Assembly: GCF_036669915.1 (NCBI RefSeq) | Contig: NC_089325.1 | Coordinates: forward strand, 12,604,735-12,668,734 | From: Pocillopora verrucosa | Taxonomy: Eukaryota; Cnidaria; Anthozoa; Scleractinia; Pocilloporidae | Direction: 5' to 3' | DNA: 64,000 bases | Shown here: positions 1-64,000 of the stretch, in pieces | Numbering within the stretch: the first letter of the stretch is position 1 | Layout: each line of letters starts with the position of its first letter | Made by a program: the position numbers and the translations under genes | The notes under the pieces: generated by a model | What the model was told of the DNA's origin: nothing | Seen by the model: only the letters and a program-made list of their open reading frames with translations | Databases searched by the model: none

Positions 1-1638
1 TGGCTAAATTGAAGATGGTTTAGAAGTTAACAATTGTAAGAACTTTTCACTAACATATGCTGCTGACAAAGGAGAAAATATATGCAATTCTGCATTTTTT
101 GCATTCTATCAAGCAATCATATGTTTGCTCCTTATCACGCTATGACACTTCCGTTTTGTCACATTCCAAAAAATAACTTGAGAAATACACTGTCACTCAT
201 CTTACACTGTTATATTTACCTATTACAGAAGGCTGGAAACAAAGATTTTGTTTTCAAGAAAATAAGATTTCTTGTCCAAGACACAAGGAAGTTTGACTGC
301 GAAGCACAGATAAAAATGCAAGAAATTTTATTTTTTTCAGAGAACAAGGTTGTTCTACTCATGTATAAACAGAACAAATGCGATTTAATAAATCAGATAT
401 GCGGCATGACTCCTTTTCTTCCATCCCCACTCAAAACAAGCAAACACACCTATAGAGGTTCCAGTCTGGTCTGCAAATGAAAAGGAGGAAGGTGATTACT
501 GCAAAATTAAGCATTAGGGTTCTTATTTATAACATATTGATTATTGTATACTGATATCTAGAAATTAAGGTTGCAAGTAGCAGCCAGCTGAGTTATAGTT
601 TGAGTTTTATCAAGTCCATTACTTTGTTAAATTTAGAGTAACCTTGACTTGAGAGAGGAAAATTGAGGAGCTGTAATATACTAATCATCAATTAGGGACC
701 ACAAAGAAAAATTTATTTATAGAGACTTTTGAAGGAGAGGGGTAAGACTTGTGACAAGCTGGCAGACATATAGATAAACTTTACTGCTAAATGGGTTACA
801 ATACAAAGTGCTCAGTATTTGGATCAGCTATGGTTCAACTTAAACTTTGCTTTAGCTTCAAGTTTAATCCTTTGTGGTTTCCTTTCTCTGTGTTTATTTT
901 TCAAGTTATGTACACAGAAGAACACAAAAATGACAAGGAATGCTTTTGAATATCAAGAGGCTGGAATAAGCAAGAAACCAAAACTGAATTTTAAACAGTA
1001 CAAAGTTAATTTGATCTTCCAATGTTATTTAATTTTAACCATAGAATTTGCTATTTAAATTTATCCCCTCCATTTTTCTGGGTATTGTGAGCAAAAACAA
1101 ACAATTATCACAAAATGCATGGTATACAATGGTTTGATTCACCAATGTGGCAAAGGCCTTTCACTGTCTATCCATAAAAAGGGAAATAGTTTGTAAACTG
1201 TAAGACATTCTGCATGTTGAGTGTATACTTATTCATCCATGTGAAATTAAAGGTTACTTGAAATAAATGTGAAAGATTTATAGGATTTTCAGACCCCTGA
1301 TAACAATTACTAATGTGCTGATTTGTTGTACTTAAAGGTTATGATTTTGGCGGAAATAGTGGAAGAAATTTCTGGACCTGGAATTTTGTTGCAAATGTTT
1401 GTTTAAATCAGTTTAAGTCAGTTAAAAACTCTCCTGTTTCAAGATTACATGATTACCACACCAGAACCTTTTGTATTCTATATTATGCACCATGTTATGA
1501 TTATGGTTTCAATAATAAAAGGTGCTGACTCAAGAACTTTCCAAAATATCTCTACATACAAAGAAATAGATTGTGGTTATGTACTCCAAATAGCAGGTCA
1601 CATCAGTCTTCTGTAAGGAAGTAGCAGAAATTTCTGTG

Positions 1639-1678
1639 GTGGTTTTGGTGGATGGAGAGAAACATCCACCAAAACCAC
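1639..1678. repeat. Perfect 16-bp hairpin, copy 1
   Basis: The left arm GTGGTTTTGGTGGATG (1639-1654) and the right arm CATCCACCAAAACCAC (1663-1678) are exact reverse complements around an 8-nt loop. The left arm lies within a 19-nt match (1638-1656) to 2135-2153, which sits inside the possible minus-strand exon. Origin unknown. Confidence 0.9.
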
Positions 1679-1866
1679 TTTATTCTATGTGTTAAGAGTT
1701 ATGATAATCATTATGAACGTTTGGTCGGTCAGCAATTGTGCACCATAAAAAATAATTAGCCAGAGCACTAACTGCTAATTAGTGGTATAAATCTTTTGTC
1801 TCCCTGAACATCTAACAATGGCTATAGATAAAATTTAAAAAATATATTGTTGATGGTTTTGGTCAA

Positions 1867-1905
1867 AGTTTTGGTGGATGTTCCCTAATGACATCCACCA
1901 AAACT
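1867..1905. repeat. Perfect 15-bp hairpin, copy 2
   Basis: The left arm AGTTTTGGTGGATGT (1867-1881) pairs exactly with ACATCCACCAAAACT (1891-1905) around a 9-nt loop. The arm shares the core TTTTGGTGGATG with the hairpin at 1639-1678 and with 2135-2153, so all three belong to one small repeat family. Confidence 0.9.
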
Positions 1906-2003
1906 ACGTAACATCTAAGCACCTTTTAAATACGTGAAATATCTGCATAAAATTGCGTAAAATGTTTTATAATACTACAATCGAACAATAAATTAATACT
2001 TAC

Positions 2004-2192
2004 CATTTCTTTAGTAAAAAGTTTTGACGCAATTTCCCAAACAAATAATACACTTGGGTCATCGGGATAAGTCGGCATGTTGTCGTAACTTCGTAATTTT
2101 TTTCCATCATTCCATCTCAGTCCCTCTCGACCAAGGTGGTTTTGGTGGATGGAATCTAATGCTGACCGATTGGTTGGCTGTTGAGTAGCCAA
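2004..2192 (-). CDS. Possible first exon of an unrecognised gene, head-to-head with COQ2
   Basis: This is a 63-codon open exon starting with ATG at 2192 and ending in phase 0 before a consensus donor (GTAAGT, 2003-1998 on the minus strand). The peptide is hydrophilic, begins [15 protein letters not shown] and contains [21 protein letters not shown] do not recognise the family. Its start codon lies 23 bp from the COQ2 start on the other strand, which would imply a shared bidirectional promoter. A 19-nt segment of it (2135-2153, encoding about IHQNHL) recurs in the hairpins at 1639 and 1867, which weakens the coding call. Downstream exons were not established; one weak candidate starts near 470. 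It could instead be 5' flanking DNA of COQ2. Confidence 0.35.
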
Positions 2193-2215
2193 GCCTCGAG
2201 AAAAGTCAAAACAAC

Positions 2216-5200
2216 ATGGCGGTCTTTACTGCCTCAGCAACCCTTCCAGTTTTCAGAACAAGTTTATTTATGTTTAAATGCGTTTGTAGAAAATCACCTT
2301 TAGCTGATGAGGTGGTCCTTGCGCGCCACATATGCGGATCGACCATCAGGACTAGAACGACTTGGTTTGATCGTCAAAAAGGCTCTCAAAATTGCACCGC
2401 GCGACGCACGAAAGTAGAATTTGCGCCTGGACCAAATACATTCCAAAGAACTCAATCGACGTTTACAGAAAACAACTCTTCTCCTAGCATCAGGTGTACC
2501 CCGGAGTTGATTAAATTGCCGTGGAGTGTCCAACTAGGGCACTTCCAAGCAAAAGGAAGCAGGTACTATCATTCTCGACGGCAGCTGAATACGGCTAACT
2601 TTGTGGATAGTTGCCCTCCTGGCGCACAGCCGTATCTACGGTTGATTCGTCTCGATAAACCCATAGGAACATGGCTCTTGTACTTGCCATGCACATGGAG
2701 CATAGGGCTTGCAGCTCCCGCAGGCTCCTTACCAGATCTCAAATTGCTGACCCTTTTTGGAGTAGGGGCCTTGGTGATGAGAGGGGCGGGTTGCACCATC
2801 AATGACATGTGGGATGTTGACTTTGATAAGAAGGTGAGCAGGTGGAACAACTCTGGGAGTTGCAAGGAGATTTTCAAAGGTTTGACCTAATCTCAAATTC
2901 ACGTCAACTCTTGTGGTGGTCCTCAGAGTCTCAAAAGTAGTGCTGGTGCAATTTACTTTGGTTTTGAAGCCTCAAGGAGTGAAAGTTCTGAAAGACTGGA
3001 ATTTTTTTTTCAGCCCAGGATCTTGGTCGATAGTAGCTAGAATAGGTTAAAGTAAGATTGTTACTGTGAAAATCTGTGTACAGGTCTCTGTGTGAATAGG
3101 GCACATGGAGTAAGCTGAGTTACAATAAGGTAATAATTATATGAAGGAGTTGTGTGACTAAAATTGTTAGGTCCCAGTCTAAGATTTTCAAACAGAGGTC
3201 TCAACATCTTAGGGAGACTGAGATTTTACCATTTACAGCTCCTGTGTCTGGAATGCTTGTGTCTTCCACAGGATGTCCTAAAAAAAATTGAGATAAAATC
3301 CTTAACCCTTTCACCCCCAAGAGTGTCTGGCTTATAATTTGTCCTTACAGTATCACTCATGAATCAAATGTGAAGGTTATTAGATTGAAAGAAACAATTT
3401 CCAATTCAAGAAGTTCTGGACTATCAAGAAAATTTCCTTGTCAGTACTATAGGAAATGTTAAGAGGACATTGTGGGGAATATAAATGCTTATGTTAGGCA
3501 TGAATATGGGCATGTTCCTAGAATTTGATTGGATATCTTCTGATCAGGGAAATTTCTGATTGTTACATTTAGGTTACTAGAACCATTTCCAGACCTCTGG
3601 CTGCTGGATCTCTTACATGTTTCCAAGCATTGGTGTTTCTTGGAGCCCAACTAAGTGTTGGTCTGTCTGTATTACTCTCTCTAAACAACTACAGGTATTA
3701 AAAAATCACCACTCAGTTATTAACTGATAATAAATTTTTTATTGAAACAGTATACTGGTACATCTCTCTAGAATTTTTATTGCAATGCTGATGACTAACT
3801 ATTAGATTTTGAAACTTAATCAAACTTGATAGATACTCAGTGTTTTTAAACATCTTTCTTATTCTGCTTATACACATGATGCTTCTGTCATTGCTGACCC
3901 CAGCAGTATGCCAGATGAGTTCTCTATAGAGCTTTGGAGCGAAAAAACATAGATGTGAAACTCGATTCCTTATGCAGACACAGATCTTTCTTTCTCTCTC
4001 CCAAATTTGCAACAAGAGGGAAAAACAGTTTTCTTTAAATTTTGAAACTGCCTCCTTAAATGTTTTTTTCTTGATCTGAACACAGTATTATCCTTGGAGC
4101 TGCGTCTCTTGGACTTGTTGTCACATATCCTTTGATGAAGAGAATCACTCACTGGCCACAAGCCTTCCTTGGTATGCTGATTTACTAATTCTTCATAATT
4201 CACTAAAAAAGCAAAAAATTAGGTTAAGGGCACCCTAAAGGGAACTTGAAGGAGTACTATAAATTAGGAGCTGAAAGAGAACAAGCTATTTCTTGTCCTA
4301 GATCACAGGGTGTCCTGCCCAACTTATCTGATAGTCGCAATTTGGTGACCCTAAATCAGAAAGTGGTGGTCAAAAATTTTTAAAAAATTGCTTGACAATC
4401 AAGCAGAAAGTCATTTTTTTTTTGTTAAAGAAAGAAGATTATTTTATTGAAATATTTAACTCAATTTAAGGTAAAAACACTTTCATTGTTAGTAAAAAAG
4501 GAAAGATGCAGTTTGGCTCTCGCTACCATATACTTTTGCATCTGCAAATTTAGTAGCCAATTGAAAGTATTTTGCTACTTGCCTTGGAGAGAAATTAGGC
4601 ACTGCATAGAGTGTTGTAAGAATTGTGAGCATGACACTGGAGCTCATTGCAAAATCTTTTGATATACTTTCTAGCTGCTGAACACTATGAAGTTAACTAA
4701 AACTTATCTATATTTTAAATCAGGGATGACGTTTAATTGGGGTGCTCTGCTTGGCTATGCTGCAGTTCAAGGAAGCTGTGATTGGTCTGTCTGTTTGCCA
4801 TTGTACATTGCGGGAATTAATTGGACACTCATTTATGACACTATCTATGCCCATCAGGTTAGTGTAGTGAAATAAAAATTAGAACAATTCTCTCTGCTAA
4901 AGAATTTTGGTAATTCTGTCAACAGTAGTCCAAGTTTGGAAATATATGGTTGATTTCCATTTGAGGCCTAATTGTGAAGAGATGTGAGAAGGAGATGGGA
5001 ATCAAGTTGTCTTCTCAGGGTTCATTCATTAACACCTGAGTACTATACCTCTCTTGATATGAAATAAATTTTATCCTGAGTGGATGGTGTTTTTTTTTTT
5101 TTTTTTTTTTTTTTTTTCTGGCTGGCTGCTAAAAAATCAATAGAGAATACTGTGTCTTCTACAATGATCAGCAATTTTATTCCTAAATTCCATTCAATAA

Positions 5201-6830
5201 TTATGGGTTAAAAAATTTCCTTCTGCCCATGGTTTTAACATCTTCTTAGGTCATCATAGTGTAAGGAACTAATGATCATTTTAGGACATCCATCACCTGG
5301 ACAATTACACCACACAAATGAATGAAATCTGAACCCTTCAGCAATGTTTTGTTGATATCTTTCACACAGGATAAGGATGATGATGTCTTAATTGGTGTCA
5401 AGTCCACAGCATTGCTATTTGGAGATCAAACAAAGCCTTGGCTAACAGGATTTAGTGTGGTTATGCTTAGCAGCCTCATTCTTGCTGGAATGAACAGTGA
5501 TCAGGCTTGGCCATACTATCTGGGACTGGGCTGTGTTTCTTCCCATCTGGCATGGCAGGTAAGGGAAACACGATTAACCTAACCTGGGCTTAGTGGTAAT
5601 TTTTAATTCAGTATAATAGCTTTGCAGAGGGATTTTCTTTCTGTATTTTTACCCATTGGTCTTGAGTCATATTAAGATCAGCCCCCCAAAAACCCTTAGC
5701 TTTTACACAAGCACATGTACATGAGAAATTAAAGCTAAGGTTAAATTATAATCTCAGGTGAATGTTAACCCCCTTTCGAACAACTGGTGCTGAATTTATA
5801 AGTGTGTGAACCAAGGGCACAAGTGAATTCAAGAATTGGCAATCATATAGCCTGAGCAATTAAAAATGTGGTCCTGTGGTCTTGGTCTTATGTAGCGCAC
5901 TCTATAAGTCCTTAGGGTACTTCTCCAACCAGGGCCCAGTTATTCAACGAGTGAATCAACCAAGGCCCAGTTATTCCAAGGGTGAATGATGCTATCCAAT
6001 GGATAAGTTTCTATCCAGTGGTTAAGTGTCAACAAGAGATGCCGCACTTTCACTAGATAGAGATTTATCCAGTAGATACAGGGTTTGTATGGGTCCTGGA
6101 AAACCTGGAAAGTCCTGGAATTTTACTTTGACATTTTCCAGGACTGGAAAGCCCTGGTAGAAGACTACAGGTCCTGAAATGCCTGGAAATCTGCTTAATT
6201 CGAGTAATAAAAGTTTTTAGAATTTACGTTATAAGAAATGTATGAAGACTGTAAGGAGAATTGATTTTGAAATTTTGGGAATGAAAGGGTTCAAGGTGGA
6301 ATTTGGAGTCCTGGAAAAATCAATCTGAGTCCTGGAAAAGTCCTTGAAATTCATTTCTGAAAATGGGTATGAACCCTGTAGATAAGGCTATCCAGCTTTA
6401 GGAGAACTATAAGAGAGGATGATTAAAGGGTATGTATCAGGTATTAGGGAAGATAGGCATATACAAGAGGGCAAGTTTCTGCAAATAGTCTCCACTGCCA
6501 GTTTTTTGTGCCTGGTTCACTGGATCATTATGAAGAATGAGGAACTCATTAGCCAACATAGCTAGGGTGTCTTTTCAAAGCTTTGACACCTAAGAACAGT
6601 ATTCCTTCACTTTACCCTAATCAAAGTACTGTTGATGGAAGTAACACGTCTAGAGCAAACTCAGACAGATTTTGTGAAAAATTTTTTTTCAGATTAAGAC
6701 TGTAAATCTCTCCAATTCTGCTGATTGCTTATCAAAGTTCAAGTCCAATAAGTGGCTTGGGTTGATTTTGTTTGCTGGTGTTGTGGCTGGTACTATTGTC
6801 AAGAAAACAACAGAGAAAGAAGAAACTTAA
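2216..6830 (+). CDS. COQ2: 4-hydroxybenzoate polyprenyltransferase, mitochondrial (COQ2)
   Basis: COQ2 prenylates 4-hydroxybenzoate in the inner mitochondrial membrane, the membrane-bound step that commits to ubiquinone synthesis. Six exons: 2216-2833, 3573-3694, 4086-4171, 4724-4857, 5370-5558 and 6693-6830. They join in frame to 428 aa, close to the family length. The first prenyl-diphosphate motif, [11 protein letters not shown] (about residues 196-206), ends exon 1. The second Asp-rich motif, DTIYAHQDKDDD, spans the exon 4/5 junction. The body is hydrophobic with several membrane segments, for example [17 protein letters not shown] and [11 protein letters not shown]. About 140 residues precede the conserved core and begin [16 protein letters not shown], consistent with a mitochondrial presequence. 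The first ATG was taken as start. AATAAA signals follow at 7193-7198 and 7376-7381. All metal-binding Asp residues are present, and no breaks were seen. Confidence 0.96.
3303..3486. repeat. Inverted-repeat element, C-like, degenerate (COQ2 intron 2)
   Basis: Starts AACCCTTTCACCCCCAAGAGTG and carries the family phrase TTTGTCCTTACAGTATCA. The far end has decayed. Related to the other AACCCTTTA-ended elements in this window. Confidence 0.6.
5089..5117. repeat. Poly(T) tract in COQ2 intron 4
   Basis: An almost uninterrupted run of about 28 T. It could be the poly(A) tail of a reverse-strand retroelement, but no element body is recognisable next to it. Confidence 0.8.
5925..6380. repeat. Two degenerate interspersed repeats in COQ2 intron 5
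   Basis: 5925-6060 contains repeated phrases GGCCCAGTTATTC and TATCCAGTGG/TATCCAATGG; the TGGATA-type motif recurs at 48170-48280. 6065-6380 contains at least five copies of GTCCTGGAAAA or close variants in both orientations, bracketed by GGGTTTGTATGGGTCCTGG and its approximate complement near 6366-6380. This looks like a short palindromic element. Confidence 0.55.
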
Positions 6831-8563
6831 GAGGCAAGAAACAAACCAAATAGCTTTCTTAAAAAAAAAAAAAAAAAGTGGTGTTGACTGGGAACACGAA
6901 ACACCAAATGTGTTTCCATAGGCACAATTACCAGCTTCTGCCTGGGTAATGAATGTGCTCACATCACCCTACCCCCTACCCCACCACCTCTGAAGTTGCT
7001 TCAAGTTGGGAGGATTGAAGACCTAACCCAAGAAAGTGGCTGAGCAAGTCTTTCCATTCTTATGAATGGATGAAAGAAATTGAAGGAAAGAAGAAGTATT
7101 TTTAACTGATCTGTGCTAAGTGAAAGGTCAGATGTAGATAGCATGCCCAGATTTCAAGTGGTCATAGGAAACTAGGATTGCCAAGACATGCAAATAAAAT
7201 TGTCCAGCTCAATAGTGTGATTCAGTTGTGACAAAAACAAATCACTGCATTTTTATGTGCAAATAATTTATTTTTCTTGCTTTTTTCCCTAGTTGCTATG
7301 TGTATTCAAAAGCTGGGAAAAAATTACACTAGTCAGCAATGAAGCTATAAATGTTTATCCCCATAGTGAATTTTTAATAAATGTTTGGAAAAATAAGTTA
7401 TTTTCAATATTGATACCAAGGAGCAAAGATGGTACCTTCACATCGGATGATCAATAAGTGTCTGATTTTGAGTAGATCCAAATAGTGTATAACACTATTT
7501 CCAGTAAACTTAATTATGGTCTAAAGAAAAAATAGAATCTGAGAAGTTTATACAATGTAGCAAGAAAACTTTGAGTGCAAAATGAAATGTCTTACCATGA
7601 AATAAAGTTTGACAATGTTCTTCCCTTCTTATTTGATATTTTGATGTCTGCTTCTTAACAGAAAATCACAAAAATTACCTTCTGGCAGAAGTTTCAGTCA
7701 CCTAAAACTACAAATTTTTCCCTAATAAAGATAAAACTTGCCCACCCACAGAATAGAACTCCCACAAATGTTTTCTTGCTTCAGGTAGCATATTAGAGAA
7801 ATAATTTTTTTTCTTAAACAAAACCTCAAGTGCCACAGTCTAAGAGTCATGCTGCAAGTGTGTTCAAATTGTACCAACTATTTCTTTCATTGATCAACAT
7901 TATATTGAAGCATATTCAATAACTATCTAAGATAATGATTATATTTACTATGACTTCCATGCTTTTATGGCTGGCTTCAACCTGATACTGAATTGCTTCA
8001 TGAACGTGTGCTGTATGTCTAAATGCATATTATTTCATGAATGACAACGGTAACCCTCAATTTCAGGTGATAGTTTAAGCTATTCCTTGCATTTTTTTCT
8101 GCACAATTATGCTACATTTGCCATTGGGGTGTTTGTAATGTACAACAATATGGAGGAAAAGTGAAAACTATCTCATTATCCATTTACAAATCTGCCTAAC
8201 AGTAAAATTTAACATCGCGTGATGCATCGGCAAAAAAAGTATTAAATATGAAGACATTATTTTGCTTTAAGTAATTATTTTAGCCAATCTCGCAATAAAC
8301 TAGCTTGGTTACAAGTACAGATGCTTTAGGAAAGATAGGAAATGAATCAGATAGGAATTTGGCAGTTGTAATAAATGCAAACCTATTAATCCTACTCAAC
8401 CATTAATGACACAAATATTGTCATTATTACAATATACTTATATTTCTGGAAAAAGTCCCTTTTTATCTATGATAGCCACAATGCCATTGCATTCATGTAT
8501 AAAATAGGTAGAAATGTGAAAAATCTGTACAAGGAATTCTGTGCATCTGTTAATATTACAAAA
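6831..8563. other. Convergent intergenic region between COQ2 and ubinuclein
   Basis: Holds the COQ2 3' UTR (AATAAA at 7193-7198, 7376-7381 and 7601-7606) and the presumed 3' UTR of ubinuclein on the other strand. An A15 run lies at about 6861-6877. No gene seen. Confidence 0.6.
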
Positions 8564-11500
8564 TTAGCTGAAGCGAGGCATGAATGGTGATGAGTGAGTT
8601 CCACTTGAGGAAGATTGATTTGGATCTAAAAGAAAAAAGAAAGTCAGTTAATTCTTTTTTAAAAAAGGTGTGCGAAACAAATTTTAGACTCTGATGGAAG
8701 AGGAGAATTCTGAAGTTCTTCAGTTGTGTGTTTTTCTCCCTTGCTGCCCCATTCTTTGAGATGTCATGCAATGTGGCCACACCCCAAAAAAAAGCTGTGA
8801 AGGAAATGTGCAGTGTGTATGGAGTCTTGGAAACAAAGTTTTCAGACTTTCTGTGACTCCTACACATGTCACTTATCACACACAAAACTAAAATTTTTAG
8901 ATTTAGAATAATCAAATTAAAATCAAACTTGATTCAATTTTGCTGTCATCATTTCCTTTGAATTATGAATATTTCATTTACAAAATTGTAATCTGTAAAC
9001 TTAGTTAAGAAACAAAAGAAAGTGATTTAATTGAACTAAGCATTTATGGTCTCGAACCTTGATTGTCTGGACTTGTGGTGACTGGGGTGAATAGTTTGAT
9101 AATTGAGAGTCCAAATCATTAAAAATATAAATATAAATGAGTCAAAAATTACAACTGAATAGCTTAAAAGAGAACATGTATCAATATCATGCAAGCATTA
9201 AAGCAAATTCTCAAATCATTGTGCATAACTAGTAAACATTGTCAAAAGTGTTCACAAAAGACTGCTAAGGCTCACCAACAATGCTTTACATCTACCTAAC
9301 ATGCAGACATAAATCAATTTGTTTCAAACTGCTACCGTGAATGCTGTTAGTTAATATTCATAAAAGAATGGGACCACAGAAGAGAGTCCAATTAATTAAA
9401 AGATCCTGATGATCGCAAGGTCCTTATAATCATGATTTGACTGTAACATCAGTAAAACAGGCAAGTGTTTCCTCTTGGGAATGAGAGAAAAAGGAAAAAT
9501 TTATTAATATCCAATTATTAATATCCCACAAAGTGATGCAAAATACCCTGATCGAGGGGCGGAAAATTGCGGTACCAAGGTACCATGGGAAAGCTTGTAA
9601 AGCAGGCAAGTTCTGATTGGTTGTTGGGCGTCATACCCAAAGGAACTTTTGGGGGTGGAAATTTAAACCAATAGGTAAATGATTTTAGATCTTCATTCTA
9701 AATTATCTTTAGCAGTTAATTTCCCTTTTCAACTTTCATATTATTGATGTAACAGCTACTGTTTCTGTGCAAACTTGGAACTCCGTAATTAATCCTTTAC
9801 AAAATTCAATTACAATGACCCCACCACTTGATCACTCGGTATTAAATCTTTAATCATCCCTTTTACTGATGGGCGTTCAAGAAAAAAAAGTATACTGTTT
9901 CAAAATTATACTGCTCATTTATGTCTCCCAGAGATGATGGATGAAAAAAACCTCTTCTAAAACACTTAAACTTCCAGAAAGTTATTATTACACATGTACA
10001 CTTCTCCCAATAATATCTGAACAAAAAAACAATGAGAATACTCCCATTCTCTGATCAGGTAGAAAGTTGTTATCTTGATCATACAACAAATTCCTTGCAA
10101 ACAAATTTAAAAGAAAAATTGCAGAGCAAACAGAAGGGAGAATTGACCAGTCAGATCTTTAGAGTTAAACGAATTAAAACATCAGTCAAAGGGACACCAC
10201 TTCTACTATCTGTTTTTTCCAATAAGGAACATTAGGAAAACAGTACCTTGATTGAAGTGATTCGGTTGCAAGAGAGACAGGCAGATTGGTTCCTGCGACT
10301 GTCGAGACAAGTGGTTTAGCAATGGCTGACTTGCCAGTTGGGTGTCACAAATCCAATGTGGGTTAGAGGTGTGTGTGGTGCCCTTGCCTGGAGATTGGCA
10401 GCTGCAGCATTGAACAAGGTGAGGTTGGGAGGCTGAGGTTGAAGGAGCACTTGTGAAGGAATGGTTGCGATGGGTTTGGAGTGGACAAGACCTGGTTGTT
10501 AAAAACCTGGATGGACTGCCCTGGCAGCTATTGAGATATGGTTCTGTAAACAGTGATGGAAAAAAAAAAATTGCCAATTAAAAAAATAACCAATTGAAAA
10601 TAAAGGTTTTAGCCATAACTTGCTGGACCGAGCTCCATCCTGATTCCATTACATGAAAACTGTCCCCCGAACATGCTAACTGTTCTAAACATTGATTAAC
10701 TATTCCCCTCACAGGTAACCCTGTCACTCCCTTTCCTCCCATGCCCTCCCCTCCCTTCCAGCAACTTTTTAAGTTTCTCTGAAATTTGCTGCTATAGGAT
10801 TTGAACGCCTGGGTGGAAAGGCAATATTGGAGTACAGTATTTTTGCCAAATGACAAAACAAGGTAGACCTGTCTGCACAATAAAAGTGCCTGCTCTGGAG
10901 ATCGTTGGCTCAACCAGTCATAGCTTATCATACATTCTGGAACACAAAGTCCACTAAGAGGTTATTGCTACTACCTCCAGCTGGGATGACCAGTCTATTG
11001 CAAGGTTACCCCTACCCAAGCTTTCCATTAATAGCTTCCACATCCAGTTCTCCAGTAACCCTTTGTACTCCTTGGTGGAGGGATGCAATGTGAGAGTTAA
11101 CCCTTTCAATCCCAAAAGTGATTAACATGTAACTTCTCTTTTTAACAAACCTTTTCATTATTCAGCAAACAAGGAAATGGAGAATTCTCAAACTTATCAG
11201 GAAGAAGTGGTTATTGTGATCTAACACCAGATTCTTATAATTAATTTACAAGGAAATATGTAAACAGCTAGGGGGGAGAAGTTAGGCAATTCAGATCTTG
11301 GGGAGTAGTTAAAGGTTTAGGGTATTGCCCAAGAACACCACCCCAATGAAGTAGTCTAGGTCAGTGGCACAGACCTCTCGTCTTACAGGTTAGCACAGTA
11401 AACTGTTACCATCATTCACAGGCCACTGATTCATTCCAAATTCTTGCTTGTATCTAAAATGGCAATACTTGACAAAAATTGAAGAGGGACAATTTCATAA

Positions 11501-14500
11501 CACTGCATTGAACCAAATGCACAATCAGTCACAGCTACTTACCTTCTTGTAGAAACAGGCATCCCCAAAATTGTTGGGACTTGATGTGGGCAAGGAGACT
11601 GGGTTTGTTGCTGCCTCAGCGATTGATGCTAGGTCAATAAAGTTGTTCGGCAAACCTTGCGAGCAGCAAGGCCACCAACTGTTGCTGGCTATTAATCCTG
11701 GACTGACTTACACTGGAACTCTGAACAATAGCACGGTTGAGGAGCGAATGATCTTGTGGTGGGGATGACATTGCATTTGGAAGTGCGTGCAGGTGAAATT
11801 GTGGAAGACATGAAACTGGGATCTGAAATTGTTGATGTGACTACAGAAACTAGGGCAAATGAGTTAAGGGTGATCTCGAGGCTTCTCCTTAGGGTGATGC
11901 CGGGGTTTTGGTTAGGAATGATGACCGGACTGTTGCTTTTGGAGGTATTGTCTGTGTGAGGTTGGGAGAGGTTTTGTTGTAAATTGCTTGTCCCTCTGGA
12001 GAATCATATCTGCAAAGGTCTAACAAGGGAAAAAGTGAGAGCAGGCTTGACTGAAGGCTGTCTGATGATGATGGCAATTTTATGGCAGACTCCTTCTGTG
12101 GAAGATTTAATCCTGCAACTGCTAGTGCAACTTGGGTTTTCTGTTCAGGTCCTGATCTGCTCACAGCAGTGCTTTCCATTTTGTCACACTAGCAGTAGTA
12201 ACAACCGGTTTTTGCACCATTAACACAGAAGTAGGGGCTGCCATATCAGTGATTATCCGGTCTGACTGTGCAAGATTCTTCAAAACTGACAAAGCTGTTG
12301 CTGCTGTTGTTGCAGCCAAAGATGGTGCATGTGCTGGTGATGTGATTGCAGGAGGACTTCCAATGCCCACTACTGAGGAAGCAACACTTGGCATGCCCTT
12401 AACATCAGTGCTGCCAGAATTCTACAAGACACAACAGTACATCTCAATACACTAGTCAGAAAAAAATAAATACACAATCAGCTTGTAAATTCATTTTATT
12501 CATGTTCTAAGTACTTCCGCCTCTGATTCCAAGATTAGATGTAAGTCCACAGACTCAATTTAAGGTTTGATTTCACTGCCATGAGTGAGGAAGTCAATGA
12601 TAATATATACTGACCTGACTGGTTGACCGGGGAGACTAACACTCTGGTGAGCATTCTGGAGATTCTCCTTGTTTCTTGGGGCCAGGAGCTATGGAGAGGA
12701 ATGTAATTAGGTCAAAAGCCTGTCCAAGTTTTACTCAGGAGGGAAAAAAAATACTGATAAAAAAAACCTATACTAACCAATATAGACGTTTTGACAGGGA
12801 GTCAGAGAAGAGTTAAAAATACCTTTGATTGGCTTTGACATTTTCTCCCAAACCAAACAATCAGAAAACAAAAGCAAAAAGGACAAATTACAACTTTATT
12901 GCTTTAATTCTCATATGCTTCAGGAATTTTCATTGAATTTTTTGTTTCAGTTCTCACTGGCTCTAGTAATATTTTGGTTCTAGTTTAACCACATAAAAAT
13001 TGCACTTGAAATACCTTATGACAAATCTTACCTTTCTTAGGGGCTTTAGCTCTGAAAGGAGAAATAAAACATTAAGTTTGAACATCATAATTATTTCAAT
13101 TCATTGTAATCAATAGATGCCTTATGAATAAAAATGTTTCTCTTACGGAGGATGGGTGTACTTGAAATGTGCCTGCTTGCTTTCTTTGAGGAGAATTCTG
13201 AGAGAAACAAACATAGAAGAAAATTAGATTTAATAAGATGTAATATTCTAATCTCGCAGAAAAAAAAGCATTAGGCTCAGTTCAGATGTCATGCTTCTGC
13301 TTGCTGAACTTAATTCAAGAATTGAGTTTGACGAAATCAAACTTTCTTATTAAGTTCAGCAAAGCAATTAAGTTCAACGAGCTCTGATCAACTGGGCCTA
13401 GATCAACAAAATCTATGGATTAATTCAGCAAGTATGGATCAAGTGCCAACCTGCTTGTCATCCAGCCCTTTGGCCACAGTGGCCGTACATCATTTTCAAA
13501 GAATAGCTAGAAGAAAATTGCACATTATAAGAACAAAAAAAATCCATAACCTGGTGGAAATTAAAAAAGAGAGAGAAAACTTGGAACTTTTATGCATCTT
13601 AACAATGGACATGCAACTAATGTAACCCTTAGATAAGGTCGTAGATGTTTTTCAAAGCCAAAATACAAGATAACTACATAATACTAGAATTATAAAAAAA
13701 CTTTTACTCAATGGTCTGACATAGAATACATACAGAAAGTTTGCTCAATGCACATAGTTTTCTTTGCCTTCCCCCCCCCTTGTAAGGCTCAGAAAAATAT
13801 TACTTATTTAACCCTTCAATTCCCAAGATTCATAAGTAATTCTCCTTATTGTCTGTGATACAGTTCTTGTGATGTTAGATTGGAGAATTTGATATTAGAT
13901 CAACTTGTAATCCCTTAATTGATATTTTTCTTTATTCTCATCACTTGTTTGCTTGATATGGTATTGATATTGTAAGGAGAAATTCTGTCTTGGTGAGTAA
14001 AGGGTTAACTAGCAAAGAATCTGCATACAATCAAATAATGTGCATATGTTACCTTCAACTGTTCCTCAGCAGATTGAGTTCTAGTCTTTGACATTTCAAA
14101 AATTTTGATTTTCATTTGAACAACATCACATAGAAGAGTCCTGATTGAGAGAAAGTTTTAAGTTAACAGATCAAAATTCCTATGTACTAAGAGTCCACTG
14201 ACAAAATCAATGTCAAAAGGAACAAGAAAACTATTCTCAGCAAAGCATTTATCATTGTGCAACAAATGAAAATTATGTGTAGTAGTAAATTGCATGACTT
14301 CATATATACCTTAATTCTTCTGTCCAAATAAATTTGCGCTTTGGAACATTCTTCTTTGCTTTGTCCTCTGGCTGGGCAGGTGCCTTCAATTAAAGGGAAA
14401 AAAAATTCAATTCTTCACAGCTAAACTATCATCAGTCTTGCCTGTTGGATCACTAAGGTAACAAAAATTAATTTTCATGAATTTAATTTGTTCCCAAAAT

Positions 14501-17500
14501 GGAAATTCAGCCTAAATTACACCAGTCATAAACACAGAGAATAAAGTTTTCAAGAACTTGGGTACTAGCAAAAGCAGAAAGTGATTTACAAATAGTTAAA
14601 CCTACATTAGGATCTGTAGGGGTGGTGATTTCATCATTTTTCTCTGTATCTTCAACTAGCTCCATAGCAGATTTGAAAAGTTCCTTCTGCAATAAAAGAT
14701 GTCACAATACTAAGGATTAGTAGATGTTCTGATCAAAATCCAGAGCAATATTTCAAGGTTGTCATCAAGTTCATAAAGTTGCTTTTTTACATACTATTAA
14801 ATGAAATAATTAAAATATTCTTGCTACCCTTTCTTCTCAACAGAGCTACAGTATGGCCATTTGATATCTTAAATAAAATGATAAATTTTTAGTGTGTACC
14901 CAATAGAAAAATTTCATTCAAGCTTATTCTCCATCAACTGTCAACTAAAGGAAGGAGGTAAGATCTTGAAAGATAGTACCACCAACAATTATCATTACAC
15001 CCACGAAAGATGATTTGTGCTTGTCACAGAAGAGAAGAAAAAGCCCAAGCCCCCTCTCATGGGACCTTTTTTTTTTCCCTTCCGCCCACACAACTTGTAG
15101 CAGATCAAATGTTTTTAAAACATCTTTCTTCATTCAAGAACTAGGCTCCAAATTTACCACCTCTCTTAATATATCTCTCTACCTTGTGATCTTCTGAATT
15201 CTCTCCATCTTGTTTGGCACTGCTGAAGGAAAGATAAGAGAAAACAGATTATACTAAAACTTCACCCAGAAAGGACTGACTGGCCATGGAGAAGAATCAC
15301 AAGTCAGAAAAAACTCAAGAGTATTTTCCTTCAGTGGCAAGCCAGGTACATTTAACTTACCTTTGTTTTTTACTTTCTTCCTCCACATGTTTTTTTACTT
15401 CTTCTTCAAATCTCTTAGTTTGTTCTGGTATGACACGATCTACAGCTGAGAAGACCAGATCAGAAAGGTATCAATAAAAACTTTTTTCATTCCAAAAATC
15501 TTGCAGTCATTACATATATATACACTTCTGAAGCAATTGCAAACACAAACATGTCCCATGCTTCAAACAACTCTTCTAATCACTACATTGCCATCAATAA
15601 ACCCAGCAACTTGGTGAGCATTTTACATTTCTACCTCAGAAAACTACCAATGGTGGCATGTAATGTTTAAGAGATAAATTTTATGGCCTACCTGCTTTGA
15701 GTTTAGCCATTGGCTCCCTCAGTCGCCCAGCCTGAACAAAACAGAGAATTACAGTTCACTAGTCAATAACAGTCAAGACTTTTGAAACAACCTCCTAACC
15801 AATAAATAATTTGACTACCAATACAATGTAAATGGAAAAGTGGCACCGACTCACTCTGCGTTACCTGATCATTAAGCAGAAGGTTCTTTGCTCTCTTTAC
15901 CAAAGTTTCCTTTGTACATGGCAGATAGAAAGCTAAAAATTCATAAATTCCCTGCAATTGAAGTGAAATTTTCAAATAAGTTCTTCTTTAGGTTGACAAA
16001 ATTAATCCCTTACAGAGTACAGAATGGGAGACAAAACTGGACTCCCATTCAAAAGGTCTGCCACTCTTTTGCCCTTCCCCTCCCCCTCTCCCCACAACTG
16101 CCTCTATCTCCAAATCAAACATGGCCAGTTGAATAGATGATCGCAAGATTCTTAACATTAGCTTGCCCTAATAAGACACCTGCACTGTAGGCTAAACCTG
16201 GCCAGGTCATTGTATTGTTTTCTTGCGCAAGATAGTTCACTCTCAGAGCCTCTCTTCAGCATAAATGGGTAACAAGGAAATGTCACAGAAGGGGAAAGGG
16301 GATGCAATATGTAAACTAGTGAAGCAATACTCCCAGCTGCTTTCAAAGTGGACACCACCTGGCCCAAGTGTTGAATTAACTTTTTTCAGAGGACATACCT
16401 ATGTATTCAACATTACCACACAGGTTAACTGTCAATTTGCAATCTACATTATCCCTCCACCAATGATTCAATAAACCATATATAAATAAGCACACATGTG
16501 ATTTTGATCATTCCTTACCGTTCGAACTTTACTGCTGAGAGTTACAGATTTGGTGGCAAGTCTATAGAGGAGATGAAAGCAAAAACAATTATTTAAAGGA
16601 CTCGATACACATTGTAGTATTCCATATCTTCCCTGTGACAAACAATATTTTAGTCTTTGCTTACACATATTTAAACAATTTCCTGCTGCTGCTGTTGTTG
16701 TTATTTAAGAGCCTAGCAAGGCAAAGCAATAGCAAAAGAAGTAAAGCCTCAAAGTTACAAGTATAACAAGTAAACGCATCCTACTTTTCCAGGTGATTAT
16801 ACTGTATATCACATTCAAAGGGAGGTTAGCAACATTTAAAAAGAGCAATTAGTACCAAACAAAAGTATACTTACTCAAGCAACATAAGGTTGACATCAGA
16901 GTTGAAAAACTTGCATTTCCCTTCCATACTGCCACTACCTGCTTGCTTTAGTTTCAAGATGCAACTTTCAACATCTGTCGGCAAACACTGTGGAAGATTT
17001 GGTTCTGTCACCTCTCCTGAGGTGGCAATTGCTGGCTGGATTCCATTTTGAAGCAGAGAAGAAGGTGAGGAACTAATGCCTTTATCAGGTGGTGCACTTC
17101 CTGTGTTTTCTGTCAATGCAACATTGCTGTTGCCATTCACCAAAGTAGAAGTGCCTGGTTCAGTTTTAACAGCTCCATGATTGCTGACTTGTGGAGCATT
17201 TGGTAATTTTTCTGGCGATAAATGGTTTGTCACTGCACCATTTGTTCCTTGTGAAATCAAACTAGGTGTTGTAGAAGAATTCAAAGAGGCAGTTGTTAAA
17301 GTCAGAGAAGTTTTTGCAGTGGAAGAAGAAGATGAATTGTTTGAATTGTTAGTATTCCCAATACTATGCTTCTTTTTGGATTTCTTCTCTTTTTCCTTCT
17401 CGCCACTAAAAGAATTCAAATTACAAAAATGACAATTAACAGACTGAGTGCAGTTATACCATTACAGCTGTGAAAAACAAAACTATGACTAAAAACAATT

Positions 17501-20500
17501 CTAAAGAAGTTTCCCAAAAAGAGAGTAGCTTTCCTTAAACTTATGGATTGATCAATTCAATGCCCACTTTACTGTTAACTCATCCTTACTTTACTTTGCG
17601 AAAGGTGCTATGTGATAGCGCTGGTTTGAAAGGTAATTGCACAACAAAGAGATGAGGTTCTTTAGAGGAATAAAGACTAGTTACCACTATATCAACCAGA
17701 CCTCAAAAGTATAAAAAGATACAACCAATCAAAGCTAAGAATACTGCATTAACAGAGAGGAAGGAAAGTCTGGCTGTGAATGTAAAACTAAAACATTTAC
17801 AAGAAACAGAGTAAAGAAGAATCCATTCTGACACAAAAATTTGAGGTGGCAGTATATTTACATCTGACAATACATGTACCTTGAGCTCTTCCGTGGCTTC
17901 TTTTCTTTGTCCGATTTCTTCCTTTCCTTCTTTTCACTTGGGATCTTGACTTTCTTGACTTTAGGCACTTTTGGAATTTTCTGGAAAAAAAAAAAGAAAA
18001 AAAAAAAAAAAAAGGATCTCCATCAATCACAAGAAATGTCTGTGCCATCTTGGAGGAATAAGTTTTTTTTACCCACACTTATGAAATCACAATTTTTTTT
18101 TTCCTTTTTTTTTTAAAATTCAAATAATAAGCATAAAATTTTCCATCTTTTTCTTTCACATCCATCACTTTTGACATTACAGATCATAAACCCAGTGTAT
18201 GGCCTAGCTTCTAATTGAGTTCTCTATAAGGCTCAGCAGTAGAGTAGCACCAAATTATGTTGAAAATGTGAGCCATACAGGCATAATTAGTAATAGAAAT
18301 TACTACCTTGGGAGATTTAAGCTTAACCTTCTTCACTTTCTTAAAGTCCTCATCATCACTGAAATTCAAAGCACAACAACATTAGTATTCATGTTGCACT
18401 GTACTACCAACCACCAAACACAGGTCAACAAATCCGTGGCTTTTATTGAAAATCTTGTTGCCAAATTTTTCCTTCTTGCCACAAAGGTCAAAATGGTCAT
18501 AACTTGGACCATTATGACTGACATCAAACACACCACACTTTACAGCTAGATATGTACCTTTCACCTCCTGGGGACACAGGTCTGAAGTTCAGTGTACCCT
18601 GGTTGATGTAGAAGCCACCATGCTCTGTTGTCCAATCAGCTGGTAGCAGCTCATCATACTAAACAATGAACAAGACAAATTAAAAATCTACAGCTCTTCA
18701 AAAATCTGAGAACAGTAAAATCACATGGATTGTGCATATTTAGAGAAACTAATCAGTGCCATCCGAAAAGCCTTGATCTTTATCTACAGCACTATTGTCC
18801 AACAAACTCTTGTAGGTAGTTAAAAGCTTTATTTAAAAAAGATGAAAAAAGCACAGTGATATACAATGTACCAGTTCCTGGAGTACATATACTCAAAAGT
18901 AGATCTGATAATTCTTCAGAGCTGTGCATTGAGTATAGGGTACAAAATCAAGTGAACCTCAAGTAACATACTCATATACTTGACCCGTGTCATAGCAACA
19001 CCTGATTTCCACTAATTTTCAACCCTTAACTCCTACGAGCAACCAAAACAGAACTTCTCTTTCTACTGTCAATACAATATTAAGTGGACAAGAGATGAGA
19101 ATAAAGAAATGCCAATTACAGGATTATTAGAAGACCCACTACTAAATTCTCTGAACTAACATCAGAAGAACTAAATAATTGAGATCTGGTAACGAAAGGG
19201 TTGACAGATGTAGATGAAAGTAAATTGTTTGAGTCCAGAGCTAAAACTTGATCATTAAGTCTAACTATGCAAGTGAAAGTTGTCCTGGAAAGTGCTATTA
19301 ACAGTGACAAAAGCTGATGCTTTGACCTAAGAAGAAATCTTTCTCAATGAACACTGATGACTTCTACTAGTGTTTTCATGAAATAAGTCACTGTCTGTAT
19401 CTGTAGTTCCTTTCAAGAATACTCACACTTGAACAAACATACCACAAGATCAGAATTATAACAATAAGCAAGGGTAATAATACACTGCAACAATCCCATT
19501 TTTAGCAAAATATCCAAAAGTTCCAAGAGTCACTCACAGCCTCACTATCATCAACAAAAGGGTCTGTCTCATCATAGCCATAAGTGACATCAATCAAATC
19601 CTATAAAATAAAGACAATAAAAACATTATGAGAAGAACATTAACAGGGTCCTGGAGTTCCAATGATCTGGTAAATTAAAGCAACAACTGGCTCTTTATTT
19701 ATTCTAGATCTGGCACAAATACATTCAGGGTTGTTTTATTAAGATTATTAGTAACTAGACTGTGACACAAGGTAATCAGTACTACATAGCTTTATTTCCA
19801 TTAATGCCATGCTTCAAGCTGAAAAATTGAGCTCAGAGTAGACAGTGAAATGCCACTGTTACCAGCATATTTTGACAACCCTAGTATTTAAAGCAGCTAT
19901 ACCATGCTTATTTGAAGTGTCTTTAAGGGGTGGGGGGGAGGGGGGGGTGTCATTTAAACTGTGATCCTTGCTTGAAGTAAACCTTTCTTTAATTGTTTAC
20001 CATGGCAGAATTAGACCAAAACGTAAAAATCAACTTGAACCACCAAAGGGGTGAAAAAGGAGTGTGTGAATAACATCATGCACTAGAAAAATATTTGCAA
20101 CGTCATGTTATTTCCCATTGCACATTCCAATCCGTATGGGAATTTATTAGTGTCAGATCTAGAGCAAGATTGTACGATTGGTGTAGTTTGAAAGTAGTTG
20201 TCTCTATTGGTCTAGAGAGGAAAATTGCAATACTCTTAAGAAGCACTGATGGCATACATTTCTGTTCACTATTTACATCTGAATCATCTGCTACTTTAAT
20301 TAGTCAAAGCAGTGAAATAACTGTCATGATCTGAAATCAATCTTAATCTTTGCCCGCTAGCACTGGCTATTAGAAAATCCCAAAAGATCACTTGAGAACT
20401 GTGTTGTTCCCTGACACCTGAAGACCTGCTAAGAATTTGACAAAATACAGAGACCACCAGCACACTAACCAAGGGTACTGAGACTCCCGATATAAAATAA

Positions 20501-22241
20501 CTGACACGGAAATTAACGATGTGGACAGCACTGACATGATCAGTAACAATTAAGGGGTTGACTTCAATGAAATTACATCACATCAAGAGGTAGTAGCAAA
20601 GAGAGTTACCAGTTGATTCACAACACAGAAATAGAATCAACTCAAGCTGTGCAAGTCACATTTGGTCTGATTTCGGAGTGACCCTTTGATTAAGTCAATT
20701 TATAAGAACACAAAAGCTATGCACCTTGTACATGGTTGCAGAGAAGAGAGTTGCATTGCAACACAAGTTAAATAACTATGTATTTTTAAAAATGGTACCA
20801 AATAGTCAGGGTTGATAATTGATATTGTTGAATATCGTAACAAGATGAACGAAAATGAAACCTATAGCAGAGAATGAACGTTCTCGCGGTTCTTATTCCA
20901 TCGATCAGATTGTTAAATAAAGTAACCGGAAACAGAATTTAGTAACCCTTCACTATTTCCTGTTCGATAGAAATCAACTGCGATCTTAGAGTTCGATTAA
21001 AGGAAAAATAAAAACCTGCAAATATTGAGACTTAAATTTGTCATTACATTCAATATAGGTAAGATCCACGATTTAATGGGAAAAATCTTCACGCACAAGC
21101 AACAATCTCGATTTTAGCCGGTAGCGTGTTTAACAGAAGCGAACAACTTTGTAAATAACGCTAAACTCTCGCGACGTATTAATATCACAAATTAACTGCA
21201 CATTATAACTGGTATACAAGAAAATACAATAAAGAAATCATGCTTTTAAGGATTTCAATGTTCCCTAAACAAAAGAGTTGAAGTCAAAAACGTTTTAAGA
21301 TCTTCGAAAAGGCAATTGGAACAAAAACAAGGTCATGTCAAACAGACAATAAATAAGTAGAGTAGCGTAAGCGCTACTCAAAACAAGTGGTTCGAATTAT
21401 TTTGATTTTACGTTCACGACTGTCGTATCATTACGCCCTCATAACACACTGGTTTAGCCCAATAAAAAACCCTCTAAAGTCACAAGCAATTAGTGTCGTT
21501 TTAATCTTTGTAGCAGCGCAAATGAAATACACACGAACTAACGAGTGAAATTGCAAAGGAGCGTAACTCTTGCGGTAGTGCACAAACGTAAGAAACAACA
21601 CACTACATCAATGAGCAGATAACACGAATTTTGATTTACCTCCACTCGATCTTTTCTACGCTTCTTTGGTTTAGGGGCCTGTTGAAAAAAAAAAAAAAGC
21701 AACGCGTTTCAGGACTACGGTCCAAAACACTAGAAGGACATAACATCACGCATTACATTTTGCACGGCTTCACAGAACTGCGGTTTCTAAGGAATCTAAC
21801 GTACTAGTCAAACATAAATTTTCACCTCACCAAGCTGCAAAACTTACATATTTCTCCTCAAACTTTTTAGCCAAAGCTTTGAGTTTTTCGTCTTCTTTTC
21901 CCTCATCGTCCCACGGAGTTTTCTCCGGGGTATTATTGATCTGCGCAAGAACGAAAAAAAATCCCGCGAATTAAAAATCAGTATCATGTACTCCGGCGAC
22001 AAAAACAGCAATGCATCGACGTGACTCGCTGATAAAATGGCTTCAGCTCTTAAGAGGAGACTTCGTACACTAAAGTATTACCCACCTTAGCGGCCTTTAC
22101 AAGGTCCAGAAACGAAAACTCCGGGCACTTTTTCTCGTCGCTTTCCGTAAGGGAAAGCTCGAAGCGTAGAGTCTTGATGTTTTCTGGATTTTTCCCGAGT
22201 GCATCCACTCTTTCCGAAGGAAACGGGTTAGCTTTTTCCAT
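8564..22241 (-). CDS. UBN: Ubinuclein (UBN1/UBN2 homologue), HIRA-complex subunit, with disrupted reading frame
   Basis: Ubinuclein binds HIRA and histone H3.3 for replication-independent chromatin assembly in the nucleus. Exons (minus): 22086-22241, 21848-21941, 21640-21678, 19538-19600, 18558-18658, 18307-18358, 17880-17980, 16875-17405, 16519-16561, 15865-15951, 15692-15731, 15361-15445, 15183-15222, 14606-14686, 14310-14383, 14053-14140, 13451-13506, 13147-13197, 13032-13051, 12615-12688, 11543-12421, 10247-10543, 8564-8625. The HRD is clear: [35 protein letters not shown], then [14 protein letters not shown] Lys-rich and Ser/Thr-rich linker follows. The middle domain has [39 protein letters not shown] and [10 protein letters not shown]. 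The C-terminal part is disordered and ends SSPFMPRFS. Breaks seen: exon 2 has one extra base, exon 20 carries an in-frame TAG, and exons 21-22 switch frames. Identity is firm; integrity of the C-terminal half is uncertain. Confidence 0.88.
10935..11425 (-). repeat. tRNA-derived SINE interrupted by an inverted-repeat element
   Basis: Read on the minus strand, 11319-11425 resembles the head of the SINEs at 46998-47290 and 58535-58767, with GACCTCTCG-type and TTGGGCAA phrases. 10935-11098 continues with CTCTCACA-type sequence, CTCCACC and the tail phrase CAATAGACTGGTCATCCCAGC. The two halves are separated exactly by the element at 11099-11318. Confidence 0.65.
11099..11318. repeat. Inverted-repeat element, family B, nested in a SINE
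   Basis: Runs from AACCCTTTCAATCCCAAAAGTG to AGTTAAAGGTTT. It carries the family B phrases GTGATTAACATG, CAAACTTATCAGG, GATCTAACACCAGATTCT and TTACAAGGAAAT. Confidence 0.75.
13810..14006. repeat. Inverted-repeat element, family A
   Basis: About 197 bp in an intron of ubinuclein, from AACCCTTCAATTCCCAAG to GTAAAGGGTT. It contains AGGAGAAATTCTGTCTTGG and TTTATTCTCATCAC, which are reverse complements of phrases shared with the other family A copies. Confidence 0.8.
19021..19202. repeat. Inverted-repeat element, family A
   Basis: Runs from AACCCTTAACTCCTACGAGC to CGAAAGGGTT inside an ubinuclein intron. It shares GATGAGAATAAAG, AAATTCTCTGAACTAACATC and GAGATCTGG with the other copies. Confidence 0.75.
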
Positions 22242-23125
22242 ATTCCATCAAGAGAAAACCGAAAACACGGTCCACCTCACCGGACCCTTTGTTAAACCCC
22301 ATAGAGGCAAACCTTATCCATCTTGAACTTGCCCGCTTCTCGCACCAAAATTCAACACTTTACACTACTGCGCATGCTCAGTGGCCAACTGCGCAGTCGC
22401 AGTGCGATTTTTGGTGGCACTGGCTTCGAAGTTTCTCTCTCGGTGGAAATTTCAGAGAATCTACAACAAATCGAGCAATCTTCCAAAATTCGATTTTTGC
22501 CTCGGAATGGGCTGAAAACGCAGAGAACGTGCCTAAAATGACCCAAATGTGAAGAAAACGCGAAAAAAATTGTTTGGATAAATTTTAAAATTACGGTTTT
22601 CTGTTCCCCTTAACTGTCTAAAATCCCAAAATGTGATCCTTTTTATGTCCAAAATGGCGAGATATTCGAAAACGTGTACGAATCAGGCCGCTACGCCCCA
22701 CCCGACGCTCAAGAACGCACATGTTTCCACAGAATCGCCAGCTTAACTACATTATGCAAAGCCCCCATTGTTTGCCCCTGATCAATTTTTCAGCGCTACA
22801 TGTACCTGATACGCGCTTATGCTTGCGTGAAAAAAGCGCTTTTGTTGGCTGATCGCGGTTGAAAATGACAGATGCTATACCAACCCATCACTGTAATTGG
22901 ACGCATTGCTGACTATATTTACAGCTCAACAGAACAATATTGCGTGAAATTCACAACTCACTTCCGGTTTCATTATATTTCCGCTGACAAATCGCAGGCT
23001 AATCTGCGCGTGACAGCACTAAACATGGCGAAAAGTTAGCTCGGTAATGGCGGCGAACTTCTAAACTTTTTGTGATCAAGGAACCGCGAGTCTTCTTGGT
23101 TTGGGACTTTTCTGACAACCTCAAA
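22242..23125. promoter_or_regulatory. Bidirectional promoter region between ubinuclein and the HIS2-like gene
   Basis: The start codons of the two divergent genes are 884 bp apart, so both 5' UTRs and promoters must lie here. The stretch is locally richer in CpG than the flanking introns (near 22270-22460 and 22700-23060). It contains TGCGCATGCTCAGTGG (NRF1-like) and an ETS-like CACTTCCGG near 22960. No TATA box stands out. The ORFs in this stretch do not look coding. Confidence 0.5.
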
Positions 23126-26100
23126 ATGCCATTTTCTTTGCACAGTCACAGTGGGCAGTTCTGTAAGCATGCTTTCTGTACTTTAGAAGAGGTCGTACAA
23201 AGAGCAATCGAAGTTGGTTTCACTCACTACGGGCTTTCAGAGCATATGCCAAGATACGAAGCCGAAGATCTGTACGATGAAGAAATTGAGGTGAGTAGTG
23301 CTTCGGTCTAGAATTTAAATAGCTTTGAAATGCAGGAAACGTAAAACGAAAAAGGTATGCTCTTTCGTTTTATCGAATTCAAGCTTATGTAATTTACGAT
23401 TTAGAAAGTTTATAATTCCAGAATGAAACAAATAAAAATAGTTTTTCTGTCTGAGTTTACGACAACAATGCATTCTATGACACCAGCTATCTCAAAGGCC
23501 ACATATTAATGCTCTACTGCAACCTTTTCCAAACGAACATTCTCAGGATTCGAAAAAATGTTCCCAAAATAGGGGTTTCACGTAGAAGTAACACATTAAA
23601 AAAGTTTCTGGTAATTGTGAAGAACAATTGGAAAAACCTGTCAACTAACATTTGGCATATGGTCAGCACGCAGTTGGCCAACAGACGGTCAACAGTTGAC
23701 CAACATACAGGCCACAGTTGGCCGACAGTGGACGATAGACAGCTGATAGTGGCCAACAGAGCACGCAGTTGTCCAACAGTCAGCCAACTGTCAGCCCACA
23801 GTTTTAAGCTGACCTGTTAGTGCTGTAATCAGTCCGCCATATTGGAAAGGTTATTTAGACCCCAGTTTCATGCTCACTGAAGCAACTTGTATATGAATGA
23901 ATTATTGTATTATTGTGCATTATTATGATTAATTAATTTAAATTGCAATTTAATTGCAAGTATAATTACAGACCAAATTGGATGACATGAAGTCCTGTTA
24001 CCAATTAATCAAAACTACGACTATGACAAAATTTGAGAAAGAAACTAGACATCTATAATATGTTTCCAGTGTGTCAACTGTCCAATTAAAGTGTCCAATA
24101 ATCAATCGCATTCAAGAATTTTATTGTAATTTTGATTAGGGTTGAACTCAGACTCCCTTAGTCAATTAATTTTTTCCTTTTTTCCTTTTGTTTAATAAGG
24201 GACCTGTACACTTTCAAGAAATAGATTGAATTGGGAAATGGAATATTTTGTGGAAATGGTAAAACTGAAAATTATATATCAGTAAAATAATGGCTCTTGT
24301 CATTTTTATAGGAAAATTTGACACCTGCTGATCTTCAGAATATGTTTAATGACTTTGTTAAGGAAGCCAGGCATCTTCAAGCAAAGTACAAAGACAAGAT
24401 TTGTCTCCTTATTGGCTTAGAAACTGAGGTTATCAGAGAAGACAGTTTTGATCAGATAAGAGCACTGAAAAAACAACATGAATTGGACTATATTGTTGGA
24501 TCAGTTCATCATGTGGATGGAATTCCCATAGATTTCAGCAATGAACTGTTTGATAAAGCAGTGGAACAGGCAGGTGGAACAGAAGAAGTCATGTGTCAAT
24601 ACTTTGATCATCAGTATCAGCTAATAAAGGAGTTAAAACCTGAAGTTATTGGCCACTTTGATGTCATCAGGAAATATCGACCTGACATTGAATTTACAGA
24701 TATCCTATGGGAAAAGATTGTTAGGAATGTAAGAGCAGGGATGTCTTATGGAGCTTTGTTTGAGATAAATTGCAGCGGTGCATCACCAACAAAGAAACTT
24801 AAATGTCCATACCCACATCCAAGGATTATTGAGGTGAGACAAGTGAAGTGAAACAGAAATTTCATTCTGCATCCTTAACCCTGTAACTCGCATTCGTAAC
24901 CATGACATAATTTCTCCTTACAATATCAATACCATATCAAGCAGATGAGTGATGAGAATAAAGAAAACAGCCTTTTACTTTTTTGATCAAATAAAAAGCT
25001 GCACCTCATTTGCCACTTGTTTTTCCTCTCCACGTTTTGATGTTATCCGTGATCTATTACTGAACAGATGCATGAAAACATGAAATAAATCTGTTAACTC
25101 TTTAACTCCCAGAAGTGATTAACATGAAACTTCTCCCTATAATACCAATACATTATTCAGGAAACAGGTAATGAGAATATTAGAACTTGTCAGGTTGAGG
25201 CTGCTCTCTTGATCTAGCACCAAGTTCTCATAACTAATTTGCAAGAGGGGAGAATTAACAATCAGATCTTGGGAGTTAAAGGTTTAAATGCAATATGCCC
25301 CACTGGCAATGGATAGAAAATGTATTTTTAAAAAAATGGAAACTTAGTGTGCAAAAATACCTGATAATCTAATTTTGAGTGAAAAAGAAATAATTTAGAG
25401 TGTCTACTTTTCACCTTCTTTGTCTGGCTATTGTTGCAAGTGTATTCCCTGACTGCTTTTGCCAGCAGTTTTTCCTTGTATAGCACACATTTTCAAATGG
25501 AATATGGTGTTGTGTCATGCATGTGAAAGCCATTTGCTCTGAAGAAGGCTAGTGAATGTGGGGCAGAAGTATGGGTGTAGGATCAAAACTCTCTATTTAT
25601 GCTTACTCTGCATGAAATTGGAAAGAGAAATCTTAGAATTATTGAAATGAGTTAATATGTGGTTCAATTAGGAATTATTCCTGTGCATCACACTTAATTT
25701 ACAATAATAACACCACTTGCAGTACCAATTCAATTGCAATACAAAAATTATCTATAACAGTAAGCTGATAACTACTGTGATATACTAACTTTTGATAAAA
25801 GACTAATCTTGACTCACAAGACTTTATAACCTTCTTACAATGCTTTCAAATTACTCTTACTTAAATGTACTGTTAGATAATAATATATATTTTTAATATT
25901 TTTACATAATCTTCAACAAACAATGCCTGTGAAAAACCTCTAACAACATAAGGACGGAAAAATTTACATACACTACTTGCCTTTCAATTCTTGCAGCTGC
26001 TCTCTGATGGATGATTAAACACACGTTAATGATGCAAACTAGCTTTTTTCAATTTGTTCTCTGCTTGTATTGCGACTTATGTTGACTATTAAGAACAGCT

Positions 26101-26520
26101 CCCCTCTACTGACTGTGGGCTAATTGTCAGCTGACAGATAACTGACAGGCCACCAACATAACAAACAGTTTACCAACAGCTTACTTGTTGCCATTTCTCC
26201 TATTTTTTTGACCAGCCACTGCCTCCAAAAGACCCCTTAAAGCAATCTTCCTCTTTTTCCTGTAGCTTTTAGTGGCATCTGGGGCTAAATTGACTCTGTC
26301 AGATGATTCACATGGAACAGGAGATGTTGGTTTCTGGTACAACAACTTGCCCCAGCACTTAGCAACTTACAGGGTCAGTGAACTTTACTATCTGGACAGA
26401 GCACAGGTGACCAATGACTCAGCAGGACAAGAAAAAAGAGTTGTGTCTAAAAAGTTAACAGACTGTTGGAAGCATCCATTTTGGGAAAAATGTGTGGAAA
26501 CTATAAAATATGACAAATGA
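23126..26520 (+). CDS. PHP-domain histidinol-phosphatase (HIS2/HisJ type)
   Basis: Predicted to hydrolyse L-histidinol phosphate to histidinol, the penultimate reaction pair of histidine biosynthesis, in the cytosol. Three exons, 23126-23290, 24312-24833 and 26266-26520, all phase 0, give 313 aa, close to the roughly 335 aa of fungal HIS2. Every PHP metal-ligand motif is visible in order: LHSHSG (residue 5 on), GLSEHMPR, IGLETEV, VGSVHHVDG, IGHFDVIR and SDDSHG near the C-terminus. No targeting signal is seen. The ATG at 23126 gives the HSHS motif right after the start, as in the family; an upstream in-frame GTG is not a likely start. Most animals lack histidine synthesis, so this is either ancient retention or transfer. 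The introns and flanking genes show it is nuclear and not contamination. A different phosphoesterase substrate is possible. Confidence 0.9.
23655..23820. repeat. Degenerate minisatellite of CAGTTGGCCAACAG-like units
   Basis: In intron 1 of the histidinol-phosphatase gene. At least ten variants of CAGTTGGCC / GGCCAACAG / GTCAACAGTTGACC occur in about 150 bp, many of them self-complementary. A related short stretch lies at 26110-26190 in intron 2. Confidence 0.7.
24877..24990. repeat. Inverted-repeat element, family A, 5' part only
   Basis: Starts AACCCTGTAACTCGC and carries AATTTCTCCTTACAATATC and GATGAGTGATGAGAATAAAG. The distal half is missing or decayed. Confidence 0.65.
25096..25284. repeat. 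Inverted-repeat element, family B
   Basis: Runs from AACTCTTTAACTCCCAGAAG to TTGGGAGTTAAAGGTT. The terminal inverted repeats are still easy to pair. Located in intron 2 of the histidinol-phosphatase gene. Confidence 0.8.
26110..26190. repeat. Short degenerate repeat related to 23655-23820
   Basis: Contains TGTCAGCTGACAG and the phrases CTGACAGGCCACC and TTTACCAACAGC, all close to the unit of the larger array in intron 1 of the same gene. Confidence 0.45.
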
Positions 26521-27571
26521 CAATTTGTATTTTGTTATATACTTTAATGTAATCTTTATCCAATTTTTTTTTGTTGGGGAGGGGGGTAGGAGGAAGGGGT
26601 TTAAGAGTTAAACTCAATGAAAACATAGTGCACTTTTTCTACTTAAAAAATTGATTCCATGTTGTGGTGCAACAGTTTAGTAACAGGTCACAGATGAGGT
26701 CAAAGCCTTGTGTAATGAGGGCTGTTTGTGCATTTGTGTATTTATGTGTGTCACCCTCAAAGTTTCAATGACAACGTGCCTCATGGAGCTTTATTTATTG
26801 TTATCGTTTACTAAATATCCCCAAGCTCAAAGCAATATTTAAGCCCTAAAAGGGAGCATGTTTCATTTATGTGGAATTTAAGATATAAGTCAGCAGTTGT
26901 TTCTTTGCATTTTAATTCTATTTTCATTTTGATTTAGTCATACATCATTAAAAATGTTCAACAAAAATCTATTGTTATGCATTTTTTGCTCTTAAACAAA
27001 ACTAGTTTTAAAGTTAATTCTATGTTTTTTTAACAGAACCCAAACACCCCCCCTCTCCCCCCCTCCTATCCACCTGCAGTATTACTGTTATTGGGCTTGA
27101 AACGAAGACGAAGCCTTACGACATTTGCCCAATCATTGCGAAGTCAAATTCGGTAAGTCTTCGTACTGGCCGAAAGATAACGATTCCACAGACGGTATAA
27201 AGGAAATAGGAAAACTCGGGGAGGAGGAGACATGGACGAGGAAAAATTTGAAAAGAAGGGGTGAGATAATACATTCAATTTTTCTTCCTCGTTATCTACA
27301 ATTTACGTGTTCAAAGAAACCGTCGTGCGACCTGAAAAATAATTGTCCTTATTTTATGAACACTCTGAGAAACCGTAGTAACGTTTCTGTTGGTCAATGT
27401 AATACGTAGTAACAAGAACAGACTAGGAAAGACGGGCGAGAGTTGTATATGCGTGCGTAGAAGCGGGCACGGGCGAGGAAAGAGCACCTGTCCCTTTTTA
27501 TCGGACATAAGACGCTCGTATAAATCCTCGCTCCTTTTTCTTAGAATGAGTGTCAAAAGTAATCGTGGATT

Positions 27572-27776
27572 AACCCTTTAGACCCTAACATCAGTATGCA
27601 TATTCTCCATACTGTTCTCGATACATTTCTTTAGGTGCTGACAAGGAGAATTTGTTAAACAATCAAGAGCTTCAATTGTTGATCATTTCTTTTATTCTCG
27701 TGACTTTAACGAGTGATTCAGGGCTGATATTGTAGGGAGAAATTAGATGCCAGTCACTCCTAGAAGGAAAAGGGTT
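27572..27776. repeat. Inverted-repeat element, family C
   Basis: Runs from AACCCTTTAGACCCTAACATC to AGGAAAAGGGTT. It carries the family C phrases GTGCTGACAAGGAGAATTTG, AACAATCAAGAGCTTC and GTGACTTTAACGAGTGATTC. Confidence 0.8.
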
Positions 27777-27860
27777 AACCACGATTGCATTCGTTTTGTT
27801 TTTCTTCACCTCGCTTCGCTATTGGTCCAGAAAACTCATTCCACACTCGCAACCAATCAG

Positions 27861-27934
27861 GTCGCACGCGTTTTTCCGCGCTTCATAAACCTGTAGGGTC
27901 GCACGCGTTTTCCCGCGCTTCATAAACCTGTGGG
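27861..27934. repeat. 37-bp tandem duplication with CGCG-rich core
   Basis: Two adjacent copies (27861-27897, 27898-27934) of a unit beginning GTCGCACGCGTTTT and ending CATAAACCTGT, differing at about two positions. The core CGCGTTTTCCCGCGC recurs in complementary form near 29510 and 33775. Confidence 0.85.
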
Positions 27935-28101
27935 GGCCGTTTTGATTACTTTAGTTATAGTAATACGAAAAACACTTCATTGCTTAAGAAGACCGTGCCT
28001 CATCACTCTTCTAAGTTAGCTGTCAAGGCTTCCAATGATGTTTACATAACCGTTTGAGAAAAAATTTATTCCTGCACTGCAAAAGTCTTCTACGTTTCTT
28101 T

Positions 28102-31100
28102 TTACAATAAATCGGGTTGTATTCCACCCTCAGTATCTGCGTGCTCCTCATCACCACCGGGCGTATTCTCGTATACTGGCTCCTCAGGCCTTTTTGGCCC
28201 GACGGTTTCATATAAGTTTTCTGTTTGCAGTCCATTCATATTCACGTACGTGTTGCTGCCATTAAGAACATCCTTAGGTCTTTTATAGAAGTCCTCCATC
28301 GCTACTTCTTTGGGTATTTTATAATGACCCTCGTCCGGAGAAGCCTGAGCCTGAGACTGAGACTCCTCACGCGTGGCTTGGCGCGCGGCGTTGATTTGAT
28401 CTTGAGTGACATAACGATCTTCATCATCACTTTTCCCGCCATTGGGCGCGCATCCAATTTTTGTCAGAGATCCAATACTGTCGTACAATCCCGCAGATGC
28501 CCCGTCGTCGAGTTTACTCTGCTCCGAATTCAAATCAACCCGCAAAGGATCGCATTTTTCTGAATAACCGGAAGCCACCAAAGGGACATTTTCCGTGTCT
28601 GTGCTAGGTACTGTTCCATTTGGTTGCTCTACAAGAATTTCAGGTTGATCTGGTTCATCTGCAGTAGGTAACAGCCCCTCGGTCATGGAGTCTCCACCGA
28701 GGGTGGATGCCGCGGAAGGAGACTCATATCGGACGCTGTACGCCCCTCTTGTTACCATATTTCTTGACCGCCTTGGCTTGGCGCCATTTTGAAGCAGCTG
28801 TCTTCTTTTGCGTGAACGTTTCCGCGTTAAGGTGAAGACAATTACGAATATGATGACCAGGAGAATGGCGCCGCCCACAGGAGCACCAATTATGAGAATT
28901 TTGTTTAGCATGTTGTCCTTAGATGTTTTTCTTGCTGAAAATTAAGCAGCGGATAATATATTAATGATTTTTTACTGAAATGAAATTTGTTATAATATGG
29001 AACAGTGAACTCTGACGTAGACTTGTACATGTAAACAGAATGACCACAATGACCGTAAATATATGAAAATCATGTATGTGAACTTATTTTTAAAGAAGGA
29101 AAAAATATATGTGAACTGTGGATTAAGAAATAATGAACACCAATGAAGCAATAGTGAAAATAATATATTTAAAGTCATTGATTCACCTCTTCATGGATTT
29201 ATTACGAACTAACATAATGACCAGCTCCCAGTTGGTGCGTCAGCTCAGTTGGTAGAGCGCTGCACCGGAATCACAGTGATCCTGGGTTCAAATCCCGTTC
29301 AGGTCTGATTTTTTTCGGGCGTTATTTTCACTATTACTTGAGTAGTGTTCATTACTACGAAGATCGCTTTCATATTTAGAATGACCTCAATCAGTGTTTG
29401 AACCTATATATAGAGCGCTTTTCGATTGAATGTCCTCAAACCAAAACAAAACCAATCAGAAGAAAGGAATTTACCCAATTGAGCCAAAGAGAAAAAGCAA
29501 ACTGCCTAAAGCGCGGGAAAACGCGGGTGACTAAGTCGCGATTGAATTTCTTTTGCATTTGATAGGTTGAGAATGTGGTGCGAGGTTTTTGGACCAATCA
29601 CAGCTGCAGAGTGAAGTAATGCAAAACTTAAGCAATCTAGGATTTCTTTCGACACCAAATTGAAAATTTCTCTAAATCGACAACTTACAAATTGGCTGCG
29701 GTCTGCAGCATTATCTTATAAACGACAGCTGTAACAAAACTAGCCTCTTCACACAAACGTACCTTGATCAAGTTTAGCAACCACTGGTGTGAACGGCTCA
29801 GACGGATGGCTTGTTGCAGCCTTCTCTGAGGAAAGTGTTGATTGAACAGTTGCTACAGTCCTTGATAAAGTCGGTTCTGTTTTCTTTGGCTCGGTGGGGA
29901 ATACAACTGCGATAGAGATGTGCATGTTAGTCGATACCAAATTAGTTAGTTTTGAAACTAAGTAGAAGTATTTTCCTTCGCTTCTCGCGAATTCAACGCA
30001 TGTTTGTGTTGGTTTTAAGAATTTAGGAAAAGAAGCAGAATTATCTTTTGGTCCATAATAATTTTCACTCTTTAGCTAGTCTTCTAGAAAGTTTGTTGAC
30101 TAAGTGACGTCATTAAAGTAGTAATTTCACCTCTTTCATCGAAATAGTCCAATAAGGATCTTACTCGTTCCTATTCTCCTTCTAACGCTTTCTTACCGCC
30201 CGCGTTATGAAAGCAACTGGGGGCAAGTCAAAGCTAAAAGGCGAGAGCTCCCGAAGGAGGAGTCGCTTTTCTGTAAGTACAAATTCTCAAATATCTCTTA
30301 CATTCTCAAATAACTGCAGCATGTGTATGAGGCGTAACTCACCAATTGTCGTCAGGCTCTCTGTTGAAACATTTGTCACTGTTTCCACATGCACAGTCAC
30401 TGTTTTTGTAGACTTGATCGGCGTACTTTGCGTCGTTTCTGGGGCAACTGTAGGTTACAGCAGATTACAAGTTTACATTTTGTAGCTCTCTCATGAAAAG
30501 ACGCCGTTGATCTTATATTGTGTTTGTCAACGAACTAACGTGAGAATTTTTGCAATCGTGTAGAAGTGCCGTAGCAAACTGTAGTGTTAAATTTTCGAGA
30601 TTTTCTTAATCAGAAAGGGATTGACACACCTTTTAAAACACCAAGTAGACTCCATGCGCGCGAAAATTTTTGCTCATAGAATAACTTCTTCATACTTTTT
30701 TTCTTATTTGCGTGACTATTTTCACTCTTCTATTTCTGTGCCTATATGTTTCACTTGAGCTAATCTCTTCCGTATTTAATAAAAATTACAGGAAGTCATC
30801 GAAATGCTGTTTCGCTTTTCTTCGTTAAGTTCCTCTAGAAATAAAGGGACGAGTGATGAACACAGCGGTCAAACGTAGGGCATGCGCAAGAGGATCAATT
30901 TCGGTCAGCCGCGCGCCAATTTCCCGCACAAACTTGCAAAGGAAAAAATAAGAAACTACCGCTGTCACGCCAAATATGTGAAAAAAAAGCATGATATATA
31001 CGTACGTTCGTGCAAATCTGTAAAAGGCAACAATCGTAGGGAAAGGAGAACTCGAGAATTTTCGTGCATAAAAGCTGGTTTGCTGCTGGTTACTATTTTG

Positions 31101-34100
31101 TTTACCAACTACAAAAGTTATGCGGTTTTCACGCGATTTACTTGTTCGTGTGGTTGTTTATTTGACACGTCACCCAGCCCAGTTTGACTACTGTGTTTGA
31201 GTGATGAAACAATACTTACTCGTTGTTGACTTTTGTGAAGTAGTTTCTCTTGTAGTTGTGAGAAATGAGCCTCCGATAACAACCCTCTTAATCGGTTTAG
31301 ACTTCCTTCCCTCACCAATCTTCGTATATCCCGCTATTTTGACAGAGTATTGCTTTCCACTCACAAGACCTTGCAATTGGTGAGAAAAAACTAGTTTTAC
31401 ATAGTTTTTAGTCCATTTATTCGATTCACAATCAGTCTGTTCACAGTAAAACACAACGAAGCCCAAAATGACGCCATTTTGACCATCTTTAGGGATTGGA
31501 CTCCATGAGACTGTTAGCGATGAAGGTGTGTTAGAAACGGCTCGGACATTTCCTGGTGGTTTGCTCGGTCCTAAAACAGAAAAGGTCCCATAATGATTGA
31601 ATTAGAATGCGAGCTTTAGAAATGGCTCTGATTTAAGAGAGTCCTCTATTTTCAGAATACCCTCAGGGAAGTCTCGACAGGCCTCCCATCCCAAAATATG
31701 TGCATGCGCACTGCGAACAGTGTGGGGATAGGGTGGAAATAGTTTGTTTACCCCTTGATCTTCCAAAAGTTATTAACATGCAACTTCTCCATATTACGTC
31801 CATACTCTATTCAGCAAGCAGTTAATGAGAATACTGAAACTTATTAGATAGAAGTTGTTATCTTAATCTCACACCGAATTCTCCCAACTAATTAACAAGG
31901 AAATCTCTAACATGTAAAGGGGAGAATCTTGATTTGTGGGAAGTTTACACATGCGTGCATCTCCTTACTTGATTCATTTGTTTGAAGTATTTTGGGGTCG
32001 GACCATTCGCTAACCATCTCTGGCTTAGAGGTCTTAAAAGCTCTGACTTTTATCTGATATGTTGAGGCCGCTGCAAGACTGCGAAGAGAATATCTTTCTG
32101 AAGAACTCTGCGTTTGCCTATTGGGACCACTTTTGAGAACTTTGTAGCTGATATAATATTTAATTGTGGACGAATCCGTTATCCCACTGGTAGTTGTGGT
32201 TGGCTTGTCCCAAGTTAATGTCGCTTGGAACTTGGACCCTATTTCCCTGATACTGGCAATCTTAAAATTGGTGGGTTTCGCTGGAACTGTAGAGATCAAA
32301 AGAAAGCGTTTCATAGGTGTAAGCTTAACATCATTTTAGAGAGTATTCTTTGGAGAAGAATTGCATAAGTGTTTCACATGATCCTGTCAATCCTAAAAAC
32401 TGTCCGGGGCTACTTGTATTTATTGGGCATCTCAGGTTGTTTATTTTCTTTGTTGTTGTTGTTTGTTTGTCTGTTTGTTTGTTGGAAACAAAGATGGAGG
32501 GGGATGACAGGGTTTTCTAACATGGTGGAGGGGGGGGGGTGGGTCCTTGTCTTACGTGTCCTTAGGAGCAATTTGGTTATTATTATTTTAATAGGTCTAA
32601 CGCGGCTCAAAGCTCCTTCGTTCTAGCTAAGCCCTAGAAAACTTACCCAAGTTGTTTGTGTTGACCACCAATTTGCGGGACCAAGCGCCTTTGATTTGAT
32701 GATCCTGCCTGTGCATGGCCTGCACAAATATTTTATACCACTTCTTAAAAGCTAAATCAAGCTGAGCACTCTCTGTTGGTACGATCAACCGTTTAAGGGA
32801 AGAATCCTGATCAACCTTATATGATACAGTATAGGACAGTGTGGAGTTGTCTGTTAAGCCTGCAGTAGTCAGCGGTCTTCTCCACCGTAGCGTGATCGTG
32901 AGGTCATGAACACTTGAAACGTGAAGGTTTTTTGGTTGACCTGGGGCTGATAAAAAACTTTTCTTAGATAGGAATGAATTTTATCCCATGTGAAAGTCAA
33001 CGCTCTAGACAATCTTCTACACAGGGCAACGAGTATGATTTATCAAAAAAATGCCTTTCGGGCACTTCTTAGAGAATTTTAATAACGGCAATTTAATAAA
33101 GGATCTACCGCAATGAATGACCAAAATAATCAAGTTAGTTTGTTCAGGCCAAAATCGTATTCACATTGTGTCGGTTTACCACCGAGAAAAACCCCGTAAG
33201 CTATTGGAAGAACAGAAGAAAGTTCTCGCTTTTTTCCGCCGTTGAACCGATAGAAAGTTAAGTCTATTGCTGACATAAAATAATTGTGAAACGTCCCAGC
33301 TTTTAATGCGTTTACCGGTGAAATGTACGACAGTTTTTTTTACCAACGAGAGCGTGTGTCGTATTTATTTCCAGAAGTATTGGACTCGATTAAATATATT
33401 TTTTTTTCTTGTTTACCTTGCCAAAGGGGACAAAATACTTTCCAAGTATTTCGCAATGCGTCGCCTAATTTCTTCAGAGATGTAAGATTATGCTCTGAAG
33501 ACTTCAGAACTTAAGTACTCGACTTAGCATCTGAAGAAACACTTTATACCCACTTCACGAGTTGCTGCTCAAATCCACAAGAATTTGGTCCCTTCTCTGT
33601 GTGTGTTGGCCACGGCTTGTTCTAAGAAATCATGTCAGGCAATTCTCATCAATAGCGACTGAGTTAAAAAAATCGAAAATAACCCGGGATTGCACAAGGT
33701 TTCTATCAAATTCTTTGCACGAAAAGTTTAGAATTCTGGCCCCAGATGGCCGCGAAATCGTGACTTAGTCACCAGCGCGTTTTCCTGCGCTTTAGGCATT
33801 TTGCTTGCGCATTACTTAGAGTTCCCATTATAGCTCCTTGCGATATTTAGCTCTGATCTAAATGGCTACTGTAATAACTTAAGTTTTCTTCCTTTGAACT
33901 CGATCGCTGATTGCTCTCTAAAGCTGTGGGCACATCGCGCCAACAAAGCCGGTAATAGTAATGCTTATTGGTAATCCTCATAAGAAAAGGCGATTTCATC
34001 CGTTGCAGGCTGAGCTTTTTTCCCGTCGACGGCCTAGGATTTTCTTTTTTTCTCGCGATAAAATCTCTGAAGAAAGTGCTTTGTAAAGATTTTAGAGAAA

Positions 34101-35774
34101 GGCTTGAAAATTAACTGATGAATTGAAAGCGAAAGGAGCGATTTGAAAGAAATATCCAGCTTTCTTAGGTCATACATGGACAGATGAACTTGATAATTTG
34201 CCATAACATGGATATGCATTCCTTCTCTAAGTTCGGATGTGGTATTCTCAAACGGATTAAGATTATGACAGGCGGAGAAACACGTATTTGTTATCCCTCT
34301 CTCGTTTACAAATTTTTTTAATTTGAGAATATCACGTCAGCTTTTTTCGAGAAGTCTGAAAGGAGTAAGATCAAAAAATCTCGGCTGTATGAGAAATAAA
34401 ATTTTGAAACAAATAATTTGTTGGATTTTAAGAGCGAACGTTGGAGCGTGTTTCAGTGATTTCAGCTTCACAATTTTGAAAACAAGTTTTAGCGAGTATC
34501 TACATGTTCTTAATCAAATAACCACAGCCTTTTAACCGAAAAAAATTTTTGGCTGGCTTATTACAACCTTAGTAAGATCGCCTCTTTTAAATTCGTTCAT
34601 TTATTTCGCCAGTTGACAGCTAAAAGGTGAAGCACAAGCTTAGTATACGCGTTCCCTTTATTTTTTGTGATAACACTTTTTAGCAAGTATATAGTGCTAT
34701 GAAACCTTTAATAAGTCGTTTAGCCAATTATAAAAAAGATTAAAAGCGTATCAATTGTTGTAAATGAACTACAAAAGTAAATAACGCCAATTAACATATA
34801 ATTTTCGCTCTATTCATTGCACAAATAACTCATTTCCTAAATGGTTTGTTACGTTGGCAAGGAATTGGTTCACTTTTTAAACTCTCTTGTTTTTCTTTAG
34901 CGGCAATTGTTTTTCTATATGGTAAGGTCAAATAATTTGGAATCTCAGCGATAACATTTATGTGATAAATCCGGTTTCCAAAAAAATACCAATGGAAACT
35001 ACACGCTGGCTTCATGTTCACTGTATCGACCGGTTGACGAGTACAGACCAGTTCAAAACGGAAAATTCCTGAACACTGAGAAAGCCGCATCATGGCACTA
35101 ATGATAAAGTGGGAGGTAAATTAGAGAATTTTCAGAGAAGGGGAGGGTTTTGTTATCCAGGGAAATCTAATATTTTTGTAAACAGTTACATAGTTCGCCG
35201 CTGTTTTCTCTATATTTTCTGTTTTTTTCTGTGGTAACTATTTGTCTGAAGACTCTCTATGCAATGCTCCTGTCATTGATGATTAACAAAGATATCGGAT
35301 GAACAAAGCTTATTCAGTAACATATGTTGTGATGGAAGTTAAGTGATCGAGGTTTTTCTATTGTAAGACAACTGAAAAAGTTAGTGTTGCCTGAAATTAA
35401 AAAGACACTGAGAGGAAACATGCCAAAAACGAACTACAACAAGCCTTAGTCGAACTGAAGCAATATCAAAAACAACAGAGAGGGAAAGGTCTTGCTGAAA
35501 CCCAAAAAACCACTCCAGCGATCTTCGAGGTAAATCCGATTGGGAATGTTAAATCTTCTATTTAGTTTCGATCTTCTTTAACCATCACGAAACACAGCAT
35601 TATTTGAAAAAAGGCAAAAGATGAATAATCACTTTCGCTCTAGATAGTAACAAAATAATTCTATGAAAACTTACTGCTCGAAGCTGAGCTTATTCCAGCC
35701 AGGTTTATTAGAACCCAGGTCAAATGTATCATCAAGAAATTTCTTCCAAAATCCATCATCTTCATTAGTGACAT
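28102..35774 (-). CDS. Single-pass membrane protein with three fibronectin type III domains and a tyrosine-rich cytoplasmic tail
   Basis: Not recognised as a named gene; the architecture suggests an adhesion or receptor-type surface protein. Exons (minus): 35675-35774, 32647-32946, 31969-32286, 31220-31570, 30343-30447, 29763-29906 and 28102-28934. All internal junctions are phase 1, as usual for shuffled extracellular modules, and the total is 716 aa without breaks. Residues 1-31 form a signal peptide (FLMIHLTWVLINLAGISSAS). FN3-1 spans about 35-133 (PGQPKNLHVSS), FN3-2 134-239 (PAKPTNFKI) and FN3-3 240-345 (PSKPPGNVRAVSNTPSSLTV). A Ser/Thr/Pro stalk spans about 346-440. The transmembrane helix (ILIIGAPVGGAILLVIIFVI) is followed by a basic stop-transfer sequence TRKRSRKRR. 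The tail of about 240 residues has ten tyrosines, including TYVNM, LYETV and VYENT. Ligand and downstream partners are unknown. Confidence 0.88.
29231..29316 (+). repeat. tRNA-like SINE head or tRNA pseudogene
   Basis: The A-box-like CAGCTCAGTTGGTAGAGCGC (29241-29260) and B-box GGGTTCAAATCCC (29284-29296) are followed by a T7 run, which together form an RNA polymerase III promoter and terminator. The 5' acceptor strand does not pair with the 3' flank of the T arm and the anticodon stem is poor. I therefore read it as a tRNA-derived SINE fragment and not a working tRNA. It lies in an intron of the FN3-receptor gene, on the opposite strand. Confidence 0.7.
31750..31942. repeat. Inverted-repeat element, family B, degenerate
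   Basis: Carries the family B phrases GTTATTAACATGCAACTTCTCC, CAGCAAGCAGTTAATGAGAAT, ACTTATTAGATAGAAGTTG and TTAACAAGGAAAT. Its termini have decayed. Intronic. Confidence 0.65.
32435..32545. repeat. Low-complexity T/G-rich tract
   Basis: TTGTTGTTGTTTGTTTGTCTG-like simple sequence followed by a G-rich run (GGAGGGGGGGGGGTGGG) in an intron of the FN3-receptor gene. Confidence 0.8.
32950..35670. other. Long first intron of the FN3-receptor gene
   Basis: No convincing exon. An 87-codon minus-strand ORF at 34830-35093 has an acceptor-like TTATCATTAG upstream, but including it would not fit the phase of the flanking exons and it ends in a stop. The intron contains a copy of the AGCGC.GGAAAACGCG repeat near 33765-33790, in inverted orientation relative to the copy near 29508-29550. 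Confidence 0.5.
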
Positions 35775-36405
35775 AATTTGTCTCTCGTTTCCCTGGCTGT
35801 GATTTACGACGGTGAACGAAACGTCGTGATGTTTAGTGCTGAAACCAAGAAGGCCACAGAATCAATGACAAAACGTCCGGTTTTCTTGTTCCCGTACTTA
35901 TAATGTGGATCAAAGCGGAACAGCTTGAGTTGAAATACGTAGCCCTACGTGCTGACGGTAACCTAAGGAGACAATTAAATTTGAACTCATTGGTATGTTT
36001 TGGTAGGAGTGCCAAAAATATTATCAAAGCGTTGAGTTGTACGTCTTTCATCACTGACAATAGCTCGACTTCTCTTTAAGTCTTTTAGAATGAATCGTGT
36101 AAATTTTGCTCAAAAAAATACGACATCATAAATCTCCTTCTAACTGAGAAGTCTGATTTTATAGCTTCGTGGACATGTATGGGTGGTTTCATAATGGAAC
36201 CCTATTTCTCTTCACCCCTACCCCCCCCCCACCCTTCACTCCCTGCCTAAGAATGTTTTATACACATCTGTCTTTCTTTTGGGTCGTCGAAGCAAGAATA
36301 TTCATGATTTATGGGTGCAGAGTAAGGTTGCCCTTGCCAAAAAATGTCGACAAGCAAGAACACGCAGTAAAAGACACCAATTTGTCGTTTTCACGACAAT
36401 ATTTT

Positions 36406-36542
36406 GGATCAATATCAGTATCAGGGCAACTGCCCACCAACCCCTCCCCTAACCCAACAACAGTCAATTGATAACATGTTAGGGTGAATGTTGGGTTAGG
36501 GGAGGGGTAGGTGGGCAGTTGCCCAGATACTGATATTGATCC
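36406..36542. repeat. Palindromic MITE, 137 bp
   Basis: Arms of about 53 bp beginning GGATCAATATCAGTATC are near-perfect reverse complements. The inner part CCCCTCCCCTAACCCAACA pairs with TGTTGGGTTAGGGGAGGGG. The left/right mismatches are few (for example CAGGG versus CTGGG). The spacer is about 30 bp. This is a classic hairpin-forming miniature element. Confidence 0.9.
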
Positions 36543-38650
36543 CATATTTTTATCGATTTTGACGCCCTTTGTCCGATCTAGTTCCTGCTTCCTGTAATGC
36601 TGCAAGTTATATGGGAGGGGAGCTTCCGTTTCATGGCCAAAAACAAGTCTTGTCGAGCAGTGGGCAATAAAAAAAATCAAAATCATGACCTTGTTCGGTT
36701 TCCTTACAAACATAACTCAACCCAACAATAAAAACTGCATGAAAATCTTTTGTAAACAGCTCGTGGAAAAATTTAATTTAAATGCAAAGAAGAGCTGACG
36801 GAAGAAAGGAATAAATCTACTTTTTCCCGTTTGCCATCAGCCCACGCTTAAAAGCTGTTCTTAACCTCTTTTAATTATACTCTTTTAACGTGCGCACCTA
36901 CTATACATCAAGTTGAAGCAATATTAAAGATCTCAAGAACAACTACTTTTTGATCTTATCCTCAAAAGTTCTTTCTGAATTTGTAGACTTTGTTCCTTGA
37001 GGTTTTTTACAATAAAAATAACTTAAGCGATTTTATGTCGTGCACAGAATAGAAAACAGAACAGCAAGATAAAGAAATAAAAAAAAAATTAACAATGATA
37101 ATTAAAATACAGGATCAGGATTTGTTGTTGTTGGTAGCACCTGTCTGCCCAAACTACCCTGGAGTATTCCCCCCCCCCCTCGCTCTTTTCTATGCACGAA
37201 ACTTTTCTGGATTGGAGAGAAAAAGCAATCAAGAATCAAGATTTTAACGAGTTCTTTCTTTATAATATACGCACTTGATCAGAAATAGTAGTGAACCATG
37301 ATGCTAATAAAACTTTGCAGGGAATTAGATTTTCGTGTTGAAACTATTTGGCGCTGCTTAGTGAACCAAATCGACTCAAGTCCTCTTATCTTCATAAACA
37401 AGATATTTCAATTGGCAAAAGGTTTGTCATCAACACGAATTAGAGCGCTAATGTCGAATTATCTTCTCAGTTAACATTATTTAACTGAAAACAGCTGGAT
37501 GATTGCAAACCATCATGATTTGTCATTTATCACTGAGCGAAAGTATTCAGAAAGATAGTATTATGCTAATAAAACTCTTTTCTGTCTTTTGCGAGCGCAA
37601 TGGATGTCTGGCTCACAGACCAGCCAATCTCGCCGTAATGAGTTCATCAGCTCTATTTAAACAGAGTTAAGGAAATATCACTTACAAGAACACTGGGTCC
37701 TCGATGAGGTAACAAACTTCAATTCTTGAATGGTAGAAAGAAATCACTACGACCGCAAAAAATCCGTTCGATCGGTTGTGAGCAAGCACGCTTCAATGAT
37801 TGTCTAAAGCATGTGGAATGCTTTATGATGTGAAGTGACCTTTATCATACTGAGTCGAACAATACACGCTGCGGGAATTTTTTGGCGCAAAGTTTCATCA
37901 CCTCTACGTGATGTAGGTCAATATTAGCCACTAAGAATCTGTCAAAACAAATGGGTGGAATGGATGTCACTTCCGGTGGAAAGCGCACTAAAAATATTTT
38001 ATGACATCTGAGGAGGGTGATCTGAGTTTGAGCCACCTTTGCTTTTTTTAAAAATATTATTTCTCTTGTAATTGATCAAAAGAGAAGTTTTTTCAGCGCT
38101 TTTTAAGGACGAATAATAACGAAGTCTTGAGTGTGTGGAAATTGTTGCGGAAGTCTTTTAACCCCGCTCGCTTGTTCAAACAAATCAAGAGGACTGTATT
38201 CATCCAAACCAACAATCTATTGCGATATACAATTCTCACATATTCAACGGTCGTAACACAAGGGTCAACGATCAACGATCAACTAACATAATCTAAGTAT
38301 ACAGAGGTTTTTTCTACTATCCTTTCGTAAGGCAGTATTTTTACATTAATCACATGTACAGCAAAAGTTCCCATTGTAATGTATCTAAATTTAGTGACTA
38401 TTACAAAATCGCATGCTCTTTCACCTTATTAAGCCTAAGAAAATGCACGCAGTTACATCATTTTATATCGTAAATAAACTCGGACTTTGTCTACGTTATT
38501 GTGAGATCTAGTGTCACGAAATCTAACTTCTTTGCGTTACAAATGTCAATTTCTAATTAATATTTATTCACAAAATAATCAAGTTAAGCATCACCTATTT
38601 CTTTCCCGACAGAAATTAAAAAAACCATCAGTGCTGTTTGCAAAAAGATT

Positions 38651-38857
38651 AACCCTTTAACTCCCAGATCAAATTTGTCATCGTCCTCATTGTCAACCAC
38701 ACAATTCTTATAATATTAGTTCGGAGAATTTACTATTGGATCAACTGATTATCCCCAAATTGATATTTTTCTTTATTCTCATCACATATCTGGTTGGTAT
38801 TGTGTTGATATTATAAGGAGAAATTCTGTCTTGGTCACTCATGGGAGTTGAAGGGTT
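38651..38857. repeat. Inverted-repeat element, family A, intact termini
   Basis: Starts AACCCTTTAACTCCCAGATC and ends CATGGGAGTTGAAGGGTT, so the terminal inverted repeat of about 16 bp is well preserved. Internal phrases AGGAGAAATTCTGTCTTGG and TTATTCTCATCACATATC are family-typical. Confidence 0.85.
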
Positions 38858-39444
38858 ACCTTTTTCGAGCCGAGTAGCTCACTAATTAATACCTCGGTTT
38901 CCAGATCCAGCAAAGGCTATAAAAACAACCTTGTTCCCAGGGCCTTTTCCCACTCCCAACTAAGGGAAAGAGTCTTAAACTAAAGAGTCTTACTAGTTGG
39001 ATGGGATGCTACGTTCGTTCATCTTTTCATCCCCTCCCCCCTCCCCCCGGCCCCTTACCCCAAGGGCCAACTCCACTGATAAGGAGAGGATCGAAGACCG
39101 TACCCGAGTAGACGGCGAAAATTCGACCCCACCTAAAGGCCTAAGCGTGTTCCAGGCTATGAGTCTGTTCGAATTGCTTCAGCAACTGGATGTAGAAAAC
39201 CTTTACAACATCAGGAGCCTTATTATCCTGACAGAGCCCTAGAGGTGTGAGGAACAGAAACAGCCATAACCGCTGAAACCCTACTAGAAATGTACCTATA
39301 CCCAGTCTCTTCGCTTTCCCAACCGCCATGTTTCTGGAGTATTCGAGTCCAATTGTCAACATACGTATCGATGTTTTCGAGTCGAAACAAGTAGCTTTTT
39401 AATGGCTTGTACGCCAGGAAATTCTTTAAAATTAAGATAGCAGG

Positions 39445-40387
39445 ATGGGATCTGTTGTTTCTAACATGTATGGAGGGCTACAGTACATGATGAGTTGTGG
39501 GGGAGACAATCAAACGTTCCCTGATAATGGCCGATCGTCTCTCGCCGCGACGCCATTTGTTTGGAAACGTACCAGGTATGTATTTCACTGTTAATCGGTT
39601 TTATTTTGGTTTTTTCTCCTCAAACTAGTGTTTTGTATACCTTATGTGATTTTTGATCAAGTAAATTAAAAATTGTTTTGAGATTTTTCGGAAGAAATTC
39701 TGTTTCATCTGACGCAAGAAAAGCCGAACTGGTAATGTTGCAGCTGAGGCCGATTAAGTCTTCGTACTTTAGAAAAAAAATGGTACAGGTTTAATTTTCA
39801 TCACTGGAAGATAGTTTGCGTTTTCTTCCTTTGTATAGAAAAGAAAAAACTAATTTAAGAGGTAATCATGTTTAATTAGTAGATGAATTAAGGGACGAGA
39901 ACACCAAAACACGACGTAAGCTTTTGGTTCTTCTTGTGCGTCATACGGTTCCTATCGACATTTTATTTGCATTAAACAAGAGATCGACACACACTTGTCG
40001 TGTCCTCTCTTCATCCTTAGTCGGTTTTATTTTCGAAAATTATTCCTGTACCTACGTAAAGCGGCGAAACAGCTGAAAGCAGGCAATTATAGTACAATTT
40101 TGGTTAGCCGCAAATCTCGCGAAATATTTTATTTGTGATAAGTTGAATAATCATGATCCATGGCTAATCCAGAGAATCGCGTATTTTTTCTTTCACCCAG
40201 CTCCATGTACTTTGATGAAGATGGTGATCTAGCCCATGAATTTTATGAAGAAGTTAAACCAAACAAGAAAGGGAAGAAGTATTCCATGAAGAAAGTAACT
40301 CGGCGACTATTACCTCAAGGACTAGTTGATTTACCGTATCCAAGATTAAATGTGGATTTTCCAGTTGTTATGTGCGAGGCATATTAG
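39445..40387 (+). CDS. TUSC2: TUSC2 (FUS1) homologue, myristoylated mitochondrial protein
   Basis: TUSC2 is a small N-myristoylated protein linked in mammals to mitochondrial calcium handling and tumour suppression. Two exons, 39445-39575 and 40201-40387, join in phase 2 to 105 aa (human 110). The start MGSVVSNM has Gly2 and Ser6, matching the N-myristoylation consensus. The family signature SMYFDEDGDLAHEFYEE begins right at the exon 2 junction. It is followed by a basic stretch (KPNKKGKKYSMKKVTRR), then LLPQGLVDLPYPRLNVDFPV and a short C-terminus. The acceptor at 40196-40200 (CCCAG) fixes the exon start; the in-frame ATG at 40160 is intronic. Its 3' end faces the 3' end of the RASSF gene, mirroring the human TUSC2-RASSF1 adjacency. 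Confidence 0.95.
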
Positions 40388-40935
40388 AGAAATGACCTCA
40401 AAATTTCTAGATCTAACCTCATATGAGATGAATGTGGAATCTATCAAGAACATTGCTAAACAGCTGGGTCATTCACGGACAAGACTTGCATGAAATTCAG
40501 AATGTTACCAGAAACATTTTGTTCTTGACCACAGAGTTATTGCATCGTCACGCCAGACATCTCTAGCTACTTTCTTTCCTTGAGCTGGCAGTTACTCAGG
40601 TGACCAATTTAACTGAACTGATAGCAACAACTTCTGTTTTTTATTGAGGAAGAATGCAGATGTGTAAAATAAGACTGTGACTAAATGCCTGGCAGCTAGG
40701 TAAAGGCTTAAATTGACTAAATGCTGACAGCCAGAAATTTTCACAGAGTTTCCACTGAAAGATTCTTTCACTCTTATAAAGAATGATAGATGTTTTTTAA
40801 GAAATGTGAAGCAATTCCCCTTCACTCAGAAAACATTTCTGGTCAGACTGACAGGTATGGTCTCAAATAGACTAAATGCCTGGCAGTCAGAAGTTTTCTG
40901 CCAAATTCTTGTGGAAAACCTCATTTAAATCTGTC

Positions 40936-41020
40936 AACCCTTCACACGTGAACATCAATATGCATAATCTCCACACTGTGTTCTCTACATTTTGTAAGGT
41001 GCTGACAAGGAAAATTTGCT
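40936..41020. repeat. Inverted-repeat element, family C, 5' part
   Basis: Carries AACCCTTCACACGTGAACATC, ATGCATAATCTCCACACTG and GGTGCTGACAAGGAAAATTTG; the rest is missing. Confidence 0.6.
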
Positions 41021-42044
41021 TAACAAGCATTCTGACTGCTGGCATTCAGTCCTTTTAAGATCATGCCCAGCTGTGGGGCATTTAGCCTTTATGTTTAAAT
41101 AATGTTTGTAGTGAAAGGTTGGGGACCTCCTCTCCAATTGAAATAATTCTCTTCAGGGTATTGTTGTTTTTAGTAGAAATAACAAGAAGATTGTACAGTA
41201 TTATAAAAAAATTTGGATGATGTTTTAGTCATTTATTTTTTCTGTTATTAACTAAGGTAAGGTAGATAAATTATGTTCAAATAAGAGCTTAATTGAATAA
41301 GGAATGATGGATGTTGTGTTATTTTATACCTGTTGATGGCATGTGTAAACATTCAGCTTCTTTTAGCTTCCAGTTTCAGAGCTGAAAGTGATTTGGAAAC
41401 TTCATGTAAAGACCAAACAAGACAATAACAATTTCACTGACAGATCAAAACTGACTAATCACAACTGCTGATTGCCACTTTTTTTTTAGCCCACAATATG
41501 GCAACAAAATTGACCAACCAGTTTCTTTAAGCCAGACTCTTACTTGATTGACAGACAATTTGTTACTTGATTCTGAAGATGAATTCTTCTCAGGTTGTCA
41601 AAATGTCAATCACCTTCACAGACAGCCAAGGGTTTCAATGAGAGTCCATGAGAGTTGGCATTACGAGAAATTTGCTGTCTGTGTCAGGTTATCCCAGGGA
41701 AGGTTTTTGCTTTCCATTTCTAGCATGACCCAATGTTTTAGAACAACGCTGTCAAATGAAGTTTGTGGATACAAAGTAATAATGAAAATAGTCTTGAAAA
41801 TAGGAAAATTTTATTGCCCGGAGTTGAAGGAGGCAAACTTACATCAAAAACTGTGGAAGGAAAGGAAGATCACAGGGGTGTACCTGGAAAAATAGTTCTT
41901 ACAAAACAACATCACTCCACCCAACCCTGACAATAACCTTGGTTAATTTCTTTTCAGTTCACTCTCACCTTTTCTTTTCTTTCTTTCTTTCTTTTTTTTT
42001 TATGCTTGACCCACCAAGTCAATTTCTATTTCCAGAAATGCATG

Positions 42045-42185
42045 CAGTAATGAAAATGGCAAAATTTGTCAAACCTGCCAAGCTGATTTCACTTTGACAA
42101 ATTGGACTAAAATTCACCAAAATCATCAAATCTATGAACATTAACTCTGTTTGACAAATTTTGTCTCCTTCCATTTTCATTACTG
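42045..42185. repeat. Inverted repeat, about 141 bp
   Basis: The left end CAGTAATGAAAATGG plus AAAATTTGTCAAAC pairs with the right end GTTTGACAAATTTTGTC and CCATTTTCATTACTG. The arms are about 30-38 bp with a short insertion in one arm. MITE-like. Confidence 0.75.
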
Positions 42186-42880
42186 GGAGCACTTTTGGAC
42201 ATAGTGAAAGAAGGTAAAGATAAGGTCTGTTCTTGAGCCAAGCGGTGAATGCAGCTGGAACTCTTGGGAAGCTAAAGGTTCACAAGGCTGAGCAGTGGTA
42301 TTACTTCATATATTAGCAGAATGATTGCCTAAAGTCCATTCGGAAAACCAAGTTTACAAAACTAGTTCTAATTGTGTACGAGTTTCATCAGTTTTCAGTA
42401 CATTCTTTGTCAACAAAAAAATTTGAATGGCTTAATAAGTAAGTGCCAATAAACTTCACAGCACACAGTCACATTTTTCTCTGCAGTTTTTTAATTCATT
42501 GTGTTTTCAATACATTCTATGAAATAAGAGAATCACTTTTTGGGAAATTTCTGTCCATCTGAATTTTATATCTTTAACTAGAGATGATTAACAATCTGAT
42601 TTTGACCTTGAAAATGGGGGGTTGACTTAAACATGAGTTCAACCTTAACATGAATAAATACCGTACTCTTGCATTGAAACAATAGTCACAGAGATAAAAG
42701 TTATCAAAAGTTTATTCTTTGGGCTATTTGAGAACCACCAATTATAAATACTGATATTCATCCATTGTATTTATTACATACTGGTATCAGGGTTTTCATT
42801 AAGAAATAAGGTTACAAGGCACTGGTAAAGAGTAATAGGTAACTAAACTACATACCTGAATAAAAACTAGCTCACACACT

Positions 42881-43072
42881 TAATCTTTTAACACCTAGAA
42901 GTGATTAAGATGTATCTTCTCCATATAGTATCCATACATTATCCAGCAAACAGCTAATGAGAAAAATCAAACTTATCAGGTAGAAGTTGCCAAAGTCTCG
43001 TAAGCGATTTACAAGGAAATGTGTTGCAGCTAGCGGGGAGGATTAATGATCAGATTTTAGGAGTTAAAGAAT
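42881..43072. repeat. Inverted-repeat element, family B
   Basis: Carries CACCTAGAAGTGATTAAGATG, ATCCAGCAAACAGCTAATGAG, ACTTATCAGGTAGAAG and the end AGATTTTAGGAGTTAAAG. Confidence 0.7.
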
Positions 43073-43299
43073 TGAAGCCAGAAAATTCCATGACATGATG
43101 CATAATGAAACACCTGGCACGTATGTGTTTATTTTAAAAGTGACAATGTAAAGGCAATTGCCGTTACAATAAATTATTATCAGTGTTAAAACTAATACAA
43201 TTTGTCAATGCAGCTGTTTAAAATATCCTTCTCTATTTGTAGGTGTAAGTATTCTAAACTCATATATAATACAAAATCTATAACAGAACCTCTTTCTAG

Positions 43300-46200
43300 T
43301 TATAATCTTGCTGTTTCACCAAACTCATCAGAAGGTGGTTTTTCTTCATCACAGACTGTTTGGTTTGGTTGTACCAGTGCCAAAGCCTGCTCTAATCTTT
43401 CCTTGTAAAGTCTGTACTTTTCTTCTACCTGTTAAAGTTAAAAATTTAAGTTTGTTAACCCTTAAACTCCCATGAGTGACCAAGAGATAATTTTTCCCAA
43501 CAACATAATTGATACAATATCAAGCAGACAGGTGATGGGAATGAAGAAATGCAAACTAAGAAGAGACTTTTACTTGATCCAATACCAAATTCTCCGAACT
43601 AACATCAGAAGAATTGTGAGGCAGACAGTAAGGAGAATTAATAATGAGATCTTGGGTGAGTGATCGTGGGTTCCAGGGTTAATGAAAAAGATAATATTCA
43701 ATAGCTGCCTGTGGAATAAAAATCTAATCTTTGAGTGTTGATGATATCTCTCACATGTGAATGAAGTAAACAAGAGAGAAATTGAGATATTACAATCATA
43801 TCCTCCAGCAATTACGACAAGCTGATCTACATGAACCCTTTAACTGAATGACAATTTCAAAACACATCCCAACAGGATCAAATGTATACATCACCTGAAT
43901 GTAAATTCAGCTTGTCAAAATAATTTGAAAAAAGGTTTTTTTTATAAAATTTAAGCAAAAAAGTAAAGAAACCTTTCATGAAAAGTTAAAATGATCTGTT
44001 GATAAATCTGGTAAACATGACAACATTGTAAAGTGTAGTTAGGGCGCCCCAGTACTATCTCCTCTGTGTAAATCCAAGTGGAATAAACTTAGTCTGTAAA
44101 TCACAGCATAAACCTCGAGTTGGGGTCAATAAGAGGTTTTGTGGCTACCATGATCATCTAGCAGTTCTTCTTTCTACATCAATATAAGCCCACAGATACA
44201 CAAAAGGGGCACTGGCATAAGCCAGCTTACATTTGGGGCTCAGAAATTTGTTCCTGTGAGCCCCCATTTAAAAATTCCTCTGTTGCTTGTGGGGAAATGA
44301 AAGTTACATTCATTCTAATATTTCATAAATACCTAGTATATATATATGACAATGATGGTTGATATAACATTAAGCCACTGACCTGCAATATGTGTTCCTC
44401 CTCTTCTTTGTCCAGTATCTTCATGAAATTTTGAAGCTCTGGTATGGAGAATACCTCCCACTGAAAAAAAATGTCACACAGCTGTCAAAATGAAAATAGG
44501 GGTTGGAGTATTCTGCGGATTACACTACCATAAATCTTTTTTTTTGGGCTATCTTTTTTGACTCACATGATAATGAATTCAACCAAAAGGACAGGCTACA
44601 TAGATTCATTTTGATTCATAAGTTAGATTCATCTATTTGTTGTCCAACCTATAGGCCATTTTACAGTTGCGAACTCAGTTGCCAAGCCTTTGATTTGGAG
44701 TGAGGCTGAAGGTGACCTTGTTGTGATAGAGACCAGTATCTAGTTAGCATGAAAACAAAGTAATTTACATTTGCAAAGCAGCAAGGTTTGTATTATAACA
44801 AGGTCACCCTTGGCCTTACTCCTATTCAAAGGCTTTGCAACCAACCCAACAACTGTAAAATGAACTAGATTAATCTACTTCTTGTCAAACCAATTTACTT
44901 CATATAACTTTCAAAGGGCAAAAATTCTAACTGTAAAAATGTTAATTGTAAAGTTAACCCCTGGGTTAACAAAATTTTAATTTGAAAATTTGGCTGTACT
45001 TACCACAATATCTCCTGTTTCATTCTCCTGGAGTGAGAATTTGTGTCTTATATCTGCTCCACCCCAAAGTAACCTTAGCACCAGGGGTTTCTCAAAGTCA
45101 GACATCCGACGAAGAATAACTGAAAGAAAAATCATCAAAAAAGACTTTATATAATGGGTTAAATACATTGCATCAAACTCTACCTAGTTTCACAGAAAGC
45201 ATGTAAAACACTGATTAAAAAAGAAACATACTTCACATGGTTTTCTTATGCCTTTCACATGACAAATTTCGCAAGTAAGATTGTGACATGTTATACAAAT
45301 GTGTTATGAAAATGGTGTGAAATGTTTCACAAGATATTTCAAACACTGTATCACATAATTGCTTCTGGTAATGTAGACCATTATTGGAAATGAAAGCATT
45401 CACTCAGCCATTTGATGGAAGCCTAAAAATTTGAGCACTAAGTCTGAAAGGCAGAGAGGTAATTATAATCTTTATTTGTATATACCAAACAGGGGAATAG
45501 TGCTATTTAGTTTTACTCCATTTTTAAACAAAATATTAAGCACATCATTCAGTTTTTTTGCCAATCATGTAAACTGGTCTTGCTTATGTTGTTTCCAACT
45601 TTTGCACACAGCTTATGCAAGCAATATGACATTCAGACAAAGTTGTGGGATATATTAAGAAAACTAGAGGCCAAAATACTGAAAACTAATTAAAAGTGGT
45701 ATAATAAATCCCTTGATCAATGGTTTAACATTTAATAATGATGGACATTCTGCTCATTGCTTGTAATTTTCTTAGTAACTCCAGGGCTAAGAAAAACATG
45801 TAACTTGCAAAATATACACATGTGTTTAGTGTTAAACTATTGATTAAGTTGTATGAAGTGCTTAGCAGGTAAAGAAAAACCTGTTGAAACCTACTATGGT
45901 CATCTTCTTCCTGGTAACACTCAAATAATGCAAATTTTCTTGGATTATCAGCAACTTTGAACTTCTTGAGAAGAGCTACAATGACCTAGGGAAAAAAAAA
46001 AAAAGGAATCTTAAAACAAAAATTCCAGCAATATTAACTGATGGTCACTAAAAACAAAGAGATTGGTTTCATTTAGTTTTCTTTGAAGAGAATTGTGGTC
46101 TGTGTCAGATGTATTGGCAAGCAAGTGAAACATAGCAGTTGAATGTCACCTGGAAGTTGGAAAAGGTGTTAAATGAATTAATTGTTTAGAAAAACCCAAT

Positions 46201-49200
46201 TTTGAATGTTAACCTCTTCTTGGAACTTAAAAATGTTGCAGCTCTCTCTGCTCAAGGATCAACATTCAACAGTACATTTTCCAAAATTCCTCCAGTGGTA
46301 AATTCACCACATTCAGAATCAATTGCAGACAATCAACACAGGATTGATTAAAGAACACCTATAAAAGGCTTAACAATTCAAACAAAAGTTGATAGAAAAT
46401 AAACAAATATGCATTCAGAGAGACCCACCTGATGAACAGTAGTTTCACTGGTTACATGTAAAGCTTTCTCAGTCTCAAGTGGAAGGAAAAATGATGTCCG
46501 CTGAGAAGTCTATGAGATAAGACTCAAGATTAGCTCTCTATTTGATGAAAGGACAAGGCTGTGTTGAAACCTTCAAAATGATATTTCCAGCTTTAATGTC
46601 TAAATAAAGCAGTGCTCCAAGCTGCAACTGCTTTGCTTACAGAGACCAGAAGTAACGATTTTGTTACACTATTGGCAGTATTAATTGCTAGTTCAGCAGT
46701 CATCCAATCAGCTGTTTTTTTTTGTGTTTTGACTAAATCTTTACTACGATCTAAGTAAGTGGAATGGTGGCCTTATGCTTAACCCTTTACCTCCAACCCA
46801 TGAGTGACCAAGACAGAATTTCTCCTTACAATATCAATACAACATGAACCAGATAAGTGATGAGGTTAAGGAAAAATATCAATTTGGGGATAATTAGTTG
46901 ATCCAATACTAAATTATCTCAACTAACAATATAAGAATTGTATGGTTGACAGCGAGGAGGATTACAAATTTGATCTGGGAGTGAAAAGGTTAAAGTGATG
47001 GACTATGGATGGGAGGTTCAGGTTTGAAATCCATCTGGGTCAATGTGTTATGCTCTTGAGCAAGACACTTACATGTACCTCTCACAGTGCTTCTCTCCAC
47101 CCAGGAGTAAAATGGGTACTTGCGAATTGTTAAGAAAGCTTGGCGAAAAGCTAGGGAGTAATCTTGCAATGGACTAGCATCCCACCCAGAGAGGGGGGAG
47201 GGGGTGGTGATACTCCTTATTGCTTCATGCTAAGGAAACTGAGATAAACCTTTGTTGCATGGGCCACTGGCCTTGAGAACAGATTTTACCTTTAACTTAA
47301 TATAATTACAATCACCTTCTGATTCAGATCATCATCATCCTTTGACTTTACAGCAGTCTGAAAAATTGACAGAGGTCTCTCTCCTTCGATGATGTGGATT
47401 GGTCGGAGTAAGTTCATATTAACACGGATAAAGCCTTGGTATGTGTCCTCAGTCCTCTGGCAAAAAAAACAAGCTTTGGATCAGAAAATATAGAGCAAAC
47501 TTTAAGGGGGGTCTTGATGGAGAAAGAAAAATCTAATTGCTAATTCTCCCCTTCAGCTTTTATACAATTCCTTGAAAATAAGTTGGGAGAATTTGGTGTT
47601 AGCTCAAAGTAACAACTTCTACCTGACAAGTTTGGGTTTTCTCATTTGCTGTTTGCTGGATAATGTATAGATAAGATAATGAGAAGTTTCATGTGAATCA
47701 CCTCTGAGAGGTAAAGAGTTAAAATTTTGACCACTTAATTGCTAATGGTTTATTTCTCTCCATTATGGTTAAAAGAATTTTTTTACTGCATTTTTTCTTT
47801 GACTAGCCCCTTATAATTTGTCCATTTTTATGGCTAACAGCTAATTTTTTTTTATTCTTTTACAGTTATGAGTAAACCCCAATGAGACCCTCTTTAACTG
47901 TTCAACCCCTAAGAGTGACCAAATTCTAATTTCTCCTTACATTACCACCCCTGCATCAAACATTAAGGCCATGAGAATCAAGGAAATGATCACCAACTTA
48001 GAAAGCTCTTGATTTTCAAGCAAATTCTCCTCATCAGCGCTTGAGGAAATGTACATAGAACAGTAAGGAGAATATGCAAACTGATGATAGGGTGTAAAGG
48101 GTTGACGCACTTACAGTTCTGACGTCAGGCTCTGGTTGTGTGAAGGTTGGATAAACCTGTCCACAGGATAAATCTCTTTCTGGTGGATAGTGCAGTACAT
48201 TCTGTTAGCACTTATCCACTGGATAGTGATTTATCCACTGGATAGCGATTTATCTGTTGGATAGCATTCTCTGCCCTTCATACAACCTGTCCCAGATTGG
48301 CACTTTTTAATGTATGCTACGCCAAGAATTCAAAATCTATCCACAACAATTACAAATTTGACATGACTAGCTCTCCCAACAATTCAGTAAAAAAACATCA
48401 TGGTTACCATAGACATTATAAGTCCAGTTGTACTTGAATTGTATTCATCAATTTTCTCACGAAGGAGGCTTCCTGTTGGGGAGTCTGTGTACAGAATAAA
48501 CGGTTCTTTCCTCTTCTCTCCCTGTAAAGATTCACAAGAAAGACAACTTCAGTTTGGCTATAAATCATACAGATAGCTATACAACCAAAGGTAACCCTTT
48601 AATTCCCATGTGTGACCAAGATAGAAATTTCTTTTTACAACATCAATAAAATATCGAGCAGAAAGCTGATGAGAGTGAAGGAAAATTCAAATTAGGGGAT
48701 TATTAGTTTATCCAACATCAAATTCTCCAAAACGACATCATATGAATTGTAGGACAGACAGTAAGGAGAATTACAAATGAGATCTTTGGGAGGTAAAGGG
48801 TAAAGAAAAAGCTGTGTATCACTCATTCGCAGATAATTTTAAAGACAGTTGTAACTTGGCTGTATACCAAGTGGAGCCCACAAGTTTGAATAAGATTGAA
48901 CTGGGAGAAATTAAAAACTGATACAGAGAGGAACTGGCCAGAAGGTTGGAGCCTATGGCCCTCCTCCTCCCTCTAGCCACAGAAATAAATAAATGCCTGA
49001 TTTCAGTTCAGGCTTCCTTCAACATTATCCCTTAATATACCATTTTATCCCAGTTAATCTCCTCTCCAACACACTCTAAGTCCCTGAAATGAAATGTATT
49101 TGTGTAACCCAACAAAAAAAACCCTTCACCTAATTACAGCCCAAGTATTATTTCAGGGAGTTAAAATTTACTTTAAATTACACCTTTTTGAGAGAAAAAT

Positions 49201-52200
49201 ATCCAAATTCACTTTCAAATGGGACTTTACCCAAACTGTATAGGAGACCAGGACATTTGCTCTGACTACACAGTCACAAAAAACATATGGACATGCAGGG
49301 ACAGTTTATATACAGCTGCACAAGCACTTAGCCACACTGCCCACTCAAAAGTGATGACATTACCTGATCTACAAGATGCAATGTCTTCATGGTCACCTCA
49401 TCAACTGACATCATTCTTTCATACAGCCAGCCTCCAGTACAGTCTAAATCCACATCCTCTTTGCATCGTCTGTGACAAGTATACTTGCAATCTGTAAACA
49501 CAGAAATAGGAAAATTCCCCTGAATTAACAAAGCTCCCAGCCTCAAAGCTTAATTTACAAAGACTCAATCATCAATTCTTGTGGACAGGAAGTGAAAATG
49601 AAAGCATTAAAACACAATTCTTGAAAGTTTCAAATTTAGCTTCAAAGTGAAATTGTCACCTTACATTTGAGCAGTACTACTGTCACTGTTTTTTTCTTTG
49701 CTTTGGGGTTATTGAAAATGCTCTCGCTCCTATTTAGATCAAAAGAAACCATTGAAGGTGAGCTTTTCAGAGAAAAAAATAACTTGAAGATGCCAGCATA
49801 AACCAGACAGGAACAGTAGGAATGAAAAAAAATTAACATGGATTGAAGAAAGCTGATTGGAAGAAACTAAACCCATCTGAGGGTTTTATTTTATTGTAAA
49901 TAGAAATAGCCTATTTAAGATTATGTGTGCCATTCGTTGAAAATGAAATATATTTACATTTCACTCTAAGAACAGAAAATCAAAAAAAAAATTTTCTTAC
50001 ATTTAGAAATTTTTTACTAGCAACACAGTAAAAATTCCCTGCAGAAAAAAAGGCCTTACTTCAAAGATAGCTCAATAATGACAGTCCATTCTTGAGAAAT
50101 TAAGAAACAAATATTGATTGAAAGCAGACTCAAATGTAAATGACTAAATTGGATGTTAGAAGATGAATAATCTTCTATTTTTAATTAACAAGAGGTGAGA
50201 AGGTGTCAATTTTCTGATTAAATCTCATATTTTGGTCTCCACCCATTAAAAAATTCATTTCTTCACTTATTTTGCCCAATGAGACATTTTGGTTGTTTAA
50301 TAAATGTGTATTTGGTGAAAAAACTTCAGACTTCTCATCCACCACAGTTGATAATGAAAGGATGATTCATCTCTTTTGAAGATTATATCTGATCAAATGG
50401 AAGCCACTGGATTTCAAATTCTTTTAACTGTCACATAAAAAACTCACTACAAAAATGTGGTCCTTTACTGACAGAAAAAAGCAATTTGATCCTTTCTGTA
50501 GTTAAAGGTAATTTTTGATTATTACAAAATTGCATGCAGCTGAACTCACAATGTTTTTTTGCACCATATACTTCTCCTTAAAAATTAATTTTGTCCCAGC
50601 CTTGCCATGCATTTGTACTATAATGACAATGGTCACAAGATGACATTGAAATAACAATTTTTCTGATTACTTTGCAAACTCTCGTGTCTATGTAATATTT
50701 ATTAATTTAATTACAGCTTTATCAATAATAAAATACAGAAGAATGTAAATGAAAAAATTGTGAGGTAAGCATCCCCTTGTCAGTAAAATTATAATATATT
50801 AAACTGTCTTGAGTTTGCGTTTTTTTCATTAAACAAGTGGCTGTCCCTACTGACAAGGGAACATCTCCATTAAAAAAAGAGCACCTACAAATGACAGAGA
50901 CAAAGACAGGTTCTCTGATCTATTACATACGGACCAATACAGGCCGTACATTTTTCACTTCAGTGGACAATTTTAGGGGTCATCAGTAAAATGAACATAA
51001 AAAAATTCTTTTAGCTAACAGTTCCCTTCAAAGAATTTGTTTAGAAGAAGAGAAATATTTTGTTACTTGCCTGGAACTGATCAATAGTTCAAATTTCAAG
51101 GCCAAAGGAAGGTGAAGGAAATTTGTGAATATTGATTAAGATTATGTAATATTGCTTAGGATTCAAAGCTTATGATTTAAAGTTACAATAATATTATAAT
51201 TCAAGTACAGGCACAAGCGCAAATGAAGGTAGATCTTTGTGAATGCAGAAATTAGTTTCAAAACTGCCATAAGACTCTTCTTGTCTTAGAAGAGGAACAA
51301 TTTATACGGATGTTCCACACAATATAATCGACAATTCCAAATTGCACCATCTGCTATTCAAGAGTTTTAGCTATTAAATGGGATGTTTACATGGCAATAA
51401 AGATTTCTTCTGCTGAGAATTTTTTAGGTATACTTAATTAAACATGATTACTGGAGTAAGAAGGAGATCGCCTCTCCCCACCCTCCCCCCCCCCCCTCCA
51501 GCCTCTCTTCTCAACCAATACCCAAGTCAATGAATGCCTCAAAGACCAAACTCATACTAACCACTTAGTGACAAAAAAGGAGTTTCCTTCTACAATATCA
51601 AAACATTTTCAGAAGACACCCACATCCATACTGAGAAATGTTGTTCCATAAAACCCACAAGCAGACATTTAGGTTTCACTTTTTTTTTTATTATAAATTT
51701 TCAATTTAACACTACATCTTTTGCTTGGAAAAAGTTTGTTTTGGCAAGGTAGTGTTGCTTCATCTTATAGCCAAAGCTAAGAGAGGTTTTCATTACTCAC
51801 TCTGTTATGTTTCAGAATTAACAATAGAGCACTGAATCTGCTACAGTTTTATGAATTAAGCAAGCAGTCTCCTAAGACTCCAAACTATTCCTGCTTAACT
51901 TTGCCATCCAGAAGTGACCAAAATACAATTTCTCCTAACAGTGTCAATGAATTTTAAGGCAGAAAGGTAAAAAGAAATGAAAAAAATTATAGCCAGGGGA
52001 TGATCCTGGATTTATTGCCAAATTCTCACAACTAAACTTAAGAAAAATTTGTAACAAACAGGATGGAGAGTTGACAACCAGATCTTAGGAGTTAGGGGTT
52101 TATAAAGACTATTTTTAGCTTCAGTTTGACTCTCCTTAACTTTGGTCTTTGGTCTAGACTTAGACTTTAAAATTTTTCTTATTGAGTTTTAAGTTCATGG

Positions 52201-53575
52201 AAAATAAATTCTGGGTTGGGAAAATTTGAAACACATCTAATCTACATGCCTTTAATATTAGGGGTTTAGGAAATCATCAGCCTCTCATAAACATTTTAAT
52301 TGATAAATGCCTTGCAATAATTAATATTTAATATAGCATGTGAATATTTCTAGCCACTTCAATATTTAAGTGAATTCCTGAACAAGAACCTAACCAATTC
52401 TGGGATAGGGAAATTTGAAAAGCATCTAATATATATGGTTTTAATATTAGGGGTCTAGGAAATCATTTGTCTCTCATAAACATTTTAATTGATAAATGCT
52501 TAGCAATCATTAATATTTTATGTAGCAAGTGAATGTTCCTAATCACTTCAATATTTAAGTGAATTCCCGAACAAGAAAACTAACCAGTTAAAAATAGCTG
52601 GCATCGGTTTACTGAGAACAAGGCAAAAAAACAGTTAAACGGATGAGTGAATTTAACTTGTTTTAAATATTTTTTGCGATCATTACGAGGTATACATTAC
52701 AAGCGAATCATTTGTTATGAGATTAATTCGTAACGTACATATTATTGTACGAGATTCACCTGTGTTTCAGGATCAGCAGATTAGTATTTTCGACCTTACT
52801 TCCCTTGTACTTACCAATGGACTTTGCCAAAGGGGAAAAAAACCTTACTTTCCACTGGTTGATATAGTTCCAGAAGCTACGATCAACATACGTATATGGT
52901 GTGTTTACCTCTTATCGAATTTACAATATGCGCCAACCGGCTGTTGTTGAGCAAACAGCCAGATGTGATACAAACTAGAATTATCCTTTGCTTGCAATTC
53001 AATCCTTAATATGGTGAAGAAACACTTAATAATTACTCACTTTTGCAGCGCACACATTGCTTGAAAAGTCCCCAAATAAACTCTCCACAACAATCGCACC
53101 ATGTAGGATTTCGTAGTTGATGTTGAATAAACGTATGTCCTCTCCCGACATGTCTAACTAGCGCTTTCTCGTCGCTAACATTTTCCGTGGTCACAGATCG
53201 TTTTATGGTGCTTCGTTTCTTAGGTCCTTTCCTATTGACAAAGTTCGAGATGAAATCTTTCACTGGATTACTTGCAGTATGTTTCTCTCCGGGCATATGA
53301 GGTACAGATATGGCGCGATTTCTGTCCCGAACATCGTTCGCCATGTGAGATTTGATTTGAGCACGTTTTCTATCTAGAGAGTTGGGATCTCGAGGTTTCG
53401 TTGCTTCGTTCGAGAACACATCGTCACTTTCCATTTCAAAACCAGTTGATCGTGTTAACAAATAAAGCAAGGCAAACAAACCTCTTTCAAAAATGAGCAA
53501 CAATCTCGAAGTTAACCACTCGAGGATTCTATTCTTGGGCAAATTACGATTGCCGTTCTGCAATTCAGTTCGCAT
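43300..53575 (-). CDS. RASSF: Ras-association domain protein, RASSF1/RASSF5 (NORE1) type, with C1 and SARAH regions
   Basis: Scaffold that binds Ras-like GTPases through its RA domain and MST/Hippo kinases through SARAH. Exons (minus): 53041-53575, 49364-49491, 48408-48521, 47316-47456, 46429-46500, 45895-45985, 45004-45119, 44383-44460 and 43300-43428. They join in frame to 467 aa from the first ATG, or 420 aa from a second ATG at 53434 (MESDDVFSNEA), which I think is the likelier start because the extra segment is hydrophobic and atypical. The C1 zinc finger is complete across exons 1-2: H at the start of HTFIQHQLRNPTW, then CDCC, CKNC, H and two further Cys. The RA domain spans exons 4-7 (GFIRVNMNLLRPI, FFLPLETEKALHVTSETTV, VIVALLKKFKV, EKPLVLRLLWGG). 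SARAH lies in exons 8-9 (FSIPELQNFMKILDKEEEEH, VEEKYRLYKERLEQAL). RASSF1 versus RASSF5 cannot be resolved by eye; one pre-duplication gene is likely. Confidence 0.93.
43457..43680. repeat. Inverted-repeat element, family A (RASSF intron 8)
   Basis: Runs from AACCCTTAAACTCCCATGAG to GTTCCAGGGTT. Shared phrases are GTGACCAAGAGATAATTT, AAATTCTCCGAACTAACATC and CAGTAAGGAGAATTAATAAT. Confidence 0.8.
44656..44864. repeat. Imperfect inverted repeat, about 209 bp (RASSF intron 7)
   Basis: The left arm CATTTTACAGTTG...CAAGCCTTTGATTTGGAGT...AAGGTGACCTTGTTGT pairs imperfectly with the right arm ACAAGGTCACCCTTGGCC...ATTCAAAGGCTTTGCAACC...CAACTGTAAAATG. The arms are about 70 bp around a spacer of about 60 bp. 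MITE-like. Confidence 0.75.
46781..46991. repeat. Inverted-repeat element, family A (RASSF intron 4)
   Basis: Carries AACCCTTTACCTCC, GAGTGACCAAGACAGAATTT, CTCCTTACAATATCAATAC, TTTGGGGATAATTAGTTGATC and the end GGGAGTGAAAAGGTT. One of the more complete copies. Confidence 0.85.
46998..47290 (+). repeat. tRNA-derived SINE
   Basis: Box-B-like AGGTTTGAAATCCATC (47022-47037) is followed by GCTCTTGAGCAAGACACTTA, CTCTCCACCCAGG, a central AATGGGTACTTGCGAAT and the tail GCAATGGACTAGCATCCCACC. It shares this order with the minus-strand copy at 58535-58767 and the interrupted copy at 10935-11425. Confidence 0.75.
47535..47722. repeat. Inverted-repeat element, family B, reverse orientation (RASSF intron 3)
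   Basis: Carries GTTGGGAGAATTTGGTGTTAG, CAACTTCTACCTGACAAG, GCTGTTTGCTGGATAATGTAT and the end GAGGTAAAGAGTT. Confidence 0.7.
47904..48103. repeat. Inverted-repeat element, family C, reverse orientation (RASSF intron 3)
   Basis: Runs from AACCCCTAAGAGTGACC to GGTGTAAAGGGTT and carries GAAAGCTCTTGATTTTCAAG, the complement of the family C centre. Confidence 0.75.
48165..48285. repeat. Short tandem repeat of a TTATCCACTGGATAG unit
   Basis: TTATCCACTGGATAGTGA, TTATCCACTGGATAGCGA and TTATCTGTTGGATAGCAT follow each other at a spacing of about 19 bp. The same motif recurs around 5985-6060. Confidence 0.8.
48593..48801. repeat. Inverted-repeat element, family A (RASSF intron 2)
   Basis: Runs from AACCCTTTAATTCCCATGTG to TGGGAGGTAAAGGGT and carries GACCAAGATAGAAATTTC and CAGTAAGGAGAATTACAAAT. 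Confidence 0.85.
51894..52100. repeat. Inverted-repeat element, family A, degenerate (RASSF intron 1)
   Basis: Carries TTAACTTTGCCATCCAGAAG, GACCAAAATACAATTTCTCC, CAAATTCTCACAACTAAAC and CAGATCTTAGGAGTTAGGGG. Confidence 0.65.
52207..52585. repeat. Direct tandem duplication, period 189 bp (RASSF intron 1)
   Basis: Unit 1 (52207-52395) and unit 2 (52396-52585) both begin AATTCTGGG, share CATAAACATTTTAATTGATAA and CACTTCAATATTTAAGTGAA, and end near GAACAAGAA..CTAACC. By eye they are roughly 85-90 percent identical. Confidence 0.85.
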
Positions 53576-54287
53576 AGGGGCCTATGATAAAACAACTCGA
53601 ATGGAAGACTTGTTTACGGTTGTCACACACATCCTGAAACTGAAACCAGGCTTTCAGCTCGCTAACCGCCATATTCGTCTAGGGTGAAAGATGATCTCTC
53701 CTAGCCAAAGGGGTATGCGTCATTAAACAAATAACAAATCTAATTCTTTCTGGGTGGGGAGGCTAGGGACTCCCATAATTTTCGTGAAACAGTTTGGGAA
53801 TTAAAACTTAGAACGTGAACTGAATCCTTTTTCTGAATATTTGTTGTTGTTGTTGTTTTTTAACAGAGTTTAGAGGGCCGAAAGCTAGCGGTGGAAGACT
53901 TTTATTTTCGAATGAAAATTAATTAAAATTGGTAACCCACTAGTAGAGAAAACTAAGGCCTACTGCGTGCGTAAAACCGCGGTTTGGATTCGACCTCGCG
54001 TAAGTAACCGGTCCGTGGTTTTCAAGAGGTAAATTTTGTGAAATATCCGTAAACTATGAATGGAAATTGATAGATCGAGAACAGTTCTTCTAGAGAATTT
54101 CAGTTTGATAAATTTCGAAAAAAATTATGTAGATTTTAGTTGTGACATTTTGATTTCTCTTTTCCGAGAATTAGCGTTTCGATTGGCAAGGCAGCTAAGG
54201 CGAAACAAGTCATTTGCGAAAAATACTGAACTTAATGACGACGAAGGAAGCCAAATTAAAAATGAAAAAGAGAAAAAGAAAAGAAAA
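53576..54287. promoter_or_regulatory. Upstream region of the RASSF gene, downstream of the SRP RNA gene
   Basis: The RASSF promoter and 5' UTR should lie here, reading leftwards. The SRP RNA gene ends at its right edge, on the same strand. A (GTT)5 microsatellite lies at about 53840-53857. No other feature. Confidence 0.45.
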
Positions 54288-54590
54288 GAATGACAGGGTC
54301 GAGTTCGACTATCTTGGTCGGGCTGTGAGCAACCGCCTATTCACAGGTGCTATCCCACTACTGTTTGACGCGGGAGCTTTTGCCTGCTGTGTTTCCACCC
54401 TGGGCCGGTTCGCTCCTCTTTAACCAACCTGGAGAACTCAGATTCCTCTGTGTTCACCATATTGACGCCAAACTTAGCGCGGACACCCAATCTACATAGA
54501 ACGACTACCCCCAGGAATCCCGCCCTCAAGCCATTCAGCGACCCCAGCCTCCAAGCAGCTGGATTACAGACGTGCGCCACTACGCCCGGC
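54288..54590 (-). ncRNA. Signal recognition particle RNA (7SL)
   Basis: Read on the minus strand, the sequence matches metazoan 7SL RNA end to end at about 300 nt. It starts GCCGGGCGTAGTGGCGCACG, followed by the Alu-domain UGUNR motif within GTCTGTAATCC and GGAGGCTGGGG. Next come ATTGGGTGTCCGCGCTAAGT and CAATATGGTGA, then GAACCGGCCCAGG. The SRP54-binding helix 8 loop is GGAAAC..AGCAGG, followed by AGTAGTGGGATAGCACCTGT. A T-run terminator (TTCTTTTC, near 54284-54290) ends the gene. Upstream (54591-54660) there is a TATA-like CATAAATT about 20-27 nt before the start and CTTCCGG further out, as expected for an RNA polymerase III gene. The RNA scaffolds SRP for cotranslational targeting to the ER. 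A retrocopied pseudogene is possible, but the key loops are intact and no poly(A) tail is seen. Confidence 0.93.
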
Positions 54591-55922
54591 TGATGAAATG
54601 AGCACAAATTTATGGTGTCAATGGTGGTGAGCCTCGACTGCCCGCCGGAAGTAAAAGTGCTCACTTGAAAATATTTTGCTTGCATTTATTCGCTAAATTC
54701 TCAATTTTAATCTGTGAAACAGAAAGATAACTTTAAATATGGAGTTAAATGATCATTTAAGTAAAAAAGTAATCGCGATAGTTAATTGAAATTTATCTTA
54801 TTTGTTGGGCCCCTTTTCCGACGGAAGTCGAAGCTTCATAATCAATAAAATTAAAAAGTTGGATCGGACTCATAAAATGGACAAAGGAACAAATCTCGGC
54901 CGACTGTGACACTTCTCTTTCATGAAAGGCTGTCTGTCTGTTGAGCAAAGAGATTGATCGAGGAGGCCATGGTTGAGGAAAAGCCCTAGTTTACACATTT
55001 GCTTGCTGACTGTTTTCCTATTCCAAAAGCTTCTAATGTAGTTTGCCGTTGAGTAAAAAAAAAAGGGAAAATAATAAATGTCAACGATTTCTATTCAGGA
55101 TAAAGCATCGATCATTTGCTTTAAAATAAAATTGAGCCTATGAACTTATTTAGATATTAGAATTGTGCTAGTTTGACGGTTTAGTTATAGTTAGCAGAGA
55201 GGATACGTCCAAACTTGCCAAATAAAGATTTAAGGAAGTAAAATAAATAAATAAATAACGCAAAGCGAATCGAGCATCTCAGATGCTTGAATTGGCTGAG
55301 CATAACTTAATTTCGATGTGAAGACGAACCTTTGGAACAAATTTTTTTTAAACTAGATTGAATAACGCATTTGGTAACGTTGTAATAAGGAGAAAGTGTA
55401 CGCCATCACAAGGCATGGAATACTCAGTCATTTCTGTCACGCACTCAATAACCAAACACGCTCCCTTGAAAACTCCCCCTTTTAATTTAAAATCATTTAA
55501 GTCTTGATATTTCTAAAATATAAAATACTACGACAACGAGTAATGTTTCTTTTTCTTTTATTGGTTAAGCCTTTTGTTATCCAATAAAGGTGAAATGAAC
55601 ATGAAATCTAATTTCCTCTGATAATCCAATTAAACACTCTAATTGTACTTGGTTGGTTACAATTATGTTTACTAGTACTATCTATGAAAATCAATCACTG
55701 CTTTTTTCTAGCGAAATAATTCTGGAAATATTTTGCAATAAAATATTGTAACCCTTTGATACACACACACACATCAATAGACCTACCCTCCATACATTTC
55801 CTAAAATGCTAACCAGGAAAATTTGTGCAGAAATCAAGAGCTTTTTCAGTGGTGAACATCTCCTTTATTCCCCGCTGTGCCCGAAAGATATTGTTTTAGT
55901 ATTCTGACCGATTGGTCTTATT
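54591..55922. other. Intergenic region between the SRP RNA gene and the 3' end of GNS
   Basis: The first ~80 bp is the SRP RNA promoter. The rest is AT-rich with no gene seen; a partial family C element (55750-55895) abuts the GNS 3' end. Confidence 0.5.
55750..55895. repeat. Inverted-repeat element, family C, partial
   Basis: Carries AACCCTTTGATACACACACAC, ACATTTCCTAAAATGCTAACC, AGGAAAATTTGTGCAGAAATC and AAGAGCTTTTTCAGTGG. It lies in the presumed GNS 3' UTR. Confidence 0.65.
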
Positions 55923-58900
55923 TCAAAGCCCTAAATCCTCGGTCTCACTGTAGGCTTCCCTGCAGGAATCCCCTGCACATGTCGCTAGATCCACCAGGCG
56001 AGAGTGTTTTTTTGCTAGAAATTTCGGAGCAACTTTTTTGACGATATTCGTCAGTTGATCAGGATCTTTCTTGATATCGTACAGCTCCACAAAGGCCTGC
56101 ATTGGAATACACGAAAAACAACAACGTTTGAAAACTCAGAGAAAGAATCGAGAAGAGAAAGATAAAAAAGCCTGGAAAGCATTCAATGGGAAGAAATTCG
56201 CGCGGAAACACGCCACAGAACAGTGCGCAGGAAAACAAACAATCGGTGGAAAGCGCTGGAAATCGAAATCGTGAACCGAGCAACAGGTTTTAAGTTCTTG
56301 CATATAACTTCATGCCTAAACCTATAACAAGAAATAAAAATGGAGTGACTGCACACCCGTGTCGTTCCTAGTGTCCCTTAGACAAACCCATTGTAGTACG
56401 TGTTTATCTGTTCTTTGTTAAAAGTTACCTCTTTGTCGTTAAACTCACAGTACATCATATCCTCCGACGAGCTTAGAGAACGGACACAAGAATACGTGTT
56501 GTTCCAGGCGTCTTCGCACACACAGTTGGGCCAACAACACTAAAGAAGAAAACAAAATGGAAAGTATAAAGGGGGTATATAGAAGAATGATTGTTCCTTT
56601 TATTCCGTTCACCCCCTTCTCACCGAGCCTCTTCCCTCCTTTAGAGGCCTGGCTACGCAGGCTACGGCTTTCTGATCAATTATTCATTTTGCATTGGTAG
56701 AATGAAGGAAACACGTAATTGAAGCTCAAGATACATTCTAATAAACTCAGTAGTCGTATAGTTATAAAAGGCAACTGTTATTCTGCTTAACGTCAAACTT
56801 TTATGCCTCAAATTCTGTTGTATGCATCAAGGGCAATTACTTGCATAGACTTTTATTACTGGTATCTGCACACAGTCACCGTGGAAGGGAGACCATGAAA
56901 ACTATAAGTGCCAATGAGGTGGGACCCTGAACCTACCGTGTAACTGTAACTGAAATGTAGGACCGCTTGGCCGTGGAAGGTCAGGGTATGTGACTTAGAC
57001 AGAGCTAATCTCGTATCCAGATCCTACTGTGTAACTGTAACTGTAACTATTACCACATGGCAGTAGAAGGTCTGGATACTAGACTTAACAGAGCCTTATG
57101 AAAGGAATCTGGCAAATTAAAATTCTGCGACGAGTTACATACCGACACACCAGGAGAAAGCTGCGGACAGCCCCCAATCTTAAGATCTCCTTCACCAAAG
57201 TGTTGAACAAGAAAGTCCGTGCGCCAATTTGCGTTTCCCTGAATAGAAACAAAGTGCAACACTTTTCACAAATGGAAGCTATACCATGAAGGAGAAATGG
57301 CAAAATTAATTTTCAGAGGGTGAATGAGAGAAGGAGATCGAAATTTGTCCAATTTGAGGGTTTAAAAGCGTCTTACTTTGTTAGCGAAACACCGATTTCT
57401 TACAAGGAAAAAAAACGTGCAATAAACGAAAGAGAACTAAAAATGGTGGTCAATAATTTTTTTTGACCCGGTTTAGAATTGCGAAAAGTGCGGTATAGAT
57501 GTGTGAAACAGTGATTGTACTTTTTTGCTTTTCAAAAACTCACCCCTTTGTGGCTGCTCTCACCATCTGCCTTCTAAAATTGAAGAACAAAAGTGATTAT
57601 CGACTTATCTTTTCGGCAAATAGACAAACAGAATTTTTACCAAGCTACTTGTAACTTAAACTGAACTGCTAGTAGAACAACACAGAAAGAGTAAGAGAGA
57701 TATACAAACTACTTGAAGGTCTGTTACAAGTTAAAACTTTCAACAAGAGTTACACTGTGCCCAACAGGTAACCCTCTGTATAAAATTACTATACGCTGTC
57801 TGCCTAGAACAGCATCGACTGCGACGAAACGCCAAGCTATGAAAACGTTTGGAGTTAAAAGCTGAGATTAAATAACAAAAAAAAGGAAATATCCCTTGCT
57901 AAAAAGGCCTAGTGGATCAGACTGTGTCATGCTGTAGGAAAACAGGATGCCCTAAGGAATTCTTCCTTCCACAAAAATATTTTCCATTTGATTTTGCGCC
58001 CAGAATTTTCGGTTCAATGGAAAGCGCGCTTCCGTAGAACCGCATTTCGGTTTTCAACACGACTGACCATGTTACGTGTATAATTAAGTTCGTTGAAACG
58101 TTTTTCTTTCGGCAAACGCTACTGCGGGCAATTTTTAGCTGAACTATCCTCAAGCACTAATAACGCACCAAGAGAGGGAGAATCGATCGTCCGTCCATGG
58201 ACTCAGGGGCTTTCCCGCCAGCTAGCTCCACAATAGTTGGTGCTATGTCAATATTGAGAATAGGACTCTGCAAAATGTAAAACAAAATTGGTGAACGCTT
58301 AGTTTGAATAATTCCAGAGGGCTACACGATCATCTTCATAGTAACTATGTCACTACTCTGCTTGCCAAGAAGAAAACATAAAAACTAAAATATTGACAAA
58401 AAGTTCAATATTTCTTTGTATTTTAGGGCCATGCCCACATTGTGAGACTCTCATAACTATAAGGGGGTGAGTTTCTAAAGAAACTGTGGCCCATCCAGCC
58501 TGATTGTATCACTGTTTCCTTCGCATGGAGCGACTAGTAGTATTACCACTCCCACCTGGATGGGATGCCAGTCCATTGCGAGGTTACTCCCCAGCATTTC
58601 ATCAGACTTCCCTGACATTTGACCAGTAACATTAATATTTCTGGTTGGAGAGAGGCATAGTGTTTGCCCAAGGTCACAACATATTTACCCGAGTACCCGG
58701 CTAAGTCTCGAACCCAGACCTCTCGGCCCTGAGTCCAGCGCACTTTGTATGTCATCAGGTCATCATGGATGTGTTCCGAGACCGACCACTAACAGCTAAA
58801 CTTAACGTCTCTCGTCCGAACAGTCACTCTACTCGATCAACGGATTTTTTTCGGTAAGAACCACCATTACGTTTCGACATTTCACCGCCGGTATCACTTC

Positions 58901-61900
58901 TTTTAAAGGACGCAATGATCGTAACCGCACTTTATTCTTAGAATGACATTTTCACCTGTGATGTTTTGTTAGCCGTCACTCCAGGACCACGGATCATGAA
59001 GGGAACGCGTACATCAAATTCGTACAGCTGCCGCTTGTCTTGTGGAAGAGAAAACTGACCTAAACAAGCAAATGGTGTGCAGTTATGACTAGTGCTTTGT
59101 TAAAAAGTTGCCTACACTGATGCTTACACTGACTGACTGCTTACACTGACTGTTACACTGACGCTCACACGGAAAATTTAAGTACATGATAACTTGAGTC
59201 CATTATAAACTTCCTTTTTTCCAGTTTTCTGTGACTAAATTTAATTCAGGTGAACATGTTTTAACTAATCACGCTTCGCTGGTGTGATTGCAGCATAAGA
59301 TGATCACACCTTCCCATACAAGTAATAGTCACTTGTGGGTAATGACTATTTGAATTTTGTTATGTGTATCGTCATATTTACCCAGATGAAACCCATTATC
59401 TGATGAAAATATGATATAAGTATTCTCCAAGTGTTTCCCCTTGTCCAATGCCTGAACGACTTGGTCAACAAGATCATCCACTGATAACAAAGTACGCCAC
59501 CTTAAAACACAATTTTAGAATGGATCAGTTGATACAAAGCAGCAAACTTTCTTTTTCATATTCTGAGATTTCTCTATCCTTAGGGTCAGCTTAAAAAACA
59601 CACATCTTGTCTGCTTCTATAGGATGTCCAGTACCAAGAAATTCTTATTTGGGGGGATGTAATTAAATTTTTCCAAACCTGTTTCTGAAGATAGAATCTG
59701 AGGCATTGATGGATGAATCCTTCATTGGATGTGGAGTGTTTCTGATCAGCCAGTGCTTGGTCTTAAAATGACGACAAGAAAAAGGAATATAAAAATTATT
59801 GCAGGTGTGCAAATTTAGGGAAGCCTGCATTTCAGTGTCTTAATGTAATAGCTTGTTGTACAATGTACTGTGTGAGCTGGGTCTGTGAGCAGATGACATG
59901 ACACATGTTCCATGTGTCTGTTCCAACTGCTTCACTGAGTCAGCAAGGTAATCTCTTGTGTTGCCTGCTTGGGACTGCCTGCTATGATTCTGAAGAGATA
60001 AATTGCTTGTACAAGTAATTCTGGTTGGTGTGTGCAACAGGTCTGCTTTGTAACAATATCTGAAAAATATCCTCTGGTAGTTTTCAAATGAAATGGGTAC
60101 ATTTTGAAAGCAGCATAACAAATACAATAAAGACAAGTAAAGGACATGAATCTATTTTGAAACCCTTGGGTATAATATTTTTGCCATATTACAGAGTAAG
60201 TTTCAATAAAATTTCCAAGGTAATCTGGGATTGCTTTTGATTTGTTTCCCTTTACTTTGCTCTGTGATTTGTTGGGAAAACTTGTGCCAGTATCAACCTC
60301 AACCAATCAGATTTTAAATTAAAACTAATTGTGACTTGGTCACTCAGGTGTTCCCATGTGATATTATTCTTTGCTTCGATTGGCTGTTATTATTAGCTTG
60401 GTTTTCAATTTACCACATGTAATTATGATGCCCTCATAATCCTTTATGGTCAATATATTGCAATGCAGTCTTAATTTTGGATGATCAAGATAGCTGGAAA
60501 TTGGCTGCTTCATCTTCTCTTTATCATGAACTTTGACTTTTTCTCAGTCCATAAAAAGAAAGCTTGGCCATTACCTCTTGGAAATTATGTGAACAAATGA
60601 ACATGGCTCTACTTACAGGTCCACCTGCTGTGTTAAAGCTCTTTGTCCTTGGTGCCTTACTTGTATTAAAATTATCCTTGTACTGAGGTGCAGGTGTGAA
60701 AGGGGCATGGCAGGCAGGGGTGGCAACCATCATAAAGAAAGGGGGTGATGCTTCTGACTGCTCATTTATGAAACTGACTGCATGTTCTTTCTGAGAAGAA
60801 GAAACATCAATTTTGAAAGATGAAATACCACTTTGCATATTCTCAATACTGATCTCTATACATTTCCAAAGTTGCTGTCAAGGAGAATTTGTTTAACAAT
60901 CAAGAACTTCTTAAGTTGGTGATCATTTCCCTTATTCTCCTGATATCGTGATCAAGGAGTGATATTGTAAGTATAAATTAGATGCTAGTCACTCTTAGGA
61001 GACAAACAGTTAATACATATTAATGTTCAAGCTAAGCTTGTAAAGAATTAATGTTTTAAAAAATCAAGTAATTTGACAGGCTTATTCATATTCAACCAAG
61101 TGATTGTTATGGTAGTAAACTTCAACATATAATTTTACCTCAGTAGTCTCATGTATTTTAATGCTGTTTGTTTAAAGCTTACCAAAATATCTGTGAGATA
61201 GTCAGAGGCATAAGTATCTCCATGTTTCTCTGGATTCCCATTCACTGACAATGTATAGTTGTAGTACCTGGAGTTACCTACAAGTCCAACCCATTCATCC
61301 CAACCTGGGGGAACATGTTCAGGCCCCCCTACTTGCGGCATCCCGTATTGATTCAGGTACTTCCCACCGAAGAATGTTCGATAACCGAGCTTTTTCACGT
61401 AGGTGCTGACTGAGTGCTTCTCTGGCCCCTGTTGCCATCCAGGACTTGAACAACCTCCTGATATGGAGTTGTTTCTGGCACGATGATTGTGTATATACTG
61501 TCCAGTCAGAATACTTGATCGGCTCGGACAACAGAGAGGACTTGTCACAAACTGCCGGCAAAAGAAAAAGATGTTAACCTCTTGCAACTTGACCCTTTAA
61601 CTCCCAAGAGTGACCAAGACAGAATTTCTCCTTACAATATCAATACAATATCAATCAGATAAGTGATGAGAATAGAGAAAAATATAAATTTGGGAATAAT
61701 TAGTTGATCCAATACTAAATTCTCAGAACTAACATTATAAGAATTGTGTAGTTGACAGTAAGGAGAATCACAAATTTGATCTGGAAGTTAAAGGGTTTAG
61801 ATCAGTAAGCTTATTCTCTACTCTGTTTGCAACACATTTCCTAATGTGCTAACAAGGAGAATTTGTTTAGCAATCAATAGCTTCTTTCATCAGCGATTAT

Positions 61901-62907
61901 TTTCTTTTCTCTTGTGACCTTAACGTTTGATTCTGTGGTGATATTGTAAGGAAGCTGAAAGGATTAAACATAAACCACAAGCAAGGGCAAAATAAGAAAT
62001 TGTGTCATTTCTGAGGCTTCAAACCTTAACAGTTCTCATTGTTGTGGTTGGATGCTCTACTGACTTTGCCACCAAGAACTTATTGGCAGGTGGAAATCAG
62101 CTGTCACATCATCATTAAAAAAAAAACTACTTAGGTCTCACTGTATGGGAGTGTAGAAGTAACTTACCATGTTGTCAAATTTTACACCATGCTGACCGAT
62201 CAGTGTCTCAGCTTTCTTCAAAGGAGTCTATCAAAGTGGTACAAATAAAAAATGCTCAAAAGAGAATTTCTCCTTACAATATTGTTACAGTATCAAGCAG
62301 ACTAGTGATGAGAATGAACAAAAGTATCAATTAGGGGATTAACAGTTGATCCAACAGCAAATTCTCTGAACTTTCATCACGCGAATTGTATGATAGACAG
62401 TAAGGAGAATTACTAATGAGATCTTGAAAGTGAAAGAATTCAGATCGATAGCCTCACCATAAATGTCACAAGTGAATTTAAAGGCTAAAGTTTATAATTG
62501 TGAAAATTGGTTGAATTTTGAAAATATTTACACTGCTCACTTATACCTGTAAGAAGTAGGTCAATTTTAAAAGAACAGAGTGGAATATTAAACGGCAATG
62601 ATTTTGATTCGGGTTGATCGTCTACAATCACGGAAAGAACTAGAGGGCTTATTCTTTTTTTCAGTTGTAACAGAAATAGATATTTACATTCCTTCGATCG
62701 TCGTCGATCATATCGAATCAAAACTGAAGTGCTGGAATAAGCTGCGATTTCTAAATGAATGCTACTTACAAGTCCTCCTAGCACAACATCTTGATCATCT
62801 GTAAGGATAAACACGATGTTTGGTTTACTCGTCGAACTAGTACTAGCGATGGAACAGCCGGAACATAGCACGAGAAACAGTAAAATAGGATTCTGCCTCA
62901 GGGCCAT
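55923..62907 (-). CDS. GNS: N-acetylglucosamine-6-sulfatase, lysosomal (GNS)
   Basis: GNS removes 6-sulfate from N-acetylglucosamine residues of heparan sulfate and keratan sulfate in lysosomes. Exons (minus): 62770-62907, 62168-62227, 61183-61551, 60617-60790, 59679-59761, 59382-59500, 58956-59059, 58169-58267, 57544-57573, 57143-57238, 56429-56539 and 55923-56096. They join in frame to 518 aa (human 552). A signal peptide ([16 protein letters not shown]) precedes [13 protein letters not shown], whose Asp pair (37-38) binds calcium. The sulfatase signature [13 protein letters not shown] follows; Cys73 is the residue converted to formylglycine. Later motifs are [54 protein letters not shown] and [13 protein letters not shown]. 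Several NxT/S glycosylation sites are present. The C-terminus is shorter than in human. The gene is intact, with no missing catalytic residue noticed. Confidence 0.96.
58535..58767 (-). repeat. tRNA-derived SINE (GNS intron 7)
   Basis: Minus-strand reading gives box-B-like GGGTTCGAGACTTAG, then GACCTTGGGCAAACACTATG, CCTCTCTCCAACCAG and the tail GCAATGGACTGGCATCCCATC. This is the same order as the copy at 46998-47290. Confidence 0.75.
59105..59172. repeat. Short tandem repeat of CTTACACTGA
   Basis: CTACACTGATG, CTTACACTGACTGA, CTTACACTGACTG, TTACACTGACG and CTCACACGG follow one another. Intronic in GNS. Confidence 0.8.
60838..61012. repeat. Inverted-repeat element, family C (GNS intron 3)
   Basis: Carries TATTCTCAATACTGATCTC, GTTGCTGTCAAGGAGAATTTG, ACAATCAAGAACTTC and the end TCACTCTTAGGAGACAAAC. 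Confidence 0.7.
61592..61797. repeat. Inverted-repeat element, family A, near-complete (GNS intron 2)
   Basis: Starts ACCCTTTAACTCCCAAGAG and ends TCTGGAAGTTAAAGGGTT, with all internal family A phrases. A good reference copy. It is directly followed by a family C element. Confidence 0.88.
61798..61965. repeat. Inverted-repeat element, family C, abutting family A (GNS intron 2)
   Basis: Carries TTATTCTCTACTCTG, AATGTGCTAACAAGGAGAATT, GCAATCAATAGCTTC and GTGACCTTAACGTTTGATTC. Confidence 0.7.
62258..62441. repeat. Inverted-repeat element, family A, 5' truncated (GNS intron 1)
   Basis: Carries GAATTTCTCCTTACAATATTG, CTAGTGATGAGAATGAAC, TTAGGGGATTAACAGTTGATC and CAGTAAGGAGAATTACTAAT. Confidence 0.75.
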
Positions 62908-64000
62908 TTTGATTTAAAACCAAGACTAAGAGATCTCTGGTCTGCTAACGTCTCTGAAAAATTGATCCTTTTCTTGACGGATTCATGTGAACGTCTCGTG
63001 AGCCACCTCAACTTTTGTTGTCTTTTTGACCCGGCTCACATTTCTGCGCGAGGGACTGTTGCAGAGTTGAAGCTAACGCAATCAAAGTCACGCTAGTCAC
63101 GCTTGGTATAGTTACACAGCAATCATTTTTGCTCACTCGCGCGAGAAAAAGGCGCCATTGAATTTGAAAATACTAGCTTTTTGTGAGAAGAAAATTAAAA
63201 AAAAATTCGCTGTGTTGTATCATGTCTGCTCACTGACCGAAGTATTTTTCTCCAAGGCTCTACTTCCACGAAGAAAATTGATAAAGTCACGCTGATCGGA
63301 GCGTTTTACAATATTTAAGCATTATTTTAGCGTTATTTTAGCATACGCCGTTTCTTAGGAACCTTCCTTGCCTCGACAAGTATGTAAAGTATATAATGGG
63401 TGATGTGCATTGATATGCCTTGTAATGAGCTAAGGCCTTCGAAGCTTGAATAAGTATAGAGGTTTCAAATCAACTTGGGGTTGCGTTTCTGCAAGAGAAA
63501 ATGTCTCTTTAAGAGAAGAACATGGGACAAATAGGGAAAATCAGGGCGTTGGGCAGGTTACGTCAATTTCACTTGTATTTTTTTATCTGGGGGCGAAAAA
63601 AAAGACCCGCGATCGAAGAAAAATCCTTGCGAAATTTAAACACGCAACGGAAGCAATAAGGTGTACGGGATATATGTATATTCATTATTCTACTGCATAA
63701 AGTAGGGTCAAAGTAACGCGCGAATAGAGTGCAAATATCCTGCGATATTGTTCGGTTATTTGGACTGTTCGTTATTTCGTACTTTTAAAAAAACCTGTTT
63801 AACCAGTCGGCTGCGCGCGGCTCTGATGCGTTGTTTTTCCCGCCTTACGAGAAATGAACAGAAAGACTTAGAAGAAAAAAAAAGCACGGTTGGATAATAA
63901 ATAACTTATTTGACGTTTTGGTGTGTAGTATCGCTGAATATTTTTGTATTAAGCGATACTTCACACCAAAACGTCTTATAAGATGCATGGATCTACAAAA
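62908..64000. other. Upstream flank of GNS
   Basis: The GNS promoter should lie in the first few hundred bases, which are CpG-richer (62940-63130). No other gene seen; an 84-codon ORF at 63446-63700 has no recognisable domain. A hairpin lies at the right edge (63912-63975). Confidence 0.45.
63912..63975. repeat. 24-bp stem hairpin at the window edge
   Basis: The left arm GACGTTTTGGTGTGTAGTATCGCT up to position 63935 and the right arm 63952-63975 are reverse complements with a single mismatch, around a 16-nt AT-rich loop. Either a small MITE or a transcribed hairpin. Confidence 0.85.

Follow-up and report, generated by a model that had tools for sequence, protein, structure and literature searches.

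The proximity of TUSC2 and a RASSF gene in the coral Pocillopora verrucosa raises the question of whether a gene order known from human chromosomes was inherited from before the cnidarian-bilaterian split, or whether the likeness has arisen by other means. Both genes lie in the window, that is, the whole 64-kb stretch of DNA that was analysed. At human 3p21.3 (LUCA) the order is HYAL2-TUSC2-RASSF1-ZMYND10-NPRL2-CYB561D2(101F6)-TMEM115(PL6)-CACNA2D2, and that of the OMIM genes at 12q14 is XPOT-TBK1-RASSF3-GNS-TBC1D30, according to PMC9576590 and PMC4525753, respectively; GNS and RASSF3 are also named together in PMC7823611.

TUSC2 and the neighbouring RASSF gene

39445-40387, plus strand: TUSC2; two coding exons (39445-39575, 40201-40387), GT..AG splice model, 105 aa
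40388-43299, no strand: intergenic stretch of 2.9 kb, flanked by TUSC2 and RASSF at their 3' ends
43300-53434, minus strand: RASSF1/3/5-type gene; nine coding exons; C1, RA and SARAH; from splice model, Pfam and tree
53434-53041, 49491-49364, 48521-48408, 47456-47316, 46500 (or 46509)-46429, 45985-45895, 45119-45004, 44460-44383, 43428-43300, minus strand: RASSF coding exons

The location of TUSC2 at 39445-40387 on the plus strand, already put forward in the original prediction, was confirmed by the splice model and by the Pfam TUSC2 profile (PF15000), which reached 114.6 bits (cut-off 25) and was matched over positions 31-111 of its 111. Since this match covers the conserved C-terminal part, the gene belongs to the TUSC2 family. 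In fact, the whole 353.4 Mb genome gave a single PF15000 match at E <= 0.001, namely this gene.

The RASSF exons were picked by hand among splice combinations with an open frame, guided by likeness to RASSF1, and the predicted protein comprises 420 or 423 aa, depending on whether exon 5 begins at 46500 or 46509. It carries, in this order, C1_1 (residues 100-150), RA (263-347) and Nore1-SARAH (356-394) domains, each exceeding its Pfam cut-off. A C1-RA-SARAH gene spanning 43300-53575 on the minus strand had been proposed; the domains and the strand stand, whereas the outer limit is one of two possible starts: the ATG near 53575 lies upstream of an inner ATG at 53434, in frame with it and within one open frame.

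Proteins of the RASSF1/3/5 class bind Hippo/MST kinases and Ras-type GTPases, and the family acts as Ras/Hippo scaffolds. In a tree of six rows, built with human sequences other than database copies and leaving out RASSF6, the coral protein was placed with human 1A, 3 and 5 as against 2 and 4, with a branch support of 100/100, and its best PDB match was RASSF5. When searched against the coral genome, it gave 20 matches, nine of them being the window gene and the remaining 11 confined to query residues 76-149 (the C1 region), so that no second RASSF1/3/5 gene was found by this search. Judged from these comparisons of sequence, the coral gene belongs with RASSF1/3/5 and not with RASSF2/4. A position outside RASSF1/3/5 had been named beforehand as grounds for refuting an ancient pair; the domains and the 100/100 branch place the gene inside and, therefore, this phylogeny-based refutation failed.

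TUSC2 and RASSF are convergent, with 2,912 bases separating their stop codons. The six-frame translation of 40388-43299 yielded no Pfam domain above cut-off, a single sub-threshold match being obtained (E 0.08). The adjacency originally reported thus holds, with no recognised gene in the 2.9 kb gap. The further statement that only repeats lie between was overstated, since just 291 of the 2,912 bases have another copy elsewhere within the 264 kb examined.

GNS, ZMYND10 and the 102-kb block

54293-54590, minus strand: signal recognition particle (SRP) RNA gene in the RASSF-GNS interval; full-length match to Rfam RF00017 at 264.7 bits
55923-62907, minus strand: GNS (N-acetylglucosamine-6-sulfatase); tblastn with human GNS, Pfam Sulfatase, start and stop by eye
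62826-62767, 62227-62171, 61563-61153, 60781-60623, 59770-59675, 59502-59347, 59060-58953, 58261-58169, 57238-57137, 56536-56426, 56099-55959, minus strand: GNS homologous pieces (about)
C14:12,566,069-12,572,683, beyond the window and 71.5 kb from TUSC2: ZMYND10; collinear pieces, zf-MYND

Past RASSF, on the side opposite TUSC2, the next protein gene is GNS, a lysosomal sulfatase. The SRP RNA gene beside RASSF is a detail that the original prediction had missed; tRNA genes were not reported in the 64-kb window. The translation of the sulfatase matched Pfam Sulfatase and contains LCCPSRSS, with the C-C-P-S-R type motif of the sulfatase active site. The human GNS, ZMYND10 and RASSF reference sequences were not database copies; with this GNS, the rough gene model showed 53.9% over 475 aa, including the C-terminal part, as against 43.4% over 357 aa with the part of SULF1 used. 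Moreover, a genome-wide GNS search gave one other gene, on C5, which in the piece examined was nearer to SULF1 (63%) than to GNS (48%). As far as sequence likeness indicates, the window sulfatase is closer to GNS than to SULF, with the C-terminal GNS part present. Its assignment as a SULF was rejected on account of both the percentages and the separate SULF-like gene.

ZMYND10 is a cilia-assembly factor, TUSC2 a small protein; none of the four encoded proteins appears out of the ordinary. The ZMYND10 pieces are collinear, with gaps, over residues 32-435 of the human protein, zf-MYND scoring 44.3 bits; since the family-specific N-terminal part and the C-terminal MYND finger are both matched, the gene is assigned to ZMYND10. 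The three best matches of the C-terminal piece lie at this locus, seven others barely exceeding the MYND finger, and there is a further MYND-finger match at 14.90 Mb of C11, where a copy of NPRL2 lies about 100 kb away. Several other genes, recognised by eye and with Pfam, stand between ZMYND10 and TUSC2.

Three human RASSF1/RASSF3 neighbours (TUSC2, GNS and ZMYND10) are accordingly found within 102 kb on C14, and each of the two protein genes flanking the coral RASSF is given, in the papers cited above, as a neighbour of one of the human RASSF1/3/5 genes. In this comparison of one coral genome with human, the gene identities of the block are common to the bilaterian neighbourhood. Under a null confined to C14, with span and genes chosen after the fact, the rough probability was ~7.5e-7 for three out of three genes in one span and ~1.2e-5 for a match on both sides of RASSF.

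Likeness to the human loci

The coral locus resembles human 3p21.3 in that TUSC2 adjoins a RASSF1/3/5-type gene with ZMYND10 nearby. Unlike the human genes, which are in tandem, the coral pair is convergent; coral ZMYND10 is set off by 71.5 kb and intervening genes, and HYAL-family genes and NPRL2 are on other chromosomes (C9 and C10, and C11, respectively). Conservation of the whole 3p21.3 cluster was therefore rejected: its other members that could be placed in the genome, HYAL and NPRL2, are absent here, the coral locus being a remnant and not the cluster. The likeness to 12q14 consists in the RASSF1/3/5-type gene lying beside GNS, and in the XPOT and TBK1 matches being close to each other. 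Nevertheless, the latter are on C11 (31 kb apart, one weak exon match each), an SRP RNA gene separates RASSF from GNS, and coral GNS lies 5' of RASSF, unlike human GNS. The closeness of XPOT and TBK1 may, tentatively, serve as a control.

Altogether, 11 human neighbour genes were looked for. The block contains three of them and other chromosomes four; three had no match, and CYB561D2 was sought within 264 kb only. A TMEM115 family search of the coral genome gave no match, and those for CACNA2D and TBC1D30 gave none in the coral nor in any control genome, so that these two carry no information. Within 264 kb, TMEM115, ILK, TAF10 and XPOT sequences had no match at E <= 0.05, and CYB561D2 and TBK1 no match.

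The single local inversion originally invoked to reconcile the orientations remains a minimum for TUSC2. GNS and ZMYND10 presumably flank RASSF on different sides in coral and human, so that further rearrangement has taken place.

Probable inheritance of the block and its alternatives

The block of ZMYND10, TUSC2, RASSF and GNS is, on the simplest reading, probably the remnant of an ancestral one predating the cnidarian-bilaterian split, parts of which were kept by different vertebrate RASSF copies. The inheritance already claimed for the pair is strengthened by GNS next door and ZMYND10 71.5 kb away: because these two further human RASSF neighbours are also close, the grouping was probably inherited and not a coincidence. 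The last cnidarian-bilaterian common ancestor would already have had the four genes together, and corals would have retained the block around their RASSF1/3/5-type gene. Vertebrate genome duplications would have given RASSF1, RASSF3 and RASSF5, and differential loss of neighbours would have left TUSC2 and ZMYND10 by RASSF1 (3p21.3) and GNS by RASSF3 (12q14). Persistence would be due to slow rearrangement and not to a shared control element; with orientations and sides unlike human, the genes are unlikely to share a promoter, and inertia is assumed by default.

Ancient microsynteny is a known phenomenon, and the coral RASSF block would be a further example of it. On the inheritance reading, its genes have been in proximity since before the split, as in the planulozoan blocks described in PMC8851819, where 162 new ancestral blocks were observed as against 17, 19 or 25 in shuffled genomes. 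These shuffled counts also mean that some accidental adjacencies are to be expected and, with NPRL2, the HYAL family, XPOT and TBK1 scattered in the coral, the genes might have been gathered independently in coral and vertebrates, perhaps aided by one common ancestral chromosome. Such a coincidence is quite improbable, however, as two different RASSF neighbours plus ZMYND10 would have to coincide in 102 kb, at a rough probability of 1e-5 to 1e-6 on C14 (span and genes post hoc). Even less credible, to the point of being nearly negligible, is that the human match is only apparent, the sulfatase being SULF-type or other and the RASSF of another group. It is true that GNS and SULF are closely related, that the reference sequences were not database copies, and that no chain named animal GNS was among the 59 solved-structure matches of the window sulfatase; nevertheless, the better GNS match with its C-terminal part, the distinct SULF-like gene on C5, and the presence of C1, RA and Nore1-SARAH within one gene, together with the tree, point the other way.

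A different matter is whether breakage has been disfavoured by a shared long-range control element, such as enhancers in RASSF introns. Being a variant of inheritance, its odds overlap with those of the preferred explanation, and we hold it to be rather doubtful. Some ancient microsyntenies are kept by regulatory elements in introns of bystander genes (PMC8851819), and the long RASSF introns would permit such elements. Yet the roles of the genes are unrelated, the coral and human genes do not agree in orientation or sides, the human block is divided between RASSF1 and RASSF3, and no tested feature showed a control element. Moreover, the same text gives blocks of that age the gene density of random blocks, though positing some selection. 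A bolder version of the inherited remnant, also unlikely in our view, would make the coral locus the pre-duplication home of RASSF1/3/5, with 3p21.3 and 12q14 as its separately eroded descendants and a shared control element, findable in both lineages, holding the block.

No printed statement of this linkage was found in the literature covered, which takes in few subscription journals. Should the block prove to be inherited, a human tumour-suppressor cluster that has been studied at length would have a core predating bilaterian animals, and the coral would reveal the surroundings of RASSF before vertebrate duplication, human 3p21.3 and 12q14 tracing to a single ancestral locus. This could be put to a direct test in amphioxus, in molluscs and in further cnidarians and, furthermore, would suggest that these tumour suppressors are found together because an old gene order was inherited, rather than because they are grouped by function.

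TUSC2, RASSF and their neighbours on C14

The genome searched comprised 353.4 Mb in 52 contigs, C14, the chromosome carrying the window, being 22.36 Mb long; the window, at C14:12,604,735-12,668,734, holds zero N bases, and the wider neighbourhood was taken as the window plus 100 kb on either side (264 kb). The comparison sequences for GNS, ZMYND10 and RASSF were human. The features discussed, in window numbering extended to negative values on the left and beyond 64,000 on the right, are:

-38665 to -32051, +, ZMYND10, collinear pieces matching human ZMYND10
23048-26520, +, histidinol-phosphatase (HisJ family) gene, NCBIfam 140 bits
39445-39575 and 40201-40387, +, TUSC2, two-exon splice model, 105 aa
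53434-43300, -, RASSF, nine coding exons, 420 or 423 aa according to the acceptor chosen for one exon
54293-54590, -, SRP RNA gene, full length, between RASSF and GNS
55923-62907, -, GNS, next protein gene beyond RASSF

The TUSC2 protein scored 114.6 bits against Pfam TUSC2, the window gene being the only match to this family at E <= 0.001 in the whole genome. The RASSF model was hand-picked from splice combinations staying open, and its protein carries C1, RA and Nore1-SARAH domains, each over the Pfam cut-off; RASSF5 is its top match among solved structures, and BLASTP against human sequences gave 40% identity with RASSF1A (309 aa) and 41% with RASSF5 (300 aa). It groups with the RASSF1/3/5 type: in a tree of six rows, the others being human sequences, it joined RASSF1A, 3 and 5 against 2 and 4, with a branch support of 100/100 for this split. 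The adjacency of the two genes, as originally described, was correct: they are convergent, 2,912 bases separate their facing 3' ends, and no gene was recognised between them, six-frame translation of 40388-43299 giving no Pfam domain above cut-off. Nevertheless, the claim that nothing but repeats lies there did not hold, as only 291 of these 2,912 bases have a further copy inside the examined 264 kb.

On the other side of RASSF lies a neighbour that the original observation left out. Searched against the window, human GNS returned 13 rows with E up to 1: ten pieces in collinear order on the minus strand, all at E <= 0.001 and the best at 2.8e-45, an 11th collinear piece at E 0.23, and two stray rows. 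A rough coral model was 53.9% identical to GNS (475 aa) and 43.4% to the part of SULF1 used (357 aa). A genome-wide search returned five pieces that are the window gene and four on C5, at most 11 kb from one another, the one C5 piece examined being closer to SULF1 (63% versus 48% for GNS). Judged by sequence, the window gene is GNS. As for the SRP RNA gene, a second one was observed at 104439-104736 (+), about 40 kb beyond the right end of the window; the two are 99.3% identical, about 50 kb apart and in opposite orientation, probably through recent duplication or conversion.

ZMYND10 was represented by eight collinear pieces at E <= 0.01 (11 at E < 0.5 under laxer settings), one including a MYND finger of 44.3 bits. 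When its C-terminal piece was compared with the genome, three of the ten matches were the same gene (96.5, 79.1 and 36.5 bits), and the other seven, at 36.3 bits or less, lay mainly over the finger. Measured from ZMYND10 through to GNS, the whole block covers about 101.6 kb.

Published studies give the human 3p21.3 order as HYAL2, TUSC2, RASSF1, ZMYND10, NPRL2, 101F6, PL6, CACNA2D2 (PMC9576590), list the OMIM genes of 12q14 as SRGAP1, XPOT, TBK1, RASSF3, GNS, TBC1D30 (PMC4525753), and describe a 780 kb duplication containing TBK1, XPOT, RASSF3 and GNS (PMC7823611). Since RASSF3 neighbours GNS in human and TUSC2 lies by RASSF1, the two protein-coding genes that flank RASSF in coral each neighbour a RASSF1/3/5 gene in human.

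Human neighbours elsewhere in the coral genome

Eleven human neighbours of RASSF1 and RASSF3 were sought, three of which (TUSC2, GNS, ZMYND10) lie in the coral block and four on other chromosomes: NPRL2, XPOT and TBK1 on C11, and HYAL-family genes on C9 and C10. The 3p21.3 cluster is thus not conserved as a whole. The TMEM115 family had no match in the genome; CACNA2D and TBC1D30 families had none in coral, nor in control genomes, which leaves those two negatives uninformative; CYB561D2 had none inside the 264 kb, the sole range searched.

XPOT and TBK1 were matched 31 kb from each other at C11:17.35-17.38 Mb by one exon each (29.2 bits where the cut-off is 27, and 28.8 where it is 25.9, the latter with one internal stop); taken together, they resemble another human-coral pair that has been conserved, again from the 12q14 locus of RASSF3. 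With XPOT, TBK1 and NPRL2 all on C11, both human loci seem to join a block of the C14 type to genes of coral C11. The NPRL2 matches form two oppositely oriented sets separated by about 130 kb (C11:14.67-14.80 Mb), either a duplication or an assembly artefact. Roughly 100 kb from one NPRL2 copy (C11:14902200-14902328) is one of the seven weaker MYND-finger matches, sharing 50% identity with the finger of coral ZMYND10.

Inheritance, coincidence and constraint

The block was most likely passed down from the cnidarian-bilaterian ancestor. On this account RASSF1, 3 and 5 arose in vertebrate duplications, after which TUSC2 and ZMYND10 would have been retained beside one RASSF copy and GNS beside another. 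Coincidence is unlikely: assuming 25,000 genes and confining them to C14, the chance that both RASSF sides were drawn from six human neighbours is about 1.2e-5, and that three given genes fall within one span of RASSF about 7.5e-7. These are rough figures, given that the result itself fixed the span and that the genes were picked for lying nearby in human. PMC8851819 reports 162 new microsyntenic blocks for this ancestor, where shuffled genomes gave 17, 19 or 25; such blocks are thus a known kind, of which about one in six to ten could be spurious. Inheritance of the pair is better supported than was originally known, with GNS and ZMYND10 nearby, even though conservation does not extend to the full cluster.

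In coral, ZMYND10 and TUSC2 are on the plus strand and RASSF and GNS on the minus strand, whereas human TUSC2, RASSF1 and ZMYND10 share a single strand and human RASSF3 and GNS are convergent. Coral and human agree in placing TUSC2 by the 3' end of RASSF, but differ in the side of RASSF on which GNS and ZMYND10 lie. Such changes of orientation and side argue against a shared promoter or read-through; a putative long-range regulatory constraint holding the block is possible, inertia being the default.

The surrounding region in corals

By eye, TPP1 (tripeptidyl peptidase) and RRP8 open frames were seen near each other (about -68.9 and -62.4 kb); in human both genes lie at 11p15.4 with ILK and TAF10 between them, and neither of the latter had a match inside the 264 kb. 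Also by eye, several ammonium-transporter-like genes flank the window (-84.7 to -77.9 kb and 65.4 to 67.8 kb), and very long threonine-rich, mucin-like repeat frames (TTAAPTEEE...) occupy 154.4 to 163.4 kb.

Six pieces of histidinol dehydrogenase cluster in some 3 kb of C12, as expected of one gene with introns. According to PMC6214176, where eight species were compared and a HisJ-family histidinol-phosphatase gene is given for five corals, the histidinol dehydrogenase domain was detected in robust corals only, which alone among animals have the complete histidine pathway to which the HisJ-family gene belongs, and the synteny around the HisJ-family gene is common to robust and complex corals. 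The source is therefore likely a robust stony coral, in line with the premise that the comparison is between a cnidarian and human. This published synteny suggests that the region of the window around that gene is stable among corals.
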